Shown one piece after another: positions 1-64,000 of a stretch of 64,000 nucleotides of DNA (positions are counted from its first letter, which is position 1; each line of letters opens with the position of its first letter). The position numbers and the translations under genes were made by a program. Origin of the DNA: Palleronia sp. THAF1 (lineage in GTDB: Bacteria > Pseudomonadota > Alphaproteobacteria > Rhodobacterales > Rhodobacteraceae); contig NZ_CP045420.1 in the NCBI RefSeq assembly GCF_009363795.1, forward strand, positions 2,027,001 through 2,091,000. Direction: 5' to 3'. Below the pieces are notes generated by a model, which was given only the letters and a program-made list of their open reading frames with translations, ran no database searches and was not told where the DNA came from.

Positions 1-5
1 TTCAC

Positions 6-845
6 TTAGTTGCGGACCGACGGGCCTTCGACGCTCAGGCCGTTGCCACGCGAGGCGACATACAGTTCCAGCGCCACGAACTCCGGGCTACCGGGGCTGA
101 ACGTTTCGGCGCGGGTGTCACGGATGCAGCCCTTGAAGCGGTCATGGACCGAGTTCAACTTGGCGTTCTTCAAGCGGTAAGCCGGGAAGCCATTGATCTG
201 GCCTTGGCTCAGGTGGTCGGCGCGGATCATGTTGCCGTAATTGTCTTCGTGGCAATTCGAGCAGGCAAGCTCCAGCTGACCGTAACGGGTGTAGTAGATG
301 TCCTTACCCTGCTGCCACGTGTCGGCAGCTTCGCCATCGATAGCCACGTTCACCGGCATCCCGCGCGAGACGGACGACATCAGTGCAGTCATCTCTATCA
401 TCGGCTGACTGGTGTAGCCCCACTCTTCCGCCCCTGCCCGCTCGGTGATGCACTCGTTGATCTGCATCTCCATGGTCTGGACTTCGCCGGCCTCTGCATC
501 CCACTTGGGATAGACGGCGCGGGCTCCGGCCAAGGCCTCTGGTGTATCGTGGCAACCAGAACAGGATTGGTCCGTGTCGCCAAGCGCCGTGTCGAACGCG
601 GCGCGGGCGTTTTCGACAAAGATCATGCCGGGATTCTCAAAGTCGTCCATCTGGAACGCCTGCGTCTCTGGCGAGCGGAACTCCCAACCCGAGATGACCT
701 CCGACAGGAACTCGGTGTGGGCAGGTGCGTCGGCGCGCGTCGTGATCTCGATCTCTTCGTTGATCACCAGAGATTGGCCGTCCTGGCCCGTGGCGGCACC
801 GGCCGCAAGGGCCAGCGCCATCGCTGTCATCGTTGATCTCATCAT
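6..845 (-). CDS. soxA: SoxA, dihaem subunit of L-cysteine S-thiosulfotransferase SoxAX
   Basis: Periplasmic c-type cytochrome that, with SoxX, oxidatively joins thiosulfate to the SoxY carrier cysteine. A signal peptide covers about residues 1-20. Two haem-binding motifs are visible, CSGCH at 95-99 and CSNCH at 195-199, so this is the dihaem form. RFKGCIRD carries Cys240, the expected active-site cysteine that becomes persulfidated and ligates the second haem. Length (279 aa) fits the family. It follows soxZ by 27 bp, last in this window of soxVWXYZA; soxB would be expected just past the left edge. Confidence 0.97.
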   Translation of the reverse strand: MMRSTMTAMALALAAGAATGQDGQSLVINEEIEITTRADAPAHTEFLSEVISGWEFRSPETQAFQMDDFENPGMIFVENARAAFDTALGDTDQSCSGCHDTPEALAGARAVYPKWDAEAGEVQTMEMQINECITERAGAEEWGYTSQPMIEMTALMSSVSRGMPVNVAIDGEAADTWQQGKDIYYTRYGQLELACSNCHEDNYGNMIRADHLSQGQINGFPAYRLKNAKLNSVHDRFKGCIRDTRAETFSPGSPEFVALELYVASRGNGLSVEGPSVRN

Positions 846-872
846 CGGTCTCTCCTCCCTTGGCCTTGCGGC

Positions 873-1202
873 TTATCCGACCGTGATGTCCTTGGATTCG
901 GTGTAGACCGATCCGTCATCATCGTACCACGTGAACTCGAAGGTGCCCGTTTCCGGGACCGTCGCGACGAACTCGAAGTAAGGGTTGGTCGAGATCGCGG
1001 GCTCCATTGCCACGTCGATGACCGTGTCGCCGTTGAAGGTGGTCACGAAGCGATTGATGATCGACCGCGGGATCGTGTTGCCGTCCTTGTCCTTGCGCTG
1101 ACCCGACTCCATCGGGTGCGAAATCAGCGTCTTGATCACAATCTCTTCTCCGGCTGTCGCACTGCCGGGGACGCGGACGCGGGGGGTGACGTTGTCTGCC
1201 AT
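873..1202 (-). CDS. soxZ: SoxZ, carrier-complex subunit
   Basis: SoxZ pairs with SoxY to form the periplasmic carrier that presents sulfur intermediates to the Sox enzymes. The 109-residue all-beta protein has no signal peptide and no cysteine, as expected for a partner exported together with SoxY by the Tat route. It has the family landmarks KTLISHPMESGQR near the N-terminus and TFEFTWYDDDG near the C-terminus. It lies 25 bp after soxY and 27 bp before soxA in one operon. Confidence 0.97.
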   Translation of the reverse strand: MADNVTPRVRVPGSATAGEEIVIKTLISHPMESGQRKDKDGNTIPRSIINRFVTTFNGDTVIDVAMEPAISTNPYFEFVATVPETGTFEFTWYDDDGSVYTESKDITVG

Positions 1203-1227
1203 GATATTCTCTCCTGTCGTCCGTTGA

Positions 1228-1644
1228 TTAACCGCCGCAGCCGCCGATGGTGACTTTCACTTCCTGGCTTGCACGCTGGAAAGTGCCGTCAGCCATCTTG
1301 GCAATCGCCACCACGTCCTGCGTACCGGCCAGACGGATCCGCGTGGACGCGGCCTGGGACCCGGCAAGCGGACCGAAATTGAAAGTGCCGACGCTAGGGG
1401 TCGGGTTGCCGGCGGCCAGGATCATGATGGACTCTGCGCCGGGTGCATCGACTTCTATGGGAACGGTATTGCCATTCTCGGCGATCTCTGGAGCGGTCAG
1501 GTTCAAACCGGTGGCCTCGGCCACCTCGGCCCCACCGGTGAAGGCGGCGATCGCGTTATCCGTGGCCGTCGCCCAGCCCATGCGGGGCAGGAAGATCGCG
1601 GCGGCGGTGCCCATAACGAGCGTCTGTCTGCGAGACAGGTTCAT
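1228..1644 (-). CDS. soxY: SoxY, thiosulfate carrier protein
   Basis: SoxY is the covalent carrier of the Sox pathway; substrate sulfur is bound to a cysteine on a flexible C-terminal arm. The protein ends in GGCGG, the diagnostic arm, with Cys136 as the carrier residue. The N-terminus NLSRRQTLVMG followed by a hydrophobic stretch is a twin-arginine signal, so the SoxYZ dimer is probably exported folded. Length 138 aa is typical. It starts 1 bp after soxX stops. Confidence 0.97.
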   Translation of the reverse strand: MNLSRRQTLVMGTAAAIFLPRMGWATATDNAIAAFTGGAEVAEATGLNLTAPEIAENGNTVPIEVDAPGAESIMILAAGNPTPSVGTFNFGPLAGSQAASTRIRLAGTQDVVAIAKMADGTFQRASQEVKVTIGGCGG

Positions 1645-1645
1645 C

Positions 1646-2131
1646 TCAATTCTCCTTCAGCGTCATTAGGTAGGCGACGACATTCTCGACCTGATCCGCG
1701 CTGAGCAGCGGATCGAGAGTGCCCTCTGCGGGCTTGCCTGTGTAGGCGTTGCCGGGACGGATATAGCCGTCGTTCTTGTAGAACGCGGGCATGATCGTGC
1801 CGGGAAAGACCATCTTGGCGTTCGCGATGATCCCGCGAAGATCCGCCTCGGTCCAGCGATCCGCAACACCGTCCAGCGAGGGTCCGACCTCTCCCTGGAA
1901 GGGCACATCGGCCAAATCGCTGACCTGATGGCAGGCGATACAGTTACCCATGCTCTTGTTCGATACGACCTCTGCTCCAGCGGCGGCATCACCCGTCTGT
2001 CCGGTCAAGGATTCGGCCACGCTGCCGTAATCGTCATAGACGACTTCGGTCGGCGCGGGCGCGGTCTGGGCGAACGCTGCTCCGGCGGTAAGCGCAAATG
2101 CGCCAGCCCAAAGGCTGCTAGAAATCTTCAT
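1646..2131 (-). CDS. soxX: SoxX, monohaem cytochrome c subunit of SoxAX
   Basis: Electron-accepting subunit of SoxAX. A Sec signal peptide ends near AFAQ (residue 22), one haem motif CIACH lies at 64-68, and a downstream MVFPGTIMPAF segment probably provides the distal methionine. At 161 aa it fits the family. It is the first gene of the soxXYZA unit; the 102-bp gap to soxW carries a candidate SoxR site at 2212-2221, so this is a likely internal promoter. Confidence 0.96.
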   Translation of the reverse strand: MKISSSLWAGAFALTAGAAFAQTAPAPTEVVYDDYGSVAESLTGQTGDAAAGAEVVSNKSMGNCIACHQVSDLADVPFQGEVGPSLDGVADRWTEADLRGIIANAKMVFPGTIMPAFYKNDGYIRPGNAYTGKPAEGTLDPLLSADQVENVVAYLMTLKEN

Positions 2132-2233
2132 ATCTCCTCCCGTGGTGTCGTTGCACCTTGTCCACGACGGTATGCGAAGGCTTGCCCGCAGATCAAGGAC
2201 AGATTTTGGATTCAGAATATGAAATACTTTCGC
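2132..2233. promoter_or_regulatory. soxW-soxX intergenic region with candidate SoxR operator
   Basis: This spacer holds TCAGAATATG at 2212-2221. The soxS/soxV spacer holds TCGGAATATG at 3594-3603, a 9/10 match. In Paracoccus pantotrophus the repressor SoxR is known to bind both the soxS-soxV and soxW-soxX spacers, so two matching AT-rich words at just these places are good operator candidates. The assignment is inference from position and similarity; no footprint exists here. Confidence 0.5.
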
Positions 2234-2809
2234 TCACTCCGTGCCGCCCTGCTCGGCGAACTTGCGCGCGTGGTATTTCTGGAACGGCTCATCACCGGTA
2301 TACCCTTGCTCCAAAACCCAAGAGAGTAGGTTCTGTGTGGTCCACCGACCGAATGCGCCCGGCATGGTGACAACGGCTGCCTGGGCGGCATCGGCATCCG
2401 CAGGCACATCCGCGGCACTTCCGGGAAAAAACATCAGGGTCGGCGTGAACATCGCGTTCCATTTGCGGACCGCCTGCTTCTCGCTCAGCGCCTCTCCATC
2501 GAAGTCGGTAACCTCGATATCGCCGAACATGTTGACCTGCACGACGTAGAAGTCGTCCGACAGCATCTGTTTGATTTCGGGCACGACGAAGACCTCTTCG
2601 TGCATCTTGGTGCAGTATATGCACCCGCGCTGCTCGATGATGACCAGCAAGCGTTTGCCCTGCGCCTCGGCATCTTCAAGATCCTCGCGCAGCACACGGA
2701 ACGTGTCTTGCATCCAAGGGGCCTTGTGCAGCCCGTCGTCGCCCAGTTCGGCAGCCGGGACGATCGTGGGAAAGGCGAAAGCTGTCAGCGTGGCGAGAAT
2801 GCGGAGCAT
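2234..2809 (-). CDS. soxW: SoxW, periplasmic thioredoxin-like protein
   Basis: Thioredoxin-fold protein of 191 aa with an N-terminal signal peptide (cleavage near VPAAE) and a CIYC redox motif at 63-66. In Paracoccus SoxW is reduced by the membrane protein SoxV, which also passes reductant to the SoxYZ carrier. Here soxV lies immediately upstream (12-bp gap), the usual soxVW pair. The C-terminal region (FGRWTTQNLLSWVLEQGYTGDEPF) is charged and family-typical in its length. Confidence 0.93.
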   Translation of the reverse strand: MLRILATLTAFAFPTIVPAAELGDDGLHKAPWMQDTFRVLREDLEDAEAQGKRLLVIIEQRGCIYCTKMHEEVFVVPEIKQMLSDDFYVVQVNMFGDIEVTDFDGEALSEKQAVRKWNAMFTPTLMFFPGSAADVPADADAAQAAVVTMPGAFGRWTTQNLLSWVLEQGYTGDEPFQKYHARKFAEQGGTE

Positions 2810-2821
2810 GGCGAAAACCTC

Positions 2822-3562
2822 TTATCCAAAGCGGGTGAAAACCGGGAACGTCTCGATCATCCACTGCGCGATAGCGTTGACCGAGTTCGTGGCGATGAGG
2901 ACGGCGAATAGAAGCAGAAGCGCTCCCATAACCTTTTCCACCGTCCCAAGGTGGCGGCGGAAGCGGACCATGAAGCGCGTGAACGGACCGACGAAGGCGG
3001 CAGCGAACACAAAGGGTGCGGTCATGCCGATGCCGTAGCCCAGCAACAAAAACGCGCCACGCGATGCGCTGTCGGCCCCTGCTGCGGTGAACAGTATCGC
3101 CGCCAGGACCGGCCCGACGCAGGGCGTCCAGCCAAACGCAAAGGCCAGTCCGACGACGTACGCCCCCGCCAGCGAAAGGTTCGATACGTCCCCTGGCTCT
3201 GCGCGGAACTGACGATACAGGATCGGGATGCGCAGGATGCCCAGAAAGTGCAGCCCCATCAGCCCGATCAGCCCGGCAGCGACGTAACGCAGCAGATCGA
3301 ACCAGTCGCGCAACACCTGCCCCAACGAGGTCGCTGAAGCCCCCAGAAGCACGAAGATCGTGATGACTCCGGCGGCAAAGCAAAGCGCACCAAGAATTGC
3401 GCGGGTGCGCAGCGCAGCAGGGATCTGTCCATCTGGCCCCACCGCCTGCACCGACCCTCCAGCCAGATAACCCAGGTAGAACGGCACCATCGGCAGGATA
3501 CAGGGCGACAGGAACGACAGCAGGCCCGCGAAGACCGCGCCGCCCAGAGTAACATCGAACAT
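2822..3562 (-). CDS. soxV: SoxV, CcdA-family thiol-disulfide transmembrane protein
   Basis: Inner-membrane CcdA/DsbD-like protein that carries reducing equivalents from cytoplasmic thioredoxin to SoxW and the SoxYZ carrier. About six membrane segments are visible, with the two redox cysteines in FLSPCILPMVPFYLGYL and FGWTPCVGPVL. The ATG at 3562 was chosen because GGGAGGA lies 8 bp upstream; a longer reading from a TTG would run through that site. First gene of the minus-strand sox operon, divergent from soxS. Confidence 0.93.
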   Translation of the reverse strand: MFDVTLGGAVFAGLLSFLSPCILPMVPFYLGYLAGGSVQAVGPDGQIPAALRTRAILGALCFAAGVITIFVLLGASATSLGQVLRDWFDLLRYVAAGLIGLMGLHFLGILRIPILYRQFRAEPGDVSNLSLAGAYVVGLAFAFGWTPCVGPVLAAILFTAAGADSASRGAFLLLGYGIGMTAPFVFAAAFVGPFTRFMVRFRRHLGTVEKVMGALLLLFAVLIATNSVNAIAQWMIETFPVFTRFG

Positions 3563-3580
3563 GCTGCATTCCTCCCTTTG

Positions 3581-3604
3581 ACATATCAAGCAATCGGAAT
3601 ATGT
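3581..3604. promoter_or_regulatory. Candidate SoxR operator in the soxV/soxS divergent spacer
   Basis: Inverted repeat ACATAT-N12-ATATGT. Its right half lies in TCGGAATATG, which nearly matches a word in the soxW-soxX gap. ArsR-type sulfur regulators bind AT-rich dyads, and SoxR is known to bind this spacer in Paracoccus. It abuts the soxV ribosome-binding site and lies just upstream of soxS, so it could repress both directions. Confidence 0.5.
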
Positions 3605-3640
3605 GTGGCGTCAAGGTGAAAGACCGAAAGGCAAACCGCC

Positions 3641-3985
3641 GTGCGTCGTATCCTGCCCATAGTCCTGGCGCTGCTACCGCAGATCGCCCTCGCCGATCTT
3701 GAGCTTGTCATGGTAGAACAAGCGGGATGCCATTGGTGTGCCCGATGGGACGAAGACGTCGCGCCGGAGTATCCTTTGACCGATGAGGGCAAGATGGCCC
3801 CATTGCGCCGTGTCGATCTGAACGCTCCCCTGCCCGACGATCTCAAGCTTGAGTCCCGCCCACGCCTGACACCGACCTTCATCCTCGTCGATGACGGCGT
3901 CGAGCTGTCCCGGATCGAAGGCTATCCGGGAGAAGACTTCTTCTGGCCCCTGCTCGGCGCGATGATCGATCGCAACACGCCGTGA
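3641..3985 (+). CDS. soxS: SoxS, periplasmic thioredoxin for SoxY reactivation
   Basis: Small (114 aa) exported thioredoxin-like protein with a signal peptide ending near ALAD and the redox motif CHWC at residues 30-33. In Paracoccus SoxS reactivates oxidised SoxYZ. The cis-proline region is LTPTFILVDDG. Starts at GTG. Its stop overlaps the GTG start proposed for soxR (GTGA), so the two are co-transcribed, divergently from soxVWXYZA. Confidence 0.9.
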   Translation: MRRILPIVLALLPQIALADLELVMVEQAGCHWCARWDEDVAPEYPLTDEGKMAPLRRVDLNAPLPDDLKLESRPRLTPTFILVDDGVELSRIEGYPGEDFFWPLLGAMIDRNTP

Positions 3986-4413
3986 GAGATTTTGCGCCCG
4001 CAGCGAATTGCCCAACCCCGCCATCTACTGTATCTTTTGTCGCGTCGCGCACAGAAGCGGCCGCTGCCACCCCAGGATCGCTTTTGGCCCTACCAGTCTT
4101 CAACGAAGATACCCCCGCGGAAGATTTCGATGAGATGGGGCGCAACGCGCGCAAGGCAGCAGAATTCCTTAAGGCGCTCGGCCACGAAAGCCGCATGATG
4201 ATCCTGTGCCATCTGGCCTCGGGCGAGAAGTCCGTGACGGAGCTTGAGCGACTTCTTTCTGCCCGTCAGGCCGCCGTGTCCCAACAATTGATGCGACTTC
4301 GACAGGATGGCTTGGTCGCGGCGCGCCGGGACGGAAAGCAGATTTTCTACTCCTTGACGGATGAGCGCGCCGTGCGGATCATGGACGTCGTCTACGACCT
4401 GTTCTGCAACTAG
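3982..4413 (+). CDS. soxR: SoxR, ArsR-family persulfide-responsive repressor
   Basis: Winged-helix ArsR/SmtB-type regulator; the DNA-reading helix is in VTELERLLSARQAAVSQQL. Two cysteines, Cys76 in MILCHL and Cys142 at the C-terminus (LFCN), occupy the positions used by the SqrR/BigR persulfide sensors, so it probably senses reactive sulfur and releases sox promoters. The GTG overlapping soxS is taken as start, but the first 35 residues look unlike the family and a TTG near 4084 or the ATG at 4135 are alternatives. Confidence 0.88.
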   Translation: MRDFAPAANCPTPPSTVSFVASRTEAAAATPGSLLALPVFNEDTPAEDFDEMGRNARKAAEFLKALGHESRMMILCHLASGEKSVTELERLLSARQAAVSQQLMRLRQDGLVAARRDGKQIFYSLTDERAVRIMDVVYDLFCN

Positions 4414-4434
4414 CGGGCGTCGACGGGAGGATAC

Positions 4435-5496
4435 ATGTTCGATCTGCTTTCTGAACCGGCCTTGGCCGCCCTGATCGGCTTGGGTGGCGGTATTGTCCTT
4501 GGCTTGGCGGCTCGCTTGGGTCGGTTCTGCACGCTTGGCGCCATCGAGGACCAGCTATACGGCAACTCGTCTGCGCGTCTGCGGATGTGGGGCGTCGCCA
4601 TCGGCGTTGCCGTGGTCGCGACGTTTGGGTTGATTGCGATCAACCTGCTAGAGCCAACCAGCAGTTTTCACATCGCTCAAAGTTTCAGTCTACCCGGTGC
4701 CGTTATGGGCGGTCTGGTCTTCGGCTACGGAATGGCACTGTGTGGCAACTGCGGCTACGGCGCGCTTGCGCGTTTGGGTGGTGGCGACATGCGCGCCTTT
4801 GTCATCGTGGGTGTGATGGGAATAACTGCCTACGCGACAATCGCTGGGCCTTTGTCCGGGGTAAGGGTTTCCGCATTCGGCAGAGGCGCTTCGGAGCAAC
4901 CGCAGGGTATCGCTCAGGCGCTTGAAGCCGTTACGGGACTGTCTGCAACCGCCATTGGCCTGACGCTTGGTATCGCAATCGTCGCGGTAACGCTGCGGGG
5001 CGCGCGCGCTGCCGGCATGAACGGCAAGCAGGTCGTTTGGGGCGCCGCCGTCGGGCTCGCCATCGCCACCGCGTGGGTCGGCACCCAGTGGCTGGCAACG
5101 CGGGGCTTCGACGGTTTGCCGGTCGTATCCCATTCCTTCTCCGCACCAGTTGGCGAGACGCTTCTCTACATCATGACATCCTCTGGCGCGCAGCCGAGTT
5201 TTGCCATTGGATCGGTCACCGGAATCGTGGTTGGTTCTGCCCTTGGCTCTCTATTCCAAGGGCATTTTCGTTGGGAGGCCTGTGAGGATCCCCGTGAACT
5301 CCGTCGGCAAATCTTCGGGGCCGCATTGATGGGCTGGGGCGCTGTCACTGCAGCCGGATGCTCGATCGGACAAGGGCTTTCAGCGTTCTCGCTGCTGGCG
5401 TTCAGCGCGCCGCTGACATTAGGTGCCATCTACATCGGAACGGCAATCGGCCTGCGTCAGGTCATAGAAGGCTGGCCTCTGCGTCAGATAAATTGA
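4435..5496 (+). CDS. YeeE/YedE-family sulfur-compound transporter
   Basis: Multi-pass membrane protein (353 aa) of the YeeE/YedE family, whose studied member TsuA takes up thiosulfate. The duplicated YeeE repeats and the cysteines that pass thiosulfate along the pore are visible in RFCTLGAIEDQ, ALCGNCGYGALARLGGG and AAGCSIGQGLSAFS. A GGGAGG ribosome-binding site precedes the ATG, 21 bp after soxR. Together with SoxR it probably imports thiosulfate or another reduced sulfur compound in step with sox expression. The exact substrate cannot be read from sequence. Confidence 0.88.
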   Translation: MFDLLSEPALAALIGLGGGIVLGLAARLGRFCTLGAIEDQLYGNSSARLRMWGVAIGVAVVATFGLIAINLLEPTSSFHIAQSFSLPGAVMGGLVFGYGMALCGNCGYGALARLGGGDMRAFVIVGVMGITAYATIAGPLSGVRVSAFGRGASEQPQGIAQALEAVTGLSATAIGLTLGIAIVAVTLRGARAAGMNGKQVVWGAAVGLAIATAWVGTQWLATRGFDGLPVVSHSFSAPVGETLLYIMTSSGAQPSFAIGSVTGIVVGSALGSLFQGHFRWEACEDPRELRRQIFGAALMGWGAVTAAGCSIGQGLSAFSLLAFSAPLTLGAIYIGTAIGLRQVIEGWPLRQIN

Positions 5497-5935
5497 CGAT
5501 AGATCGACTAGTCCAAATACCTCCCCCTCGGACGGTGTTGTAACGTGAATGGCCTGAAGGACGGACTTCCCCTTCCCCCAAACGCACTTATCCGACGCAC
5601 TCTGTGACAGGGAAGCAGCGCGATGAAGACGTTCTGCAGGGCGGCAGGGATAACCATGCTGGACTCCCAAACAGAGACCCTCACGGAATTTGTGATACAG
5701 AGCCGGTTGATCGTAGATCCCAGAAGCTGCGGCCTGGGCAAAAGCGCGTACACGGGTGTCGCGACGCAGCGTGGACCCACTTTTCTATCCAGTTACACCA
5801 GTACGGAGTGGCTCCTCGGTTCGACCCAAAGGGAAAGATTTCGAATGCAGCCCAACTTTCGTACGAGACACGATGAACCGGTACGACTTCCGTGATGCTC
5901 TCATGACATTCGAACCAATGCCTTGCAGTTTCGCA
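5497..5935. other. Gene-poor spacer
   Basis: About 440 bp without a convincing gene. Several short overlapping frames exist on the plus strand but they lack ribosome-binding sites and any recognisable motif, and they overlap one another in different phases. The 3' end leads into the candidate Zur site and the zinc operon promoter. I see no RNA gene or terminator hairpin of note. Confidence 0.5.
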
Positions 5936-5952
5936 ATGTTATACCGTATCAT
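5936..5952. promoter_or_regulatory. Candidate Zur box upstream of zrgA
   Basis: ATGTTATACCGTATCAT is an imperfect 17-bp dyad (10 of 17 positions symmetric) resembling the GTTATA-rich Zur boxes of alphaproteobacteria. It lies about 40 bp before the start of a histidine-rich zinc-binding gene in an operon of the zinc-starvation type, the place a Zur operator is expected. Inference from motif and context only. Confidence 0.45.
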
Positions 5953-5990
5953 CTCCGGCATGTCTTCAGCGTCGTTTCAAAAGGTCCAAC

Positions 5991-6608
5991 ATGTCACTTA
6001 GAACCACCTTCCTCGCGGCGTTCTGCACGATGCCAGCATTTACTCTCGCCCAAGAGACGCGACAACTCGATGCGCATGAGCATGGAGTCAGCGCCGCGCA
6101 GATCTCGATTGAGGGCCAGACGCTTGTGATCGACTTGCACGCGCCCGGTATGGATATTGTCGGATTCGAGTATGCCGCCGAAAGCGCCAGCGACCGCGAT
6201 GCCGTTGCCGAAGCGATCCGCAAGATGGCCCAGCCACAGATGATCGTTAGCCTGCCGGATGCCGCCGGATGCCGGGTGGACGAAGTGTTGGCGCATCTTC
6301 ATTCCAAAGACGACCGTCACGACGATATGGATGCGCACGCAGAGGGCGAGGATCACGCGCACGATCACGATGCGGATGAACAACACACCGAAGATGACCA
6401 CGAGCATGATAAGGCAGATGCGCAGCATAGCGAATTCCATGCCCGCTACGAATTTACCTGCGATACTCCCGACGCGTTGACCGAGATCGCGTTCCCCTTC
6501 TTCGACGCCTATACGAACGCGATGGAGATCGAGGCTCAGTACGTCACCGACGCCAGTGCCGGATCCGCCGAGATCACGCGCGATGCCCCTTCCCTGTCGC
6601 TTGACTGA
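5991..6608 (+). CDS. zrgA: ZrgA-like (DUF2796) periplasmic zinc-binding protein
   Basis: Exported 205-residue protein: signal peptide to about residue 20, then the conserved opening HEHGVSAAQISIEGQ of the DUF2796/ZrgA family. Residues 102-150 form a His/Asp/Glu-rich metal-binding loop (for example HAHDHD and HEHD). In Vibrio cholerae ZrgA belongs to the zinc-regulated ZrgABCDE uptake system. Here it opens an operon with an ABC ATPase, an FtsX-type permease and two DUF3299 proteins, each separated by 3 bp or overlapping. Confidence 0.85.
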   Translation: MSLRTTFLAAFCTMPAFTLAQETRQLDAHEHGVSAAQISIEGQTLVIDLHAPGMDIVGFEYAAESASDRDAVAEAIRKMAQPQMIVSLPDAAGCRVDEVLAHLHSKDDRHDDMDAHAEGEDHAHDHDADEQHTEDDHEHDKADAQHSEFHARYEFTCDTPDALTEIAFPFFDAYTNAMEIEAQYVTDASAGSAEITRDAPSLSLD

Positions 6609-6611
6609 AGC

Positions 6612-7307
6612 ATGACACCCCCCGCTCTTGCCTTGCAGGATGTCGACTTCGCGTGGCCCGGACGCCGGTCGTTCGGGTTTCGCGTTCCGTCGCTGACCCT
6701 CGCCGCGGGCGAAAGCGTCTTGCTGCTGGGCGAAAGCGGGTCCGGCAAGTCCACCTTGCTGTCTCTGATCTGCGGAATCGTCGCGGCGGATGCGGGGCAG
6801 GTCGCGGTTTGCGGCACCGATCTTGGCACCCTGCGCGCGGGAGCGCGGGATCGGTTGCGGGCCGAGCTGGTCGGCGTGATCTTTCAGCAGTTCAATCTGC
6901 TGCCCTACGCCAGCGTCGCCGACAACATTTGTCTGCCATTGCGTTTCGCGCCGAAACGGCGTGCGCGGGCGGGTGATACGGCGGCGGAGGTGCCGCGCCT
7001 TTGTGCCGCTCTGGGCCTGCCAGATGGTATTATCGGCGAACGCGCCGGACGGCTTAGCGTGGGTCAACAACAGCGCGTCGCTGTCGCCCGCGCCCTGATC
7101 GGAGAGCCGCCGTTGATCGTCGCGGACGAGCCGACCTCGGCGCTCGACGCGCAGACGCAGGCGGGCTTCCTTGATCTGCTCTTCACACAAGTGGCACAAA
7201 GCGGATCGGCCCTGTTGATGGTCAGTCACGATCCGCGTCTGGGGAACCGCTTCGACCGTGTGATAGAGATGAACAATATCGTCACGACGATACGGAACGC
7301 CGCATGA
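6612..7307 (+). CDS. ABC transporter ATP-binding protein of the Zrg-like zinc system
   Basis: LolD/MacB-type ATPase of 231 aa. Walker A is GESGSGKST, the signature is LSVGQQQRVAVARAL and Walker B is LIVADEPTSALD. It is placed between the zinc-binding protein and the FtsX-like permease, whose ATG overlaps this gene's end, so it should energise that permease. The ATPase subtype is one that drives periplasmic mechanotransmission in MacB-like systems, rather than classic ZnuC import; the Zrg link comes from gene order. Confidence 0.85.
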   Translation: MTPPALALQDVDFAWPGRRSFGFRVPSLTLAAGESVLLLGESGSGKSTLLSLICGIVAADAGQVAVCGTDLGTLRAGARDRLRAELVGVIFQQFNLLPYASVADNICLPLRFAPKRRARAGDTAAEVPRLCAALGLPDGIIGERAGRLSVGQQQRVAVARALIGEPPLIVADEPTSALDAQTQAGFLDLLFTQVAQSGSALLMVSHDPRLGNRFDRVIEMNNIVTTIRNAA

Positions 7308-8551
7308 TCCTGCGCCTTGCCTTCGCCTCGCTTCTGGCCCGCGCCGTCACGGTCGCCATGACGATCCTGGCCATCGCGCTGTCGGTGGGCCTGTTTCTTG
7401 GGGTCGAGAAGGTACGCACCGGAGCGCGCGCGAGCTTCGCCGACACGATCTCTGGCACCGACCTGATCGTCGGCGCGCGGTCGGGTTCGGTCCAGCTGCT
7501 GCTTTATTCCGTGTTCCGCATCGGGAATGCCACGAACAACATCACGTGGGACAGCTACCAAGACATCGCCGCGCGGCCAGAGGTGGACTGGATCGTGCCG
7601 ATTTCCTTGGGCGACAGTCACCGACAGTTCCGCGTGATGGGCACCACGCCCGCCTTCTTCGATCGCTACCGCTACCGTGGCGACCGGACGCTGGCCTTCG
7701 CGGGTGGCAACGGGCTGGATGATCTGTATGACGCCGTGATCGGTGCGGATGTGGCCGATGCTCTGGGCTACGCGGTGGGCGATCCCATCGTCGTCAGCCA
7801 CGGCCTGGCCTCTTTCACCGACCACGGCGACCAGCCGTTCCGCGTGGCGGGTATTGTAGAGAAGACCGGCACGCCAGTAGACCGCACCGTCATCGTCGGG
7901 TTAGAGGCGATTACCGCGATCCACGTGGACTGGCAGGGTGGAGCACAGACCGGGCAAACCACACCGACAGAGCGCATCCGACAGATGGACCTGACCCCCG
8001 ACGCCGTGACCGCCGCGCTGATCGGAACACAGTCGCGGCTTCAGATTTTCGGCCTTCAACGCTGGATCAACGAATACCCGGAAGAGCCACTGCTTGCCGT
8101 TCTTCCGGGCGTGGCCCTGCAAGAGCTTTGGGCCATCGTCGGCATCGCGGAAACAGCCCTGATCGCCGTGTCGGCGATGGTCGTGCTGACCGCACTGATC
8201 GGGATGACCGGCATGATCTTCTCCAGCCTGAACGAGCGCCGCCGCGAGATGGCGATCTGGCGCGCCATGGGCGCGCGGCCCGCAACCATCCTTGGCCTAT
8301 TGGTCATCGAAGCCGTGCTGATGGCTGCCATCGGCGCCGTCCTCGGCTTTGTGCTGGTATACGCTGCCTTGGCCGTCGGCCGCCCGGTGATCGACGCGGC
8401 CTTCGGCCTGTGGCTTCCGATGGACGCGCCGACCGCGCGCGACGCCGCCGTTCTCGCAGCCGTGATCGCGGCCGCGGCGCTTGCCTCTCTGATTCCAGCG
8501 CTAAGAGCGTATAAACTAAGCCTCGCAGATGGTATGATGGTCAGGATATGA
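7304..8551 (+). CDS. FtsX/MacB-type ABC permease of the Zrg-like system
   Basis: 415-residue permease with one N-terminal membrane helix, a large periplasmic domain (about residues 40-270) and three C-terminal helices, the FtsX/MacB topology. The last part (NERRREMAIWRAMGARPATI) is the conserved cytoplasmic coupling segment of the family. Overlaps the ATPase upstream (ATGA) and the first DUF3299 gene downstream. It is a paralogue of the permease at 11931-13265; both have a GTPxDR segment and an I/LIVGA or IVVSA opening to the periplasmic domain. Confidence 0.82.
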   Translation: MILRLAFASLLARAVTVAMTILAIALSVGLFLGVEKVRTGARASFADTISGTDLIVGARSGSVQLLLYSVFRIGNATNNITWDSYQDIAARPEVDWIVPISLGDSHRQFRVMGTTPAFFDRYRYRGDRTLAFAGGNGLDDLYDAVIGADVADALGYAVGDPIVVSHGLASFTDHGDQPFRVAGIVEKTGTPVDRTVIVGLEAITAIHVDWQGGAQTGQTTPTERIRQMDLTPDAVTAALIGTQSRLQIFGLQRWINEYPEEPLLAVLPGVALQELWAIVGIAETALIAVSAMVVLTALIGMTGMIFSSLNERRREMAIWRAMGARPATILGLLVIEAVLMAAIGAVLGFVLVYAALAVGRPVIDAAFGLWLPMDAPTARDAAVLAAVIAAAALASLIPALRAYKLSLADGMMVRI

Positions 8552-9057
8552 TGCATATGACACTCACGCGAAGGCGCGTTCTTCTTGCCGGTCTTGCGAC
8601 GACCCTGCCACTCGGGGCAAACGCGAAGGGTTTTGCCGAGATCGAGTGGGAGGATTTGATCCCCGAAGGCGTGCCCTATTCAGAGATCGTCGGCCCTGGC
8701 TACATGGACGAGGCCACCGATACCTGGCTGCCCGAGTTCGACGAAAACGCGACCCGGATGAACACCGATCTGGATGGCGCGCTGGTGAAGCTGCCCGGCT
8801 ATATCATTCCGATCACCAGCACGTTCCAGGGCGTGACCGAGTTCATCCTCGTTCCCTACGTCGGCGCCTGCATCCACACACCGCCCCCACCGCCGAACCA
8901 GCTGGTCTTCGTGACCACCACGACCCCATGGCCAAGCGACGATATGTGGACGGCGATCTGGGTCTCCGGGACCCTGCGCACACAGATGCAATCCACCGCA
9001 GTCGCAGAGATCGGCTATGCGCTGTCGGCCAGCAAGATCGAGGAATACGAATGGTAG
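8548..9057 (+). CDS. DUF3299 exported protein (first copy)
   Basis: 169-residue protein with a Tat-like signal (TRRRVLLAGLATTL). The DUF3299 hallmark VPYVGACIHTPPPPPNQ holds Cys108 and His110, followed by a proline run; this Cys-His pair is a plausible metal site. Function unproven, but proteins of this family accompany ZrgA-type zinc systems. It overlaps the permease by four bases and the second copy by ATGGTAG, so translation is coupled. Confidence 0.8.
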   Translation: MMHMTLTRRRVLLAGLATTLPLGANAKGFAEIEWEDLIPEGVPYSEIVGPGYMDEATDTWLPEFDENATRMNTDLDGALVKLPGYIIPITSTFQGVTEFILVPYVGACIHTPPPPPNQLVFVTTTTPWPSDDMWTAIWVSGTLRTQMQSTAVAEIGYALSASKIEEYEW

Positions 9058-9557
9058 TCGTCCTGAACCGTCGCGCGATCATCGCCGGTCTGGCCACCGT
9101 GGTGGCACTACCCGCCCGCTCCGAAGAAATCGTTGATCTGGATTGGAAAGATCTTCTGCCGAAAGACGCCGCGGCAAGCGCCATACCCAACACGCTGCGC
9201 GGCGTTCTTCCCCACGATGAAGCGGACCTTGCCGCACAGCAGCCGATGTCGGCCGGCGTGCGCACGGATTGGAACGGGCAGACCGTGCGGATGAACGGTT
9301 TTATCGTGCCGGTAGACTACTCCGGAACGGGGGTAACAGCGTTCATATTGGTGCCCTACGTCGGCGCTTGCGTCCATGTCCCCCCGCCACCCGCAAACCA
9401 GCTCGTCTTCGTCACGACGTCGCGGCCATGGGAAAGCGATGGCCTGTTCGAGCCCGTCACCGTCACGGGCATGTTCGGAACCGCCTCGACCTCGACCCAA
9501 CTGGCGGACATTGGATACGCGCTTTCGGCTGACCGCATCCAAAATTACAGAATCTGA
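9051..9557 (+). CDS. DUF3299 exported protein (second copy)
   Basis: 168-residue paralogue of the preceding gene; the two share the VPYVGAC-H-PPPP core (Cys107, His109) and the ending GYALSA followed by a short basic/acidic tail. The ATG inside the end of the first copy was chosen over a much longer upstream frame, because residues after it give a hydrophobic signal segment (NRRAIIAGLATVVALP) and normal family length. Last gene of the zinc operon, ahead of a strong hairpin. Confidence 0.8.
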   Translation: MVVVLNRRAIIAGLATVVALPARSEEIVDLDWKDLLPKDAAASAIPNTLRGVLPHDEADLAAQQPMSAGVRTDWNGQTVRMNGFIVPVDYSGTGVTAFILVPYVGACVHVPPPPANQLVFVTTSRPWESDGLFEPVTVTGMFGTASTSTQLADIGYALSADRIQNYRI

Positions 9558-9636
9558 TCCCGCTTCCCGAATGAATGGTTGCGGCTCTACCCTTTCGGCC
9601 GGACTTCATTGCAGAGTGCCAGCGCGCGTAAACAAA

Positions 9637-9670
9637 AAGGGCCCCGACAGCTCTTTCTGCCGGGGCCCTT
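9637..9670. terminator. Bidirectional terminator between convergent zinc and phytase-like genes
   Basis: Perfect 10-bp stem AAGGGCCCCG / CGGGGCCCTT with a 14-nt loop that can itself pair CAG with CTG. Flanked by A-rich sequence on the left and TTCTT on the right, so it can act in both directions, ending the zrg operon and the minus-strand esterase gene. Confidence 0.75.
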
Positions 9671-9687
9671 CTTCGATCCTGCGTTCG

Positions 9688-11829
9688 CTACTCTGTCGCT
9701 ATGGAAAAGAGCATGGTCTCGCCGGAGTGGTCGTCGACGCCGTCGTTGTCGGTGGAGACCCACATCGTGTCGTCTGCCGCGATGGCAAGACCTTCGACCT
9801 TGTCGAGGACATAGCCGCCTGTCGATGTCAGGTACGGCAGCAGGTCAACGACGACTTCGGGTTCCAGCACGGCGGGCGTCTGGCCAAGCGGCACCATCTG
9901 ATCCATCGCGCTCAGCGACACCTGCGTGATGACCTTGGTCACCGCGCGGGTGTCATGCTGGTTGTCGCGTTCGATGAAGTAGACCGTATCGTCATGGGCG
10001 ACGATTTCGGACAGCCCCACCCAACCGGTCGACGGCTCGGTCAGGGGATAGTGGATCACCGACCATTCTTCGGACCCAAGGTCATAACCCAGAACCTTTG
10101 CGTGGTTGGCCGGGTCATCACGCCATTCGCGCTGGACCGCGACGTAGAGCATATCGTCCACACGGGTGATTCCTTCAAAACCGAAGCGCCTTTCGACGGC
10201 CAGAAGTTCTTCCGGCAGCGCGATGTAGTCTTCGATCGCACCGTCTGCGCCCACGTGGTAGATCGCGTGCGGCACCAAGCGGTCAGAGCGACCTTCGGAG
10301 GCGATCCAGAAGCCGCCCTCTCCGTCCAGCGCGATGCCTTCCATATCCATCAGCTGCGCCGGTTGACCTTCGCGCGTCACCCGGATCGCCTCGACGATCC
10401 GTGCCGGTGTCTGCGTCACATCAATGCGGAAGATCGTGGGCTGCATGGCGTAAAAGCTGTCGGAGACGGCATACATCGTGCCATCTTCGGCCATGACCTG
10501 CCCAGAAATCGCCCCCCAGCCTGTCAGCTCATCCATGCCTTCGGACGTCAGGTGCGGGTAGGCTGCCGGTGCGTCCTGATACTCGAAGATCATCACATGG
10601 GCGCGCGGGCCGGCATCGTCGGTCTCGTTGGCCGAGATCAGCAGGTTACGCTCTGGGATGGTCACGTAACCTTCTGGCCCGATGCCGGAGGGCAGAAGCT
10701 GGTTCAGGACCGGGGATGCGGGATCGGTGATGTCGTAGACGCCGACGACCGAGGAGCGCTCTGCCCCCACGAAGACGAACGGTGTGTCGCCGAAAGTGTC
10801 GAAGGTCACGCTTTCCGGCTCTACGCCTTTGTTGCCCGACCGCTCTTCGGGGTAGTGGCCGATCTGAACGATGGCGTACTCGAAGTCGGTGCCGGAGTCG
10901 TAGACGACTTCGCCATCTTGGCTGAAGATCGTCCAGCCGCGCGAGCCGCCGTCCATGTCGCCCTCGTTGGCCGTGGCGAAATGCGTGTCGTCGATCCAGG
11001 TGATGCTGTCGGGCTCACGCGGGACGGTGATCGTGTCGGTGAACTCCAGCGCGCCCTCTTCTTCGGTATCGATGCCCTCAAGCGTGACTTCGCCAGCCGA
11101 GAAGTGGTTGATGACCGAACCGTCAGAGGCCAGCACGATGATGTGGTTGTTCTCTTGCAGGGTCACGACGACTTCGTTCTCGGCGTTGATCGAGACGAAT
11201 TCAGGCTCTGGATCTTCGGGGGCAATGTCGGCAAGGCCGGTGATGTCAGCGATGCGGGCCGTGTCGCAGTCGATCAGGCCCTCGTCGGTCAGATCGACCA
11301 TGAAGATCGATCCGGCGGGCATCTGGCCCACGCGACCGTCGCCCAGATCTTCGTCGCGCTCGTTCTCGATTGCGACGGCAAGGAAAGACCCGTCGGGCGC
11401 GATGCCGACGCTGTCGGGCTGTCCGGGTAGGTCGCAGCGACCGACTTCGGCTTGGGTCGTGACGTCGATCTCGACCAGGTAGCCCGACGGATCGGTGTAG
11501 CTTTCCGAGGTGTTCACACCGGCCAGCGCGTAGTTGCCGATGACGGCGACCGACGTCGGCTCACCCTCGGGCATGAACGCACCGGCGGCGGTGGGGTTCG
11601 CGGGGTCGGTGATGTCGATGAAGCCGATCGAGCCGCCGGGGCTGTCCGTATACACCAGCGTCATGCCGTCATCGGTCGCGGCGATGATCTCTGCCGAGGT
11701 CTCTTCCGCGTCGGGCAGGTTATCGGCGACGCGGAAGGATGCGATCCGGTTGAAATTCATGTCCTGGGCCAGCGCGGGCGCGGCCAGACAGATGAAAGCC
11801 GACGATATCGTCAGCGCACGACAAGCCAT
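9688..11829 (-). CDS. Exported esterase-like phytase-domain protein
   Basis: About 713 residues with a signal peptide ending near APALAQ. The N-terminal half is a beta-propeller-like region with repeats such as GFIDITDPANP and GVYDITDPASP; the C-terminal half (from about ISGQVMAEDGTMYAVSD) matches the esterase-like phytase domain, with the landmark DMEGIALDGEGGFWIASEGR. Likely an extracytoplasmic phosphoesterase that frees phosphate from organic compounds. The ATG at 11829 has AGGAGA 9 bp upstream. A strong PHO-box-like array precedes it. Confidence 0.82.
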   Translation of the reverse strand: MACRALTISSAFICLAAPALAQDMNFNRIASFRVADNLPDAEETSAEIIAATDDGMTLVYTDSPGGSIGFIDITDPANPTAAGAFMPEGEPTSVAVIGNYALAGVNTSESYTDPSGYLVEIDVTTQAEVGRCDLPGQPDSVGIAPDGSFLAVAIENERDEDLGDGRVGQMPAGSIFMVDLTDEGLIDCDTARIADITGLADIAPEDPEPEFVSINAENEVVVTLQENNHIIVLASDGSVINHFSAGEVTLEGIDTEEEGALEFTDTITVPREPDSITWIDDTHFATANEGDMDGGSRGWTIFSQDGEVVYDSGTDFEYAIVQIGHYPEERSGNKGVEPESVTFDTFGDTPFVFVGAERSSVVGVYDITDPASPVLNQLLPSGIGPEGYVTIPERNLLISANETDDAGPRAHVMIFEYQDAPAAYPHLTSEGMDELTGWGAISGQVMAEDGTMYAVSDSFYAMQPTIFRIDVTQTPARIVEAIRVTREGQPAQLMDMEGIALDGEGGFWIASEGRSDRLVPHAIYHVGADGAIEDYIALPEELLAVERRFGFEGITRVDDMLYVAVQREWRDDPANHAKVLGYDLGSEEWSVIHYPLTEPSTGWVGLSEIVAHDDTVYFIERDNQHDTRAVTKVITQVSLSAMDQMVPLGQTPAVLEPEVVVDLLPYLTSTGGYVLDKVEGLAIAADDTMWVSTDNDGVDDHSGETMLFSIATE

Positions 11830-11892
11830 TGTGTATTCTCTCCTGTGGCGATCAGCGGGCAAGCGCGCCGCGGCGCGCTACGGCGCGGTTTG

Positions 11893-11921
11893 ATCACGGT
11901 TGTGTGACAGGCGCGCGACAG
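11893..11921 (-). promoter_or_regulatory. PHO-box-like array upstream of the phytase-like gene
   Basis: On the minus strand three 7-mers repeat at exact 11-bp steps: CTGTCGC, CTGTCAC, CCGTGAT, with linkers GCGC and ACAA. PhoB boxes are direct repeats of CTGTCAT/C with 4-bp AT-rich linkers. The array lies 64-92 bp before the start codon, a normal distance for PhoB activation. Confidence 0.7.
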
Positions 11922-11930
11922 CGGCTGGGG

Positions 11931-13265
11931 CTACATCCGCACTTTGGCGACGTTGGTGCCCCGGATCAGCGCCCACGCCGGGATCAGGGCGACGCATGTC
12001 GTTGCGGCGATGAAGCCTGCCACAAGATGCACCTCTGACCAGCCTAGTCCGACCGGGATCGCCACACCGGTGCGGGCAGCTACGATACCCGACAGGACCG
12101 CGGCAACGGCCCACCCGACCGCCAGACCCAGCACGCCGCCAAGGGCAAGCAGCGCGGCACCGTAGGACCAGACCAGCGCGATCAGGAAGCGTGTCGGCGC
12201 ACCTAGCGCGCGCAGCAAGGCCATATGACGCTCGAACAGACGCATAAGCATGACAAGGCCAGTCAGAACGCTCGCCGCAACAAGCACCTGCGCGACGAGA
12301 CTCATCAGGGACATGGCCTGCCGGATATCGCCCAGAATGGCGTAAAGCTGGCTGAGGACCGCGCCAGGCAGGAACGCCATCGTCTGCGCATCGCGGGTGT
12401 AGGTCGAAATCAGACCGTAGGACTGCGCGAGCGTTTCCGGCACGACGATGACGGCGGGTGTGCCGGGAAAGAGGTCGGGATCGAAGGGCGGGCCGAGCGG
12501 GTCGTCGTGATCCTCGGCGTGGCCTTCTTCTTCAAAAGCGTGGCCCGGTGCGAGCCCGTGGACGCTCCACACGGATTCGACCGGCACCAGCACGGCGCGA
12601 TCCCAAGGCGTTCCCGTGGGAGCCATGCGGCCGACCACCTCGTAGTGGAAGTCGCCATGTGCATCCATTTCGACGAACGAGCCCTGACCGTGGGCCGGTT
12701 CTATTTCCCCGCCCAGCGGAACGTCGATCAGCGCGCCGACCACCGCCTCGTCTTCATGTTCAAAGATGCGGCCCTCTACGGCGTCATCACTTAGATGCGA
12801 GACGAAACCGGCCACGGTGCCGACGACCGGATCGCCCTCGAAGCTGTCTCCGAAGGCGATGGGCGCGGCCAGTCGGACGCGGGGGTCGGCCTCGATCTCG
12901 GCAAATGTTACCCCGTCGATCAACGGCACATCGGCGGGGCGCAGGTACACGGCGGCAAGAAGCATGGTGATCTCGCTGCCGGGAGCGGACACCACGATGT
13001 CGAACTTCGATGCGGCGTCGGCCGTGCCCTGCCGCAGCCCCCGTTCCTGCGCGATAAGGCCGATCCCCATGCCGACCGAAATGGCGATGAGCGCGACGAA
13101 CACCGCATTGATCCAGCCGAACCGCCGGATCATGCCAAGCGCGAGGGGCCAAGGCGCAAGGCCGCGCAGCAGGATGACCGCGATGATCACGACGGGAAGC
13201 AGCATGGCCAACAGGATCAGCAGATCCTGCGCGACGGCTGGCAGACTGGCCCAGAAGTCCGTCAT
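11931..13265 (-). CDS. FtsX/MacB-type ABC permease with histidine-rich loop
   Basis: 444-residue FtsX-type permease: two N-terminal helices, a long periplasmic domain (about 80-310) and three C-terminal helices. It resembles the zinc-system permease at 7304-8551 but its periplasmic domain holds an acidic, His-rich stretch, HAFEEEGHAEDHDD, with His236, 242, 249 and 253, suggesting metal binding. Overlaps the ATPase upstream by four bases. Its location between an alkaline phosphatase and a phytase-like enzyme suggests a job in phosphate scavenging, perhaps metal supply to those enzymes. Confidence 0.82.
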   Translation of the reverse strand: MTDFWASLPAVAQDLLILLAMLLPVVIIAVILLRGLAPWPLALGMIRRFGWINAVFVALIAISVGMGIGLIAQERGLRQGTADAASKFDIVVSAPGSEITMLLAAVYLRPADVPLIDGVTFAEIEADPRVRLAAPIAFGDSFEGDPVVGTVAGFVSHLSDDAVEGRIFEHEDEAVVGALIDVPLGGEIEPAHGQGSFVEMDAHGDFHYEVVGRMAPTGTPWDRAVLVPVESVWSVHGLAPGHAFEEEGHAEDHDDPLGPPFDPDLFPGTPAVIVVPETLAQSYGLISTYTRDAQTMAFLPGAVLSQLYAILGDIRQAMSLMSLVAQVLVAASVLTGLVMLMRLFERHMALLRALGAPTRFLIALVWSYGAALLALGGVLGLAVGWAVAAVLSGIVAARTGVAIPVGLGWSEVHLVAGFIAATTCVALIPAWALIRGTNVAKVRM

Positions 13266-13933
13266 GCCATCACCCGCCCGTCGGCGACGCGCAACGTCCA
13301 GTCCATCCGTGCAAGCAGCCGCTCATCATGGGTGACGCAGACCAGCGTGCGTCCTTCATCCCCCACGGATACCATCAGATCATCGGCCAAGGCTTCTGCC
13401 GCCTCGCGGTGCAGGCTGGCGGTCGGCTCATCCGCCAGCAGGATCGGGGCGTCGGCGGCCATGGCGCGGGCAACGGCGACGCGCTGACGCTCGCCCCCCG
13501 AAAAACTTGCGACGCGTCGCGTGCCTGCGTCGATGCCAAGCTTGGCAAGCCGGTCCGCCGCCCGGTCGCGGATCGCCCGGCGCTGCGCCTTCGGCGCATA
13601 CAGCGCGGGGAGACCTGCGTTACCGAGTGCCGACAGTTCCTCGAACAGCAGGTGATCCTGGAAGATCATGCCGATCCGGTCGGCCCGGAACCGCGCCCGC
13701 TGGGCCGGCGTCTGCGCGACAATCTCTGTCCCGTCCCAGTCGATGCGCCCCGTCATCTGCGCGGCCATTCCAGCCAGCGCGTAAAGAAGCGTTGACTTGC
13801 CCGCACCGGACGGTCCTGAAATTCCCAACGCAGTTCCGGGCGTAAGATTGAGTTCGGGCACGTCGAGAATACGACGCCCCCCTTCGCCGAATACGATCAG
13901 ATCGCGCAAAACCAGCGCAGCACCGCGCGTCAT
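13262..13933 (-). CDS. ABC transporter ATP-binding protein (partner of the 11.9-13.3 kb permease)
   Basis: 223-residue LolD-like ATPase with Walker A GPSGAGKSTLL, signature FSGGERQRVAVARA and Walker B ILLADEPTASL followed by His where most relatives have Asp (ASLH). Translationally coupled to the permease downstream (4-bp overlap) and separated by one base from the CPFC protein upstream. A paralogue of the ATPase in the zinc operon at 6612. Confidence 0.85.
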   Translation of the reverse strand: MTRGAALVLRDLIVFGEGGRRILDVPELNLTPGTALGISGPSGAGKSTLLYALAGMAAQMTGRIDWDGTEIVAQTPAQRARFRADRIGMIFQDHLLFEELSALGNAGLPALYAPKAQRRAIRDRAADRLAKLGIDAGTRRVASFSGGERQRVAVARAMAADAPILLADEPTASLHREAAEALADDLMVSVGDEGRTLVCVTHDERLLARMDWTLRVADGRVMA

Positions 13934-13934
13934 G

Positions 13935-14375
13935 TCAGCGACCGAAGGTGGCGTCTGTCAGGCGCATCTGGCCGACAAAGCCGGTCTCGGGGTCGGTGAA
14001 TTCGCTTAGGCTCAGGATGCCGCGCGTGTCGATGCCGACGGTGTAGTAAACCGGGTCGACCACGCGCTTGGTCTGCACGGGCAGGATATCTTCGATCCAA
14101 TCGGCATCTGATTCGCAGAACGGGCAAACGGCCATGGGACGGCCCGTCAGCACGAAGAAACTGGATTGTGCCTTCAATGGCGGGGCCATGTAGCCCGCAA
14201 CGGTGATGCGCTCGCCATCCAAAGACCGCGCGAGATCGGAGAAACCGCGCGCACGGGTATAGAGGTCGCGCACCTTGATCGGCGCGTCGGCGTCGCCCGG
14301 CGCGGCCCGCACAAGGGCTGGCGTGGCCAGCATCGGGGCGGCAAGGGCGGCGGTGAGAAACTGTCGTCTGATCAT
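13935..14375 (-). CDS. Exported CPFC-motif protein of the PhoA-linked ABC cluster
   Basis: 146 residues. The chosen ATG has GGAGGAAAG upstream and yields a Tat-like signal (IRRQFLTAALAAPMLATPAL). The mature part holds VAGYMAPPLKAQ and a CPFC pair at 84-87. Its placement beside an ABC ATPase and FtsX permease parallels the DUF3299 proteins of the zinc operon, and the GYMAPP segment recalls their GYIIPI segment; a CxxC pair could be redox or metal binding. Family name not recognised with certainty. Confidence 0.7.
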   Translation of the reverse strand: MIRRQFLTAALAAPMLATPALVRAAPGDADAPIKVRDLYTRARGFSDLARSLDGERITVAGYMAPPLKAQSSFFVLTGRPMAVCPFCESDADWIEDILPVQTKRVVDPVYYTVGIDTRGILSLSEFTDPETGFVGQMRLTDATFGR

Positions 14376-14422
14376 TCTTTCCTCCGTTCGACAGAGGTGA
14401 GGCAGTGGTCTGCAATGGGCAA

Positions 14423-14442
14423 GGGCGGCCAAAAGGCCGCCC
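14423..14442. terminator. Hairpin after phoA
   Basis: Perfect 8-bp GC stem GGGCGGCC-aaaa-GGCCGCCC starting 25 bp past the phoA stop. There is no T-run on either side, so it may be a weak or partial terminator, or an mRNA-stabilising 3' hairpin that sets phoA apart from the following ABC genes. Confidence 0.45.
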
Positions 14443-14466
14443 CGCCGGTTCAATTGGTACAGAAGC

Positions 14467-16023
14467 TTACTGATCGTCGCCCGCCGTGAAGGCATGGTTC
14501 ATCACGTGGAAGATCACGTTCTGCTCCATGGTGCCATCAAAGAGATGCGCCCAAGGGCCCTTGGCATAAACGGCCACATCCTCACCAGAGTGGGTCTCTG
14601 AGGAGAGCGGGATCAGCGCCTGCTGCAGGTAGTCGATGTCGGTCGCCTCTTCCTGCGTCAGCTCGGGACGGCTACCGGAGAAGGACGGAACCTCGCCATC
14701 GGCTTCGCCGGTCTCGACGTCGGGGTTGGTGGCCGATGTGTCCTCTTCCCCGGTCTGCTCCGGCACAAGGATCGAACCCGCACCGTTCAGGTAACCGGCA
14801 ACCGTGTAGGGCAGCCCGTCTTCGGCGGTGTTCGGCTCACCGGTGTGCTCGATGCCCGCACCGTCGATGCCCATGCAAAGGCCCAGGATGTCAGAGCCGC
14901 GACCGCAGTAGCCGTTGAAGGCGATGGCATGCTCGTGGTCGGCGGTGACGACGATCAGCGTGTCGGCGTCCTCGGTCATCTCGTCGGCCATGGCGACGGC
15001 CTCGGCGAACGCCTGCTGGTCACGCACAACACGGGCCAAGTTGCCGCCGTGGTTGGCGTGATCGACGCGGCCGGCCTCGACCTGAAGGAAGAAGCCGTTT
15101 TCGCCACCGGCCGCCTGAAGCGCGGTGATTGCGGCGCCGGTCATCTCGGCCAGCGAAGGCTCGTCCTCGCGGTCGGCCTCGTACATCATGTGGCTGTCCT
15201 CGAAGAGGCCGAGGATGGGATCGCCGCTTTCCAGATCGACGGCCTCGAAGGAGGCCATGTCGGACGCGAACTGTGCACCCAGTTCGTTCTGCGCGATCTC
15301 GATCAGGTTCTGGCCGTCTTCACGGCGACCGCCCTCATCCGCGTGGAAGTTGCGCATGCCGCCGCCCATGGCGACGTGGATCGTGCCCACTTCCATCGCG
15401 TCGATCAGCTGCTGAGCAATGTCGACCTGGCTTTCGCAGCCTTCGGGTACCGTGGCCTCGAAGTTACGATCGACGGTCTGGGCATAGCCCGACGCCGGGG
15501 TCGCGTGCGTGATGCGCGCGGTCGAGATGACACCGGCGGCTTTGCCCATGTCGGCGGCAACCTTGGTGATCGGCGTGACGGTGTTGCCCTCGAGCGTGGC
15601 GCAATCGCCGCGGGTGACGTTCTCGTTCGCACCGATGACGCCGGCCTTGGTCTTGATCCCGGCCATCATCGCCGTGCCCGTGCCAGCCGAGTCGGGGGTC
15701 TGCGCGTTCACGTTGTAGGTCTTGATCAGGCCAAGGCTTGGGAATGCCTCGAAGCTTTGGACGTAATCGTCCCCGAATCCGCCTTCCTGCTGGCCCTGAA
15801 ACAGGCGAGAGGCGTAATTGGTGCCCACACCGTTGCCGTCCGAGATCATCAGGATCACGTTCAGCGCGCGGTTGGTGTTGGGCTGACGCTCCATCGCCTC
15901 TTGGATGGTCTCCTGCGCGGCGGTGAACCACTCGGACGAGGCTTGCGGCAAGGTCTCCTGCGCGAAGGCGCCGGTGGCGCTCATCGCGACGACAGACGCG
16001 GCGAAATACGGTTTCAATGACAT
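14467..16023 (-). CDS. phoA: Alkaline phosphatase PhoA
   Basis: Periplasmic phosphomonoesterase (518 aa) requiring two zinc and one magnesium ion. Signal peptide ends at AFAQ. Landmarks: MISDGNGVG (metal-binding Asp), TPDSAGTGTAMMAG with the Ser nucleophile, GRVDHANHGGN and TADHEHA for metal-binding His and Asp. A YCGRGSDILGLC segment could form a disulfide. Preceded by PHO-box-like repeats and followed on the same strand by the CPFC/ABC genes. Confidence 0.95.
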   Translation of the reverse strand: MSLKPYFAASVVAMSATGAFAQETLPQASSEWFTAAQETIQEAMERQPNTNRALNVILMISDGNGVGTNYASRLFQGQQEGGFGDDYVQSFEAFPSLGLIKTYNVNAQTPDSAGTGTAMMAGIKTKAGVIGANENVTRGDCATLEGNTVTPITKVAADMGKAAGVISTARITHATPASGYAQTVDRNFEATVPEGCESQVDIAQQLIDAMEVGTIHVAMGGGMRNFHADEGGRREDGQNLIEIAQNELGAQFASDMASFEAVDLESGDPILGLFEDSHMMYEADREDEPSLAEMTGAAITALQAAGGENGFFLQVEAGRVDHANHGGNLARVVRDQQAFAEAVAMADEMTEDADTLIVVTADHEHAIAFNGYCGRGSDILGLCMGIDGAGIEHTGEPNTAEDGLPYTVAGYLNGAGSILVPEQTGEEDTSATNPDVETGEADGEVPSFSGSRPELTQEEATDIDYLQQALIPLSSETHSGEDVAVYAKGPWAHLFDGTMEQNVIFHVMNHAFTAGDDQ

Positions 16024-16069
16024 GGAAAGTCCCCTCTGTTTCCGTTCCCGGATGCCCTAGGCCGCAGGC

Positions 16070-16109
16070 ATGACGGTTGTGCATCGCTTTTGTATCGAAG
16101 GGATGACAA
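16070..16109 (-). promoter_or_regulatory. Candidate PHO box upstream of phoA
   Basis: On the minus strand TTGTCAT and CCGTCAT are 33 bp apart, that is three 11-bp steps, with weak intermediate repeats TCGATAC and GCGATGC and AT-rich linkers AAAA and ACAA. The final ACAACCGT is shared with the stronger array at 11893-11921. It lies 47-86 bp before the phoA start. The outer repeats are good and the inner ones poor, so moderate support only. Confidence 0.4.
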
Positions 16110-16635
16110 TGGCATGTGCAGCCATGAGCGATACGCTTGGGCGGAGCCCCAAACCCGGAACCTCGGTGAATACTCTGGCAAAGTCAGAGAGCGACCGGGT
16201 TGACCGCCATGCGCGCAATCCCTCCAGCCTTGTTCGATCGTGGGCCAGCCAGCCCAAGGGTCTAGGTGCGTCAGGGCGCCACGGACGTGCTGGCGTCCAA
16301 CCGCATGGTGGCCATTTCCGTCAGCAGGTATTGAGGAAGAAGTGGACTTGCCCGGCGTTTGCGGAGATCGTTAAGCGCACTTCCGTGGCCTTTCGCTCGA
16401 AAGCGATGGGACGGCCTGCTTAGATCGCTTTGGGCAAACCGAACGCCGCGCAATTCGGCAGTCTATCGGCTCAGCAAGAGGATCAGGAAGGTGTCGAAGG
16501 CGATCCCAAAGCCTGGAACCAATCTGACGTATTCCCACCGAAACCAAGATAATCCCGCTCATTCAGCTTGAGTCCGGTTTAATTCCAACGGGTACAATGC
16601 TTGACGATTGCAGCTATCGGTCGAACTGTCCGGTC
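16110..16635. other. Spacer between phoA and glnE
   Basis: About 525 bp. Short frames on both strands overlap in different phases and show no ribosome-binding site or familiar motif. The region holds no obvious hairpin terminator. It presumably contains the glnE promoter and possibly debris of a lost gene, but I can identify nothing specific. Confidence 0.45.
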
Positions 16636-19404
16636 ATGTCTTTGACCGCCCGCATCACCGCCACGCCCCATTCCATCGACGCCGATCGCGCCGATGAAGC
16701 CCTGTCGGCCTTGGGCGACCTACCCGATGCCGCGCGCGATCTGATCCGCGGTGTGGCGGGCTGCTCTCCTTACCTGAAACACCTGTTGGAAATGCAGGCC
16801 GATTGGTTGCGCCCGGCGCTGGAGACATCGCCGGAAGACACATTGGACGCCATTCTGACCGAAGCGCAACAAGCCCCGGACGCCGATCTGTCCACCGCAT
16901 TGCGGCAGGCCAAGGCGCGCACCGCGCTTCTGGCGGCCCTATGCGACTGTGGCGGCGTCTGGGCGTTGGAAGACGTGACCAGCGCACTGACCCGGCTGGC
17001 CGATGTCGCCGCCGACCGCGCGTGGCGGCGCGAGATCGCGGTAGAGGTAACGCGAAAACGCCTGCCAGAAACGACCCGCGATGCGGGCGGATTCGTGGCT
17101 TTGGCGATGGGCAAGATGGGCGCGTTCGAGCTGAATTACTCGTCCGACGTCGATCTGATCTGCCTGTTCGACGAGACCGCATACTCCCCCGATGACGTAG
17201 GCACCGCGCGTGCGGCACTGGTGAAGGCCAGCCAGCGCGCCTGCCAGCTTCTGTCCCAGACCGATGCGCACGGCTACGTCTTCCGCACGGACCTGCGGTT
17301 GCGCCCCGATCCGTCGGTCACGCCTGTGTGCCTTGGGATGGTGGCCGCCGAACGCTACTACGAGTCGCTGGGCCGCACGTGGGAACGCGCCGCGCATATC
17401 AAGGCGCGGCCCTGCGCGGGCGATCTAGAGGCGGGGGATGCCTACCTAGACCGTCTGCGCCCCTTCGTCTGGCGGCGGCATCTGGACTATGCCGCAATCC
17501 AGGACGCCCATGACATGCGGCTGCGCATCCGCGATCACAAGGGGCTGGGCGGGCCGATCCGACTGCAAGGCCACGACATGAAGCTGGGGCGTGGCGGCAT
17601 CCGCGAAATCGAGTTCTTCACCCAGACCCGCCAAATCATCGCGGGCGGGCGAGACCTGTCGTTGCGCGTGCGCGGCACGGTCGAGGGGCTGTCCAAGCTG
17701 ACCGATGCGGGCTGGATCGAACGCAATGTGACCCAAGCCCTGACCGACGCTTACCGCGCGCACCGGCAGGTCGAGCATCGCATCCAGATGGTCGATGACC
17801 GCCAGACCCACACTCTGCCCGATGACGATGAAGGCATGGCGCGGATTGCTGCGTTTCTCGGCCGCGACCTTACCGATTTCCAGCGCGAGACGAAGGCGCG
17901 GCTGGAAGAGGTCTCTGCCCTGACCGAAGATTTCTTTGCCCCCTCGGCCCCGCCGATGCGCACTGGTCCAGACCTGACGCCGGACCAGAAGCGCATCGTG
18001 GAAGGCTGGCGCGGCGTGCCGGCCCTGCGGTCGGAACGTGCGCTCGATATTTTCGACCGTATCAAGCCCGCCCTTTTGGAACGGCTGCTGAAAGGCGCGC
18101 GCCCCGATCAGGCGCTGCTGCATTTCGATGGCTTCCTGCGGGGTCTGCCTGCCGGTGTGCAGCTTTTCTCGCTGTTCGAGGCAAAGCCCGAACTGCTCGC
18201 ACTGATCGCCGACATGGCGGGCACCACGCAGGAAATGGCCAGCTACCTGTCGCGCAACGCCGCCGTTCTGGATGCCGTCATCGGCGGCAGCTTTTTCGCG
18301 CCATGGCCGGGAGCAGAAGCGCTGGAAACGGAGTTGACCGCCCGCATGGCGCGCGATGCCGACTATGAGCGACAGCTTGATACGGCCCGTCGCTGGGCGC
18401 GCGACCATCATTTCCGCATCGGCGTTCACCACCTGCGCGGCCTGATCGACGGCGCGGCCGCGGGCGCGCAATACACCGATCTGGCCGATGCCGCTCTGCG
18501 CGCGCTTTGGCCGGTCGTTATTGAAGAGTTCTCTGCCAAGCACGGCACCCCGCCAGGACGCGGCGCGATGGTGTTGGGCATGGGGTCCCTGGGCGTCCGG
18601 CAGCTGAACGCACGGTCGGATCTGGACCTTATCGTGATCTACGACTCAGGCGATGTGGACGCGAGTGACGGCCGCCGCCCCCTGCCCGCCCGCACCTACT
18701 ACGCGCGGCTGACGCAGGCGCTGGTGACGGCCCTTTCCGCGCCCACTGCCGAGGGACGGCTTTATGAGGTCGACATGCGTCTGCGCCCCTCCGGCAAACA
18801 GGGTCCGGTCGCGACGCCCCTGTCAGGCTTCACCGCCTACCAGCAGGGAGAGGCCTGGACCTGGGAGCATCTGGCCCTGACACGCGGACGCGCGGTGGCC
18901 GGAGAGCAAGCGGTCATGGACGACGTGGAAGCGGTGCGATGCAAGGTGATCGAGGGCGCGCGCGATGCGGCGGTTACGCGCGACGACACGCGCGCGATGC
19001 TGGAACGGCTGCGGGGCGCCAAGGGCGGCGACGCGTGGGACCTGAAGGCCGGGCCGGGGCGCCTGACAGAGATCGAACTGGTCGCCGCGATGCTGGGATT
19101 ACTGGCGGGATCGGCCGAACGTGCGCCGACGGTGCAAATAGCGGATGGCCTCGATGCCGGATTAATCACGTCGGCACATGCCGAAGCCTTGACCAGCGCC
19201 CATCGTGGTTTGTCAGATGTTCATGGTGCGCTGCGCCTATTGACCGAGAAAACGCTGGACCCGGAAGCTTTGGGCGCGTCGGGTGAGGCTATGCTCTTGC
19301 GCGCGGCGGACGCGGCGCACATGTCGGAACTGGCCGAACGCATCGACGCGTGGAGCAAGGCCGCGGATGCGGCGATCTCAGAGGTGCTGAATGCAGAAGT
19401 CTGA
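16636..19404 (+). CDS. glnE: GlnE, bifunctional glutamine synthetase adenylyltransferase/adenylyl-removing enzyme
   Basis: Controls glutamine synthetase by attaching and removing AMP according to PII and glutamine signals. Two nucleotidyltransferase halves are evident: the N-terminal adenylyl-removing domain with NYSSDVDLICLFDE and the C-terminal adenylylating domain with NARSDLDLIVIYDS; each has the paired catalytic aspartates. About 922 aa from the chosen ATG, a normal length; an in-frame ATG 13 codons earlier is possible. A small conserved gene overlaps its 3' end. Confidence 0.94.
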   Translation: MSLTARITATPHSIDADRADEALSALGDLPDAARDLIRGVAGCSPYLKHLLEMQADWLRPALETSPEDTLDAILTEAQQAPDADLSTALRQAKARTALLAALCDCGGVWALEDVTSALTRLADVAADRAWRREIAVEVTRKRLPETTRDAGGFVALAMGKMGAFELNYSSDVDLICLFDETAYSPDDVGTARAALVKASQRACQLLSQTDAHGYVFRTDLRLRPDPSVTPVCLGMVAAERYYESLGRTWERAAHIKARPCAGDLEAGDAYLDRLRPFVWRRHLDYAAIQDAHDMRLRIRDHKGLGGPIRLQGHDMKLGRGGIREIEFFTQTRQIIAGGRDLSLRVRGTVEGLSKLTDAGWIERNVTQALTDAYRAHRQVEHRIQMVDDRQTHTLPDDDEGMARIAAFLGRDLTDFQRETKARLEEVSALTEDFFAPSAPPMRTGPDLTPDQKRIVEGWRGVPALRSERALDIFDRIKPALLERLLKGARPDQALLHFDGFLRGLPAGVQLFSLFEAKPELLALIADMAGTTQEMASYLSRNAAVLDAVIGGSFFAPWPGAEALETELTARMARDADYERQLDTARRWARDHHFRIGVHHLRGLIDGAAAGAQYTDLADAALRALWPVVIEEFSAKHGTPPGRGAMVLGMGSLGVRQLNARSDLDLIVIYDSGDVDASDGRRPLPARTYYARLTQALVTALSAPTAEGRLYEVDMRLRPSGKQGPVATPLSGFTAYQQGEAWTWEHLALTRGRAVAGEQAVMDDVEAVRCKVIEGARDAAVTRDDTRAMLERLRGAKGGDAWDLKAGPGRLTEIELVAAMLGLLAGSAERAPTVQIADGLDAGLITSAHAEALTSAHRGLSDVHGALRLLTEKTLDPEALGASGEAMLLRAADAAHMSELAERIDAWSKAADAAISEVLNAEV

Positions 19405-19666
19405 ACCGGATGACCCCAAGGGCCTGATCGCCGAGAGTTTTCGCATCGACGGCATAACTCAGTCTGACTGTCGCACGATCTTTCTGGACTGGGCGCTGTC
19501 GCTGCCCGCCGATGCAGACCCCGACCGCGCCGTGCCGCGCCTGCTGTCACGCCATCAGGACAAGCCGCATGACCATCCGATGCAGACGGTCATGCGCGAA
19601 GCCTTGGCTGAACCTTCAAGAACAGGCCGGCGCGGGGGCCGCGCCGGGCGCTTTTCGCAAAGCTGA
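19391..19666 (+). CDS. Conserved small protein coupled to glnE
   Basis: 91 aa, starting inside the last codons of glnE (14-bp overlap), so translation is probably coupled. The first 65 residues are acidic and look globular (GLIAESFRIDGITQSDCRTI, FLDWALSLP), while the tail is Arg/Gly-rich (RTGRRGGRAGRF). The segment resembles a conserved small protein of Rhodobacterales, of unknown function. Real-gene status rests on position and composition. Confidence 0.65.
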   Translation: MQKSEPDDPKGLIAESFRIDGITQSDCRTIFLDWALSLPADADPDRAVPRLLSRHQDKPHDHPMQTVMREALAEPSRTGRRGGRAGRFSQS

Positions 19667-19669
19667 AGA

Positions 19670-20311
19670 TCAGCGCGAGAGCTGAGAGGCCTCGCGCGCC
19701 AGATCGGCGATACCGTCCCAATCCCCTGCAGCGACCTTGTCCGCCGGGGCGACCCAGGATCCGCCGACGCACAATGTGTTCGACAGACCAAGGTAGTCCG
19801 GCGCGTTCTTCAGGCTGACGCCCCCCGTCGGGCAAAACATGATCTGCGGCAGCGGTGCGCCGATGGCCTTCAACGCGGGCGCGCCGCCGTTTGCCTCTGC
19901 GGGGAAGAACTTCTGCACGGAATACCCCCGCTCCAGCAGCGCCATCGCCTCGGTCGAGGTCGCGGCCCCCGGTAGCATGGGCAGATCGGCCTCTTCCGCC
20001 GCAGTCAGCAAACGGTCGGTCATACCCGGCGACACGCCGAAGGTTGCGCCTGCCTCGATCGCGCGGGACACGTCATCGGGCGTCAGCAAGGTGCCTGCGC
20101 CCACGTGGCCGCCTTCGACCTGCGCCATCTCTGCGATGACCTCCAGCGCGGCAGGTGTACGCAGCGTGACTTCCAGAACCGGCAACCCGCCCCGCACCAG
20201 CGCCTCTGCCAATGGCTTGGCGTGGGCCGCGTCGTGCACGACGAGGACGGGGATCACGGGGGCAAGGCGGCACAGCTTTTCGGTTTGCTGACTGGCGGCG
20301 AGAGGGGTCAT
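19670..20311 (-). CDS. eda: Eda, KDPG aldolase
   Basis: Splits 2-keto-3-deoxy-6-phosphogluconate to pyruvate and glyceraldehyde 3-phosphate, the last step of the Entner-Doudoroff route. 213 aa from the ATG with AAGGAG 7 bp upstream. Visible landmarks are VLEVTLRTPAAL (catalytic Glu), KFFPAEANGG (Schiff-base Lys) and FCPTGGVS (phosphate-binding loop). Lies 48 bp downstream of edd on the same strand. Confidence 0.94.
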   Translation of the reverse strand: MTPLAASQQTEKLCRLAPVIPVLVVHDAAHAKPLAEALVRGGLPVLEVTLRTPAALEVIAEMAQVEGGHVGAGTLLTPDDVSRAIEAGATFGVSPGMTDRLLTAAEEADLPMLPGAATSTEAMALLERGYSVQKFFPAEANGGAPALKAIGAPLPQIMFCPTGGVSLKNAPDYLGLSNTLCVGGSWVAPADKVAAGDWDGIADLAREASQLSR

Positions 20312-20359
20312 GGGCGGGCTCCTTGGCGGATGTCGATGGGTATTTGGAAAAAGCAAAGA

Positions 20360-22165
20360 TCAGACGACGACACCCGCACCCTGGCTGGCGAGGCCCGCGT
20401 TCTGGCGGAAGACCTCGAACATCTCGCGTCCGATGCCGAAGCTGTTGGCAGACAGGTCGCGGGTGACGGCGGTGCGGGCATCAAGATCGACGCCAAGTGC
20501 GTCGATGGTGCCGTTCGTGGCGTCCACGCGGATCACGTCGCCGTCTTGCAGCTTGGCGATGGGACCACCGTGCGCGGCCTCGGGCGACAGATGGATGGCC
20601 GCAGGCACCTTGCCGGACGCGCCGGACATACGGCCATCCGTGACCAGCGCCACGCGCAGGCCGCGATCCTGCAACACGGCCAGCATAGGCGTCAGAGAAT
20701 GCAGCTCCGGCATACCGTTCGCGGAAGGACCCTGGAAGCGGACGACGACGATGGTGTCTTCGGTGAATTCGCCATTCTTGAAGGCCGCCTTTACGCTCTC
20801 CTGATCCTCGAAAATGCGACAGGGCGCTTCGATCACGTGATACTGCTCTTTCACCGCAGAGACCTTCATCGCCGCGCGGCCCAGATTGCCCTGCAAGTCC
20901 GCAAGGCCGCCGGTCTTCTGGAAGGGATCGCCCACGGGACGCAGGATCTTGTCATTCTGCGTCTCACGCGGGGCGTCCTGCCATTTGACGCGGTCATCAT
21001 CGAGCTTCGGCTCTTGCGTGTAGGCGCCCAAGCCCTGCCCCATGACAGTCGTCGTGTCGGCATGCAACAGACCCGCGTCCAGCAACTCGCCGATCATGTA
21101 GGTCAGGCCACCGGCGGCGTGGAAGTGGTTCACGTCGGCCAGACCGTTCGGATAGACCTTCGCCATTTGCGGCGTGGCGGCAGAAATATCCGCGAAGTCC
21201 TCCAAATCGAGGATAACGCCCGCGGCGCGCGCCATCGCAGGTAGGTGGATCAGCAGGTTGGTCGAGCCGCCCGTCGCCATCAGTCCCACGATGCCGTTCA
21301 CAAAGGCCTTTTCGTCCAGCACCTGCCCGGCAGGGCGGTAGTCGTTGCCCAAAGCGGTCATCTGTGCAGCACGCTCGGTCCCCGCGACCGTCAGCGCATC
21401 GCGCAGCGGCGTGTTGGGGTTCACGAAGGACGCGCCCGGCAGGTGCAGGCCCATGAACTCCATCAGCATCTGGTTGGAATTGGCGGTGCCGTAGAAGGTG
21501 CAGGTACCCGGGCCGTGGTAGCTTTCCATTTCGGCCTTCATCAGCGCGTCGCGACCCACTTCACCGGCGGCGAACTGCTGGCGCACACGGGCCTTTTCGT
21601 CGTTCGGCAGGCCGCTGGTCATAGGGCCTGCGGGCAGGAAGATCGCCGGAATGTGGCTGAAGGTCGCCGCAGCGATTACCAGGCCCGGCACGATCTTGTC
21701 GCAGACGCCCAGGTAGATCGCCGCGTCGAAGGTGTTGTGGCTAAGCGCCACGCCCGCCGCCAAGGCGATCACATCGCGCGAGAACAGCGACAACTCCATC
21801 CCCGGCTGGCCCTGCGTGACCCCGTCACACATCGCAGGCACGCCGCCCGCGACCTGCGCCGTGGCCCCGGCCGCCCGTGCGGCGTCCTTGATTTGCTGGG
21901 GGAACCGCTCGAACGGCTGATGCGCCGACAGCATGTCATTGTACGCCGTAACGATGCCAAGGTTCGGCTGCCGCCCCTCGGCCAGCGTGTCCTTATCGCC
22001 GCCCATCGCGGCATAGGCGTGGGCCTGATTGCCGCATGTCAGGTGCGCGCGCGCCGGCCCCGCCTCTGCCGCGCGGGCCATGCGGTCCATATAGGGGCCG
22101 CGTGTGTCCTTCGAGCGGGCGACGATGCGGTCGGTGACGCGGGCGATGGTGTCGTGCAGGGGCAT
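20360..22165 (-). CDS. edd: Edd, phosphogluconate dehydratase
   Basis: Fe-S dehydratase of the IlvD/Edd family making KDPG from 6-phosphogluconate. 601 aa from the ATG giving the N-terminus [14 protein letters not shown], normal for Edd. Family cysteines are in [31 protein letters not shown] and [11 protein letters not shown], with the [10 protein letters not shown] substrate loop. Divergent from the rlmI-like gene across a 113-bp spacer. Confidence 0.95.
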
Positions 22166-22278
22166 AAGGCTCTCCGGCGAAATGGCGTGTCCAATCTCGG
22201 CTAGCATAGGCCCGTTAGCGATACCAGACCACGCAGCCGGGCCTTTCCAGTCGCGCGCAACACGGATAGGGCAGAGCC

Positions 22279-23466
22279 ATGACAGAGCGCCCAGTAATCC
22301 GCCTTCTTCCCAAGATGAAACCGCAGGCCATCCGCCACGGCTTTCCATGGGTCTACGCAAACGAGGTCGTGCTCGACCGCCGCACCAAGGGGGTCGACCC
22401 CGGTGCGCTGGCCGTGCTGGAGGATGCCGAGCGGCGGCCCATGGGCGTGGTCGCGGCCAACCCCGGATCGAAGATCATCGGCCGGATGCTGGATTTCGAC
22501 CCGGATGCGGTGATCGACGAAGGCTGGCTGCGCCTGCGCGTCGCCCGCGCTCTGGCCCATCGAGAGCGCCTGTACGACGCCCCCTTCTACCGCCTGATCC
22601 ACGCCGAATCCGATGGGCTGCCCGGCGTCATCGTGGACCGGTTCGGCGACACGGTGGTGATCCAGCCCAACGCGGCTTGGGCAGAGGTGCTGCTGGAGCC
22701 GCTGGTTGCCGCAGTGATGGCCGAAACCGGTGCGACGACGGTGGTGAAAAGCGCATCAGGCCGCGCGCGCGGGCTTGAAGGTCTGGACGACGTGGACGCG
22801 GTGCTTCGCGGTTCGTTGAGCGGTCCGGTATCCGTTCCGATGAACGGCGCAACCTACATGGCCGATCTGGAAGGCGGGCAGAAGACGGGTCTCTTTTTCG
22901 ATCAACGCGACAACCACGCCTTCGTCGCCCGGCTGTGCAAGGGCGCGCGGGTGCTCGACGTGTTTTCTCACGTGGGTGGCTTCGCACTGGCGGCACTGGC
23001 GGCGGGCGCGGATCACGCGCTGGCAGTGGACGGATCGGCCCCGGCGCTTGCCTTGGCCGAGGACGGCGCAAAGGCATCGGGCCTCGCCGAGCGATTCGAG
23101 ACGCGCAAGGGCGACGCCTTCACCACGCTGGAAGCCTTGGCCGAGGAAGGCGCTCAATTCGATATGGTCGTCTGCGACCCGCCCGCCTTCGCGCCGAACA
23201 AGGGCGCGCGCGATGCCGGGTTGCGCGCCTACGAGCGGATCGCCCGCCTCGCCGCCCCTCTGGTGGCCGCAAATGGCTATCTGACGCTCTGCTCCTGCTC
23301 GCACGCCGCCGATCTGGCCTCTTTCCGCAACGCCAGTGCGCGGGGTATCGGACGTGCGGGGCGGAAAGGGCAGATCGTCTACACCGGGCAGGCCGGTCCC
23401 GACCATCCGTTGCTGCCGCAGCTGGCCGAAAGCGGATATCTGAAGGCGTTGGTCTTTCGGTTGTGA
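22279..23466 (+). CDS. RlmI-like class I SAM-dependent rRNA (cytosine-C5) methyltransferase
   Basis: 395 aa. N-terminal PUA RNA-binding domain ([20 protein letters not shown]), a middle region with [17 protein letters not shown], then a Rossmann methyltransferase with motif [17 protein letters not shown] and the catalytic DPPAF motif IV; a second cysteine region is LCSCSH. The family (RlmI/RlmK) methylates 23S rRNA cytosine. Substrate position not decidable here. Its stop overlaps the GTG of the PIN gene. Confidence 0.88.
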
Positions 23467-23996
23467 AGGTCTTTCTGGATGCCTGCGTCCTTTACCCGAC
23501 CGTCCTGCGCGAGATCCTGACGGGCTGTGCTGCCGCCGGGCTGTTCCAAGCGCAATGGTCACCGCGCGTGCTGGAGGAATGGGCGCGCGCGGCGGCACGG
23601 CTTGGGCCTGAAGGTGAGCGGATTGCACGGACAGAGATCGCGCTTCTGCGCAGCCAGCACCCCCGCGCAGAGGTCCAGCCTCGCGATCGGGACCTGAACC
23701 GCCTGCGCCTGCCCGATCCGAACGACGTCCACGTCCTTGCTGCCGCCATCGCCGGAAGCGCTGACGTGCTGTGCACGTTCAACGCTAAGGACTTCCCGCG
23801 CCATACGATGAGCGCAGAGGGGGTCGAGCGGCTCGATCCCGATCAGGTGTTGGCACGGCTGGACGACGATGGCGTGGCACAGGTCACCTCGCGCGTTCAT
23901 GCCATGGCAGAGAAACTCTCGGGTGAGACCCTGCCCCTGCGTGCTTTGCTGAAACGCGCGCGGGTTCCTAAACTGGGCAAGCGTCTGGCGGGATAG
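23463..23996 (+). CDS. PIN-domain protein
   Basis: 177 aa starting at a GTG that overlaps the upstream stop (GTGA). PIN nuclease acidic residues are visible in VFLDACVLYP, LPDPNDVHVLAAAI and CTFNAKDFP; the C-terminal extension is basic (KRARVPKLGKRLAG). PIN proteins are usually toxin RNases or RNA-processing factors. No antitoxin-sized gene sits beside it, and coupling to an rRNA methyltransferase suggests an RNA-related housekeeping role instead. Function open. Confidence 0.78.
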   Translation: MKVFLDACVLYPTVLREILTGCAAAGLFQAQWSPRVLEEWARAAARLGPEGERIARTEIALLRSQHPRAEVQPRDRDLNRLRLPDPNDVHVLAAAIAGSADVLCTFNAKDFPRHTMSAEGVERLDPDQVLARLDDDGVAQVTSRVHAMAEKLSGETLPLRALLKRARVPKLGKRLAG

Positions 23997-24009
23997 CCAA
24001 CCGGACGAC

Positions 24010-24192
24010 ATGAGTATTTGTGAAAACAAAGAAGAGCGCGGGTTTGCCCTGATCGCCCGCGCTGCGGCCAACTGGCAGGGCAGCCGCTTCTTCGTTTTGC
24101 GGCCATCGGCTCTCCAGCCTGTACCGCCCATCCAATTTGCCGGAAGAAAGTTAAGAACGCGTTACCGCTTCTTTGTTTTCACAAATACTCAT
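24010..24192. repeat. 25-bp perfect inverted repeat flanking a 133-bp non-coding segment
   Basis: The left arm (24010-24034) and right arm (24168-24192) are exact reverse complements over 25 bp with the core AGTATTTGTGAAAACAAAG. A third degenerate arm (CTTCTTCGTTTTG) lies at about 24087. The unit fills the space between the convergent PIN and dppF genes. Similar single motifs occur after stop codons at 20338, 46840 and 56077. Confidence 0.8.
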
Positions 24193-24212
24193 GGCACGCG
24201 GCCCGTCGCGCG

Positions 24213-25166
24213 TCAGTTTTCCGGGAAGAAGCACGCCGCCGGATGGGGGGCGCCTTCCATGACCGGGCGCTCGGACCGACACCGATCCTGCGCTTTCCAG
24301 CACCTTGGCGCGAAAGCGCAGCCCGGCGGTACCGCTAGGGGGGACGGGATTTCGCCCACCAGCTTGATCCGTTCGCGTCGCGTCGCCGGGTCGGCCGACG
24401 GCGTGGCCGAGATCAGGGCCTTGGTGTAGGGATGACGGGGTGCGTCGAAGATCGCGTCCTTGGGGCCAAACTCCACCGGGCGGCCCAGATACATCACAAG
24501 GATATCGTCGGCCACGTGACGCACGACCGACAGGTCGTGGCTGATGAACAGGTAAGCCAGGTTCAGCCGCTGTTGCAGATCGTTCAACAGGTTCAGGATC
24601 TGGCTTTGGATGGACAGATCCAGCGCGGACACAGGCTCGTCCAGCACCAGCAGTTTCGGCTCTAGCATCAGGGCACGGGCCACTGCGATGCGCTGGCGTT
24701 GGCCGCCCGAGAACATGTGAGGATAGCGGTCGTAGTATTCCTCTCGCAGCCCCACCAGCCGCATCATCTCCAGCCCCTTTTCGCGCCGCTCCTTGGCGGT
24801 CATCTTGGGCCGGTTGATCTTCAAGGGCTCTTCGAGGATCGCGCCCACGCGCTGGCGCAGGTTCAGCGATCCGTAGGGGTCCTGGAACACGATCTGTACG
24901 TCGGTGCGCAAGGACGGCCATTGATCGGGCGTGACCGTTTGCCCGGCGATCGAGAACGAACCGCTGGTCGGCTCTTCGATCATCGTGACCAGCCGCGCGA
25001 GGGTCGACTTGCCGCAGCCTGACTCGCCCACGACCGCCAGCGTCTTGCCCGCCTCGACCTTGAAGGTCGTGCCCGCGACGGCTCGCACGATAGAGGGTTT
25101 GCCAAACAATCCGCCGCCGACTTCGTAGTCGCGGCCCAGATCGGTTGCTTCGATGACAGCGGTCAT
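24213..25166 (-). CDS. dppF: DppF-type oligopeptide ABC transporter ATPase
   Basis: 317 aa. Walker A GESGCGKSTLARL, signature FSGGQRQRIAVARAL, Walker B LLVLDEPVSALD, and the oligopeptide-type C-terminal domain with CAFAPRCWKAQDRC cysteines. The ATG overlapping the end of dppD was chosen over an upstream arginine-rich extension. Second ATPase of the peptide importer and last gene of its operon. Confidence 0.92.
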   Translation of the reverse strand: MTAVIEATDLGRDYEVGGGLFGKPSIVRAVAGTTFKVEAGKTLAVVGESGCGKSTLARLVTMIEEPTSGSFSIAGQTVTPDQWPSLRTDVQIVFQDPYGSLNLRQRVGAILEEPLKINRPKMTAKERREKGLEMMRLVGLREEYYDRYPHMFSGGQRQRIAVARALMLEPKLLVLDEPVSALDLSIQSQILNLLNDLQQRLNLAYLFISHDLSVVRHVADDILVMYLGRPVEFGPKDAIFDAPRHPYTKALISATPSADPATRRERIKLVGEIPSPLAVPPGCAFAPRCWKAQDRCRSERPVMEGAPHPAACFFPEN

Positions 25167-26140
25167 ACCTGCGCCTCCTGCGCCGCGTGCAGCGGGTAGT
25201 GGCAGCGCGCGCGCCCTAGTTGATCGGGTTGCACCGGCGGCTCGACGGCGCGGCACGTGTCGTCCGCGAATTGGCACCGGGGCGAGAAAAGGCAGCCCGC
25301 GGGCCGGTCGTGCTGGCCGGGCACGACGCCGGGGATGGTGGGCAGCGTCTTCTCGGTCGCGCGTTCCGGCAAGGCGGCAAGCAAAGCTGCCGTATAGGGG
25401 TGGTGGGGCGTGTCGAAGAGGGCGCGGACCGGCTGGTCCTCTACCTTCTGGCCCGCGTATTGCACGGCGACTCGCTCGGCGGTTTCGGCGACAACGCCCA
25501 TGTCGTGGGTGATCAGGATCAGGCCCATGCCCGTTTCTGCCTGCAGCCCTGTCAGCAGATCCAGGATTTGCGCCTGAATGGTCACGTCCAAAGCGGTCGT
25601 CGGCTCATCCGCGATCAGAAGGCGCGGTTTGCAAGCCAGCGCCATGGCGATCATCACGCGCTGGTTCATGCCACCGGACAGTTGGTGCGGGAAAGCCGAC
25701 AGGCGCTTTTCGGGCGCGGGGATACCGACCAGTTCGAACAACTCGATACAGCGGACGTGACGTTGGCGCCGGTCCATCGATGTGTGCTTGCGCAACGCCT
25801 CCTTAATCTGGAAGCCGACGGTAAAGCAGGGGTTCAGCGAGGACATGGGTTCCTGGAAGATCATCGCAAGATCGTTGCCGATCAGCTTGCGTCGCGCGCG
25901 GCCCGACATCGTGCGCAGGTCGGTGCCGTCGAAGCTCATCTCATCTGCCGTGACCGTCGCCGTCCAGGGGAGCAGGCCCATGACGGCCAGCATAGAGACG
26001 GATTTGCCCGAGCCGGACTCGCCTACGATGGCCAGCAATTCGCCCGCCTTCACGTCGACGTCTACCTTGTCCACCGCGCGGAACGCGCCGGTGCCGGTGG
26101 CGAAGGTGACGGAAAGATTGCGGATGGTCAGAAGGCTCAT
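25163..26140 (-). CDS. dppD: DppD-type oligopeptide ABC transporter ATPase
   Basis: 325 aa. Walker [17 protein letters not shown], signature [15 protein letters not shown], Walker [13 protein letters not shown] and the C-terminal cysteine cluster [14 protein letters not shown] seen in Opp/Dpp ATPases. Start at the ATG overlapping the end of the AtoE-type gene (ATGA), as is its stop with dppF, so the last three genes are tightly coupled. Confidence 0.92.
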
Positions 26141-27444
26141 AGGAAGGTCAGCCCCAATACGATGATGACGCCGCCGATCAGCAAGTGAACGACGCAGAAG
26201 CCCATGATGTCGCGCGCTTTCAGTCCCGCGATGCCCAACAATGGCAGCGCCCAGAACGGTTGGATCATGTTGGTCCAGGCGTCGCCCCACGCGACAGCCA
26301 TAGCGGCGCGGCCCGCGTCGATGCCGATCTCTGCTGCGGCGGGCAGGACTACGGGGGCCTGCACCGCCCATTGGCCGCCGCCCGATGGCACGAAGAAGTT
26401 CACCACGCCTGCCGACAGGAACGCCCAGAAGGCAAACGTCGTCTCGTTCGCAAGGCTGACCATTCCGGAAGACACCGACGCAGCAAGGCCCGATGCCGTC
26501 ATGATCCCCATGATGCCCGCGTAGAACGGAAACTGGATGACGATGCCGGCCCCGCCCTCGATCCCTTCGCGCAAGGCTGCCAGAAGCGAGCGCGGAGAAC
26601 CGTGCAACAGGATCGCCAGCGTCAGGAACAGGAAGTTGACGACGTTCAGCGACAGGCCATTGCCCGCGATAAAATACTGCGCCAGCCAGATCAGGCCTGC
26701 CGCGCCGATGATGTAGGACAGCCAAGGCGAGGTTTCCCACTTTTCGGCGGGCGTGCTGGCGTCGGTGTCGCTGACCAGATCCTCGTCCAGCTTGGCGCGG
26801 TCGACATAGACCGATTCACCCTCTGGCGGCATCATCGCACGGTTGACGAAGGGCACCACGATCAGCAGCGCGACCACGATCAGCAGGTTGTAAGACGAAA
26901 AGATTGTCTCGGACGTGGGAATCAGGCCGATCTGGTCGGCGAAGGGGTGATCCTCGGTCGCGATGGACAGCGGGATAGAGCCGGACACACCGCCGTGCCA
27001 GATGATGAAGCCGGAATAGGCGGCGGCGATCAGCAGGCGGTAGTCCACCTTTATCTGCCGGGCGAGTTCCTTGGCGAACAGCGCGCCGACCACAAGGCCG
27101 AAGCCCCAGTTCAGCCAAGACGCCAGAAGCGACACGATGGACACCAGAAGGATTGCAGCGCCCGGTGTTTTGGCGATGGACGCCAGACGCGCCAGCAGGC
27201 CGCGCACCAGCGGCGTCGATGCCATCATGTATCCTGCGACCAGCACGAACAGCATTTGCATCGAAAAGCTCAACAACGACCAGAAGCCATCGCCCCACAT
27301 GGTCACGACCTCTACCGGGCCGGTGCCCTGGAATATCATGGCGCAGACCATGACGACCAAGGTCAGGAACAGCACCAGCACGAAGGGGTCCGGCAGGTAG
27401 CGCTCGACCACAGAGGTCAGCGGGCGAGAGAGGATACGCAACAT
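26137..27444 (-). CDS. atoE: AtoE/TIGR00366-type short-chain fatty acid transporter
   Basis: 435 aa with about ten to twelve hydrophobic segments and the family signatures DPFVLVLFLTLVVM, ASWLNWGFGLVVGAL, YSGFIIWHGGVSGSIP and FFVPSGGGQWAVQAP. AtoE-type carriers move short-chain fatty acids such as acetoacetate or butyrate. It sits unexpectedly between dppC and dppD in a peptide ABC operon, overlapping dppD by four bases and 4 bp after dppC, so it must be co-expressed with them. Confidence 0.88.
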   Translation of the reverse strand: MLRILSRPLTSVVERYLPDPFVLVLFLTLVVMVCAMIFQGTGPVEVVTMWGDGFWSLLSFSMQMLFVLVAGYMMASTPLVRGLLARLASIAKTPGAAILLVSIVSLLASWLNWGFGLVVGALFAKELARQIKVDYRLLIAAAYSGFIIWHGGVSGSIPLSIATEDHPFADQIGLIPTSETIFSSYNLLIVVALLIVVPFVNRAMMPPEGESVYVDRAKLDEDLVSDTDASTPAEKWETSPWLSYIIGAAGLIWLAQYFIAGNGLSLNVVNFLFLTLAILLHGSPRSLLAALREGIEGGAGIVIQFPFYAGIMGIMTASGLAASVSSGMVSLANETTFAFWAFLSAGVVNFFVPSGGGQWAVQAPVVLPAAAEIGIDAGRAAMAVAWGDAWTNMIQPFWALPLLGIAGLKARDIMGFCVVHLLIGGVIIVLGLTFL

Positions 27445-27448
27445 CAGG

Positions 27449-28363
27449 TCAACTCGTTTTCAGTTTGGGATCAAGCGCGTCCCGCAGGCCGTCGCCCATC
27501 AGGTTGATCGCAAGCACGGTGATCAGGATGGCAAGGCCGGGGAAAGTCACGACCCACCAGGCGCGCAGCACGAATTCGCGCGCGTCGGCCAGCATGGTGC
27601 CCCATTCGGGGGTGGGCGGCTGCGCGCCCATTCCAAGGAACCCCAGCGCTGCGGCGTCGAGGATGGCGGTCGAGAACGACAGGGCGGCTTGGACGATGAT
27701 AGGTGCAAGGCAGTTCGGCAGCACTGTGACAAACATCTGCCGGATGCGCCCTGCCCCGGCAACGCGCGCCGCGATCACGTAGTCCTTCGACCGCTCGGAC
27801 AGCACGCTTGCGCGGGTCAGGCGCACGTAGTGGGGTTGCAACACAAGCGCGATGGCGATCATCGCATTCAGCAGCGTCGGGCCAAGGACAGCCACCAGCA
27901 CCAGCGCCAACAGCAGCGACGGGAAGGCCAGGATGATGTCCATCAGGCGCATGATCAGCGTGTCGAGCCACTTGGGCGCAAAGCCAGAGATCAGCCCGAT
28001 GATGATGCCGCCCGTGGCTGACACAACAACAACGACGATGCCCACGAAGAACGAGAACCGCGCGCCGTGGATCAGACGGCTGAGCATGTCGCGCCCGACC
28101 GCGTCGGTGCCCAGCGGGAATTGCCACGTCCCGCCCGTCTGCCAGAACGGCGGCTGCAGCGTCGCGTCGCGGAATTGCGCGCTGGGGTCGTAGGGCGCCA
28201 GGAGCGGCGCGAAAACGGCTAGGAAGAAGAACGCGAGGAAGACGTACAGGCCAATCACCCCACCCCGGTTCTCTTTGAACGAGGTCCAGAAGGCGCGGAA
28301 GCGACCCGGACGGCCACCGGTGCTTGCGGCTTCGACGGCATCTGCGCGGGCGGTATCAGCCAT
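27449..28363 (-). CDS. dppC: DppC-type peptide ABC permease
   Basis: 304 aa. Six membrane helices with the N-terminal FKENRGGVIGLYVF segment, periplasmic GTDAVGRDMLSRLIHGAR (OppC domain hallmark) and the ATPase-coupling loop ending AALGFLGMGAQPPTPEWG. The ATG two bases after the dppB stop was taken as start. Forms the pore with DppB. Confidence 0.93.
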   Translation of the reverse strand: MADTARADAVEAASTGGRPGRFRAFWTSFKENRGGVIGLYVFLAFFFLAVFAPLLAPYDPSAQFRDATLQPPFWQTGGTWQFPLGTDAVGRDMLSRLIHGARFSFFVGIVVVVVSATGGIIIGLISGFAPKWLDTLIMRLMDIILAFPSLLLALVLVAVLGPTLLNAMIAIALVLQPHYVRLTRASVLSERSKDYVIAARVAGAGRIRQMFVTVLPNCLAPIIVQAALSFSTAILDAAALGFLGMGAQPPTPEWGTMLADAREFVLRAWWVVTFPGLAILITVLAINLMGDGLRDALDPKLKTS

Positions 28364-28364
28364 C

Positions 28365-29372
28365 CTAACGCTTCCTGATCTTGGGGTTGATAAGGCCGTA
28401 CATAACATCGACAAACAGGTTCACGACCATCACGATCACCGCGATCATCAAAAGGCCGCCCTGCACCACCGGGTAGTCGCGGCGGAAGATGCTATCGACC
28501 ATCCACTTGCCGATGCCGGGCCAAGAGAAAATCGTCTCTGTCAGGATCGCACCCGCCATCAGGGTGCCGACGGACAGGCCGATTACCGTGATCACAGGGA
28601 TCATGGCGTTGCGCAGAGCATGCAGGCCATTGACCCGACCGGGAGACAGGCCCTTGGCGCGGGCTGTGCGAATGTAGTCTTCGGATAGCACCTCTAGCAT
28701 CGCGCTTCGCGTCTGCCGTGCAATGACGGCCAGCGGAATGGTAGACAGGGCGATGGACGGCAGGATCAAGTGCTGCACGGCGGATTTGAACGCGCCGGAC
28801 TGGCCGGACAGAAGACTGTCGATCAGCATGAAGCCGGTCACGTCATCGAAGTAATACAGCAGCCCGATCCGTCCCGACACGGGCGTCCAGCCAAGGTTGC
28901 CCGAGAAGACGATGATCAGCAGCAGCGCCCACCAGAAGATCGGCATGGAATACCCGATCAGCGCGGTGGACATGAAGAATCGGTCGAAGAACTTTCCCCG
29001 GTTCACCGCCGCGATCACGCCCATGGGAATGCCCAGCACGATGGCGATGATAATGGCGACGAGGCTCAGCTCGACCGTTGCGGGGAACAGGCTGAAGAAC
29101 TCGTCCCAGACAGGCCGCTTGGTGATGAAGCTTTGGCCTAGATCGCCCTGAAGGACACCGGTGAAATATTCCCAGAATTGCACGTAGAGCGGCTGATCGA
29201 ACCCGTATTGGCGGCTCAGCTCTTGATAGCGTTCGTCGCTAAGGCCCCGCTCACCCGCCATGACGACGATGGGGTCGCCCGGTAGCACGCGGATGAAAGC
29301 GAAAGAGATCAGCGTCACCCCAAGGAACGTGGGGATGAAGGTGCCGAGGCGAGAGAGAAAGAATCTCAGCAT
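28365..29372 (-). CDS. dppB: DppB-type peptide ABC permease
   Basis: 335 aa, six helices; opens with LSRLGTFIPTFLGVTLISF and FIRVLPGDPIVVMAGE typical of DppB/OppB, and has the EAA loop region VLSEDYIRTARAKGLSPGRV. Overlaps the M24 peptidase gene upstream by seven bases. Partner of DppC in the membrane. Confidence 0.94.
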   Translation of the reverse strand: MLRFFLSRLGTFIPTFLGVTLISFAFIRVLPGDPIVVMAGERGLSDERYQELSRQYGFDQPLYVQFWEYFTGVLQGDLGQSFITKRPVWDEFFSLFPATVELSLVAIIIAIVLGIPMGVIAAVNRGKFFDRFFMSTALIGYSMPIFWWALLLIIVFSGNLGWTPVSGRIGLLYYFDDVTGFMLIDSLLSGQSGAFKSAVQHLILPSIALSTIPLAVIARQTRSAMLEVLSEDYIRTARAKGLSPGRVNGLHALRNAMIPVITVIGLSVGTLMAGAILTETIFSWPGIGKWMVDSIFRRDYPVVQGGLLMIAVIVMVVNLFVDVMYGLINPKIRKR

Positions 29373-30463
29373 CCCACCACCTGCAACGCCTTGGGGAAGG
29401 TGGTCAATGACCGTGACCCGGTTGACGTGACCAGAACGTCGTCTTCGATCCGCACGCCGAACGCGCCCAGCTTGTAAAGGCCCGGCTCATTCGTGAAGAC
29501 GCAGCCCGAATCAAGCACCTGTTGATTGCCGCGCATGATGTAAGGCGCTTCGTGCACCGCCCGGCCAAGTCCGTGCCCGGTCTTGGTGCGGATACGGTCG
29601 TCGTAGGGGCTGTCTTCCAGCACGCGTGTCACCGCGTCGTCTATGTCATGCGCCGTTGCCCCGGGACGCGTGGCGGCGTGGCCGGCTTCGTTCGCGCGCA
29701 GGACGGTGTCGTAGACGTCCCGACCTTCGGCGGACGGATCGCCTACGAAGACGGTGCGCGTGATGTCGGCGCAGAAGCCGCCCCATGTCGCACCGAAGTC
29801 CAGAAGCAAGGCGTCGCCCGCCGCGATCCGGTAGTCGGCGCGCGCATGGGCGTGGGGCTTGGCAGAGTTGTCTCCCGCCGCAACAATTGGCGGGAACGCC
29901 AGCCCGTCGGCGCCATGGGAAAACAGGGCGCCAAGCAGCCGTGTTTCGATCTGCTTTTCGGTGTCGCCTATGGTGACGGTCTCCAGCACTTCGGCCAGAG
30001 CAGTTTCACTGATCTCGATGGCGCGGGTCAGCGCCGCGACCTCTTCATCGGTCTTGGCGATGCGCAGCGCGCTGATCTCTGTTTCGGCGTCGGTGATGGG
30101 AATGCCACCGTAGGCTTCGCGCAGGGCGTGGTGCACGAACACCCGCATGGACTGCCCTTCGACGGCCAGCGATCCCAGCGGCAAGTGCTGTGCCAAGGCC
30201 GCGAAGGCATCCGCGTAGCCGGTCTGGTCGCGCCAATCGAACACGTCGCCCTCGAACGCCAGCGCCTCCCACGAGCCAAGCTCAAGGTTCGGAACAACAG
30301 CGGCGGGGGCGCCTTCGACCGGGATCACCAGAACCAAGGGGCGTTCGTTGGTGCCGAAGTCGTGGCGCATCAAGCGCGCGAAATTGGGGCCGGGCACCAA
30401 AGCCACGGCATCGACCTGTCTGTTCCGTGCAAGGTCGCGGTATTCTGAATAACGGTCTGTCAT
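29366..30463 (-). CDS. M24-family aminopeptidase P / Xaa-Pro dipeptidase-like metallopeptidase
   Basis: About 365 aa in the two-domain creatinase/aminopeptidase fold. Metal ligands are visible: LLDFGATWGGFCADITRT (two Asp), HGLGRAVHEAP (His), FTNEPGLY and GVRIEDDVLVT (two Glu). It probably hydrolyses imported proline-containing or modified dipeptides in the cytoplasm, which fits its place between dppA and dppB. No clear ribosome site separates this start from one nine codons earlier. Confidence 0.88.
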   Translation of the reverse strand: MTDRYSEYRDLARNRQVDAVALVPGPNFARLMRHDFGTNERPLVLVIPVEGAPAAVVPNLELGSWEALAFEGDVFDWRDQTGYADAFAALAQHLPLGSLAVEGQSMRVFVHHALREAYGGIPITDAETEISALRIAKTDEEVAALTRAIEISETALAEVLETVTIGDTEKQIETRLLGALFSHGADGLAFPPIVAAGDNSAKPHAHARADYRIAAGDALLLDFGATWGGFCADITRTVFVGDPSAEGRDVYDTVLRANEAGHAATRPGATAHDIDDAVTRVLEDSPYDDRIRTKTGHGLGRAVHEAPYIMRGNQQVLDSGCVFTNEPGLYKLGAFGVRIEDDVLVTSTGSRSLTTFPKALQVVGC

Positions 30464-30512
30464 GGGGATGGGTTGGGCAGCGCGCATCACGCGCGCCCTG
30501 CCCCCGCCTTGC

Positions 30513-32081
30513 TTATTCGCTTAGCAAAACGGTGTCGAAGAGGTGGCCGCCCAGCGGGTGAACGACGTAGCCTTCGACTTCCGACCGCAGCGGCATGAAC
30601 ACCTGGCTGTGCGCGATGGTCGCCCAAGGTGCCTGATCCTTGAAGATCTGCTGTGCCTCTTCGTACAGCGGCGTGCGCTCCTCTTGGCTGGGCAGGGTCT
30701 TGGCTTCCTGCACCAGCGCGTCGAACTCTTCATTGCACCACTGCGCACGGTTGGAACCACCCACCGCGTCACAACCCAGAAGCACGGCCAGGAAGTTGTC
30801 GGGGTCGCCGTTGTCGCCCGTCCAGCCCAGAAGGACAGCACCGTCGCGATCTTCGGCCTTCGAGCGTTCGAGATACTCGCCCCACTCGTAAGACACGATT
30901 TCCACGTCGACGCCGATCTCGGAGAAGTCTTCCTGGATCAGCTCGGCCATGCGGCGGGCGTTGGGATTGTAGGGACGCTGCACCGGCATCGCCCAGATTT
31001 TCATGGACAGATCCTCGACACCCGCATCGGCCAGCATCTGCTGAGCGGCTTCGGGATCGTAGGCGTCATCCTCGATGGACTCGTTGTAGGACCACATGGT
31101 CGGCGGGATCGGGTTCTTGGCGGCGGTCGCCTCGCCCTGGAAGATCACGTCGATGATGGCCTGCTTGTCGATGGCCATGTTCAGGGCCTTACGGACCTCT
31201 GGCTGATCGAAGGGGGCTTCCATCGTATTGTAGGCAAGATAACCGACGTTCAGACCTTCCTGATTCTCCATCTTCAGCGAGTCGTCGCTGCGGATGGCTT
31301 CCAGGTCGGCAGGGTTCGGATAGGGCATGACGTGGCATTCGCCCGCCTGCAGACGCTGTAGACGCACCGACGCATCGGGGGTGATCGCGAAGATCAGGTT
31401 GTCGACCTTCGGCAGATCGGCCTGCCAGTAGTTTTCGTTTGCGGCGTAGCGGATCACGGCATCGGTCTGGTAGTCCACGAAGGTGAACGGACCGGTGCCG
31501 ATGGGCTGCTGGTTCACCATTTCGGGCGTGCCGGCCTCTTCCATCGCGGCGGCGTATTCGGCCGAGACGATCGACGCGAAGTCCATCGCCATATTCGCGA
31601 TGAAGGCCGACTCGGGGCGCGTCAGGTTGAAGCGCACGGTCATGTCGTCGACCTTCTCGATGCTCTCGATCAGGTCGGGCATCGACATGGCGTTGAAGTA
31701 CTCCCAAGAGCCTTCGCCGTTCTGACGCTCGAACGTGTGGATCACGTCGTCGGCGTTGAACTCACGGCTGGGGGTGAACTGGTCGTTCGAGTGGAATTGA
31801 ACGCCGGACCGCAGGTTGAACGTGTACTGCGTGCCATCTTCCGACACGTCCCAGCTTTCGGCCAGACCGGGGACCACGTTGGTGGTGCCGGTCTCGAACT
31901 CGGCCAGCTGGTTGTAGATCGTGTGGCTGGAGGCATCGAAGGTCGTGCCGGCGGTATAAAGCGCCGGGTCGAAGCCTTCGGGGCTGCCTTCCGAGCAATA
32001 GATCAGCGTTTGCTGGGCGCTGGCGGCTCCGGCTAGTCCAAGGGCCATGGCCGAGACGGCCAGAGTGGATCGAAGTTTCAT
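30513..32081 (-). CDS. dppA: DppA-type periplasmic peptide-binding protein
   Basis: 522 aa SBP_bac_5 family protein with a signal peptide ending ASAQ. The opening TLIYCSEGSPEGFDPALYT and FNADDVIHTFERQ are characteristic of dipeptide/haem-binding DppA. Binds the substrate in the periplasm for DppBCDF. First gene of a seven-gene operon (dppA, peptidase, dppB, dppC, atoE-type, dppD, dppF). The exact ligand is not decidable. Confidence 0.94.
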   Translation of the reverse strand: MKLRSTLAVSAMALGLAGAASAQQTLIYCSEGSPEGFDPALYTAGTTFDASSHTIYNQLAEFETGTTNVVPGLAESWDVSEDGTQYTFNLRSGVQFHSNDQFTPSREFNADDVIHTFERQNGEGSWEYFNAMSMPDLIESIEKVDDMTVRFNLTRPESAFIANMAMDFASIVSAEYAAAMEEAGTPEMVNQQPIGTGPFTFVDYQTDAVIRYAANENYWQADLPKVDNLIFAITPDASVRLQRLQAGECHVMPYPNPADLEAIRSDDSLKMENQEGLNVGYLAYNTMEAPFDQPEVRKALNMAIDKQAIIDVIFQGEATAAKNPIPPTMWSYNESIEDDAYDPEAAQQMLADAGVEDLSMKIWAMPVQRPYNPNARRMAELIQEDFSEIGVDVEIVSYEWGEYLERSKAEDRDGAVLLGWTGDNGDPDNFLAVLLGCDAVGGSNRAQWCNEEFDALVQEAKTLPSQEERTPLYEEAQQIFKDQAPWATIAHSQVFMPLRSEVEGYVVHPLGGHLFDTVLLSE

Positions 32082-32305
32082 ACGGGTAACTCCCTGTTGG
32101 TGCGGTCACCGGATCGTGACGTCCGGCTTCATGGGGCAGAGCCTTGCAGCGCGCGCAGCAAGGGTCCAGCCCCTTCAATCGTCATCTTTCATGAGAAATC
32201 TGCGACGACCTGCCAAACATCACTGATCGACAAAATAGAGGTCTTGCACAGCAAGAATAAATCCCGATAGATTTAGTCAGATTAAATTCCCTGACCGGTG
32301 AACCT

Positions 32306-32761
32306 ATGACCCAGCCCCTTCACGCCTCTTCCCACACTCAATCGGGGGCTGCCCCCGTTTCCCGCATCGATTCGCTGACGCCATTCGAAGCGTGGTGGGT
32401 CCGGGCCATTCGCCTGTGCGACGGCGAACCCGACGGCGTCGTTCAACTGGCGGAGGATCTGACCGCCCGCTTCGGCGCCTACCGAGCGGAACGGCTGCTA
32501 TCGCGGCTGGGCGATCTGCTGGGCCTGATCGCCGATCACGCTCGCCGCCCCCTGATGACCCATCATGAGACCTGCGGCTGCGTGGGATCGGACGAAGCCG
32601 TGCTGACCCTCTTCGCCCAGACCGCTACCTTTGGCGCGCGGGAAGATGCGATGATGATCGCTTGCCTGTTTCTGCGTCCCGATGTGGCCCCGCTGGCAGT
32701 GTCCCTGGCGCAGTCCGTCGGTCTCGATCTGGACCGGGGGATGCGGGCGCGGATGTCGTAA
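32306..32761 (+). CDS. Conserved hypothetical protein with CGCVG motif
   Basis: 151 aa, cytoplasmic, mostly helical by composition. It begins with a low-complexity stretch then DSLTPFEAWWVRAIRLCDG and a THHETCGCVGSDEAVLTLFA segment whose paired cysteines and histidines might bind metal. It resembles a Rhodobacterales-conserved protein of unknown function. No ribosome site stands out. It is divergent from dppA across a 224-bp AT-richer spacer that should hold both promoters. Confidence 0.6.
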   Translation: MTQPLHASSHTQSGAAPVSRIDSLTPFEAWWVRAIRLCDGEPDGVVQLAEDLTARFGAYRAERLLSRLGDLLGLIADHARRPLMTHHETCGCVGSDEAVLTLFAQTATFGAREDAMMIACLFLRPDVAPLAVSLAQSVGLDLDRGMRARMS

Positions 32762-33196
32762 GCGGCAAGAGCCGTTCGGCGCGCAGCACACTCGTATCCG
32801 TGACGGAGACCATTCCGATATGACGCTCGACCACGGCAAAGGCCACTTCCATTAGCGGGCCCGGACGTGCGGGGCGGATCATGCAGACAGCCATGACCAT
32901 CCCCGCCGACCGATCTATCCCTCACGTGTCCACTGCCCCGACCGCGCAGAGCCGCCTTTCACCGGGACCACGGTGCAGCCGGTTGCTCCGGCCTCTTGCA
33001 ACGCATCGGTCAAGCGGCCTTCCAGCGGCCTTTCGATCACAATGGCGGACAGCAGGTAAATGGACATGTCCTTGGCCACAGCCTCGGAGGTCGACAGGTC
33101 AGATCACGTTAAGGCTACGCCGAGGCCCAAGACAAAGTTCAAGACGATGGGCGACAGGAGGTTCGTACCGACCCGACTCTGGATTTCGGACAAGAC
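32762..33196 (-). pseudogene. Decayed SbtA-SbtB (bicarbonate transporter / PII-like) fusion remnant
   Basis: Read on the minus strand, 33196-33060 gives an SbtA-like N-terminus (NLLSPIVLNFVLGLGVALT, stop, SDLSTSEAVAKDMSIYLL). It then runs in frame into a PII-like SbtB sequence (IVIERPLEGRLTDALQEAG, PVKGGSARSGQWTREG), a TAG where CAG is expected, a one-base frameshift, and the PII C-terminus AFAVVERHIGMVSVTDTSVL. Two nonsense codons, one frameshift and loss of most of sbtA show it is dead. Confidence 0.85.
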
Positions 33197-33260
33197 ACGC
33201 CCATGTGCTTGGCCCCCTATCCGAAAGGCCAAACCGGATTCCAGGACGTGTCCCGCGTTC

Positions 33261-35615
33261 CTAGTTCGGGAAGAGGTCCGGCACGATCGTCACGATGGCC
33301 GGAAACATCCACAACAGGCCAAGGCCCACCACCTGGATCAGTACGAAGGGAATCACGCCGCGGTAGATGTGGCCGGTGGTGACTTCCTTGGGGGCCACAC
33401 CGCGCAGGTAGAACAGCGCAAAGCCGAAAGGCGGCGTGAGGAAGCTGGTCTGCAGGTTCACGGCGATCATGATCGTCACCCATTTCGGATCCATCGTACC
33501 GCCGTAGATGACGGGGCCGACGATCGGGATGACGATGTAGATGATTTCCAGGAAGTCGAGCACGAAGCCCAGGAAGAACAGCACCAGCATGACGATCAGG
33601 AAGACGACCATCTCGTTATCGAAGCTGCGCAGGAACTGCTGGATATAATGTTCGCCCCCGAAAGAGATCACGACAAGGTTCAGAAGCTGCGAGCCGATCA
33701 GGATGGTGAAGACCATACTGGTGACCTTCGCCGTCTCGCGCACCACGGGCGTCAGCACGCCGCCCATCCACAGCACGACGCAGGCATACAGCAGGCCGAA
33801 CAGCGCGAACAGGTAGCACGCCTGAGCCATCAGGTAGGCGATCCACTGCTCGAAGCTGGTTTCGCCCACACCGACGCGCAAATCGAAATTCACCCCGATC
33901 AGGATCATCACCACGATAGCCAGCGCCGTGCCGATGATGATTTTACCCGACTTGCCGTCATCCTTCAGCTTGCGGAACGCGGCGAGCATGATGGCACCCC
34001 CTGCCCCAAGCGCCGCGGCAGGCGTCGGGTTGGTGATGCCGCCAAGAATAGAGCCCAGAACCGCCACGATCAGCACCAGCGGTGGGAAGACCACGCGGAT
34101 CAGATCGTTGCGGGCGAGCCGCGCGCAGGCCTCACGCAGGGACCACAGGACAAGGAGGCCGGGGATCAGCAGGATCAGCACGGTCGTGCCCGGCGAGGTG
34201 GTGGGCGAGATCAGGACGATGTCCAGCAGCAAGGCCAGAACGATCCCGGCGGCACCGATTTGCAGCGGGCGCGGCTCTTCCGACGGCGCAACGCCGCGCG
34301 CAAAGGTCAGGATCAGCGCGGCGAGCAGGAAGAAAACCGCGATACCGGTGCCGATGGGGGCCGCGTTCGCGATCTGCTCTGCCTCGGCGGCGACCAGTTC
34401 CTCTTCAGTCAAACGCTCTGACTGCTGGAAGCCACCGGATTCTTCGATGGCCTGCTGCTCGGCCACAGCGGTGTTCCACGCCTCTTGCCCGTGCAGGTCG
34501 ATCATCGCTTCCTGACACTGGGGCGACACGTTGGTGCGCAGGGACGCTGCCGTCGTTTGTTGCGAGAAGCTGGAGACGTTGGTCGACTGCGACCCGATCA
34601 GCCCGGCCGCCGAGCCGATGAACAACGCCGCAATCAGCGCAACGGGAATAGCCAAGTAGTATGTCAGCGCCTCGTTCCGGGTGACGTAGTCACCGGTGCC
34701 GCCACCAGTGGCGACAGGCGGCGCCTTGGACGGATTAAGTACCGCATAGCCGAAGGCGTAGAGACCATAGAGCAACGCCAGAAAGATGCCCGGCAGCAGC
34801 GCCGCTTGGAACAAGGTGCCAACCGACACGACCGCCGCTTCGCCCAGATAGGTCAGCGCATCGCCGCAGCCCACGGCCTGCGCGCGTGCTTCCTGCGCGG
34901 TGGAATACAGATCGCCCGCCAGCGTGCCGAGCAGCACGATCACGATGGACGGCGGGATGATCTGACCCAAGGTGCCGGACGCGGCGATCACACCCGTCGC
35001 AAGCTCTGGCGAATAGTTGTTGCGCAGCATGGTCGGCAGGCTCAGCAGGCCCATGGTGACGACCGTCGCGCCGACGATCCCGGTGGAGGCCGCAAGGAAC
35101 GCGCCCACAACCACGACCGACACGGCCAGACCGCCGGGCAGCGGTCCGAAGACGCGCGCCATCGTCGTCAGCAGATCGTTGGCGATGCGGCTGCGTTCCA
35201 GCGTGATGCCCATAAGGACGAACATCAGAACGGCCAGCAGAGTCTCGATGGACTGGCCTGCCAGCACCCGCTCGTTGATGCGATTCACGATGAAGGACAG
35301 GTTGCGGTCGACCGCCAGTTCCCAACCGCCTGGGAACAGGGACTCGGCGTACAGCGGCAGGTCGGGGAAGCGGAACTTCGATATGGTATCGGGGGCGATA
35401 CCGTCCGCGATCAGCGCGCGGTAGGCATCCGATCCGGTATCGACAGCCTGATGCACAAGGATGCCTGCACTATCGAGCGCCGCGATGATCGCAAAGGACA
35501 CGATGGCCGCACCGCCGATGGCGAAGGCCACCGGGAAGCCCGACAGGATCCCGCCGAAGAGGCACAAAAACACGATGATCAGGCCGACTTCGACCCCGTC
35601 CAAACCGAAGAGCAT
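33261..35615 (-). CDS. dctM: TRAP transporter large permease (DctM), extended form
   Basis: 784 aa, nearly twice the usual 430. The N-terminal DctM part has QIIPPSIVIVLLGTLAGD and the C-terminal part FLDFLEI-type and LQTSFLTPPFGFALFY signatures; the middle (about 300-600) adds a soluble Gln/Glu-rich stretch (about 365-420) and several more helices. Sodium-driven import of an organic acid with the DctQ and DctP partners upstream. The same extended architecture is found in other TakP-type systems, so it is probably native rather than a fusion artefact. Confidence 0.88.
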   Translation of the reverse strand: MLFGLDGVEVGLIIVFLCLFGGILSGFPVAFAIGGAAIVSFAIIAALDSAGILVHQAVDTGSDAYRALIADGIAPDTISKFRFPDLPLYAESLFPGGWELAVDRNLSFIVNRINERVLAGQSIETLLAVLMFVLMGITLERSRIANDLLTTMARVFGPLPGGLAVSVVVVGAFLAASTGIVGATVVTMGLLSLPTMLRNNYSPELATGVIAASGTLGQIIPPSIVIVLLGTLAGDLYSTAQEARAQAVGCGDALTYLGEAAVVSVGTLFQAALLPGIFLALLYGLYAFGYAVLNPSKAPPVATGGGTGDYVTRNEALTYYLAIPVALIAALFIGSAAGLIGSQSTNVSSFSQQTTAASLRTNVSPQCQEAMIDLHGQEAWNTAVAEQQAIEESGGFQQSERLTEEELVAAEAEQIANAAPIGTGIAVFFLLAALILTFARGVAPSEEPRPLQIGAAGIVLALLLDIVLISPTTSPGTTVLILLIPGLLVLWSLREACARLARNDLIRVVFPPLVLIVAVLGSILGGITNPTPAAALGAGGAIMLAAFRKLKDDGKSGKIIIGTALAIVVMILIGVNFDLRVGVGETSFEQWIAYLMAQACYLFALFGLLYACVVLWMGGVLTPVVRETAKVTSMVFTILIGSQLLNLVVISFGGEHYIQQFLRSFDNEMVVFLIVMLVLFFLGFVLDFLEIIYIVIPIVGPVIYGGTMDPKWVTIMIAVNLQTSFLTPPFGFALFYLRGVAPKEVTTGHIYRGVIPFVLIQVVGLGLLWMFPAIVTIVPDLFPN

Positions 35616-35631
35616 CAGTGCATCCTCTTAA

Positions 35632-36519
35632 TCAATGGGTGCTTGGGGCAGCGTCTTGGCCGCCAGAGACATCACGGTCGAGATACAGATCCTCGGACGC
35701 CGGGCCTTCGCGCCACTCCAGATACGAGCGGTAGAAGAAGGCCACGCCCTGCAGGAAGATCATGCCGCAGAAGGCGACGAGCAGCACCTTGAACAGGAAG
35801 TATGCGTTGAACCCGTTGGGCGAAAACCCGATGGTTTCCACGTTCCAGCGCAGGATCGTCGCCTTGCGCAGCATCAGGTCCAGCTGGTCAGAGGCCGACA
35901 CCTTGGGCGTCACCAAGTGTCGCCACATGAAGTACCACGCATACATCCAGATCAGCGTGGCCATCGGCAGCACGAAGACCAGCGCACCCACCATGTCGAT
36001 GATCTTCTTGGTGGAATAGGACACCGGCGCGTAGATCAGGTCGACCCGCACGTGGCCCTTTTGAACAAAGGTGTAGGCGCAGCACAGCGTCACGACGATG
36101 GCGTTGTACAGCTTTAGCTCTTCGGACCACCACGACACATCCGCCGAAAACGGGGTGCCGAAGCCGATGCCGATCTGTGCCGAGGCGAAAATGCGCTGGC
36201 TGAAGATGATGATGATCTGTTGCAGCACCATCAGCAGCCCCGCCCATGCGCAGACGCGGCCCACGGTGTTGGCGAAGCCTTCCAGTACGCGCACCGCGAC
36301 CCACAGAATCGCGTGGCGCCACATGCCGATGGCGGTAAAGATGATCAGGAGCGTCAGGACGACGAAGAAGAACTCAACCGAACCGCCATAGTAGATGAAG
36401 CGGACAAGAGACTCTCCGTTCGACCAGTCCAGCCACAGGTGCGGCTGCGCAATGGCTTGTGCCACACGCCAGAACGACAGCATGATGTTACTGCCTAGCC
36501 AGACGATGAAGTCGAGCAC
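35632..36519 (-). CDS. dctQ: TRAP transporter small permease (DctQ), long form
   Basis: 295 aa with GTG start behind GGGGGGAGGG. Four core helices of DctQ are preceded by two extra N-terminal hydrophobic segments (WLGSNIMLSFWRVAQAI and VEFFFVVLTLLIIFTAIGMW), which explains the length over the typical 160-200 aa. Bridges the binding protein and DctM. Sits 16 bp upstream of dctM. Confidence 0.85.
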   Translation of the reverse strand: MLDFIVWLGSNIMLSFWRVAQAIAQPHLWLDWSNGESLVRFIYYGGSVEFFFVVLTLLIIFTAIGMWRHAILWVAVRVLEGFANTVGRVCAWAGLLMVLQQIIIIFSQRIFASAQIGIGFGTPFSADVSWWSEELKLYNAIVVTLCCAYTFVQKGHVRVDLIYAPVSYSTKKIIDMVGALVFVLPMATLIWMYAWYFMWRHLVTPKVSASDQLDLMLRKATILRWNVETIGFSPNGFNAYFLFKVLLVAFCGMIFLQGVAFFYRSYLEWREGPASEDLYLDRDVSGGQDAAPSTH

Positions 36520-36620
36520 GGCGTCCCTCCCCCCGATATGGCCTGCCGGTTGGTCCGGCTCTGGCCTTTAAACGCTCTCCGCCCGCATCGGGCGAAGAGC
36601 AGGTTTGTCAAAAAGTGCGA

Positions 36621-37706
36621 TCAGCCGCCCATGACGCGGTCACGCTGGGCGCGATACGCGCCCTCGGACCGTTGCAGCCAACCCGAAGAGCTGCGCAGCG
36701 ACTCGTTCACGGAAGACCGGATGTCGGCGAAGATCGTATCGTCCATGTAGCCGTCCAGCACCTCGGACGAGGCCTGACCGAAGGCGTCCCACACGGTGTC
36801 GGGGAACTCGGACAGCTGCACGCCAGCGGACTGCAAGCGCTGCAGCGCTGCACCGTTGTTCGACAAGAACTGGGCGAGGTTCCACTGGTGGCCTTCCAGC
36901 GCGGCGTTCTTGATGATCGCTTGCTGGCCCGGCGTCAGGCTGTCGTAGACTTCGCGGTTGGTGGCGACGGACAGGCCCGCGCCAGGCTCGTGGAAACCCG
37001 CGGTGTAGTAGATCTTGGTGATCTCCTGGAAGCCGGCCTTCTCGTCGGCCCAGGGACCGATCCACTCGGTGCCGTCGATCGCACCGGACGACAGCGCCTG
37101 ATACACTTCGGCACCGGGGATGTTCTGGACCGATGCCCCCAACTTGCCCAGCGCCTCGCCACCCAGACCGGGCATGCGGAAGCGCAGGCCGTTGAAGTCG
37201 TCGGGGCCGGTGATCTCGTTGCGGAACCAACCGCCTGCCTGAGCACCGGTGTTGCCGCCGAGGAAGGACTTGAGGCCGAAGATCTCGCCCAGTTGGTCAT
37301 GGGCTTCCATGCCACCGTCGAAGTAATACCAGTTGACCAGTTCTTGCGCCGACATACCGAAAGGCACGGCGGTGAAGAACGCATAGGCCGGGTGCTGGCC
37401 GACGAAGTAATAGTCGGCACCGTGGTACATGTCGGCCTGACCAGAGGTCACGGCGTCGAACACTTCGAACGCGCCGACAAGCTCACCGGCGGCCTTGAGA
37501 TCGACGGTCAGGTTGCCATCGGACATCTCGCCGATGGCGTCGGCGACGTGCTGCGCGCTGTCATGCACACCGGCAAGACCGCGGCCCCAGGTCGTGACCA
37601 TGGTCAGCGTGCGCTTGCCTTGCGCATAGGCCGGAGCGGCAAGGGTGGTGGCAGCGGCGGCGGAACCGCCCAGCGCGGATGTGCGCAGGAATGAACGACG
37701 ATCCAT
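36621..37706 (-). CDS. dctP: TakP-family TRAP substrate-binding protein (copy 1)
   Basis: 361 aa. Tat signal MDRRSFLRTSALGGSAAAAT. The fold has the TakP landmarks AGELVGAFEVFDAVTSGQAD, GGNTGAQAGGWFRNEI and DGTEWIGPWADEKAGF, the last near the ligand carboxylate site. TakP of Rhodobacter sphaeroides binds alpha-keto acids, so a keto acid or similar organic acid is likely. Starts from the ATG with GGAGGATAAAC upstream. Followed by dctQ and dctM. Confidence 0.9.
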   Translation of the reverse strand: MDRRSFLRTSALGGSAAAATTLAAPAYAQGKRTLTMVTTWGRGLAGVHDSAQHVADAIGEMSDGNLTVDLKAAGELVGAFEVFDAVTSGQADMYHGADYYFVGQHPAYAFFTAVPFGMSAQELVNWYYFDGGMEAHDQLGEIFGLKSFLGGNTGAQAGGWFRNEITGPDDFNGLRFRMPGLGGEALGKLGASVQNIPGAEVYQALSSGAIDGTEWIGPWADEKAGFQEITKIYYTAGFHEPGAGLSVATNREVYDSLTPGQQAIIKNAALEGHQWNLAQFLSNNGAALQRLQSAGVQLSEFPDTVWDAFGQASSEVLDGYMDDTIFADIRSSVNESLRSSSGWLQRSEGAYRAQRDRVMGG

Positions 37707-37824
37707 CAAGTTTATCCTCCCGAAGTGTCCCCCGTTGATCGGGTGGACATGTGTTTGAGTGCCGCGAACCTAGCGATCCGAGCCGAGGGATGGAACATTA
37801 AAAAATGTGCAGCATTTACTTAAT

Positions 37825-37848
37825 CGGGCCACGCCGATGGGCGGCCCG
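37825..37848. terminator. Hairpin between the two dctP copies
   Basis: Six-bp stem CGGGCC/GGCCCG enclosing 12 nt. The T-run (GTTTTTC) follows on the plus strand, whereas both flanking genes run on the minus strand, where it is preceded by A's. It may still attenuate readthrough from the upstream dctP copy or be a 3' stabiliser. Confidence 0.4.
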
Positions 37849-37872
37849 TTTTTCTACGTCAAACCGCCAAGA

Positions 37873-38949
37873 TCATATCCCAAGGATGCGGTCTCGCTGG
37901 GTGGCGTAGGCTCGTTCGGACGTCTCGATCCAAGCGGCGCTGTCGCGCATGGACGCCTGATAGCTATCGAGGATCTTCGCATACAGAGGATCGTCGCGAT
38001 ACTGTTCCAACACCTCTTGGCTGGCGCTGCCGAAGGCATCCCAGACCGCATCCGGGAACGACAATATCTGCACGCCCTGTGTCTGCAGACGGCCAAGAGC
38101 CGCCGCATTGTTCTTCATGAACAGCGACAGTGTATACATGTTGCCGGCCATGGCGGTCTGCTCGATCACGGCCTGCTGGCCGGGCGTCAGGCTTTCGAAC
38201 GTCTCCAGATTCACGGCTAGCGTCAGCGCGGGACCGGGTTCGTGGAAACCGGCGGTGTAGTAGTAATCCGCGATCTCCTGGAAGCCTGCTGCCTCGTCCG
38301 CCCACGGTCCGATCCATTCGGTTCCGTCGATGGCGCCGCTGGACAGGGCTTGATAAACCTCACCGCCCGGCAGGTTCTGAACCGAGGCGCCCAACTTGCC
38401 CAGCACCTCTGCCCCTTGCCCGGGCATGCGGAAGCGCAAACCCCGGAAATCCTCTGGCGCGTTGATCTCCTTGTTGAACCAGCCGCCCGACTGCGGGCCG
38501 GTATTGCCCGCCAGAAAGGACTTCAGCCCGAAGATCGACGCCAGTTCGTTGTGCAGCTCGTGGCCGTCGCCGTGGTAGTACCAGTTGTTCAGCTCCTGCG
38601 CTGTCATGCCGAAGGGCACGGTGGCAAAGAACGGGAACGCCGGGTGCTGACCAGAGAAGTAGTAGTCGGCGGCGTGATACATGTCGGCCTGTCCGGCGGT
38701 CACGGCGTCGAAGCTTTCAAACGCACCGACAAGCTCGCCAGCGGCGCGGTAGTCCACCGTCAACTGTCCGTCAGTCATCGCGGTGATGCGATCGGCAGCG
38801 AAAGTCGCGCTGTCGTCGACACCCGCCAGACCTCGGCCCCAGGTGGACACCATCGTCAGCGTGCGATTGCCCTGCGCATACAGCGGCGCGGCTAGACCGG
38901 TGGCTGCCGTGCCAAGCGCGGCCGTGCGAATAAATTGTCTACGTTTCAT
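37873..38949 (-). CDS. dctP: TakP-family TRAP substrate-binding protein (copy 2)
   Basis: 358 aa, Tat signal MKRRQFIRTAALGTAATGL. By eye it is well over half identical to the dctP copy downstream, with matching blocks WGRGLAGV-DSA, AGELVGAFESFDAVTAGQAD and SSGAIDGTEWIGPWADE, so the pair is a tandem duplication. Differences cluster near the ligand-contact loops and C-terminus, which suggests a shifted ligand preference with the shared DctQM. A 167-bp spacer, containing a hairpin, lies between the copies. Confidence 0.9.
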   Translation of the reverse strand: MKRRQFIRTAALGTAATGLAAPLYAQGNRTLTMVSTWGRGLAGVDDSATFAADRITAMTDGQLTVDYRAAGELVGAFESFDAVTAGQADMYHAADYYFSGQHPAFPFFATVPFGMTAQELNNWYYHGDGHELHNELASIFGLKSFLAGNTGPQSGGWFNKEINAPEDFRGLRFRMPGQGAEVLGKLGASVQNLPGGEVYQALSSGAIDGTEWIGPWADEAAGFQEIADYYYTAGFHEPGPALTLAVNLETFESLTPGQQAVIEQTAMAGNMYTLSLFMKNNAAALGRLQTQGVQILSFPDAVWDAFGSASQEVLEQYRDDPLYAKILDSYQASMRDSAAWIETSERAYATQRDRILGI

Positions 38950-38973
38950 ACTTATTCCTCCTCGTTACGAAAA

Positions 38974-38997
38974 CGCCCCGCGACGGATCGCGGGGCG
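38974..38997 (-). terminator. Rho-independent terminator of the YihY/BrkB gene
   Basis: Nine-bp perfect stem CGCCCCGCG/CGCGGGGCG with a 6-nt loop, followed on the minus strand by TTTTCG. It lies about 50 bp after the stop of the gene at 39045 and ahead of dctP copy 2. Confidence 0.75.
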
Positions 38998-39044
38998 GTT
39001 CTGATACGGAATTGAAAGCAGAGCGTGGACCGAATGGAAAGCGG

Positions 39045-39863
39045 TCACTTTTGCGGATCACTCGCCCGCATCTTGGCCACCACGCCGCCCAGCAGGACGA
39101 TCAGCGCCGAGATCCATAGCCACATCAGCAGGATCACCACTCCGCCCAAGGCACCGAATGTCTCTTGATACGACCCGAAAAGGCGCACGTAGACGGCGAA
39201 CGCGGCCGTCCCGATAATCCACAACACGCAGGCCAACGCAGCGCCCGGCAGGATCGCCGACCAAGAGGTGTGCGAAACGGGCGCCAGCCTGTAGGTCAAC
39301 CCGATCCCCAACGCCGCGATGATCAGCAGGATCGGCCACCGCGCCGCACTTACCAACCACTCGGTATCCGACGCCAATGGAAGCCATCCCAGCACGATCG
39401 GGACGACAACGGCGACCGCGACGCACAGAAGAACCCCGATCAGCAATCCCAGAGTAAGGCCCACGCGCAGCAGCGTCTGTTTGACCATGCCGCGCTCGTC
39501 CTTCTTTTCGTAGATGATGTTCAGACCGTCGATGATCGCCTGCATCCCCTTGGAAGCGGAATAGATCGTCAGCAACAAACCGACGCCCGCCAGCAGCCCC
39601 AGACCGTCGGAGTCGCTACCCGCAACCTGGCTGGCCTGACCGCTGATGATATCGGCGGCAGCGCTGGGCAGCACGTCGTCCAAAGTGGAAAGCGTATCGA
39701 CCACCTGTGCGGGGTCAGTAAACAGCCCGGCAATGGCCATCAGTGCGCCGATCGCGGGAAACAGGGCAAGCAAACCGTAGAAGGCCACACCCGCCGCCAC
39801 CAGCATAAGGCGCTTCTCGTCCATTTCGTTGTAGATATACTTGCCAGCGGCGATCACGCCCAT
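39045..39863 (-). CDS. YihY/BrkB-family inner-membrane protein
   Basis: 272 aa with six hydrophobic segments and family motifs AAGVAFYGLLALFPAIGALM, LTIYSASKGMQAIIDGLN and LGGVVILLMWLWISALIVLL. Family members were once thought to be RNase BN; their function remains unsettled. A single-gene transcript with its own terminator. GGAGA lies before the ATG. Confidence 0.85.
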   Translation of the reverse strand: MGVIAAGKYIYNEMDEKRLMLVAAGVAFYGLLALFPAIGALMAIAGLFTDPAQVVDTLSTLDDVLPSAAADIISGQASQVAGSDSDGLGLLAGVGLLLTIYSASKGMQAIIDGLNIIYEKKDERGMVKQTLLRVGLTLGLLIGVLLCVAVAVVVPIVLGWLPLASDTEWLVSAARWPILLIIAALGIGLTYRLAPVSHTSWSAILPGAALACVLWIIGTAAFAVYVRLFGSYQETFGALGGVVILLMWLWISALIVLLGGVVAKMRASDPQK

Positions 39864-40058
39864 TGTCGTCTCCTATCCGTTCAACTGACGAACACGTGAC
39901 CCCCTTGCCTGTTCCCGATTGCGAAATACGCGTTCAAGCTTAGCCAGACGAAACTTTCGTTCGCCCAATCACGCATCCGCGACATTTTTCTCCGCCAAAC
40001 ACGGTTGACCCCGCCCGCGCAGCCCCTTAACGCTCGGATCATTGAATTGGAGAACGTG

Positions 40059-40100
40059 ATGCCCCTTCTAGTAGTCAGGCCAGACAGGCGCACCGGGTAG
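40059..40100 (+). CDS. ilvB leader peptide (Leu-Leu-Val-Val)
   Basis: Thirteen codons, MPLLVVRPDRRTG, with GGAG 6 bp upstream. The consecutive CTT CTA GTA GTC codons for leucine and valine match the products of the pathway downstream, the hallmark of translation-coupled attenuation. A short CCGGG/CCCGG hairpin overlaps its end (pause structure), then an intrinsic terminator and ilvB follow. Confidence 0.8.
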   Translation: MPLLVVRPDRRTG

Positions 40101-40126
40101 ACGCCCGGACCAGTTTTCCATGACGC

Positions 40127-40155
40127 GCCCCCGACCTGATCCTCGGGGGCTTTTT
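40127..40155 (+). terminator. ilvB attenuator
   Basis: Perfect 8-bp stem GCCCCCGA/TCGGGGGC with an 8-nt loop and an immediate TTTTT run, 32 bp before the ilvB ATG and 26 bp after the Leu/Val-rich leader peptide. Structure and order fit branched-chain amino acid attenuation. Confidence 0.8.
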
Positions 40156-40187
40156 GTTGGCGCGGACGCGCAAAGCGGAGAAGACCC

Positions 40188-41942
40188 ATGACGAAGCCCA
40201 TCACCGGCGCACAGATGGTTGTTCAGGCCCTGAAGGATCAGGGTGTGGACGTGGTATTCGGCTATCCCGGCGGCGCGGTGCTGCCGATCTATGACGAGAT
40301 CTTCCTGCAAAACGAGATCAAGCACGTTCTCGTCCGTCATGAACAGGCCGCCGTTCATGCCGCCGAAGGTTACGCCCGTTCGACCGGCAAGGTGGGTGTG
40401 GCGCTGGTGACCTCTGGCCCCGGTGCGACGAATGCCGTCACCGGCCTGACAGATGCGCTGATGGACTCGATCCCGATCATCGTGCTGTCGGGCCAGGTTC
40501 CGACCTTCATGATCGGTAACGACGCGTTCCAAGAGGCCGATACCGTCGGCATCACCCGCCCCTGCACCAAGCACAACTGGCTGGTGAAAGAGACCGACGC
40601 GCTGTCCGGCACCATCCACGAGGCGTTCCACGTCGCCCGCTCGGGCCGTCCCGGTCCCGTTCTGGTGGACATCCCCAAGGACGTTCAGTTCGCCGCCGGC
40701 ACCTATACGACGCGCGAAAAGGCCAACACATCGCGTTACCAGCCAAAGGTCAAAGGCGATCCCGCGATGATCGAAGAGCTGGCGGACGCCATCGCCAAGG
40801 CCAAGCGCCCGATCATCTATTCAGGTGGCGGCGTCATCAATTCCGGGCCAGCGGCCAGCCAATTGCTGCGCGAACTTGTGGCCGAGACGGGCTTCCCCAT
40901 CACATCGACCCTGATGGGTCTGGGGGCCTACCCCGCGTCCGGCGACAATTGGCTGGGCATGCTGGGAATGCACGGCACCTATGAAGCCAACCTGTCGATG
41001 CACGGCTGCGACCTGATGATCAACATCGGCGCCCGTTTCGACGACCGCATCACCGGCCGCACGCAGGACTTCAGCCCAAACTCGCGCAAGGCGCACATCG
41101 ACATCGACCCCAGCTCGATCAACAAGGTCATCCACGTCGAGATGCCGATCATCGGCGACGTGGCGCATGTGCTGGAAGACCTGCTGCGCATCTGGAAAGC
41201 CAAGGGCCGCAAGACCCAAGGCGACGCCGTGAAGAAGTGGTGGGCGCAGATCGAGGAGTGGCGCGCGATAAACTGCCTTGGCTTCACCAACTCGGACAAG
41301 GTCATCAAGCCCCAGCACGCGCTGGAACGGCTGGAAGCGCTGACGAAGGACCGGGACCGCTACATCTGCACCGAGGTCGGACAGCACCAGATGTGGGCCG
41401 CGCAATACCTTGGGTTCGAGGATCCGAACCGCTGGATGACATCCGGCGGGCTAGGCACCATGGGTTACGGCCAACCGGCAGCGATGGGCGTGCAGATGGC
41501 GCACCCCGACGCGCTGGTCATCAACGTGGCGGGCGAAGCGTCTTGGCTGATGAACATGCAGGAAATGGGCACGATGGTGCAGTATCACATGCCCGTGAAG
41601 CAGTTCATCTTGAACAACGAGCGTCTTGGCATGGTGCGTCAGTGGCAGGAACTGCTGCATGGTGAGCGCTACAGCCAGTCCTGGTCCGAAGCCCTGCCCG
41701 ATTTCGTGAAGCTGGCGGAGGCCTTCGGCGCCAAGGGTATCCAATGCTCTGACCCAGCCGATCTGGACGACGCGATCATGGAGATGCTGAACCACGATGG
41801 CCCGGTCATTTTCGATTGTCTGGTAGAGAAGCACGAGAACTGCTTCCCCATGATCCCGTCGGGCGAGCCGCACAACAAGATGCTGCTTGCGAATGCCGAT
41901 ACGCAGGGGCAGATCACCGCTCCGGGCGCGGTGCTGGTCTAG
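40188..41942 (+). CDS. ilvB: Acetolactate synthase large subunit
   Basis: 584 aa ThDP enzyme making acetolactate or acetohydroxybutyrate, the first common step to valine, leucine and isoleucine. N-terminal GYPGGAVLPIYDEIF with the catalytic Glu in LVRHEQAAVHAAEGYAR; the ThDP/Mg motif reads AGEASWLMNMQEMGT, with GEAS in place of the more usual GDGS/GDAS, as seen in alphaproteobacterial relatives; FILNNERLGMVRQWQ follows. Downstream ilvN after a repeat element. Controlled by the leader attenuator. Confidence 0.95.
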   Translation: MTKPITGAQMVVQALKDQGVDVVFGYPGGAVLPIYDEIFLQNEIKHVLVRHEQAAVHAAEGYARSTGKVGVALVTSGPGATNAVTGLTDALMDSIPIIVLSGQVPTFMIGNDAFQEADTVGITRPCTKHNWLVKETDALSGTIHEAFHVARSGRPGPVLVDIPKDVQFAAGTYTTREKANTSRYQPKVKGDPAMIEELADAIAKAKRPIIYSGGGVINSGPAASQLLRELVAETGFPITSTLMGLGAYPASGDNWLGMLGMHGTYEANLSMHGCDLMINIGARFDDRITGRTQDFSPNSRKAHIDIDPSSINKVIHVEMPIIGDVAHVLEDLLRIWKAKGRKTQGDAVKKWWAQIEEWRAINCLGFTNSDKVIKPQHALERLEALTKDRDRYICTEVGQHQMWAAQYLGFEDPNRWMTSGGLGTMGYGQPAAMGVQMAHPDALVINVAGEASWLMNMQEMGTMVQYHMPVKQFILNNERLGMVRQWQELLHGERYSQSWSEALPDFVKLAEAFGAKGIQCSDPADLDDAIMEMLNHDGPVIFDCLVEKHENCFPMIPSGEPHNKMLLANADTQGQITAPGAVLV

Positions 41943-41951
41943 GCGGACGGA

Positions 41952-42001
41952 CCGGGGGCGCGGCCCCCGGACCCCCGAGGTATTTTCGGAACGATGAAGG
42001 G
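41952..42001. repeat. GC palindrome plus GGTATTTTCGGAACGATGAAG element between ilvB and ilvN
   Basis: CCGGGGGC-gcg-GCCCCCGG is a perfect 8-bp stem, followed by ACCCCCGAGG and TATTTTCGGAACGATGAAG. The tail is related to the TATTT...AAAG motif seen elsewhere in this window. Position inside an operon suggests an intergenic repeat or processing hairpin, not a terminator, since no T-run follows the stem. Confidence 0.6.
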
Positions 42002-42031
42002 GGCCGGTCGCGCCCCGAAGGGAGACGCAGG

Positions 42032-42589
42032 ATGACTGCACTGAATATCAAGAAAGGTGCCTCGAAGCACTCTGCCTACGATCTGCGCGATCCGAACGCC
42101 GACGTTATCGAACGGCACACGCTGGCCATCATCGTCGACAACGAAGCAGGCGTTCTGGCGCGAGTGATCGGCTTGTTCTCCGGCCGTGGCTACAACATCG
42201 AAAGCCTGACGGTGGCCGAAATCGACCACACCGGTCACACCAGCCGCATCACCATCGTCACCACCGGCACGCCTGCGGTGATCGAGCAGATCAAGGCCCA
42301 GCTTGGCAGGATCGTGCCGGTCCACGAGGTTCACGACCTAACGGTCGAAGGCGCATCGGTGGAGCGCGAACTGGCGCTGTTCAAAGTGGCGGGGGACGGC
42401 GACAAGCGGGTCGAGGCCTTGCGTCTCGCGGATATCTTCCGCGCGAACGTTGTTGATTCAACGCTGGAAAACTTCACCTTCGAGATCACCGGCAGCCCGG
42501 AAAAGATCGATGCCTTCGCCGATCTCATGCGACCCCTCGGTCTGTCGGAAATGGCCCGGACAGGTGTGGCGGCACTCGCGCGGGGCTAG
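42032..42589 (+). CDS. ilvN: Acetolactate synthase small (regulatory) subunit
   Basis: 185 aa. N-terminal ACT domain with HTLAIIVDNEAGVLARVIGL and GRGYNIESLTVAEID, the valine-binding regulatory site, and the C-terminal ALS_ss domain with FRANVVDSTLENFTFEITG. GAAGGGAG precedes the ATG. Confers feedback control on IlvB. Confidence 0.95.
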   Translation: MTALNIKKGASKHSAYDLRDPNADVIERHTLAIIVDNEAGVLARVIGLFSGRGYNIESLTVAEIDHTGHTSRITIVTTGTPAVIEQIKAQLGRIVPVHEVHDLTVEGASVERELALFKVAGDGDKRVEALRLADIFRANVVDSTLENFTFEITGSPEKIDAFADLMRPLGLSEMARTGVAALARG

Positions 42590-42596
42590 AACGACA

Positions 42597-42640
42597 TCGC
42601 CCCCCGCACGGATCATCGGGCGAGGGGCGAAGGCATTTTT
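42597..42640 (+). terminator. Terminator after ilvN
   Basis: TCGCCCC (42597-42603) pairs with GGGGCGA (42624-42630), followed by AGGCATTTTT. It lies 8 bp after the ilvN stop and before the convergent EF-hand gene. Confidence 0.6.
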
Positions 42641-42657
42641 CCGTCAGGGCGTCCAGA

Positions 42658-42948
42658 TCAGTCGTCGGTGCCGGAGTCGGTTTGGAAACCGTCGGTCGGC
42701 TCGGCGATCTGTTCTACGGGCGACTCGTTTGTGTAGCCGTCTTCCATGAACCGCATCTGCTCATCGGGGTTGAGTAGACCGTCGGCATCACCGTCGTATT
42801 CATCGAACTGCTGCTGGGTCAGGCCCTCGTTCATACCAGCCATTGTCGGGTAGTCGAACACGGCCTCTCGGTTCGGGTTGTTGTCCTGCGCAAAGCTTGC
42901 GCCGGCGGTCAGGGCAGAAATGGCGAACACAGTTGCAATCGTCTTCAT
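42658..42948 (-). CDS. Small secreted EF-hand protein
   Basis: 96 aa with a signal peptide ending SFAQ. One canonical EF-hand loop, DGDADGLLNPDE, has acidic or carbonyl ligands at positions 1, 3, 5, 9 (Asn) and 12 (Glu). The rest is acidic. It would bind calcium, or possibly a lanthanide, in the periplasm. It lies 74 bp downstream of the orphan permease at 43023 on the same strand, at the edge of the PQQ-alcohol island. Not lanmodulin: only one loop and no proline at loop position 2. Confidence 0.75.
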   Translation of the reverse strand: MKTIATVFAISALTAGASFAQDNNPNREAVFDYPTMAGMNEGLTQQQFDEYDGDADGLLNPDEQMRFMEDGYTNESPVEQIAEPTDGFQTDSGTDD

Positions 42949-43022
42949 CGGGTAACTCCTGTTACGTTCAGTCCCGTTATGGGGATCGGCAGGTCAACAG
43001 GCAACTTCCCTGTAAGTTTCCT

Positions 43023-43796
43023 TCATCCCGCGACCACGGTTCGCCGCCAATGCGTGGTCCGACGCTCCCATTGTTGCAGGATAAGATACTCTATCGCCAG
43101 CATCACGCCCACGAAGGACAGCGAGTAGGCCAACACATACCCGACCTCGAACAGTTGAAAATATAGGTGAATCTGGAAGCCGACCCCGTTCGAACGGCCC
43201 AGGAACTCGACCACCAAGACGATCTTCCAGATGATCGCCAGCCCGTTGCGCGTGCTGGCCGCGACGAAGGGCCAGAGCTGCGGCATGATGACATGGGCAA
43301 GCCGCGCACCCCGCGACATGCGAAATGCGCGGGACATATCCGTCAGCTTCGGGTCCAGCGCCCAGACACCTTCGCGGATGTTGACCGCGACCATGGCCGA
43401 CTTGTTCACGCAGATCGCTGTGATCGCCGCGACCTCGTTCAGCCCGATCCACAGGTAGCACAGCACGATCACCACCAGTGCGGGCACGTTCAACGCCACC
43501 ACCACCCATGGCCCGAACCAGCGGTTCAGCGCCGGAACCAAGCCCAACGCCAGCCCGATGATCATTCCCACCGCCATGGCGATGGAAAAGCCCATGACCA
43601 CGCGGAACAGCGTCCAGCCCATGTGGAACCACAGCTCTCCGGTGGAGGCCTCGGCTGCTGCAATCTGCGCTACCTCCCACGGGCCTGGCAGGATCTCTGG
43701 GTCCGCCGACAGCCACGCGGCAAAGACCCACAGTCCGACCAGCCCCACAAGAGACAGGATCAGCGTCTGGGCATCGGGATCGCGGGGGTTCGTCAT
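43023..43796 (-). CDS. NitT/TauT-type ABC permease (orphan)
   Basis: 257 aa with about six helices, periplasmic start LPGPWEVAQ and the coupling loop SRAFRMSRGARLAHVIMPQLWPFVAAS. It has no ATPase or binding protein beside it. The ATPase and binding protein of the same transporter class at 56919-58565 lack a permease, so the three probably form one transporter. Divergent from the NosR-like gene across 86 bp. Confidence 0.85.
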   Translation of the reverse strand: MTNPRDPDAQTLILSLVGLVGLWVFAAWLSADPEILPGPWEVAQIAAAEASTGELWFHMGWTLFRVVMGFSIAMAVGMIIGLALGLVPALNRWFGPWVVVALNVPALVVIVLCYLWIGLNEVAAITAICVNKSAMVAVNIREGVWALDPKLTDMSRAFRMSRGARLAHVIMPQLWPFVAASTRNGLAIIWKIVLVVEFLGRSNGVGFQIHLYFQLFEVGYVLAYSLSFVGVMLAIEYLILQQWERRTTHWRRTVVAG

Positions 43797-43882
43797 GCGG
43801 CCAGAGTGCGCGCCCCGCGCGCCCGCCGCATCGCGACCTTCGTCCCATATTTAAGGCGCCTGCGGCTTTCTATCGTTTCGGC

Positions 43883-46000
43883 ATGCATCTGCGCCACGCC
43901 CTTGTCTGCCTGCTGTGTCTGCTGCCCTTCGCAGTGGTGGCAGACCCGACGCCGCGAGAGGATTTGGCCCCCCACGTCGCCCCCCCGATGGAGCTTGGCG
44001 CGGCGCTGAACGATCAGGGTGTCTACGAGTTGTTGAACTCTGGCGGCGCGCAGGCCGGCTACGTGTTCGAGACCGAACCGATGGCCCCCCTGCCCGGCTT
44101 CTCCGGCGCGCCGGTCAATGCACTGGTGACACTCGACCTCGACGGTCGGTTCCTCGACGTGACGCTCTTGTCGCATAACGAGCCGATCTTCGTGTCCGGC
44201 CTGCCCGAAAACCTGTTCTACGACTTCTTCGAGCAATACTCCGGCAACTCGATCTCGGACAGTCTGGTCGTCGGCACGCCCTACGGTGACGAGTCCCAAG
44301 GCGGCTCTGCGCTGGTCTATCTGGACGGCGTGACCAAGGCGACGGCCAGCGTGCGGATCGCACATGAATCTATCTTGGCCGCTGCCCTGCAAGTCGCACG
44401 CGAACAAATGGGCGGCGTCGCCACCGGCCCGCCGGCCTACCCCGACATGACGGTGTCCGAAGACCTAACATGGGATGACTTGGTCGCCGAGGGTATCGTC
44501 ACGCATCACACCGTCACCAACGCCGAGGTCCAGGCCGCCTTCGCTGGCACCCAATGGGCCGACGACGACCCAGAAGCTGCGAATGATCCAGACGGCCTGT
44601 ATCTGGACCTGTGGCTCGTGGATCTTGGTCCCCCATCCGTCGCCCGCGCTCTTCTGGACGACGACGGCTACGCAGCGCTGCAAAACTTCATGGAGATCAG
44701 CGACAACGACGAGCCGATCTTGGCGGTGGAAACCGCGCGGCACGGGTTGGTGTCGGAAGACTTCATCCGCAACACGTCGCCCGACTGGGTCAGCGCGGAA
44801 CAAGGCGGCTTTCCCGTGGCCCTGCGCGATGCGGATCTTCTGTTCGGTCTGAACGATGATGTGCCCGACGCCCTGCATGATGCCGTCGATTTCGGATCGG
44901 GGATGATCCTGCGCACCGACCGTAGGTTGGGTCTGGACCCCGCCGCCCCGTGGACCTTCAAGGTCGCCGCCACGCGCGAGCATGGCATGTTCCGGCCCGA
45001 AACCGGGTCGGTCACGCTGGAAACGGAAGTCTCCAGCCCCGAACGCTTCTTCGCCCGGCCCGTGGTCCGCAAACCCACCCCCGCCTGGGTCGAGGCGCTG
45101 CGCAACCGCGCTGTCGATCTGGTCATCACCGCAACATTCCTGACGGTTCTGGTGGGCCTGCTCGCCTTTGGCCAGAACCGCTTCGCGGCCATGCGCCACT
45201 ACACCGCCGCGCGCCTTGCGATCCTGGCTTTCGTGCTGGGGTTCATCGGCTGGTGGGCCCAAGCGCAGCTATCCATCGTTACGCCCCTGGGCATCCTGCG
45301 CACCGCATACCAGGGCGGCAGCTACGCGTTCCTGCTGTACGATCCGGTGTCTTTACTGGTCTGGACCGTCGCCATTCTTGGCTTCGTCGCTTGGGGCCGG
45401 GGCCTGTTCTGCGGCTGGCTCTGCCCGTTCGGCGCCCTGCAAGAGTTCGCCGCGCACCTCGGTCGCATCCTGCGCATCCCGCAAATAGAGCCATCGGCGC
45501 GGTGGGACGCGCGCCTGAAGTGGGTGAAATACGTCATCCTCGCCAGCCTCGTCTTCGGGGTCTTCTGGACACCCCAGCAGCTTGATACGACGGTAGAGGT
45601 CGAGCCGTTCAAGACCGCCATCACAACCTACTTCATCCGCGATTGGTACTACGTGGTCTACGCCGTGTTCTGGCTGGTGCTGGGCATGACGTTGTTCAAG
45701 GGCTTCTGCCGCTACGTCTGTCCCTTGGGCGCGGTCATGGCCATCGGCGGCTTGTTGCGGGGCCGCGACTGGATCGAGCGCCGCGCCGAATGCGGATCGC
45801 CCTGTCAGCTCTGCCGCGTGAAGTGCCGCTACGGTTCAATCGAGAAATCCGGTAAGATCGACTATTCCGAGTGCTTTCAATGCCTCGACTGCGTGGCGAT
45901 CCACGACGATCCAGACCGTTGCGTGCCCTTGATCGTCGACACCAAGCGCCGCCGCCGCGCCGCCGCTGGCCACCCGAACGCCGGGGTGCCCGCAGAATGA
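43883..46000 (+). CDS. NosR/NirI-like FMN-binding, Fe-S membrane protein
   Basis: 705 aa. Signal peptide, then a periplasmic FMN-binding domain with DGVTKATAS (Thr154 as the covalent flavin acceptor), about five helices, membrane CxxxCP motifs FCGWLCPFGAL and FCRYVCPLGAV, and C-terminal ferredoxin clusters CGSPCQLCRVKC and CFQCLDC. NosR relatives move electrons across the membrane to periplasmic enzymes. No nosZ or denitrification gene is near; context is alcohol oxidation and ApbE, the flavin-attaching enzyme, follows with an ATGA overlap. Confidence 0.85.
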   Translation: MHLRHALVCLLCLLPFAVVADPTPREDLAPHVAPPMELGAALNDQGVYELLNSGGAQAGYVFETEPMAPLPGFSGAPVNALVTLDLDGRFLDVTLLSHNEPIFVSGLPENLFYDFFEQYSGNSISDSLVVGTPYGDESQGGSALVYLDGVTKATASVRIAHESILAAALQVAREQMGGVATGPPAYPDMTVSEDLTWDDLVAEGIVTHHTVTNAEVQAAFAGTQWADDDPEAANDPDGLYLDLWLVDLGPPSVARALLDDDGYAALQNFMEISDNDEPILAVETARHGLVSEDFIRNTSPDWVSAEQGGFPVALRDADLLFGLNDDVPDALHDAVDFGSGMILRTDRRLGLDPAAPWTFKVAATREHGMFRPETGSVTLETEVSSPERFFARPVVRKPTPAWVEALRNRAVDLVITATFLTVLVGLLAFGQNRFAAMRHYTAARLAILAFVLGFIGWWAQAQLSIVTPLGILRTAYQGGSYAFLLYDPVSLLVWTVAILGFVAWGRGLFCGWLCPFGALQEFAAHLGRILRIPQIEPSARWDARLKWVKYVILASLVFGVFWTPQQLDTTVEVEPFKTAITTYFIRDWYYVVYAVFWLVLGMTLFKGFCRYVCPLGAVMAIGGLLRGRDWIERRAECGSPCQLCRVKCRYGSIEKSGKIDYSECFQCLDCVAIHDDPDRCVPLIVDTKRRRRAAAGHPNAGVPAE

Positions 46001-46839
46001 GACGCCGCCGCTTCCTTGCCCTCTCAGCCGCCTTCGCCACCATGGGCGCCAGCGCTGCGCCGATCCGCTGGCAGGGCCGCGCGCTGGGGGCCGAAGTCTC
46101 TCTGACCCTGCGCGCACCAGAGGCGCAGGCGCGCGCCGCCATCGGTGATATCGCAGCACTGCTTGAGACGGTCGAAGCGGAGTTCTCCCTCTACCGCCCG
46201 TCTTCACTGACCAAACTGAACCGCACGGGCCGCCTACGCCCCTCGCCCATGTTCCGCGACCTAATGAAGAAGGCCGACACAGCACACCGCCTGACCGATG
46301 GCCTCTTCGATCCCACCGTTCAGCCCCTGTGGGACGCGCAGGCAAAGGGCCACCCGCTGCCCCGCCACCTTGTCGGTTGGGACCGCGTCGAACAGGGGCG
46401 CTCGATCCTGCTCGGCCACGGTCAGGCGCTGACCTTCAATGGCATCGCGCAGGGCTATGCGACCGACCTTGCCCGAGACCGCTTGCACGCGCTTGGCCTG
46501 ATGAACATCCTTGTGAACATCGGCGAATACGCAGGCTCCGGTGGCCCGTGGCGCATCGGGATCGAAGACCCGGCCCACGGCCCCATAGCCACCACAACGC
46601 TGATCAACGGCGCGATCGCCACCTCCAGCGCCGCACCTTTCGGCGTTCCGCACATCTTCGGGCCGACCGCGCCGCGCTACGCCACGGTCTCGATCCAAGC
46701 AGACCAGGCCTGGCGCGCCGACGCTCTTTCCACCGCCGCGATCCTCGCCGATGCCCCCCTCCTTCAGCGCCTGCGCGCTGCCGAAGGTGTCCACCGTATC
46801 ACCACGGTGACCACCGACGAACGGGTCGCCACGCTCTGA
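45997..46839 (+). CDS. apbE: ApbE-family FMN transferase
   Basis: 280 aa. Tat signal MRRRRFLALSAAFATMGA. ApbE attaches FMN from FAD to a Thr of target proteins via a phosphodiester bond. Motifs include LYRPSSLTKLNRTG, FNGIAQGYATDLARD and VNIGEYAGSGGPWRIGIEDP. The start overlapping the NosR-like stop was chosen. Its obvious target is the DGVTKAT site of that neighbour. Confidence 0.9.
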   Translation: MRRRRFLALSAAFATMGASAAPIRWQGRALGAEVSLTLRAPEAQARAAIGDIAALLETVEAEFSLYRPSSLTKLNRTGRLRPSPMFRDLMKKADTAHRLTDGLFDPTVQPLWDAQAKGHPLPRHLVGWDRVEQGRSILLGHGQALTFNGIAQGYATDLARDRLHALGLMNILVNIGEYAGSGGPWRIGIEDPAHGPIATTTLINGAIATSSAAPFGVPHIFGPTAPRYATVSIQADQAWRADALSTAAILADAPLLQRLRAAEGVHRITTVTTDERVATL

Positions 46840-46863
46840 CTTCTTTGTTTTTTCAAATACTCA
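46840..46863. repeat. Dispersed CTTCTTTGTTTT...AAATACTCA motif after apbE
   Basis: Starts at the base after the apbE stop. Reverse complement reads TGAGTATTTGAAAAAACAAAG, one- or two-base variant of the arms of the inverted repeat at 24010-24192. Confidence 0.65.
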
Positions 46864-46888
46864 AATCCCGCAGTCTCAAAACGAAAAA

Positions 46889-46913
46889 CGCCCCGAAGCG
46901 ATGCTCCGGGGCG
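46889..46913 (-). terminator. Terminator of the cox operon
   Basis: Seven-bp stem CGCCCCG/CGGGGCG with an 11-nt loop, followed on the minus strand by TTTTTCGTTTT. It lies 24 bp past the coxM stop. Confidence 0.7.
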
Positions 46914-46937
46914 CAATTCAGTCCGTGATGGGCAGAC

Positions 46938-47726
46938 CTAGCAGGCCGCGACACCTCGCTTGGTCATCACCTTCACCAGATGCGCACGGTAGTCGCCCGT
47001 GCCGTGCAGGTCGGAGATCATGCCCGACCCGTCCGGCGTGGACAGACCGTCCACCGCATCCGCAGAGAAGTTCGACGACAGCGCCTCTTCCGCTTCGGTC
47101 CAGCGGAACACGCCGGACTCCGACGCGCCGGTGACGGCGACGCGCACGCCATCGGAGAACTTCGCCACGAACACAGCCGTCAGCGGGAAGCGAGAGGCAG
47201 GTTGGATGAACTTGGCGTAATTCGCCTTTTCCGGCACGGCCATCTTCACGGCGGTGATGATCTCGCCCTCTTCCAGAGCGGTCATGAACATGCCCTGGAA
47301 GTAGTCATCAGCTGCGATCTCGCGGGTGTTGGTCACGACCGTACCCTTGGATGCCAGCAGACCCGCCGGATAACAGGCAGACGGGTCGTTGTTCGCCAGC
47401 GATCCGCCGATGGTCCCGCGTGAGCGGACCGACGGATCGCCGATACGGCCCGCCAATGACGCCATCGCCGGATAGCTGTCCTTCAGCTCGCGCATCACGG
47501 TGGCGTGGGTGGTCGCGCCACCGATCCACAGCCCGTCACCTTCGGACTTCACGCCCTTCATCTCTTCGATGGCGGTCAGGCTGACCACTTTCGACGGCAT
47601 CGCCAGGCGCTGCTTCATCGTCGGCATGAGGGTCTGCCCACCCGAGAAAGCGATGGCCTCTTCGGTCTTCAGGGCCTCGACGGCAGCGTCAACGCTGGTG
47701 GGGCGCTCGAATTCGAAATTATACAT
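46938..47726 (-). CDS. coxM: CoxM-like FAD-binding subunit of molybdenum hydroxylase
   Basis: 262 aa medium subunit of the xanthine-oxidase/CO-dehydrogenase family. FAD-binding landmarks are FSGGQTLMPTMKQRL and TIGGSLANNDPSACYP, followed by GEIITAVKMAVP. Transfers electrons from CoxS iron-sulfur clusters to a quinone or other acceptor. Last gene of the coxGSLM order, 55 bp after coxL. Confidence 0.92.
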   Translation of the reverse strand: MYNFEFERPTSVDAAVEALKTEEAIAFSGGQTLMPTMKQRLAMPSKVVSLTAIEEMKGVKSEGDGLWIGGATTHATVMRELKDSYPAMASLAGRIGDPSVRSRGTIGGSLANNDPSACYPAGLLASKGTVVTNTREIAADDYFQGMFMTALEEGEIITAVKMAVPEKANYAKFIQPASRFPLTAVFVAKFSDGVRVAVTGASESGVFRWTEAEEALSSNFSADAVDGLSTPDGSGMISDLHGTGDYRAHLVKVMTKRGVAAC

Positions 47727-47781
47727 GTTGGATCCTATCCTCTTGTGGGGAAGCGGGGGCGGTCACGCCGCCCCCGATCCA

Positions 47782-50226
47782 TCATCCGGCTTGATCGACC
47801 GAGCGGCCTTCAGCTGTGTTCGTCGATCCGGCGGCGGGTTGCTCCGCCCCCATGTTCGAGCGCGCTCCGTTCATGGCGGCCCACACCCGGTCCGGGGACG
47901 CAGGCATGTTCAGGTGTGGCACGTCGTAGCCGCCCCGGTTCAGCGCATCGAGCACGGCATTGATGACCGCAGGGGGCGAACCGATGGCTCCGGCCTCGCC
48001 GCAACCCTTCACACCCAGCGGGTTGTGCGTGCAGGGCGTGACGCAAGAATGATCCACCTTGAACATCGGCAGGTCGGACGAACGCGGCATCGCGTAGTCC
48101 ATGTAGCTGGCAGAGATCAGCTGGCCGTCCGCATCATAGGCGCAGTTCTCCATCAGCGCCTGACCGATGCCCTGTGCCACACCGCCGTGCACCTGACCTT
48201 CGACGATCATCGGGTTGATGACGTTGCCGAAGTCGTCCGCAGCGGCAAAGGCCACGACGTCCACCTTGCCGGTCTCTTCGTCCACCTCGACCTCGCAGAC
48301 GTAGCCGCCAGAGGGGTAGGTAAAGTTGGCCGGGTCGTAGAACGCGGTTTCCTCTAGGCCCGGCTCGATGTCTTCAAGCGGGTAGTTGTGCGGCACATAG
48401 GCGGCCAGCGTCACATCACCCCACGCCACCGACTTGTCGGTGCCCGCAACGGTGAATGCGCCGTCCTTCAGTTCGATGTCGCCTTCAGAGGCTTCCATCA
48501 GGTGCGCCGCGATCTTCTTGGCCTTGTTGATGACCTTCTCGGCGGCACGAACCATGGCCGACCCACCGACCGCGATAGAGCGCGATCCGTAAGTGCCCAT
48601 GCCCATGGGCGTGCGGGCCGTATCGCCGTGGATGATATCGATCTGGTCGGGGTCGATCCCGATCATTTCGGAAATCACCTGTGCAAAGGTCGTCTCATGC
48701 CCTTGCCCGTGGCTGTGCGATCCGGTCATCACGCTGATCGAGCCGGTAGCATTTACCCGCACGGTAGCGGATTCGTACAGACCGGCACGCGCGCCCAACT
48801 GGCCCACAAGGTTCGACGGCGCGATGCCGCACGCCTCGATGTAGTGCGCCAGACCAAAGCCGCGCAGCTTGCCGTTCTTCTTCGACTCCTCGGCGCGCTT
48901 TTCGAAGTTGGCGTGATCCGTCATCTCCAGCACACGGTCCAGCGTCGCATGATAGTCGCCGGTATCGTACTCCACGGCCACGGGGGTGGCGTAGGGAAAC
49001 TCGGTGATGAAATTCTGGCGACGCAGCTCGATGGGTGAGACGCCCAGTTCACGCGCCGCTTGATCCACCACACGCTCCAACTGGAACGTCGCCTCGGGAC
49101 GGCCCGCGCCGCGATAGGCGTCGACCGGCACCGTGTTGGTGAAGACGGCCTTCACGTTCACGTAGATCAGCGGGGTCTTGTAGTTGCCCGCCATCAGAGT
49201 GCCGTGCAGCCATGTGGGGACCGAGGGCGCGAAGGTGGACAGGTAGGCGCCCATGTTCGCGTAGGTTTCCGTGCGCAGGGCGATGAAGTTGTTGTCCGCG
49301 TCCAGCGCCAGTTCGATCTTGGTCACGTGGTCACGACCGTGCGCGTCGGACATGAAGGCTTCCGAGCGGCTGGACGTCCATTTGACGGGCCGACGCAGGG
49401 CCTTGGCGGCGAAGGTGCAGAACGCCTCTTCCGCGTAGTGGAAAATCTTTGTGCCGAAGCCGCCGCCCACATCGGGGGCGACCACGCGCAGCTTGTGCTC
49501 GGGGATGCCCAACACGAAAGCGCCCATCAGCAGGCGGATGACATGGGGGTTCTGACTGGTCGTATACAGCGTGTATTCGTCCTGCGCAGGGTTCCAGTCG
49601 CCCACGGCGACGCGCGGCTCCATGGGGTTCGCAACCAGACGGTTGTTCACCAGTTCCAGCGTCGTGACGTGCGCGGCGTTCTTGATTGCGTCGTCCACTG
49701 CCTGCTTGTTGTCCTCGACGAAGCCCCAGTCGTAGCACAGGTTGCTGGTCAGATCGTCGTGCACCTTGGGCGCGCCGTCCTTGACCGCCTCCTTCATGTC
49801 GATAACGGCGGGCAGTTCTTCGATGTCCAGCTCGATCGCCTCGGCGGCGTCACGGGCCTGGGCGAGCGATTCTGCAACGACGACGGCGATGGGATCGCCC
49901 ACGTGGCGCACCTTGCCTTCGGCCAGCACGGGGTGCTTCGGCTCTTGCATGGGCTGGCCGTCGATGGACGTGATCTGCCATCCGCAGGGCACACCGCCCA
50001 CGCCTTCGAAGTCCTTCGATGTGAAGACTTTCACAACGCCGGGCATGGCTTCGGCAGCCTCGATCCCGATGTTGTTGATCTTTCCGTGCGCCACGTCAGA
50101 GCGCAGGAAGTAGGCGTAGGTCTGGTTGTGGATGTTGATGTCATCCGTGTACTGGCCAGTGCCTTGCAGGAACCGGACGTCTTCGCGACGCTTATTGGAT
50201 GCGCCGATGCCACCATCTTTGGGCAT
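47782..50226 (-). CDS. coxL: Form II CoxL-like molybdopterin-binding large subunit
   Basis: 814 aa catalytic subunit with the molybdenum-cytosine-dinucleotide sites [10 protein letters not shown] and [15 protein letters not shown]. The active-site loop reads AYRGAGR at residues 370-376, which defines form II; true CO dehydrogenase (form I) has AYxCSFR. Form II enzymes oxidise other substrates, often aldehydes or aromatic heterocycles. The neighbourhood of a PQQ alcohol dehydrogenase makes aldehyde oxidation a good guess. Confidence 0.92.
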
Positions 50227-50267
50227 GTTGATCTCCTCCCTAGTGGGGGTTCACCCCCCGAAGCTGT

Positions 50268-50750
50268 TTATTCCGCAGCGACCGCCTGAACGTCCTGTCC
50301 GGACGCGGCCATGATCGCCTTGATGATGTTGTGATAGCCCGTGCAGCGGCAGATGTTGCCTTCCAGATGGTGCCGAATCTCGGCTTCCGTGGGCTTGGGG
50401 TTGTCTTTCAGCAGCGCCGTCGCCGCCATTACCATGCCCGGCGTGCAGTAGCCGCATTGCAGGCCGTGGTAGTCCTGGAACGCCTGCTGCACTGTGTTCA
50501 ACGAGCCGTCCGCGTTCTGCATCGCCTCGATGGTCGTCACTTCGGACCCGTCAGCCTCTGCCGCGAGAACCGAGCAGGACTTCACCTGTTCGCCGTTCAT
50601 ATGAACCGTGCAGGCCCCGCACTGCGAGGTGTCGCAGCCCACGTGCGTTCCTGTCAGGCGAAGATCCTTGCGCAGGAAATCGACGAGCAGCGTGCGGCCC
50701 TCGATCTCTCCGGACACGGTCTTGCCGTTCACCTTCATCTCGATCTTCAT
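50268..50750 (-). CDS. coxS: CoxS-like [2Fe-2S] small subunit
   Basis: 160 aa. Two iron-sulfur domains: plant-ferredoxin-type cysteines in [15 protein letters not shown] and the helical-domain cysteines in [12 protein letters not shown] and CRCTGYHNI. Start at the ATG behind GGAGGAAT. Electron relay between CoxL molybdenum centre and CoxM FAD. Confidence 0.94.
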
Positions 50751-50776
50751 GTCATTCCTCCCGATCGTCGTATTTT

Positions 50777-51328
50777 CTAGGTAGCAGACCGCAGTCCGAA
50801 CCACTTGCGTTTCTTTGTCTCATCATTGCCGTCGACCTCTTCGGCGGTCGCGACGGCTTCCTGCGTGGGGCTGGCATCGGCGTCGCCACCCTCCACGCGC
50901 GTCTTGAAATCCTCGAAGAATTGGTCGGCCATCTTCTTGGCAAAGCCGTCGATGATCCGGCTGCCCAATTGCGCCAGCTTGCCGCCCACCTTCGCCTCGA
51001 CGTCGTAGTCCAGCCGCGTCTGGTTGGGCCCCTCTTCCGACAGCACGCATTTCGCGCCGCCCTTGGCAAAGCCTGCCGCGCCACCCTTGCCTTCGCCTTG
51101 CAAGTGCAGGCTTTCGGGCTCGTTCATGTCGGTCAGATTGACAGCGCCTTTGAACGTCGCCTTTACGGGGCCGACCTTCTGGACCACCGTTGCCTCGAAC
51201 CCGTCTTGCGGGTTTCCGTCCATCTCTGTGCAGCCGGGCACGCAATCCTTCAGCACGTCCTTGTCCAGAAGTGCGGCCCAGACGTCGGCGCGCGGGGCTT
51301 CGATGATGCGGTGTCCACTTAGTTCCAT
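50777..51328 (-). CDS. coxG: CoxG-like SRPBCC-fold membrane-recruitment protein
   Basis: 183 aa; SRPBCC domain across residues 1-145 ([41 protein letters not shown]), then an acidic linker. In Oligotropha CoxG anchors the enzyme to the membrane; here the final segment (KKRKWFGL) is short and basic. First gene of the operon, with a GACCAA promoter motif 56 bp upstream. Confidence 0.88.
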
Positions 51329-51380
51329 GTGGCGGGTCTCCCTTGTCGAAACGCTAGGTCCGTCACGGGTCGCCGCGATA

Positions 51381-51392
51381 TAGGACCAATGG
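51381..51392. promoter_or_regulatory. GACCAATGG motif in the coxG promoter
   Basis: TAGGACCAATGG differs at one base from TACGACCAATGG in the exaF promoter. It sits 53-64 bp before the coxG start, similar to the spacing in front of two other minus-strand genes of the island (pedF and the binding protein at 57594). Confidence 0.5.
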
Positions 51393-51409
51393 ATAGGTTT
51401 CAGGTTTCG

Positions 51410-52303
51410 CTAGCGGTATTCCGGCGCAGTGTGCGTCAGACCGTAGCTTGCGTAAATCTCTTCGATGCGGCCAGAGGTCAGTGCCTCTCGCAGCGCGTCG
51501 TCCACCGTGTAGGCCAGCGGACGGTAGGCGAAGTGGACCCCCACGCCCAGCGTCCATTGCCCCCGTGCCAGCCCCGCCAGGGGCGGCTGGTGTATTCCGA
51601 TGCCATCGTCCGCGCCCCATTCCAGCTGCGCGCGTGGCCCCATCGCCGCCATAACCTCGCCTTCGGCCAATGCGTCCATGCCTTCGGCCAGTGTGGCAAA
51701 GCGACGAATGCCGGTGTTCAATTGTCCACCCGCGAAGTTCGACAGGTAGAAGTCCGACAGTGAGTCATTCTCGACCGCGACGGTGTCGAAGCGGAAATAG
51801 GCAGGGACCGGCTTTTCCTCTGGATACTCTGCCTCGGCATAGGCGATCGCGATGACCTCCTGCGCGTACTGCCCGGTGAAGACGACCTGCTCGACCCGGC
51901 AGGCATACGCACTGTCATAGGGCACGCGCATCATGACGTTGGACACTGCGCCGCCGACGATCCCGCCACGCCACACGTTGTTGCGCAGGTCGGCGTCCAG
52001 GTTTTCACCCGCGCCGACGAACCGATAGCGCGGCTCGACGCCCACGTAATCCGCGATCAGCGCCGCGATCTCGACATCCACGCCACGGGGCTGCCCGCCC
52101 TCTTCCCAGGAATAAGGTGGGAAGTCCTCGTATAGCGCGAAAGTCATCCACCCGCGCTCTACGATCGTATCCATGTCCTGCCCGACGATGTCGCGCCCGA
52201 CGTTCTGCGGTTTGGGCTGCGGCACGTAATCGGCGCAGGGGTCTTGCGCTGTGGCCGGGCCCGCAAGCCCGAGCGTCATCGCAACGAAAAGCGCCCGGAT
52301 CAT
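51410..52303 (-). CDS. MoxJ-like quinoprotein-associated periplasmic binding protein
   Basis: 297 aa, signal peptide ending ATAQ. Family-3 solute-binding fold with GQDMDTIVERGWMTFALYEDFPPYSWEEGG and DVEIAALIADYVGVEPRYR segments of the MoxJ/XoxJ type found only with PQQ alcohol dehydrogenases. XoxJ-type proteins are thought to help activate or assemble the dehydrogenase. Overlaps pedF (ATGA). Confidence 0.85.
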   Translation of the reverse strand: MIRALFVAMTLGLAGPATAQDPCADYVPQPKPQNVGRDIVGQDMDTIVERGWMTFALYEDFPPYSWEEGGQPRGVDVEIAALIADYVGVEPRYRFVGAGENLDADLRNNVWRGGIVGGAVSNVMMRVPYDSAYACRVEQVVFTGQYAQEVIAIAYAEAEYPEEKPVPAYFRFDTVAVENDSLSDFYLSNFAGGQLNTGIRRFATLAEGMDALAEGEVMAAMGPRAQLEWGADDGIGIHQPPLAGLARGQWTLGVGVHFAYRPLAYTVDDALREALTSGRIEEIYASYGLTHTAPEYR

Positions 52304-52983
52304 TGCGCGGAGGACAGCCCGACCGTCAGCGTCTCGGACGCCGTCTTGATCCCGGCCTGCGTACCGTCAAGCTGCTGACTGGCCCGCCAAGCGACAGAGT
52401 CGGCAACCGGCGCGCCCGACAGCGTTTCGATGTTCGCCGCGATGTCGTCCAGCTGCTGCTTGACCGCGTCCACGTCGCCCACGGCATTCGGATCATCGGC
52501 CCAGCGCACCAACTCGTCGCGGATCTGGCCCAGCGGCTCGCCATTATCGTCCACCATATCACCGTCGGCGCGCGTTTCGACGTAGGTACGGATGGCCCAA
52601 GCCGCCTCTTGACCCAGCAACTCTCCGAACGCGGGCATCTTGGTCGTGCCGTTCTGAGTCACGCCTTCGCGGAAGCGCTCGACATACCATTCGTCGCCAT
52701 ATTCCTCGGCTTCCAGATAGCGCAGATCGGGGGCCAGACCGCCCGATACCGCGCCCAGACCGTGACAGCGCGCGCAGTTCTGGTTGTAGCCCGAGGCGCC
52801 AATCTCAATCGCCTTCATCCACACCTCTTCACCCGCGGCTTCTACGCGGTAAGGGTTCTCGGTCAGCCAGTCCTCGCCCACCTCGGGCAAGGCGCTCGTG
52901 TCCACGGCTTGCGGGGTCACGTCGCCGTGGGCGTGGGCCATTCCGGCCAGAGCAAGGGCAAAAATTGCGGTCGTACGAAACAT
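52300..52983 (-). CDS. pedF: PedF-type cytochrome c550
   Basis: 227 aa. Signal peptide ends near AHAHG; HGDVTPQAVDTSALP and the haem site NQNCARCHGLGAVSGG (Cys70, Cys73, His74) match the PedF family, the electron acceptor of PQQ ethanol dehydrogenases. It has a longer helical C-terminus (residues 150-227) than ordinary class I c-cytochromes. The ATG with GGGAGG upstream was taken. Confidence 0.9.
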   Translation of the reverse strand: MFRTTAIFALALAGMAHAHGDVTPQAVDTSALPEVGEDWLTENPYRVEAAGEEVWMKAIEIGASGYNQNCARCHGLGAVSGGLAPDLRYLEAEEYGDEWYVERFREGVTQNGTTKMPAFGELLGQEAAWAIRTYVETRADGDMVDDNGEPLGQIRDELVRWADDPNAVGDVDAVKQQLDDIAANIETLSGAPVADSVAWRASQQLDGTQAGIKTASETLTVGLSSAQ

Positions 52984-53043
52984 CGGTATCCTCCCGGTAA
53001 AACTTGCTGGCACGTTACGGCGCGGCGCGGGGCAGACCTATTA

Positions 53044-53082
53044 GACCAAGGTGTCCAATCGGTCTGACACGGCCCGGACCAA
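53044..53082. promoter_or_regulatory. Paired GACCAA motifs in the pedF / ABC divergent promoter
   Basis: GACCAA at 53044 and 53077, exactly 33 bp apart (three turns). Between them GTGTC-N10-GACAC forms an inverted repeat at 53051-53070. The arrangement matches the exaF divergent promoter at 58616-58660. Confidence 0.55.
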
Positions 53083-53142
53083 AGTCGCATACCTGATGCG
53101 CGGGCCGGTGGTAGCGTCGGTGTTCAGGGAGGAGTTTTGCCG

Positions 53143-54294
53143 ATGCGCCTGTTGGTCATGATCACGCTATTGTGGGCCGGTCCCACCGCCGCGCAGGATG
53201 TCGCGCTGCACTACCTGCACGTACGCGTGCCGCAACCGCCCACCCTGTCCGCGCTCGACCCGATCCCGGAAGACCGCGGCATCGCAGGTGCGCAGCTTGG
53301 CGTAGACGACAACGCCACGACGGGCCGCTTCCTTGGCCAGACCTATACGCTGACCACATCCGACGTCGCGGTAGACGCTGACATCGCCGCCGCGGCCCGC
53401 ACGGCGCTTGCCGAGACCGATCTGCTGATCCTGGACGCGCCCCGCGATGCAGCCCTTGTCATCGCCGATCTGCCCGAAGCGGAAGACGCGTTGATCTTCA
53501 ATACCACCGCGCAAAACGTCGACCTGCGCGACGCCGCCTGCCGCGCCAACTTGCTGCACACCGCGCCCAGCCTTGCGATGCGCACCGACGCGCTGGCCCA
53601 GTTCTTCGTCACCCGCCGCTGGGACGATCTGGTGATGATCGCGGGCGGCGATCCGGGCGACCAAGCCTACGCGGCGGCGATGGAAACCTCGCTTACCAAA
53701 TTCGGACTGAAACTGGATGCCCGCAAGGAATGGCGGTTCGACGCCGACATGCGCCGCAACGCCAGCGCCGAAGTGCCGCTGTTCACGCAAGATTTCGGCG
53801 ACTACGATGTGCTGCTGATCGCTGACGAGCTTGGCGATTTCGGGCGCTACGTTCTTTACAACACATGGCTGCCCCGGCCCACCGCAGGCGGTGAAGGCCT
53901 CGTCGCCCAAGCCTGGGCTCCGGCCGTCGAGCAATGGGGTGCTGCGCAACTGCAATCGCGTTTCACCGATGCCACGGGCCGCAACATGACACCGGAAGAC
54001 TACGCCGCTTGGGCCGCCGTCCGCACGATTGGCGAGGCCGTGACCCGCACCAGTGCAACCGACGCCGCCGCCCTGCGCAGCTTCATCCTGTCAGCGGATT
54101 TCGAACTGGCCGGCTTCAAGGGCCGCCCCCTGACCTTCCGCGCGTGGAACGGCCAAATGCGCCAGCCCATCCCGCTCGTCCATCCGCGCGCCGTCGTCGC
54201 CACAGCACCGCTTGAAGGGTTCCTGCATCAACGCACGGAACTCGACACGTTGGGGCTGGACGAAGGCGACAGCGCCTGCACAGCCTTCGACTGA
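53143..54294 (+). CDS. PQQ-alcohol-system ABC substrate-binding protein (PedA1/A2-like)
   Basis: 383 aa with a signal peptide ending TAAQD. Belongs by its DVALHYLHVRVPQPPTLSA opening and VMIAGGDPGDQAYAAAMETS middle to the PQQ-dehydrogenase-associated receptor family (TIGR03863-like). The PedA1A2BC transporter of Pseudomonas putida takes up lanthanides. The ATG behind AGGGAGGAG replaces a TTG two codons earlier. First gene of a four-gene transporter operon. Confidence 0.85.
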   Translation: MRLLVMITLLWAGPTAAQDVALHYLHVRVPQPPTLSALDPIPEDRGIAGAQLGVDDNATTGRFLGQTYTLTTSDVAVDADIAAAARTALAETDLLILDAPRDAALVIADLPEAEDALIFNTTAQNVDLRDAACRANLLHTAPSLAMRTDALAQFFVTRRWDDLVMIAGGDPGDQAYAAAMETSLTKFGLKLDARKEWRFDADMRRNASAEVPLFTQDFGDYDVLLIADELGDFGRYVLYNTWLPRPTAGGEGLVAQAWAPAVEQWGAAQLQSRFTDATGRNMTPEDYAAWAAVRTIGEAVTRTSATDAAALRSFILSADFELAGFKGRPLTFRAWNGQMRQPIPLVHPRAVVATAPLEGFLHQRTELDTLGLDEGDSACTAFD

Positions 54295-54306
54295 AAGGGC
54301 CAAACG

Positions 54307-55269
54307 ATGATCCGCACACTGCTTTGCACCACGCTTCTAGGCACGCCCGCCTTGGCCGACGAAATCTGGGTGACGAATGAAAAAGACAACACGATTAGCG
54401 TGATCGACATCGATACGCTGGAAGTCACGCGCACCATCGAAACCGGTGAGCGCCCCCGCGGCATCACCTTCGCCCAAGACTATTCGGTCGTCTACGTCTG
54501 TGCCTCCGACAGTGACGCGGTGCAGGTGATCGACCCCGACACAGGCGAGATCCTGCACGATCTTCCCTCTGGTGAAGACCCCGAGCAATTCGCCCTGCAC
54601 CCGGATAACCGCCGCCTCTACATCGCGAATGAGGACGATGCGATCACGACGGTCGTGGATACCGAAACCCGCGAAGTCATCGCGCAGATCGATGTCGGGA
54701 TCGAGCCTGAAGGCATGGCCGTCAGCCCCGATGGCACCATCGCGATCACCACTTCCGAAACGACCAACATGGCCCATTGGATCGACACGGACACGCAAGA
54801 GCTTTTCGCCAACACCTTGGTCGACAGCCGCCCCCGCCACGCCGAATTCGTCAAGGACGGCGCAGAGATGTGGGTCTCATCCGAGATCGGCGGAACGATC
54901 AGCGTGTTCGACGTGGAAACCCAGGCGGAACTGGCAAAGATCGACTTCGACCTGCCGAACATCCACCCGGACCGCGTCCAGCCCGTAGGCTTTGAGTTGA
55001 CACCGGACGAGGCCACAGCCTTCGTCGCCCTTGGCCCGTCGAACCACGTCGCCGTGGTGAATGCGCAGACCTACGAGGTCGAGGACTACATCCTCGTCGG
55101 TCGTCGTGTCTGGCACATGGCCTTCAACGGGGACGGCACGCAGTTGTTCACGACCAATGGGATCTCCGGCGACGTGACCGTCATCGACGTGGACAGCCGC
55201 AAGGCCGTGAAGACGATCAAGGTAGGACGCTTCCCATGGGGGGCGGCCTACCGGCCCACGTCCGGCTGA
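54307..55269 (+). CDS. YVTN beta-propeller protein of PQQ-alcohol system
   Basis: 320 aa, signal peptide ending ALAD. Repeats with the form IWVTNEKDNTISVIDIDTLE, LYIANEDDAITTVVDTETRE and MWVSSEIGGTISVFDVETQA make a seven-bladed propeller (TIGR03866-like). Paired with ABC transporters in PQQ-ethanol islands. Could be one of the PedA components, binding or presenting cargo. Confidence 0.86.
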   Translation: MIRTLLCTTLLGTPALADEIWVTNEKDNTISVIDIDTLEVTRTIETGERPRGITFAQDYSVVYVCASDSDAVQVIDPDTGEILHDLPSGEDPEQFALHPDNRRLYIANEDDAITTVVDTETREVIAQIDVGIEPEGMAVSPDGTIAITTSETTNMAHWIDTDTQELFANTLVDSRPRHAEFVKDGAEMWVSSEIGGTISVFDVETQAELAKIDFDLPNIHPDRVQPVGFELTPDEATAFVALGPSNHVAVVNAQTYEVEDYILVGRRVWHMAFNGDGTQLFTTNGISGDVTVIDVDSRKAVKTIKVGRFPWGAAYRPTSG

Positions 55270-55357
55270 TGGCACATATCGCGCAAATCGGTTCCAGATC
55301 TGGTTCTTACATCACCCGAAACTTGATCATTTCGCGCATGTTCGGCCACGTCACCTC

Positions 55358-56074
55358 ATGACCGGGCTGCGCGTCGATGATCTCTCCTTCGCCTACGGCG
55401 CGAAACAGGCGCTGGATAAGGTCAGCCTTCGTGCGAAACCGGGCAGCTTCACCGCCCTCCTCGGCCCAAACGGCGCAGGTAAGTCCACCCTCTTCGCGCT
55501 GCTCACCCGCCTCTTCACCACCCGCAATGGATCGATTCACATCGCGGGTCACGACCTGCAACGCGCGCCGCTCAAAGCCCTCGGCGCACTCGGCGTCGTG
55601 TTCCAGCAATCGACGCTCGACCTTGATCTGACCGTCCAACAGAACCTCGCCTATTTCGCAGCCCTTCATGGCCTGACGCCCATCGCCGCCAAACCGCGCA
55701 TCGCCGCCAGCCTCGACCGCCTTGGCATGGCCGAACGCGCCCATGAAAAGGTGCGCGCCTTGAACGGCGGTCACCGGCGACGGGCCGAAATCGCGCGCGC
55801 GCTTCTCCACGACCCAAAGGTTCTGCTGTGCGACGAGCCGACGGTCGGCCTTGACGCCGCCGCGCGCGCGGCGATCACCGACCACGTCCATGCCCTCGCG
55901 GCCTCTGGCATCTGCGTCCTTTGGGCGACGCACCTGACGGACGAGGTCCGCCCCGACGATCACCTGATCATCCTGCACCAAGGCCGCATCCTGCGCGACG
56001 GCACCACCAAAGAGATCGCCGCCGACCAGCCCCTCTCCGACACCTTCCTGTCGCTCACGGCCGCCCCCGCATGA
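55358..56074 (+). CDS. pedB: PedB-like ABC transporter ATPase
   Basis: 238 aa. Walker A LGPNGAGKSTLF, signature altered to LNGGHRRRAEIARALL (NGGHR in place of SGGQ/SGGM), Walker B LLCDEPTVGLD. Belongs to the family TIGR03864 of PQQ-alcohol islands. Works with the permease 55 bp downstream; the gap holds a dispersed repeat. Confidence 0.88.
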   Translation: MTGLRVDDLSFAYGAKQALDKVSLRAKPGSFTALLGPNGAGKSTLFALLTRLFTTRNGSIHIAGHDLQRAPLKALGALGVVFQQSTLDLDLTVQQNLAYFAALHGLTPIAAKPRIAASLDRLGMAERAHEKVRALNGGHRRRAEIARALLHDPKVLLCDEPTVGLDAAARAAITDHVHALAASGICVLWATHLTDEVRPDDHLIILHQGRILRDGTTKEIAADQPLSDTFLSLTAAPA

Positions 56075-56076
56075 TG

Positions 56077-56100
56077 CTTCTTTGTTTTCAAAAATACTCA
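56077..56100. repeat. Dispersed CTTCTTTGTTTT...AATACTCA motif between pedB and pedC
   Basis: Begins two bases after the pedB stop and lies inside the operon. Reverse complement TGAGTATTTTTGAAAACAAAG closely matches the 24-kb arms. Confidence 0.7.
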
Positions 56101-56129
56101 AAGCCTGCCCGCGATGCAGGGTGCGCGGC

Positions 56130-56918
56130 ATGAAATACCTCACCGCCCTTGCGGCCATCGTCGCGCGCGAAGCGCTGCGGTTCGTCCATCAACGCGAACG
56201 CTTCCTTGCCGCCTTGGTCCGCCCCCTCGTCTGGCTGCTGGTCTTCGCCGCGGGCTTTCGGGCGGCCCTAGGTCTGTCCATCACGCCGCCCTACCAGACC
56301 TACATCACCTACGAGACCTACATCGTTCCGGGCCTGTGCGGCATGATCCTGCTGTTCAACGGAATGCAGTCGTCGCTCAGCCTTGTCTACGACCGTGAGA
56401 TGGGGTCGATGCGGCTGCTGTTGACCGCCCCGCTGCCGCGCTGGTGGCTACTTCTGTGCAAACTGATCGGAGCAACCGCGATCTCGATCCTGCAGGTCTA
56501 CGCATTCCTCTTCATCGCCTGGCTCTTCGATATCACGCTGCCGGGCTGGGGCTACGTGACGGTCCTGCCCGCACTGATCCTCGCGGGTCTCATGCTAGGC
56601 GCGCTGGGCCTTGCGCTGTCATCTTTCGTTAAGCAACTGGAAAACTTCGCGGGCGTGATGAACTTCGTGATCTTCCCGATGTTCTTTCTTAGCTCCGCCC
56701 TCTATCCCCTTTGGAAGATGGCAGAATCCTCACCGCTCTTGCGCGACATCTGCCTGGCCAACCCCTTCACCCACGCGGTCGAACTGATCCGCTTCGCCCT
56801 GTATGTCGAGCTGAACCCATGGGCGTTGCTCTGGACCCTGCTGGCGACACTCGCCTTCGGCCTGTTGGCGATCTGGGGATACGATCCGGCGCGCGGTCTG
56901 GTGCGGCGCAAGGGCTGA
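56130..56918 (+). CDS. pedC: PedC-like ABC-2 permease
   Basis: 262 aa. ABC-2 type with six helices; landmarks MQSSLSLVYDREMGSMRLLL and PLYPLW-like SSALYPLWKMAES and NPFTHAVELIRF. Member of the PedC family (TIGR03861). The ATG giving MKYLTALAAIV was preferred to an upstream frame running through the repeat. Ends tail-to-tail with the ATPase gene at 56919, with no terminator between. Confidence 0.87.
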   Translation: MKYLTALAAIVAREALRFVHQRERFLAALVRPLVWLLVFAAGFRAALGLSITPPYQTYITYETYIVPGLCGMILLFNGMQSSLSLVYDREMGSMRLLLTAPLPRWWLLLCKLIGATAISILQVYAFLFIAWLFDITLPGWGYVTVLPALILAGLMLGALGLALSSFVKQLENFAGVMNFVIFPMFFLSSALYPLWKMAESSPLLRDICLANPFTHAVELIRFALYVELNPWALLWTLLATLAFGLLAIWGYDPARGLVRRKG

Positions 56919-57593
56919 CTAACGGCTTGCGATCTCGCCCAGTTTCGGCGCGTTGCGGCGGTCGGACGCGATGCGGGCGGGTGGGCCGCCGAGTGTGATC
57001 ACGCGGGTCGCCAACCGCTCGGCCTCTGCTTCCACATGGGTCACCAGAAGCGTCGCGACACCCGTTTCATGCTTCAACCGCGTGAACAGCGTCATCATTT
57101 CGTCCACCAGCACCGGGTCCAGCGAGACGAATGGTTCGTCCATCAGCAAAAGCGACGGGCGCGCGGCGAAGGCGCGGGCCAATGCAAGGCGCCGTTGCTG
57201 ACCAAGCGAGAGTTGCAGCGGGAACGCCTGCCCGCGACCCATCAAGCCGACTGAGTCCAGCAGGTCCAACGCACCGTCCCGGCCAATTCCAGTGGGGATC
57301 GTCAGGTTCTGCAAGCAGGTCCGCCACGGCAGCAGCGTCGGCTCTTGGAAGATGACTGACGTCGTGCCCCGCGCGTCGATGCGCCCGCGATACCCGGTCT
57401 CCAGTCCTGCGATGCAACGCAGAAGCGTCGTCTTGCCGATGCCGGACGGTCCGACCAGCGCGACTGTCTCGCCCGGAGCCAAGTCAAAGGCGACATTGGC
57501 AAGCACGTCCGTGCCGTCATACCGCAGACCGTCCAGCGCGACCGACAGGATCGGTCGCGCCTTTTCGGCTGGATCGGGCACGGCCCTTAGCAC
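56919..57593 (-). CDS. NitT/TauT-type ABC ATPase
   Basis: 224 aa, GTG start. Walker A GPSGIGKTTLLRCIAG, Q-loop FQEPTLLPWRT, signature LSLGQQRRLALARAF, Walker B LLLMDEPFVSLD. The PTLLPW segment is typical of nitrate/sulfonate transporters. Directly follows the binding-protein gene; matching permease is missing here and is proposed to be the one at 43023-43796. Confidence 0.88.
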   Translation of the reverse strand: MLRAVPDPAEKARPILSVALDGLRYDGTDVLANVAFDLAPGETVALVGPSGIGKTTLLRCIAGLETGYRGRIDARGTTSVIFQEPTLLPWRTCLQNLTIPTGIGRDGALDLLDSVGLMGRGQAFPLQLSLGQQRRLALARAFAARPSLLLMDEPFVSLDPVLVDEMMTLFTRLKHETGVATLLVTHVEAEAERLATRVITLGGPPARIASDRRNAPKLGEIASR

Positions 57594-58565
57594 CTAGCTG
57601 CCCGGCTGCAGGAAGGTGCCTTCGGGCAGGCTTGTGGCTTCGCCCACCAATTCTTCGCCGCCCAGTTCCGCCATCAAAGACAGCATCGTGTTCGCGGCGT
57701 CTTCATCTACCGGCCCCTCTGCCGGGATCCCGGCGCGGAAGCCCGCGACGAGCGCTTCGAACTGCGCGTCGGTGTCGGCATTCATCTTGGGGCGCAGCGC
57801 CTCCCATGCCGCGTCATCTCCGGCCAACAGATCTTTAGCGTCGCGGCTGGCCGCCGCCAAGCCGTTCACCAGATCGGGGTTCTGCTCGAGCATTTCGCCC
57901 TTCACGACGTAGCCGAGCAACGGCGTCTCCGGGTCCAGCCCCATGGCTTCGGCGGCATCCGCGATGTCGATGATCTTGCGCATCCCGTCCGCTTCCATCT
58001 TCGCCATGAAGTGCCAGTAGTTGATGGCCCCCGCGAAATCGCCGCCCGTCGCCGTTTTGTAGATCAGCGGGGGTGCGCCGTAGACCTGCTCGGTCTCGCC
58101 CGCCAGATCGAAGCCCAACTCACGCTGCGCATAGGCCTGCAGGATCAGCCAGGATTTATCCAGCGGTCCGCCCGCGATACCAATCTTGCCGCCCGCCAGG
58201 TCCGCGAGTGTCTGCGCCTCGCTGCCTTCGGGCACCATCACGCCGCCCACGGCCTTGGAATAGGGGATGAACACGTAGTCGCGCCCTGCCGCCCGCTGCC
58301 GCGCCACCCACAGCCAGTCGGACACGATCACATCGGTCTCTCCGCCTTGGAACGCGATCTCACCGGCAGAGCCGCTGGCCACGCCGTTCACGTCCAGATC
58401 AAAGCCGTTCGCGGTGTCGAAGCCGTTTTCGGTGATCGTCGTCAGCTCCCAGTTCACCGTGCCGAACTTCAGCACCGAGGCTTTCAGAACGGGCAGATCC
58501 TGCGCGACCGCCGTACCCGTCAAAACCAGTGCCATCGCAGCACCGCCCAAGAATTTCATGAACAT
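57594..58565 (-). CDS. NitT/TauT-type periplasmic substrate-binding protein
   Basis: 323 aa. Signal peptide ending AVAQ; SBP_bac_11-type fold with KFGTVNWELTTITENGFD, GGETDVIVSDWLWVARQR and KIGIAGGPLDKSWLILQAYA. Ligand unknown; divergent from the lanthanide-type alcohol dehydrogenase, so it may import an alcohol-related substrate, cofactor precursor or metal complex. ATG with GGGAGGA 6 bp upstream. Confidence 0.86.
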   Translation of the reverse strand: MFMKFLGGAAMALVLTGTAVAQDLPVLKASVLKFGTVNWELTTITENGFDTANGFDLDVNGVASGSAGEIAFQGGETDVIVSDWLWVARQRAAGRDYVFIPYSKAVGGVMVPEGSEAQTLADLAGGKIGIAGGPLDKSWLILQAYAQRELGFDLAGETEQVYGAPPLIYKTATGGDFAGAINYWHFMAKMEADGMRKIIDIADAAEAMGLDPETPLLGYVVKGEMLEQNPDLVNGLAAASRDAKDLLAGDDAAWEALRPKMNADTDAQFEALVAGFRAGIPAEGPVDEDAANTMLSLMAELGGEELVGEATSLPEGTFLQPGS

Positions 58566-58615
58566 TGCGTCCTCCCGTTTGGAGCCACCCTGCCCCCGCA
58601 TGCGCCAACCCGGAA

Positions 58616-58660
58616 TACGACCAATGGGGGGGCCGCTTTGGCCCGTCCTACGACCATTGG
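58616..58660. promoter_or_regulatory. Paired TACGACCAWTGG sites in the exaF divergent promoter
   Basis: TACGACCAATGG at 58616-58627 and TACGACCATTGG at 58649-58660, 33 bp apart; the CCAATGG and CCATTGG ends are each other's reverse complements. Between them GGGCC-N5-GGCCC. Matches the 33-bp spacing in the pedF promoter. Likely binding sites for the island's LuxR-type regulator. Confidence 0.6.
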
Positions 58661-58757
58661 CCAATTCAGATGACGCTGCGTCTGTCAGAAGGTCGTGACG
58701 GGTCACTGTGCCAGCCGGACGGGCGACGGCGCGGATCCACAACAGGGAGGATACCGA

Positions 58758-60527
58758 ATGAACCGCTTCGTCCTGGCCGTCTGCGCCAGCCTAATTGCCC
58801 CCGGTGCCGTCTTGGCGCAGGGCGTCACCGAAGAGATGATCGCGAACGACGCCGCGACGCCCGAAGACATCCTGACCAACGGCATGGGCCGCAGCCTTCA
58901 GCGCTACAGCCCGCTGGAGACGCTGAACAAGGAGAACGTCGCGAACCTGGTGCCCGCATGGGCCTTCTCGCTCGGTGGCGAAAAACAGCGGGGGCAGGAA
59001 ACCCAACCGCTGATTCATGACGGCATCATGTATATCACCGGGTCCTATTCGCGTCTTTACGCGCTGGACGCGATGACCGGCGAAGAGCTGTGGCAGTACG
59101 ACGCCCGCCTACCCGAGGGTATCCTGCCCTGCTGTGACGTGGTGAACCGCGGCGCGGCGATCTTTGAGGACAAGGTCATCTTCGGCACGCTGGACGCGCG
59201 TCTGGTGGCGCTGGATGCCAAGTCCGGCGACGTGGTCTGGCGCGACAAGATCGCCGACTACAAGGCGGGCTATTCCTATACGGCAGCCCCCATGATCGTG
59301 AATGGCCTGGTCATCACCGGCAATTCCGGCGGCGAATTCGGGGTGGTCGGTGAAATCCAGGCCCGCGATGCAAGCACTGGCGAGATGAAGTGGACCCGCC
59401 CCGTGATCGAGGGCCACATGGGCACGCTAGACGGTGAAGAGTCGACCATGACGGGAGAGTTGAACGCCACATGGCCGGGCGACATGTGGAAAACCGGCGG
59501 CGGGGCGACCTGGCTTGGCGGTTCCTACGACGACCGCACCGACACTATCATCATGGGCACGGGCAACCCAGCCCCCTGGAACAGCCACCTGCGCGGCGCA
59601 GGCCAGCCCAGCGAAGACGGCATGGGCGACAACCTATATGCCGCCTCGCGCCTTGGGATCGATCCCGCTACGGGCGAGATCAAGTGGCACTTCCAGTCCA
59701 CCCCGCGTGAAGGCTGGGACTACGACGGTGTGAACGAAGTCGTCGCGTTCGAAGGCGAAGACGGTACGCCTTTGCTTGCCACCGCAGACCGCAACGGGTT
59801 CTTTTACGTGCTGAACGCGGAAGACGGCAGCTTCGTCTCGGCCGCGCCTTTCGTGAAGGACATCACCTGGGCCGAAGGTATCGACGAGAACGGACGCCCG
59901 ATCTTCGTCGAAGAAAACCGCCCCGGCGATCCCTCTGCCGCTGCCGATGGCAACAAGGGAGAGATCGTCTTCTCCAGCCCCGGCTTCCTGGGTGGCAAGA
60001 ACTGGATGCCGATGGCCTACAGCCAGAACACCGGCCTCTTCTACGTGCCCTCCAACGAGTGGGGCATGGATATCTGGAACGAGCCCATCACCTACAAGAA
60101 GGGCGCGGCCTACCTGGGTTCGGGCTTCACCATCAAGCCCAACTACGAAGACCACATCGGTTCGCTCAAGGCCATCGACCCGGCCACTGGCGAGTGGGTG
60201 TGGGAGTTCAAGAACGACGCCCCGCTCTGGGGTGGCGTGATGACGACCGCGGGCGGTCTTGTCTTCACCGGCACGCCCGAAGGCAAGTTCATCGCGTTCG
60301 ACGACGAGACGGGCGAAGAGCTTTGGTCCTTCCAGACCGGTTCCGGCATCGTCGGTCAGCCCGTTACCTGGGAGCAGGACGGCGAGCAGTATGTCTCTGT
60401 CATCTCCGGCTGGGGCGGCGCTGTTCCGCTATGGGGCGGTGAGGTCGCCAAGAAGGTGAACTACTTGAACCAGGGCGGCCTGCTCTGGACGTTCAAACTG
60501 CCCCGCCAGCTGGCGTCGGCACAGTAA
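58758..60527 (+). CDS. exaF: Lanthanide-type PQQ alcohol dehydrogenase (ExaF/PedH-like)
   Basis: 589 aa periplasmic eight-bladed quinoprotein. Signal peptide to AQ21. Adjacent Cys125-Cys126 (LPCCDVV) form the disulfide ring over PQQ. Metal ligands: Glu193 in GGEFG, Asn270 in GTGNP, catalytic Asp321 in GWDYDGVN, plus Asp323 two residues on, diagnostic for lanthanide (not calcium) use. [12 protein letters not shown] and [13 protein letters not shown] blocks place it with ethanol rather than methanol dehydrogenases. GGGAGG precedes the ATG. Confidence 0.92.
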
Positions 60528-60560
60528 GGGCTTCTCCCTGCCGGGCAACCGGCCCTTTTG

Positions 60561-60591
60561 GCGGCGCATCGCAAGATGTGCCGCTTTTTTT
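60561..60591 (+). terminator. Terminator after exaF
   Basis: Nine-bp stem GCGGCGCAT/ATGTGCCGC (one G-U) with loop CGCAAG and a run of seven T's. It separates exaF from the regulator operon. Confidence 0.85.
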
Positions 60592-60664
60592 GTGTGGGAC
60601 CGGCGTGCACCCCCACGACTAACGGACAGGTGACGCCGCCGGATGCCGCGCTTATCGTGATCCC

Positions 60665-61348
60665 ATGATGCAGAACCAGACCGCCCCGACCCATCCGCAA
60701 CGCGCGCTTGTCATCGACGACCATCCGATGTTCTGCGACGCGCTGGAACTGACCCTGCGCAATGCCGCCGCGTTCGAGGACGTGGCCACAGCCGACAGTC
60801 TGACGACCGGGTTGGAGGTGCTCAGCCGGGATGGCCCACGTGACCTGATCGTGCTGGACCTGAACCTGCCAGATGTGTCTGGCTTCGACGGACTGATCCG
60901 TATGCGCACGCAGGCCCCGGACACCCCCGTCATCGTCGTGTCCTCCATGGCCGAGAACGCGATCATCAGTGCGGCCATCGACGCCGGGGCCTCTGGCTAC
61001 GTGCCCAAGCACGCCCCCCACTCGGAATTTCGCGCAGCCCTCGACGCCATCGCGCAGGGCAGCACTTACCTGCCCGAGCAATACGTTGAATGCCCCCAGC
61101 CATCGGACCGCGCCGATGCCGTGACGCGCCTGCGCTCATTGACCGCGCAGCAGGCCCGCATTCTGGAACTGATCTGCGACGGCAAGCTGAACAAGCAGAT
61201 CGCCTTCGACCTGTCGATTGCCGAGACCACGGTGAAAGCCCACGTCACCGCGATCATGCGCAAGCTGGCGGTGCAGTCCCGCACGCAGGCCGTTCTGGTC
61301 GCGCAGCAGGCCAAGTTCGCGGCGATCTTGCCAAGCGCCGACGCCTGA
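60665..61348 (+). CDS. LuxR/NarL-family response regulator
   Basis: 227 aa. Receiver domain with acidic pocket LVIDDHP and phosphoacceptor Asp65 (LIVLDLNLPDVSG), then a LuxR helix-turn-helix (LTAQQARILELICDGKLNKQ, TVKAHVTAIMRKL). Relatives AgmR/ErbR and ExaE control PQQ ethanol oxidation in Pseudomonas. First gene of a regulator operon with a FIST protein and a histidine kinase; plausible binder of the GACCAA sites. Confidence 0.88.
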   Translation: MMQNQTAPTHPQRALVIDDHPMFCDALELTLRNAAAFEDVATADSLTTGLEVLSRDGPRDLIVLDLNLPDVSGFDGLIRMRTQAPDTPVIVVSSMAENAIISAAIDAGASGYVPKHAPHSEFRAALDAIAQGSTYLPEQYVECPQPSDRADAVTRLRSLTAQQARILELICDGKLNKQIAFDLSIAETTVKAHVTAIMRKLAVQSRTQAVLVAQQAKFAAILPSADA

Positions 61349-61374
61349 CACATCCTTCCCCCAGGGAGGATCGC

Positions 61375-62541
61375 GTGACAGCGCAGAATTCGCACATTGT
61401 CGCGGAGCAACCCGGCTTTGCCGGCCTGCTGTCGCGCGCCTGCGTTCCGGCTGACGCCGGGATCGGCGCGCTTGTGGAAGCGCTTGGCCCCAAGCCACTG
61501 GCGCACCTGTTCCTCTTCGTCTCTCCGGAAGCCGACTTCCACGCGCTGATCGCAGAAGCCCGCAAAGCGTTCCCCGACACGACTCTGACCGCCTGCACCA
61601 CCGCCGGAGAGATCGGACCGGCGGGTTACACCGAAAACACCATCGTCGCCCTTGGTCTGCCCCGCGCGCATTTCGCGACGCGCACGATCCTGGCCGAACC
61701 CTTGCAGGCGTTGGACATTGCGGCGGTTGCAGATGCCGTGGTGCGTGCCCGGATGGCACTGGTGGAAGATGCCCCGCAGTTCGCGACCACCTTTGCCTTC
61801 GTCATGATCGACGGCCTTTCGTTGCGTGAAGATTCGCTTTTGGCGGCTCTTGCCCCCTCGCTTGGGGCCATGCCGATCTTCGGCGGCTCGGCTGGCGACG
61901 GTCGGACCTTTGCGCAAACGCTCGTCGCACATGACGACGCAATCCACACCGACGCGGGCGTCTTGACGCTGATCGCAACCGATGCCCGCGCCCATGTCTT
62001 CAGCCTTGACCACATGACCCCGACCGAAACGCGCATGGTCGTGACCGACGCCGATCCAGAGGCGCGCATTGTCCGCCGGATTAACGGCGCACCCGCCGCT
62101 GCCGAATACGCCCGCATCGTCAACCGCGATCCCGGCCAGTTGGACAGTTTTACCTTCGCCGCCCACCCTGTGGTCGTGCGCATGGGCGAACGGCACCACG
62201 TTCGCTCGATCCAGCGGGTGACACCGGACGGCGCGCTAATCTTCTTTTCGGCCATCGACGAAGGCATGGTTCTGTCCGTCGCCACGTCAGAGCCGATCGC
62301 GGCCCATCTGGACCGTGAACTCGCATCCCTGGCCATGGGCGATCAGATGCCCGACATCATCGCCTGCGACTGCATCCTGCGCCGGATCGAAGCCGAGGAG
62401 CATCAGCAAAGCCGCTCTGTCAGCGATGTGCTGGCGCGCTACGGCGCAACCGGCTTTTCGACCTATGGCGAACAAATCGGGCGCATGCACATAAACCACA
62501 CCATGACGGGCGTCGCCCTTTATCCCCCCGAACCACGATGA
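61375..62541 (+). CDS. FIST-domain sensory protein
   Basis: 388 aa from the GTG behind GGGAGGA, 26 bp after the regulator. FIST_N with CTTAGEIGPAGYTENTIVAL and FIGGSAGDG-like IFGGSAGDGRTFAQT, then FIST_C with RIVRRINGAPAAAEYARIV and FSTYGEQIGRMHIN. FIST proteins bind small ligands and feed a partner kinase. Overlaps the kinase gene (ATGA). Confidence 0.88.
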   Translation: MTAQNSHIVAEQPGFAGLLSRACVPADAGIGALVEALGPKPLAHLFLFVSPEADFHALIAEARKAFPDTTLTACTTAGEIGPAGYTENTIVALGLPRAHFATRTILAEPLQALDIAAVADAVVRARMALVEDAPQFATTFAFVMIDGLSLREDSLLAALAPSLGAMPIFGGSAGDGRTFAQTLVAHDDAIHTDAGVLTLIATDARAHVFSLDHMTPTETRMVVTDADPEARIVRRINGAPAAAEYARIVNRDPGQLDSFTFAAHPVVVRMGERHHVRSIQRVTPDGALIFFSAIDEGMVLSVATSEPIAAHLDRELASLAMGDQMPDIIACDCILRRIEAEEHQQSRSVSDVLARYGATGFSTYGEQIGRMHINHTMTGVALYPPEPR

Positions 62542-64000
62542 CCAACACCTCTGCCTTGATCGACAACTCTGAACCGCTGGAGCAGCAGAACGCCCGCCTC
62601 GTGCAGATCGCCGACGCACTGATGCGCAAGGTCGAGCGCGGCGAAGGCCCCGACGGTCTGGCCTACGCAGAGTTCGAGCGCGCGGCCCTTCTGGAAGCGC
62701 AGGTGCGCCAGCGGACGACTGATCTGGAACGCACACTGCAGCTGCTGCACACAGCCAACGCCGCCGCCGAGACCGCCCGTTCCAACCTTGCCGAAGCGGT
62801 CGAGTCCTTCTCGGAAGGCTTTGCGCTGTTCGATCAGGACGACCGGCTGGTTATGACCAACTCGCGCTTCTGCCGCGACCTGCGCGACGTGGCCCCGCGG
62901 GTCGAGCCGGGCCTTGCCTTCGCCGACTACGTCGCCCTTGTGTCGCGCTCGATCTACCTTGATCTGTCGGACGATGGCAGCGCCACCGACTGGCGTCGAC
63001 ACCGGCTGGAACGCCACGCCGACACCAGCACCGTCTTCAACGTCCGCCTGACCCGCGACCGTTGGCTTCAGGTCGGCGAACACCGGACCGCATCCGGCGG
63101 CACCGTCATCCTGCAAACAGACGTGTCGGACATCATGCGCGCAGAACGCGCCAAGCGTGACCGGATCATGGACGAGCAGGCGCAGATGGTGCGCGCCACG
63201 CTCGATCACCTGAACCAGGGCGTGTGCATCTTCGACAATCGCCGCCGGCTGGCGGGATGGAACCGCCGAATGGAGATGTTGCTGGATCGCCCCTTCGACG
63301 GCCACGTCATCGGCATCAGCTTCGACGCGCTGCTGGCGCGGCTGGACGAGCAGATCAAGTTTTCCGGCCTCTTCACCCGCGATCACCTGATGACCTGGGC
63401 GCGCAACACACGCCCTCGACGCCCGATCAGCTTTGAAGTGGCGCGTGGCACCGACGATGTACTGTCCGTCTTCGCGCAGGAACTGCCGGATCAGGGCTTC
63501 GTGATCTCGTTCACCGACGTTTCCGCCGAACGCGCAGCCGAACGCGCCTTACGCGACATGAACGAGACGCTGGAGCGCCGCGTCGCAGATCGCACCGAAG
63601 AGCTGGGCGATGCGCTGGAGGAAGCGCGCCGGGCCAACCGATCCAAAACGCGCTTCGTTGCCGCCGCCGGTCACGACCTTTTGCAACCCCTTTCGGCGGC
63701 CAAGCTGTTCGTGTCCTATCTGGAAGAGCACGCCGACACCGATCTTGGTCGCAGCACCGCGACCAAGGCCGTCTCGGCGCTGGCTTCCGTCGAAGACATC
63801 ATCGAGGCGCTGCTGGACATCTCGAAGTTGGACTCCGGGCAGGCCGTGATGACCGTGCAGGACGTGCAGCTTGGCCGCATCCTGTCGTCCCTGCGCACCG
63901 AACTGACCCCGGCGGCAGAGGCGAAGGGCCTGGATCTGCGCATCGTCGACAGCACCCGAACCGTCCGCTCCGACCCGGTCTTCCTGCGCCGCATCCTGCA
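62538..64000 (+). CDS. PAS-domain histidine kinase (3' end outside the window)
   Basis: At least 487 aa visible. No membrane segment: N-terminal coiled coil (about 10-90), two PAS domains (about 85-200 and 210-345), a second coiled coil (about 345-370) and HisKA with phosphoacceptor His379 in AAGHDLLQPLSAAKLF. This H-box type occurs in soluble NahK/ErcS'-like kinases, one of which helps control ethanol oxidation in Pseudomonas aeruginosa. HATPase domain, and a receiver if hybrid, lie beyond the edge. Confidence 0.85.
   Translation, partial: MTNTSALIDNSEPLEQQNARLVQIADALMRKVERGEGPDGLAYAEFERAALLEAQVRQRTTDLERTLQLLHTANAAAETARSNLAEAVESFSEGFALFDQDDRLVMTNSRFCRDLRDVAPRVEPGLAFADYVALVSRSIYLDLSDDGSATDWRRHRLERHADTSTVFNVRLTRDRWLQVGEHRTASGGTVILQTDVSDIMRAERAKRDRIMDEQAQMVRATLDHLNQGVCIFDNRRRLAGWNRRMEMLLDRPFDGHVIGISFDALLARLDEQIKFSGLFTRDHLMTWARNTRPRRPISFEVARGTDDVLSVFAQELPDQGFVISFTDVSAERAAERALRDMNETLERRVADRTEELGDALEEARRANRSKTRFVAAAGHDLLQPLSAAKLFVSYLEEHADTDLGRSTATKAVSALASVEDIIEALLDISKLDSGQAVMTVQDVQLGRILSSLRTELTPAAEAKGLDLRIVDSTRTVRSDPVFLRRIL

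Follow-up and report, generated by a model that had tools for sequence, protein, structure and literature searches.

A 64,000-nucleotide stretch of the Palleronia sp. THAF1 genome (the window) contains what is probably a ped/lut-type lanthanide alcohol-oxidation cluster, equipped with a PqqT importer and adapted to a host that does not produce PQQ. The gene content, homologies, phyletic pattern and missing PqqE and PqqC behind this reading were computed, and from them we infer the ligand, its transport and the need for external PQQ. The periplasmic PedH/ExaF-like dehydrogenase would oxidize alcohols by means of a lanthanide-PQQ cofactor and pass electrons to PedF, while the lanthanide would be handled by PedA1A2BC. 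PQQ would be captured in the periplasm by the PqqT-type protein, with the ATPase at 56919-57593 and the permease at 43023-43796 as its partners. As two key PQQ-synthesis genes are missing, this second transporter probably captures PQQ from other organisms. The features of the locus are as follows.

43023..43796, minus strand: probable PqqT-transporter permease, oriented divergently to the NosR-like gene (SsuC-like, 80.6 bits, below cut-off)
43883..46000, plus strand: NosR-like membrane iron-sulphur protein (NosR model 446 bits, below the cut-off of 1000)
45997..46839, plus strand: ApbE-type flavin transferase, adjoining the NosR-like gene (PF02424, 118.6 bits)
51410..52303, minus strand: PedG-like periplasmic solute-binding protein (SBP_bac_3, 33 bits; fold resembling amino-acid-binding proteins)
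52300..52983, minus strand: PedF cytochrome c550, the likely electron acceptor (TIGR04494, 197 bits, cut-off 122)
53137..54294, plus strand: PedA1-type binding protein (TIGR03863, 473 bits, cut-off 414)
54307..55269, plus strand: PedA2-type beta-propeller (TIGR03866, 517 bits, cut-off 287)
55358..56074, plus strand: PedB-type ATPase (TIGR03864, 345 bits, cut-off 302)
56130..56918, plus strand: PedC-type ABC-2 permease (TIGR03861, 444 bits, cut-off 241; DrrB, 120 bits; PF01061)
56919..57593, minus strand: NitT/TauT-type ATPase serving the PqqT transporter (SsuB/TauB-like, 133 bits, below cut-off)
57594..58565, minus strand: PqqT-type PQQ-binding protein (predicted ligand), divergent from the dehydrogenase gene (40% identity to PqqT over 293 residues)
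58758..60527, plus strand: PQQ alcohol dehydrogenase, PedH/ExaF type (TIGR03075, 771 bits, cut-off 480; lanthanide signature WDYDGVN)
60665..63998, plus strand: regulators, namely a LuxR-type response regulator, a NosP/FIST protein and a NahK/ErcS-type kinase that runs off the window

The dehydrogenase gene starts at ATG 58758, preceded by GGGAGG, and the nearest solved structure to its product is the quinoprotein ethanol dehydrogenase 6zcw (824 bits), which we take to be P. putida PedH, followed by 1flg (678 bits). The extra Asp that places the enzyme in the PedH/ExaF group is the second D of WDYDGVN, two residues past the presumed catalytic Asp (the first D), and a D occupies the same position in 62 of the 64 host-family genomes whose dehydrogenase was read, the remaining two being unreadable. 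Lanthanide dependence is well predicted. The exaF-type enzyme with its extra Asp had been named in the original prediction, together with the absence of a calcium-type homologue; the latter holds genome-wide for the TIGR03075 family, this being the only protein over the cut-off in the host genome (3.34 Mb, 2 contigs, 99.99% complete).

PedF and the operon of receptor, beta-propeller, ATPase and permease were likewise correctly recognized, and all five models proposed for checking them (TIGR03861, TIGR03863, TIGR03864, TIGR03866 and TIGR04494) score above their curated NCBIfam cut-offs. The four PedA1A2BC/lut components lie in one operon order at 53137-56918, all on the plus strand, and the PedC gene stop abuts that of the convergent ATPase gene (56919..57593). 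The PedA1-type protein has no sequence relative among solved structures at E 1. Across 295 genomes of the host's family, PedC and the dehydrogenase occur together in 85, PedC alone in 6, the dehydrogenase alone in 4 and neither in 200, a pairing that is not due to chance; the enzyme and lanthanide transporter at this locus are a known kind of system. The metal specificity and transport direction of PedA1A2BC would follow those of P. putida and M. extorquens: the cited passages report that a P. putida pedA1A2BC deletion needs ~100 times more La (PMC6839425), and that La accumulates in the periplasm of M. extorquens lutA, lutE and lutF mutants (PMC7391723). Both phenotypes argue against PedA1A2BC serving in export or in periplasmic assembly instead of lanthanide import, a reading that is compatible with PQQ capture by PqqT and seems unlikely, although PedC belongs to ABC-2 families, matching NodJ as well as DrrB (120 bits), and the holoenzyme is periplasmic.

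The protein at 51410-52303 corresponds in position to PedG, and 48 of 91 genomes encode PedG, PedF and PedC in a single stretch. It had been labeled MoxJ-like, which goes beyond what its solute-binding fold supports. NCBIfam includes MoxJ models, and none of these matched at E 0.01, SBP_bac_3 being the only hit. The best 50 of 1939 Foldseek matches are mostly amino-acid-binding proteins, and the names MxaJ and XoxJ appear neither among them nor among the listed sequence matches, so that a MoxJ/MxaJ/XoxJ identity was rejected.

Beyond this label, the genes of the predicted island lie where they had been placed and exceed their cut-offs; overlooked was a second ABC transporter at 56919-58565, within the 51410-60591 block. 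Its binding protein aligns with the PqqT chains 9b1u/9b1v over 293 aa (phmmer E 1.6e-64). The AlphaFold2 model (pLDDT 92.6) retrieves the PqqT-PQQ crystal structures at Foldseek ranks 1-3 (query TM 0.89-0.91), the others of the 50 listed reaching at most 0.76; by sequence among solved structures and by fold in this listing, PqqT is the closest relative. K115 of the PqqT chain is invariant across all 49 aligned sequences, one of them PqqT itself, and is a candidate for the published K142. The title of the PqqT Y161W entry fits the numbering of the chain, where position 142 is occupied by a residue other than lysine, suggesting that sources may number differently.

An ATPase is encoded no more than 2.5 kb from the PqqT-type binding protein in 46 of the 48 stretches with that protein (window included), and a relative of the 43023-43796 permease is as close in 19 of the 48. 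Among 20 NosR-bearing stretches (window included), this permease is present in 12 of the 14 with PqqT in the genome, compared with none of the six without. The product of 43023..43796 is therefore probably the permease that belongs to the PqqT transporter, encoded ~13 kb away; this distance from its partners counts against PQQ scavenging through PqqT, as does the periplasmic site of the enzyme, which gives no evident reason for PQQ to enter the cytoplasm. In eight relatives (L075, L082, L093, L126, L132, L137, L139 and L158) the order is binding protein-permease-ATPase-PedB-PedC, on one strand and with no further queried gene in between.

In the host genome, the best PqqE score is 47.7 bits (cut-off 381) and PqqC gives no match. 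Judged on pqqE and pqqC, the two PQQ-synthesis genes searched, the host seems to be a PQQ non-producer. G066, a species of the same genus, encodes both PqqE and PqqC; at its locus the surroundings are kept and the PqqT transporter is in pieces, with 67 residues of the ATPase, parts of the permease spread over more than one reading frame and no PqqT-type binding protein.

Counted at 200 bits or more, the PqqT-type binding protein occurs in 69 of the 295 host-family genomes, 64 of which are enzyme-positive. PqqE over the cut-off is missing from 33 of the 89 enzyme-positive genomes, 28 of these 33 being at least 95% complete, and PqqT is present in 31 of the 33, compared with 33 of the 56 that have PqqE (p 4.5e-4); G205 and G217 are enzyme-positive with neither. 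PqqC exceeds its cut-off in none of the 33 and in all three control genomes, although G119 (78% complete), where fragments occur, may produce PQQ, and a 49-bit match is seen in G226. Of the 48 stretches that combine PedG, PedF and PedC, a subset picked after viewing neighborhoods and containing the window's own genome, PqqT accompanies 22 of 22 without PqqE and 12 of 26 with it (p 2e-5). The concatenated tree of these 48 yields 11 independent pairs with contrasting PqqE; PqqT follows PqqE in 5.0 of them, runs counter to it in 0.0 and does not change in 6.0, and the sign test (median p 0.06) is no more than suggestive. Independent pairs on the PedC tree (91 rows), which is poorly resolved with 13 of 88 inner branches starred, are flat (2.1 in the same direction, 2.1 in the opposite one, 4.8 without difference, n=9), and stretches without PedG and PedF give no association (PqqT in 8 of 12 without PqqE and 22 of 31 with it). 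Among named-isolate records with a PqqT-type binding protein, at least some of which overlap the 295 genomes, 27 of 38 lack PqqE, among them Palleronia pontilimi, Litoreibacter albidus and Pelagimonas varians.

Outside the host's family the association reverses: among enzyme-positive genomes, PqqT occurs in 2 of the 20 that lack PqqE (G340, one of these two, carries a PqqE fragment) and in 18 of the 29 that have it, and for this reason a universal rule that PqqT replaces PQQ synthesis was rejected. There, in a post hoc comparison, the best enzyme frame spans at least 694 aa (stop to stop) in 17 of 18 genomes lacking both PqqT and PqqE compared with 1 of 18 having both, which suggests that the long frames are quinohemoprotein dehydrogenases.

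The host may instead possess pqq genes that the assembly missed, for example on a plasmid, with PqqT merely recapturing PQQ, as proposed for the producer M. extorquens. Plasmids are frequent in roseobacters, G229 (7 contigs) has its PqqE on a 106 kb contig, and PqqT is carried by more than half of the PqqE-positive enzyme genomes (33/56). We nevertheless consider this rather unlikely, given a nearly complete host assembly, the completeness of most PqqE-less relatives and their lack of PqqC, notwithstanding the signals in G119 and G226. It is similarly doubtful that PQQ enters as a lanthanide-PQQ complex, with metal and cofactor scavenged together by PqqT and its transporter, whose genes adjoin the Ped operon or lie within it, and PQQ doubling as a lanthanophore; this would fit the gene order of the eight relatives, and the crystallization of PqqT with PQQ and Gd (from the title of the PDB entry matched by Foldseek).

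The original prediction saw a self-sufficient lanthanide ethanol-oxidation island with PedA1A2BC as its sole special uptake system. Enzyme, cytochrome and PedA1A2BC-type transporter do adjoin, with the PedA1A2BC and PedF models all passing and permease and enzyme co-occurring almost perfectly, but self-sufficiency is very unlikely in a genome without PqqE or PqqC, and with an unmentioned PqqT-type binding protein and ATPase inside the block. Least credible is a NitT/TauT-type transporter for other cargo (sulfonate or a thiamine precursor), placed here for other reasons. Generic models do rank NMT1/THI5, taurine and sulfonate proteins, and 40% sequence identity is no proof of ligand; against this stand the close match, among the 50 listed, to PqqT structures alone, the conserved K115 and the dehydrogenase found in 64 of the 69 PqqT-bearing host-family genomes.

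Among the closest known systems, the P. putida KT2440 ped cluster, as described in the cited part of PMC12997753, shares the enzyme type, PedF, a PedG-like protein, PedA1A2BC and related regulators; the host differs in having no calcium-type PedE partner, no PqqE or PqqC found and an added PqqT transporter. The lut cluster of Methylorubrum extorquens AM1 encodes the same kind of ABC transporter (LutA, LutB, LutE and LutF) in a bacterium with its own pqq genes, according to the cited text of PMC7391723, and that of PMC6839425 calls it similar to pedA1A2BC; unlike it, the host block has no LutH-type TonB receptor beside the transporter. Within the block no TonB receptor is visible, as the original prediction stated; the whole genome yields a single PF00593 match (G000:C1:1710902-1712152), of siderophore type (TIGR01783, 289 bits, cut-off 223.5). 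As this is the sole TonB receptor, PQQ may cross the outer membrane through porins or another route. The Escherichia coli PqqU, a TonB-dependent PQQ receptor, also serves a non-producer; as an outer-membrane route it was rejected for the host genome, where the siderophore-type receptor resembles it weakly (best local match 42 bits). The AM1 PqqT (PDB 9b1u, 9b1v and 9ooz), related in sequence and predicted fold, was described in a PQQ producer in the cited parts of PMC12124388 and PMC12828617, whereas the host gene is divergent from a dehydrogenase gene in an apparent non-producer.

The cited section of a 2025 survey (PMC12124388) reports PqqU in one alphaproteobacterial case only, and infers that PQQ production, rather than scavenging, is likely the main habit of Alphaproteobacteria. 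In the host's family, over a third of enzyme-positive genomes (33 of 89) lack PqqE over the cut-off and nearly all of those (31) have a PqqT homologue. If PqqT acts as proposed, lanthanide-dependent alcohol oxidation in these bacteria would rest on two scavenged nutrients, metal and cofactor, PQQ would be a common good, and PqqT and its transporter would form a route invisible to PqqU surveys.

The NosR-like gene is a recurrent neighbor of this cluster type: 20 of 91 stretches have it, every one of them also with PedG, and the ApbE-type gene accompanies it in 19 of the 20. The downstream regulators score 178 bits for ErdR (cut-off 390), 354 for NosP (450) and 199 for NahK (1500; protein truncated by the window).

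Both strands of the block at 51410-60591 were read and the encoded proteins scanned with NCBIfam and Pfam. The five NCBIfam models named in the original prediction of a lanthanide-dependent PQQ alcohol-oxidation island (TIGR03861, TIGR03863, TIGR03864, TIGR03866 and TIGR04494) are all matched above their curated cut-offs. The PedH/ExaF-type dehydrogenase (58758-60527, forward strand; TIGR03075, 771 bits) likely starts at ATG 58758, with GGGAGG upstream, and its nearest solved relatives are 6zcw (824 bits) and 6zcv (823 bits), followed by 1flg (678 bits). The extra Asp claimed for this enzyme is borne out by the motif WDYDGVN, the Asp of which we take to be that residue. The extra Asp serves as a predictor of lanthanide dependence (PMC12628762), and the second-position D is present in 62 of the 64 Rhodobacteraceae genomes in which a dehydrogenase was read, that position being unreadable in the other two. 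The genome (3.34 Mb, 2 contigs, 99.99% complete) encodes a single TIGR03075 protein over the cut-off (two further matches score 29 and 20 bits), and therefore, as predicted, no calcium-type partner is seen genome-wide, nor any XoxF of the TIGR03075 family.

Two genes overlooked earlier lie between PedC and the dehydrogenase, and their transporter type is also represented by a permease about 13 kb away:

56919-57593, reverse strand, NitT/TauT-type ATPase, between PedC and the dehydrogenase
57594-58565, reverse strand, PqqT-type binding protein, between PedC and the dehydrogenase
43023-43796, reverse strand, NitT/TauT-type permease, divergent from the NosR-like gene

The binding protein matches chains 9b1u and 9b1v (E 1.6e-64 across 293 residues, 40% identity), which are PqqT with PQQ, one of them with Gd (PDB titles and a figure legend in PMC12828617). 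Among the 50 matches listed for its structure, predicted from 25 sequences (pLDDT 92.6), the PqqT entries take the first three places (query TM 0.89-0.91), and none of the remaining 47 exceeds a query TM of 0.76. PqqT of Methylorubrum extorquens is described as a periplasmic protein that binds PQQ with a Kd of 50 nM and aids PQQ capture (PMC12124388). A permease lies within 2.5 kb of the binding protein in 19 of the 48 stretches that hold the latter. Twenty stretches, the window included, carry the NosR-like gene; of these, the permease occurs in 12/14 genomes with PqqT and 0/6 without, and across all 91 stretches read around PedC a permease-like match is present in 30/64 genomes with PqqT versus 1/27 without. 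On these co-occurrence counts, the permease at 43023-43796 is probably part of the PqqT transporter.

The genome appears to lack PQQ synthesis: the best PqqE match, at 47.7 bits, falls short of the cut-off of 381, PqqC has no match in the genome, and no pqq genes occur in the 20 kb to the right of the window, where by our own reading the genes look like housekeeping genes. Its one TonB-receptor barrel (TIGR01783, 289 bits) has a best local match of 42 bits to the E. coli PQQ receptor PqqU, and adjoins an ATPase that by our own reading looks siderophore-type.

Most likely, the alcohol would be oxidized in the periplasm by the lanthanide-PQQ enzyme, with electrons passing to PedF; by analogy, PedA1A2BC would handle the metal, while PqqT with its own ATPase and permease would handle the PQQ cofactor. 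Deletion of PedA1A2BC in Pseudomonas putida is reported to raise the La requirement about 100-fold (PMC6839425), and La is reported to accumulate in the periplasm of M. extorquens lut ABC mutants (PMC7391723). Lanthanide enzymes have already been published for Roseobacters (PMC5934484) and the ocean (PMC11996626), and the ped systems, the lut systems and PqqT are each already in print. A literature search that reached few subscription papers turned up no description of a PqqT transporter in Rhodobacteraceae unable to make PQQ.

A single set of 295 Rhodobacteraceae genomes was searched for PedC, PqqE, the dehydrogenase and the window's binding protein. PedC is over the cut-off in 91, PqqE in 62 and the dehydrogenase in 89, and the binding protein scores at least 200 bits in 69; PedC and the enzyme occur together in 85 genomes, PedC only in 6, the enzyme only in 4, and neither in 200. 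PqqE over the cut-off is missing from 33 of the 89 enzyme-positive genomes (28 of the 33 at least 95% complete). PqqC is over the cut-off in none of these 33, and in 3/3 control genomes; one of the 33 (G226) has a PqqC match of 49 bits, and another genome, G119, which is 78% complete, contains pieces of PqqE as well as PqqC and may be a PQQ producer. Among enzyme-positive genomes, the binding protein is present in 31/33 without PqqE versus 33/56 with PqqE (at least 200 bits; Fisher p 4.5e-4); with the threshold raised to 300 bits, the counts are 30/33 versus 29/56. Two genomes, G205 and G217, are exceptions at the 200-bit threshold, having the enzyme and neither PqqE nor the binding protein.

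The surroundings of PedC (up to 20 kb) were read in 90 further Rhodobacteraceae genomes, giving 91 stretches with the window. In the 48 where PedG and PedF share the stretch, the binding protein is present in 22/22 without PqqE versus 12/26 with PqqE (p 2e-5); the remaining 43 show no association (8/12 without PqqE versus 22/31 with). A tree of these 48 clusters yields 11 independent pairs with a difference in PqqE, PqqT changing in the same way in 5.0, the opposite way in 0.0 and not differing in 6.0 (median p 0.06); conversely, of 7 pairs that differ in PqqT, PqqE is missing on the side with PqqT in 4.9 and on the side without it in 0.0 (median p 0.06). When all 91 are placed on the PedC tree, which is poorly resolved, the same test is flat.

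A species-genome scan for the binding protein, of which the best 80 of 426 loci were kept, returned by title mostly Rhodobacteraceae, along with Roseibium and Pelagibius-labelled records. A dehydrogenase more than 60% identical lies inside 69 of these 80 loci, with the second-position D in 67 of the 69; the sample is not unbiased, because the loci were chosen by similarity. PqqE over the cut-off is missing from 27 of 38 named isolate or strain records hand-chosen from the 80 (completeness unstated, and some identical to genomes among the 295), including Palleronia pontilimi, Palleronia salina, three Litoreibacter species, two Pelagimonas species, Jannaschia aquimarina and Roseibium album.

A simple rule that PqqT marks non-producers generally is rejected by a class-wide sample of 235 Alphaproteobacteria genomes (three Rhodobacteraceae among those listed, the window's own included), of which 50 have the enzyme and 40 have PqqE over the cut-off, and 25 have the binding protein at E 1e-20. 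With the window genome removed, the direction is reversed, the binding protein occurring in 2/20 enzyme-positive genomes without PqqE versus 18/29 with PqqE (p 3e-4); in one of those two, G340, a fragment of PqqE scores 275 bits. Generally, therefore, PqqT is more a companion of PQQ producers, in line with its presence in the producer M. extorquens. The near-universal occurrence of PqqT in non-producers is a Rhodobacteraceae feature, clearest in clusters with PedF and PedG.

G066, a sister species of the same genus, has both PqqE and PqqC. Its 20-kb stretch (L103) keeps, at 5599-16637, the surroundings of the island (PedB, PedC, CoxMLSG at 76-89% identity and the regulators at 62-79%), and lacks PedG, PedF, PedA1 and PedA2 as well as the binding protein and the ExaF-type enzyme. 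All that is left there of the PqqT transporter is 67 residues of the ATPase and broken parts of the permease, spread over more than one frame. The sole enzyme over the cut-off in G066 lies on another contig and is XoxF-like (37% identical). This pattern fits a PQQ transporter dispensable for a producer; it is no clean test of transporter loss, because enzyme and transporter vanished together.

For the protein at 51410-52303, originally called MoxJ-like, membership of that family is not supported: it is a weak SBP_bac_3 member (Pfam), and its model (pLDDT 81) resembles amino-acid-binding proteins. P. putida PedG is described as an amino-acid-binding-type protein and compared by structure with XoxJ/MxaJ in a 2026 review (PMC12997753), and because of that comparison the window protein may resemble XoxJ/MxaJ in function. 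The PedA1-type binding protein (53137-54294), the presumed lanthanide-binding component, has no solved-structure relative by sequence at E 1.

A NosR-like protein and ApbE (43883-46839) adjoin the probable PqqT permease; they occur in 20 of the 91 stretches, always with PedG and with or without PqqT, and are possible electron or assembly partners of dehydrogenases of this type. CoxM/CoxL/CoxS/CoxG-like genes (46938-51328; named by ORF reading) sit between this pair and PedG, and CoxL, likewise named, occurs in 29/91 stretches. On the 3' side of the dehydrogenase, 60665-63998 encodes a response regulator, a NosP-like FIST protein and a NahK/ErcS-type kinase, as in many relatives; the set resembles the Pseudomonas ped/exa regulators, with all window scores below curated cut-offs. 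Farther away, 6-5496 and 14467-16023 presumably hold sulphur-oxidation-like genes and an alkaline phosphatase, judging from the ORF list.
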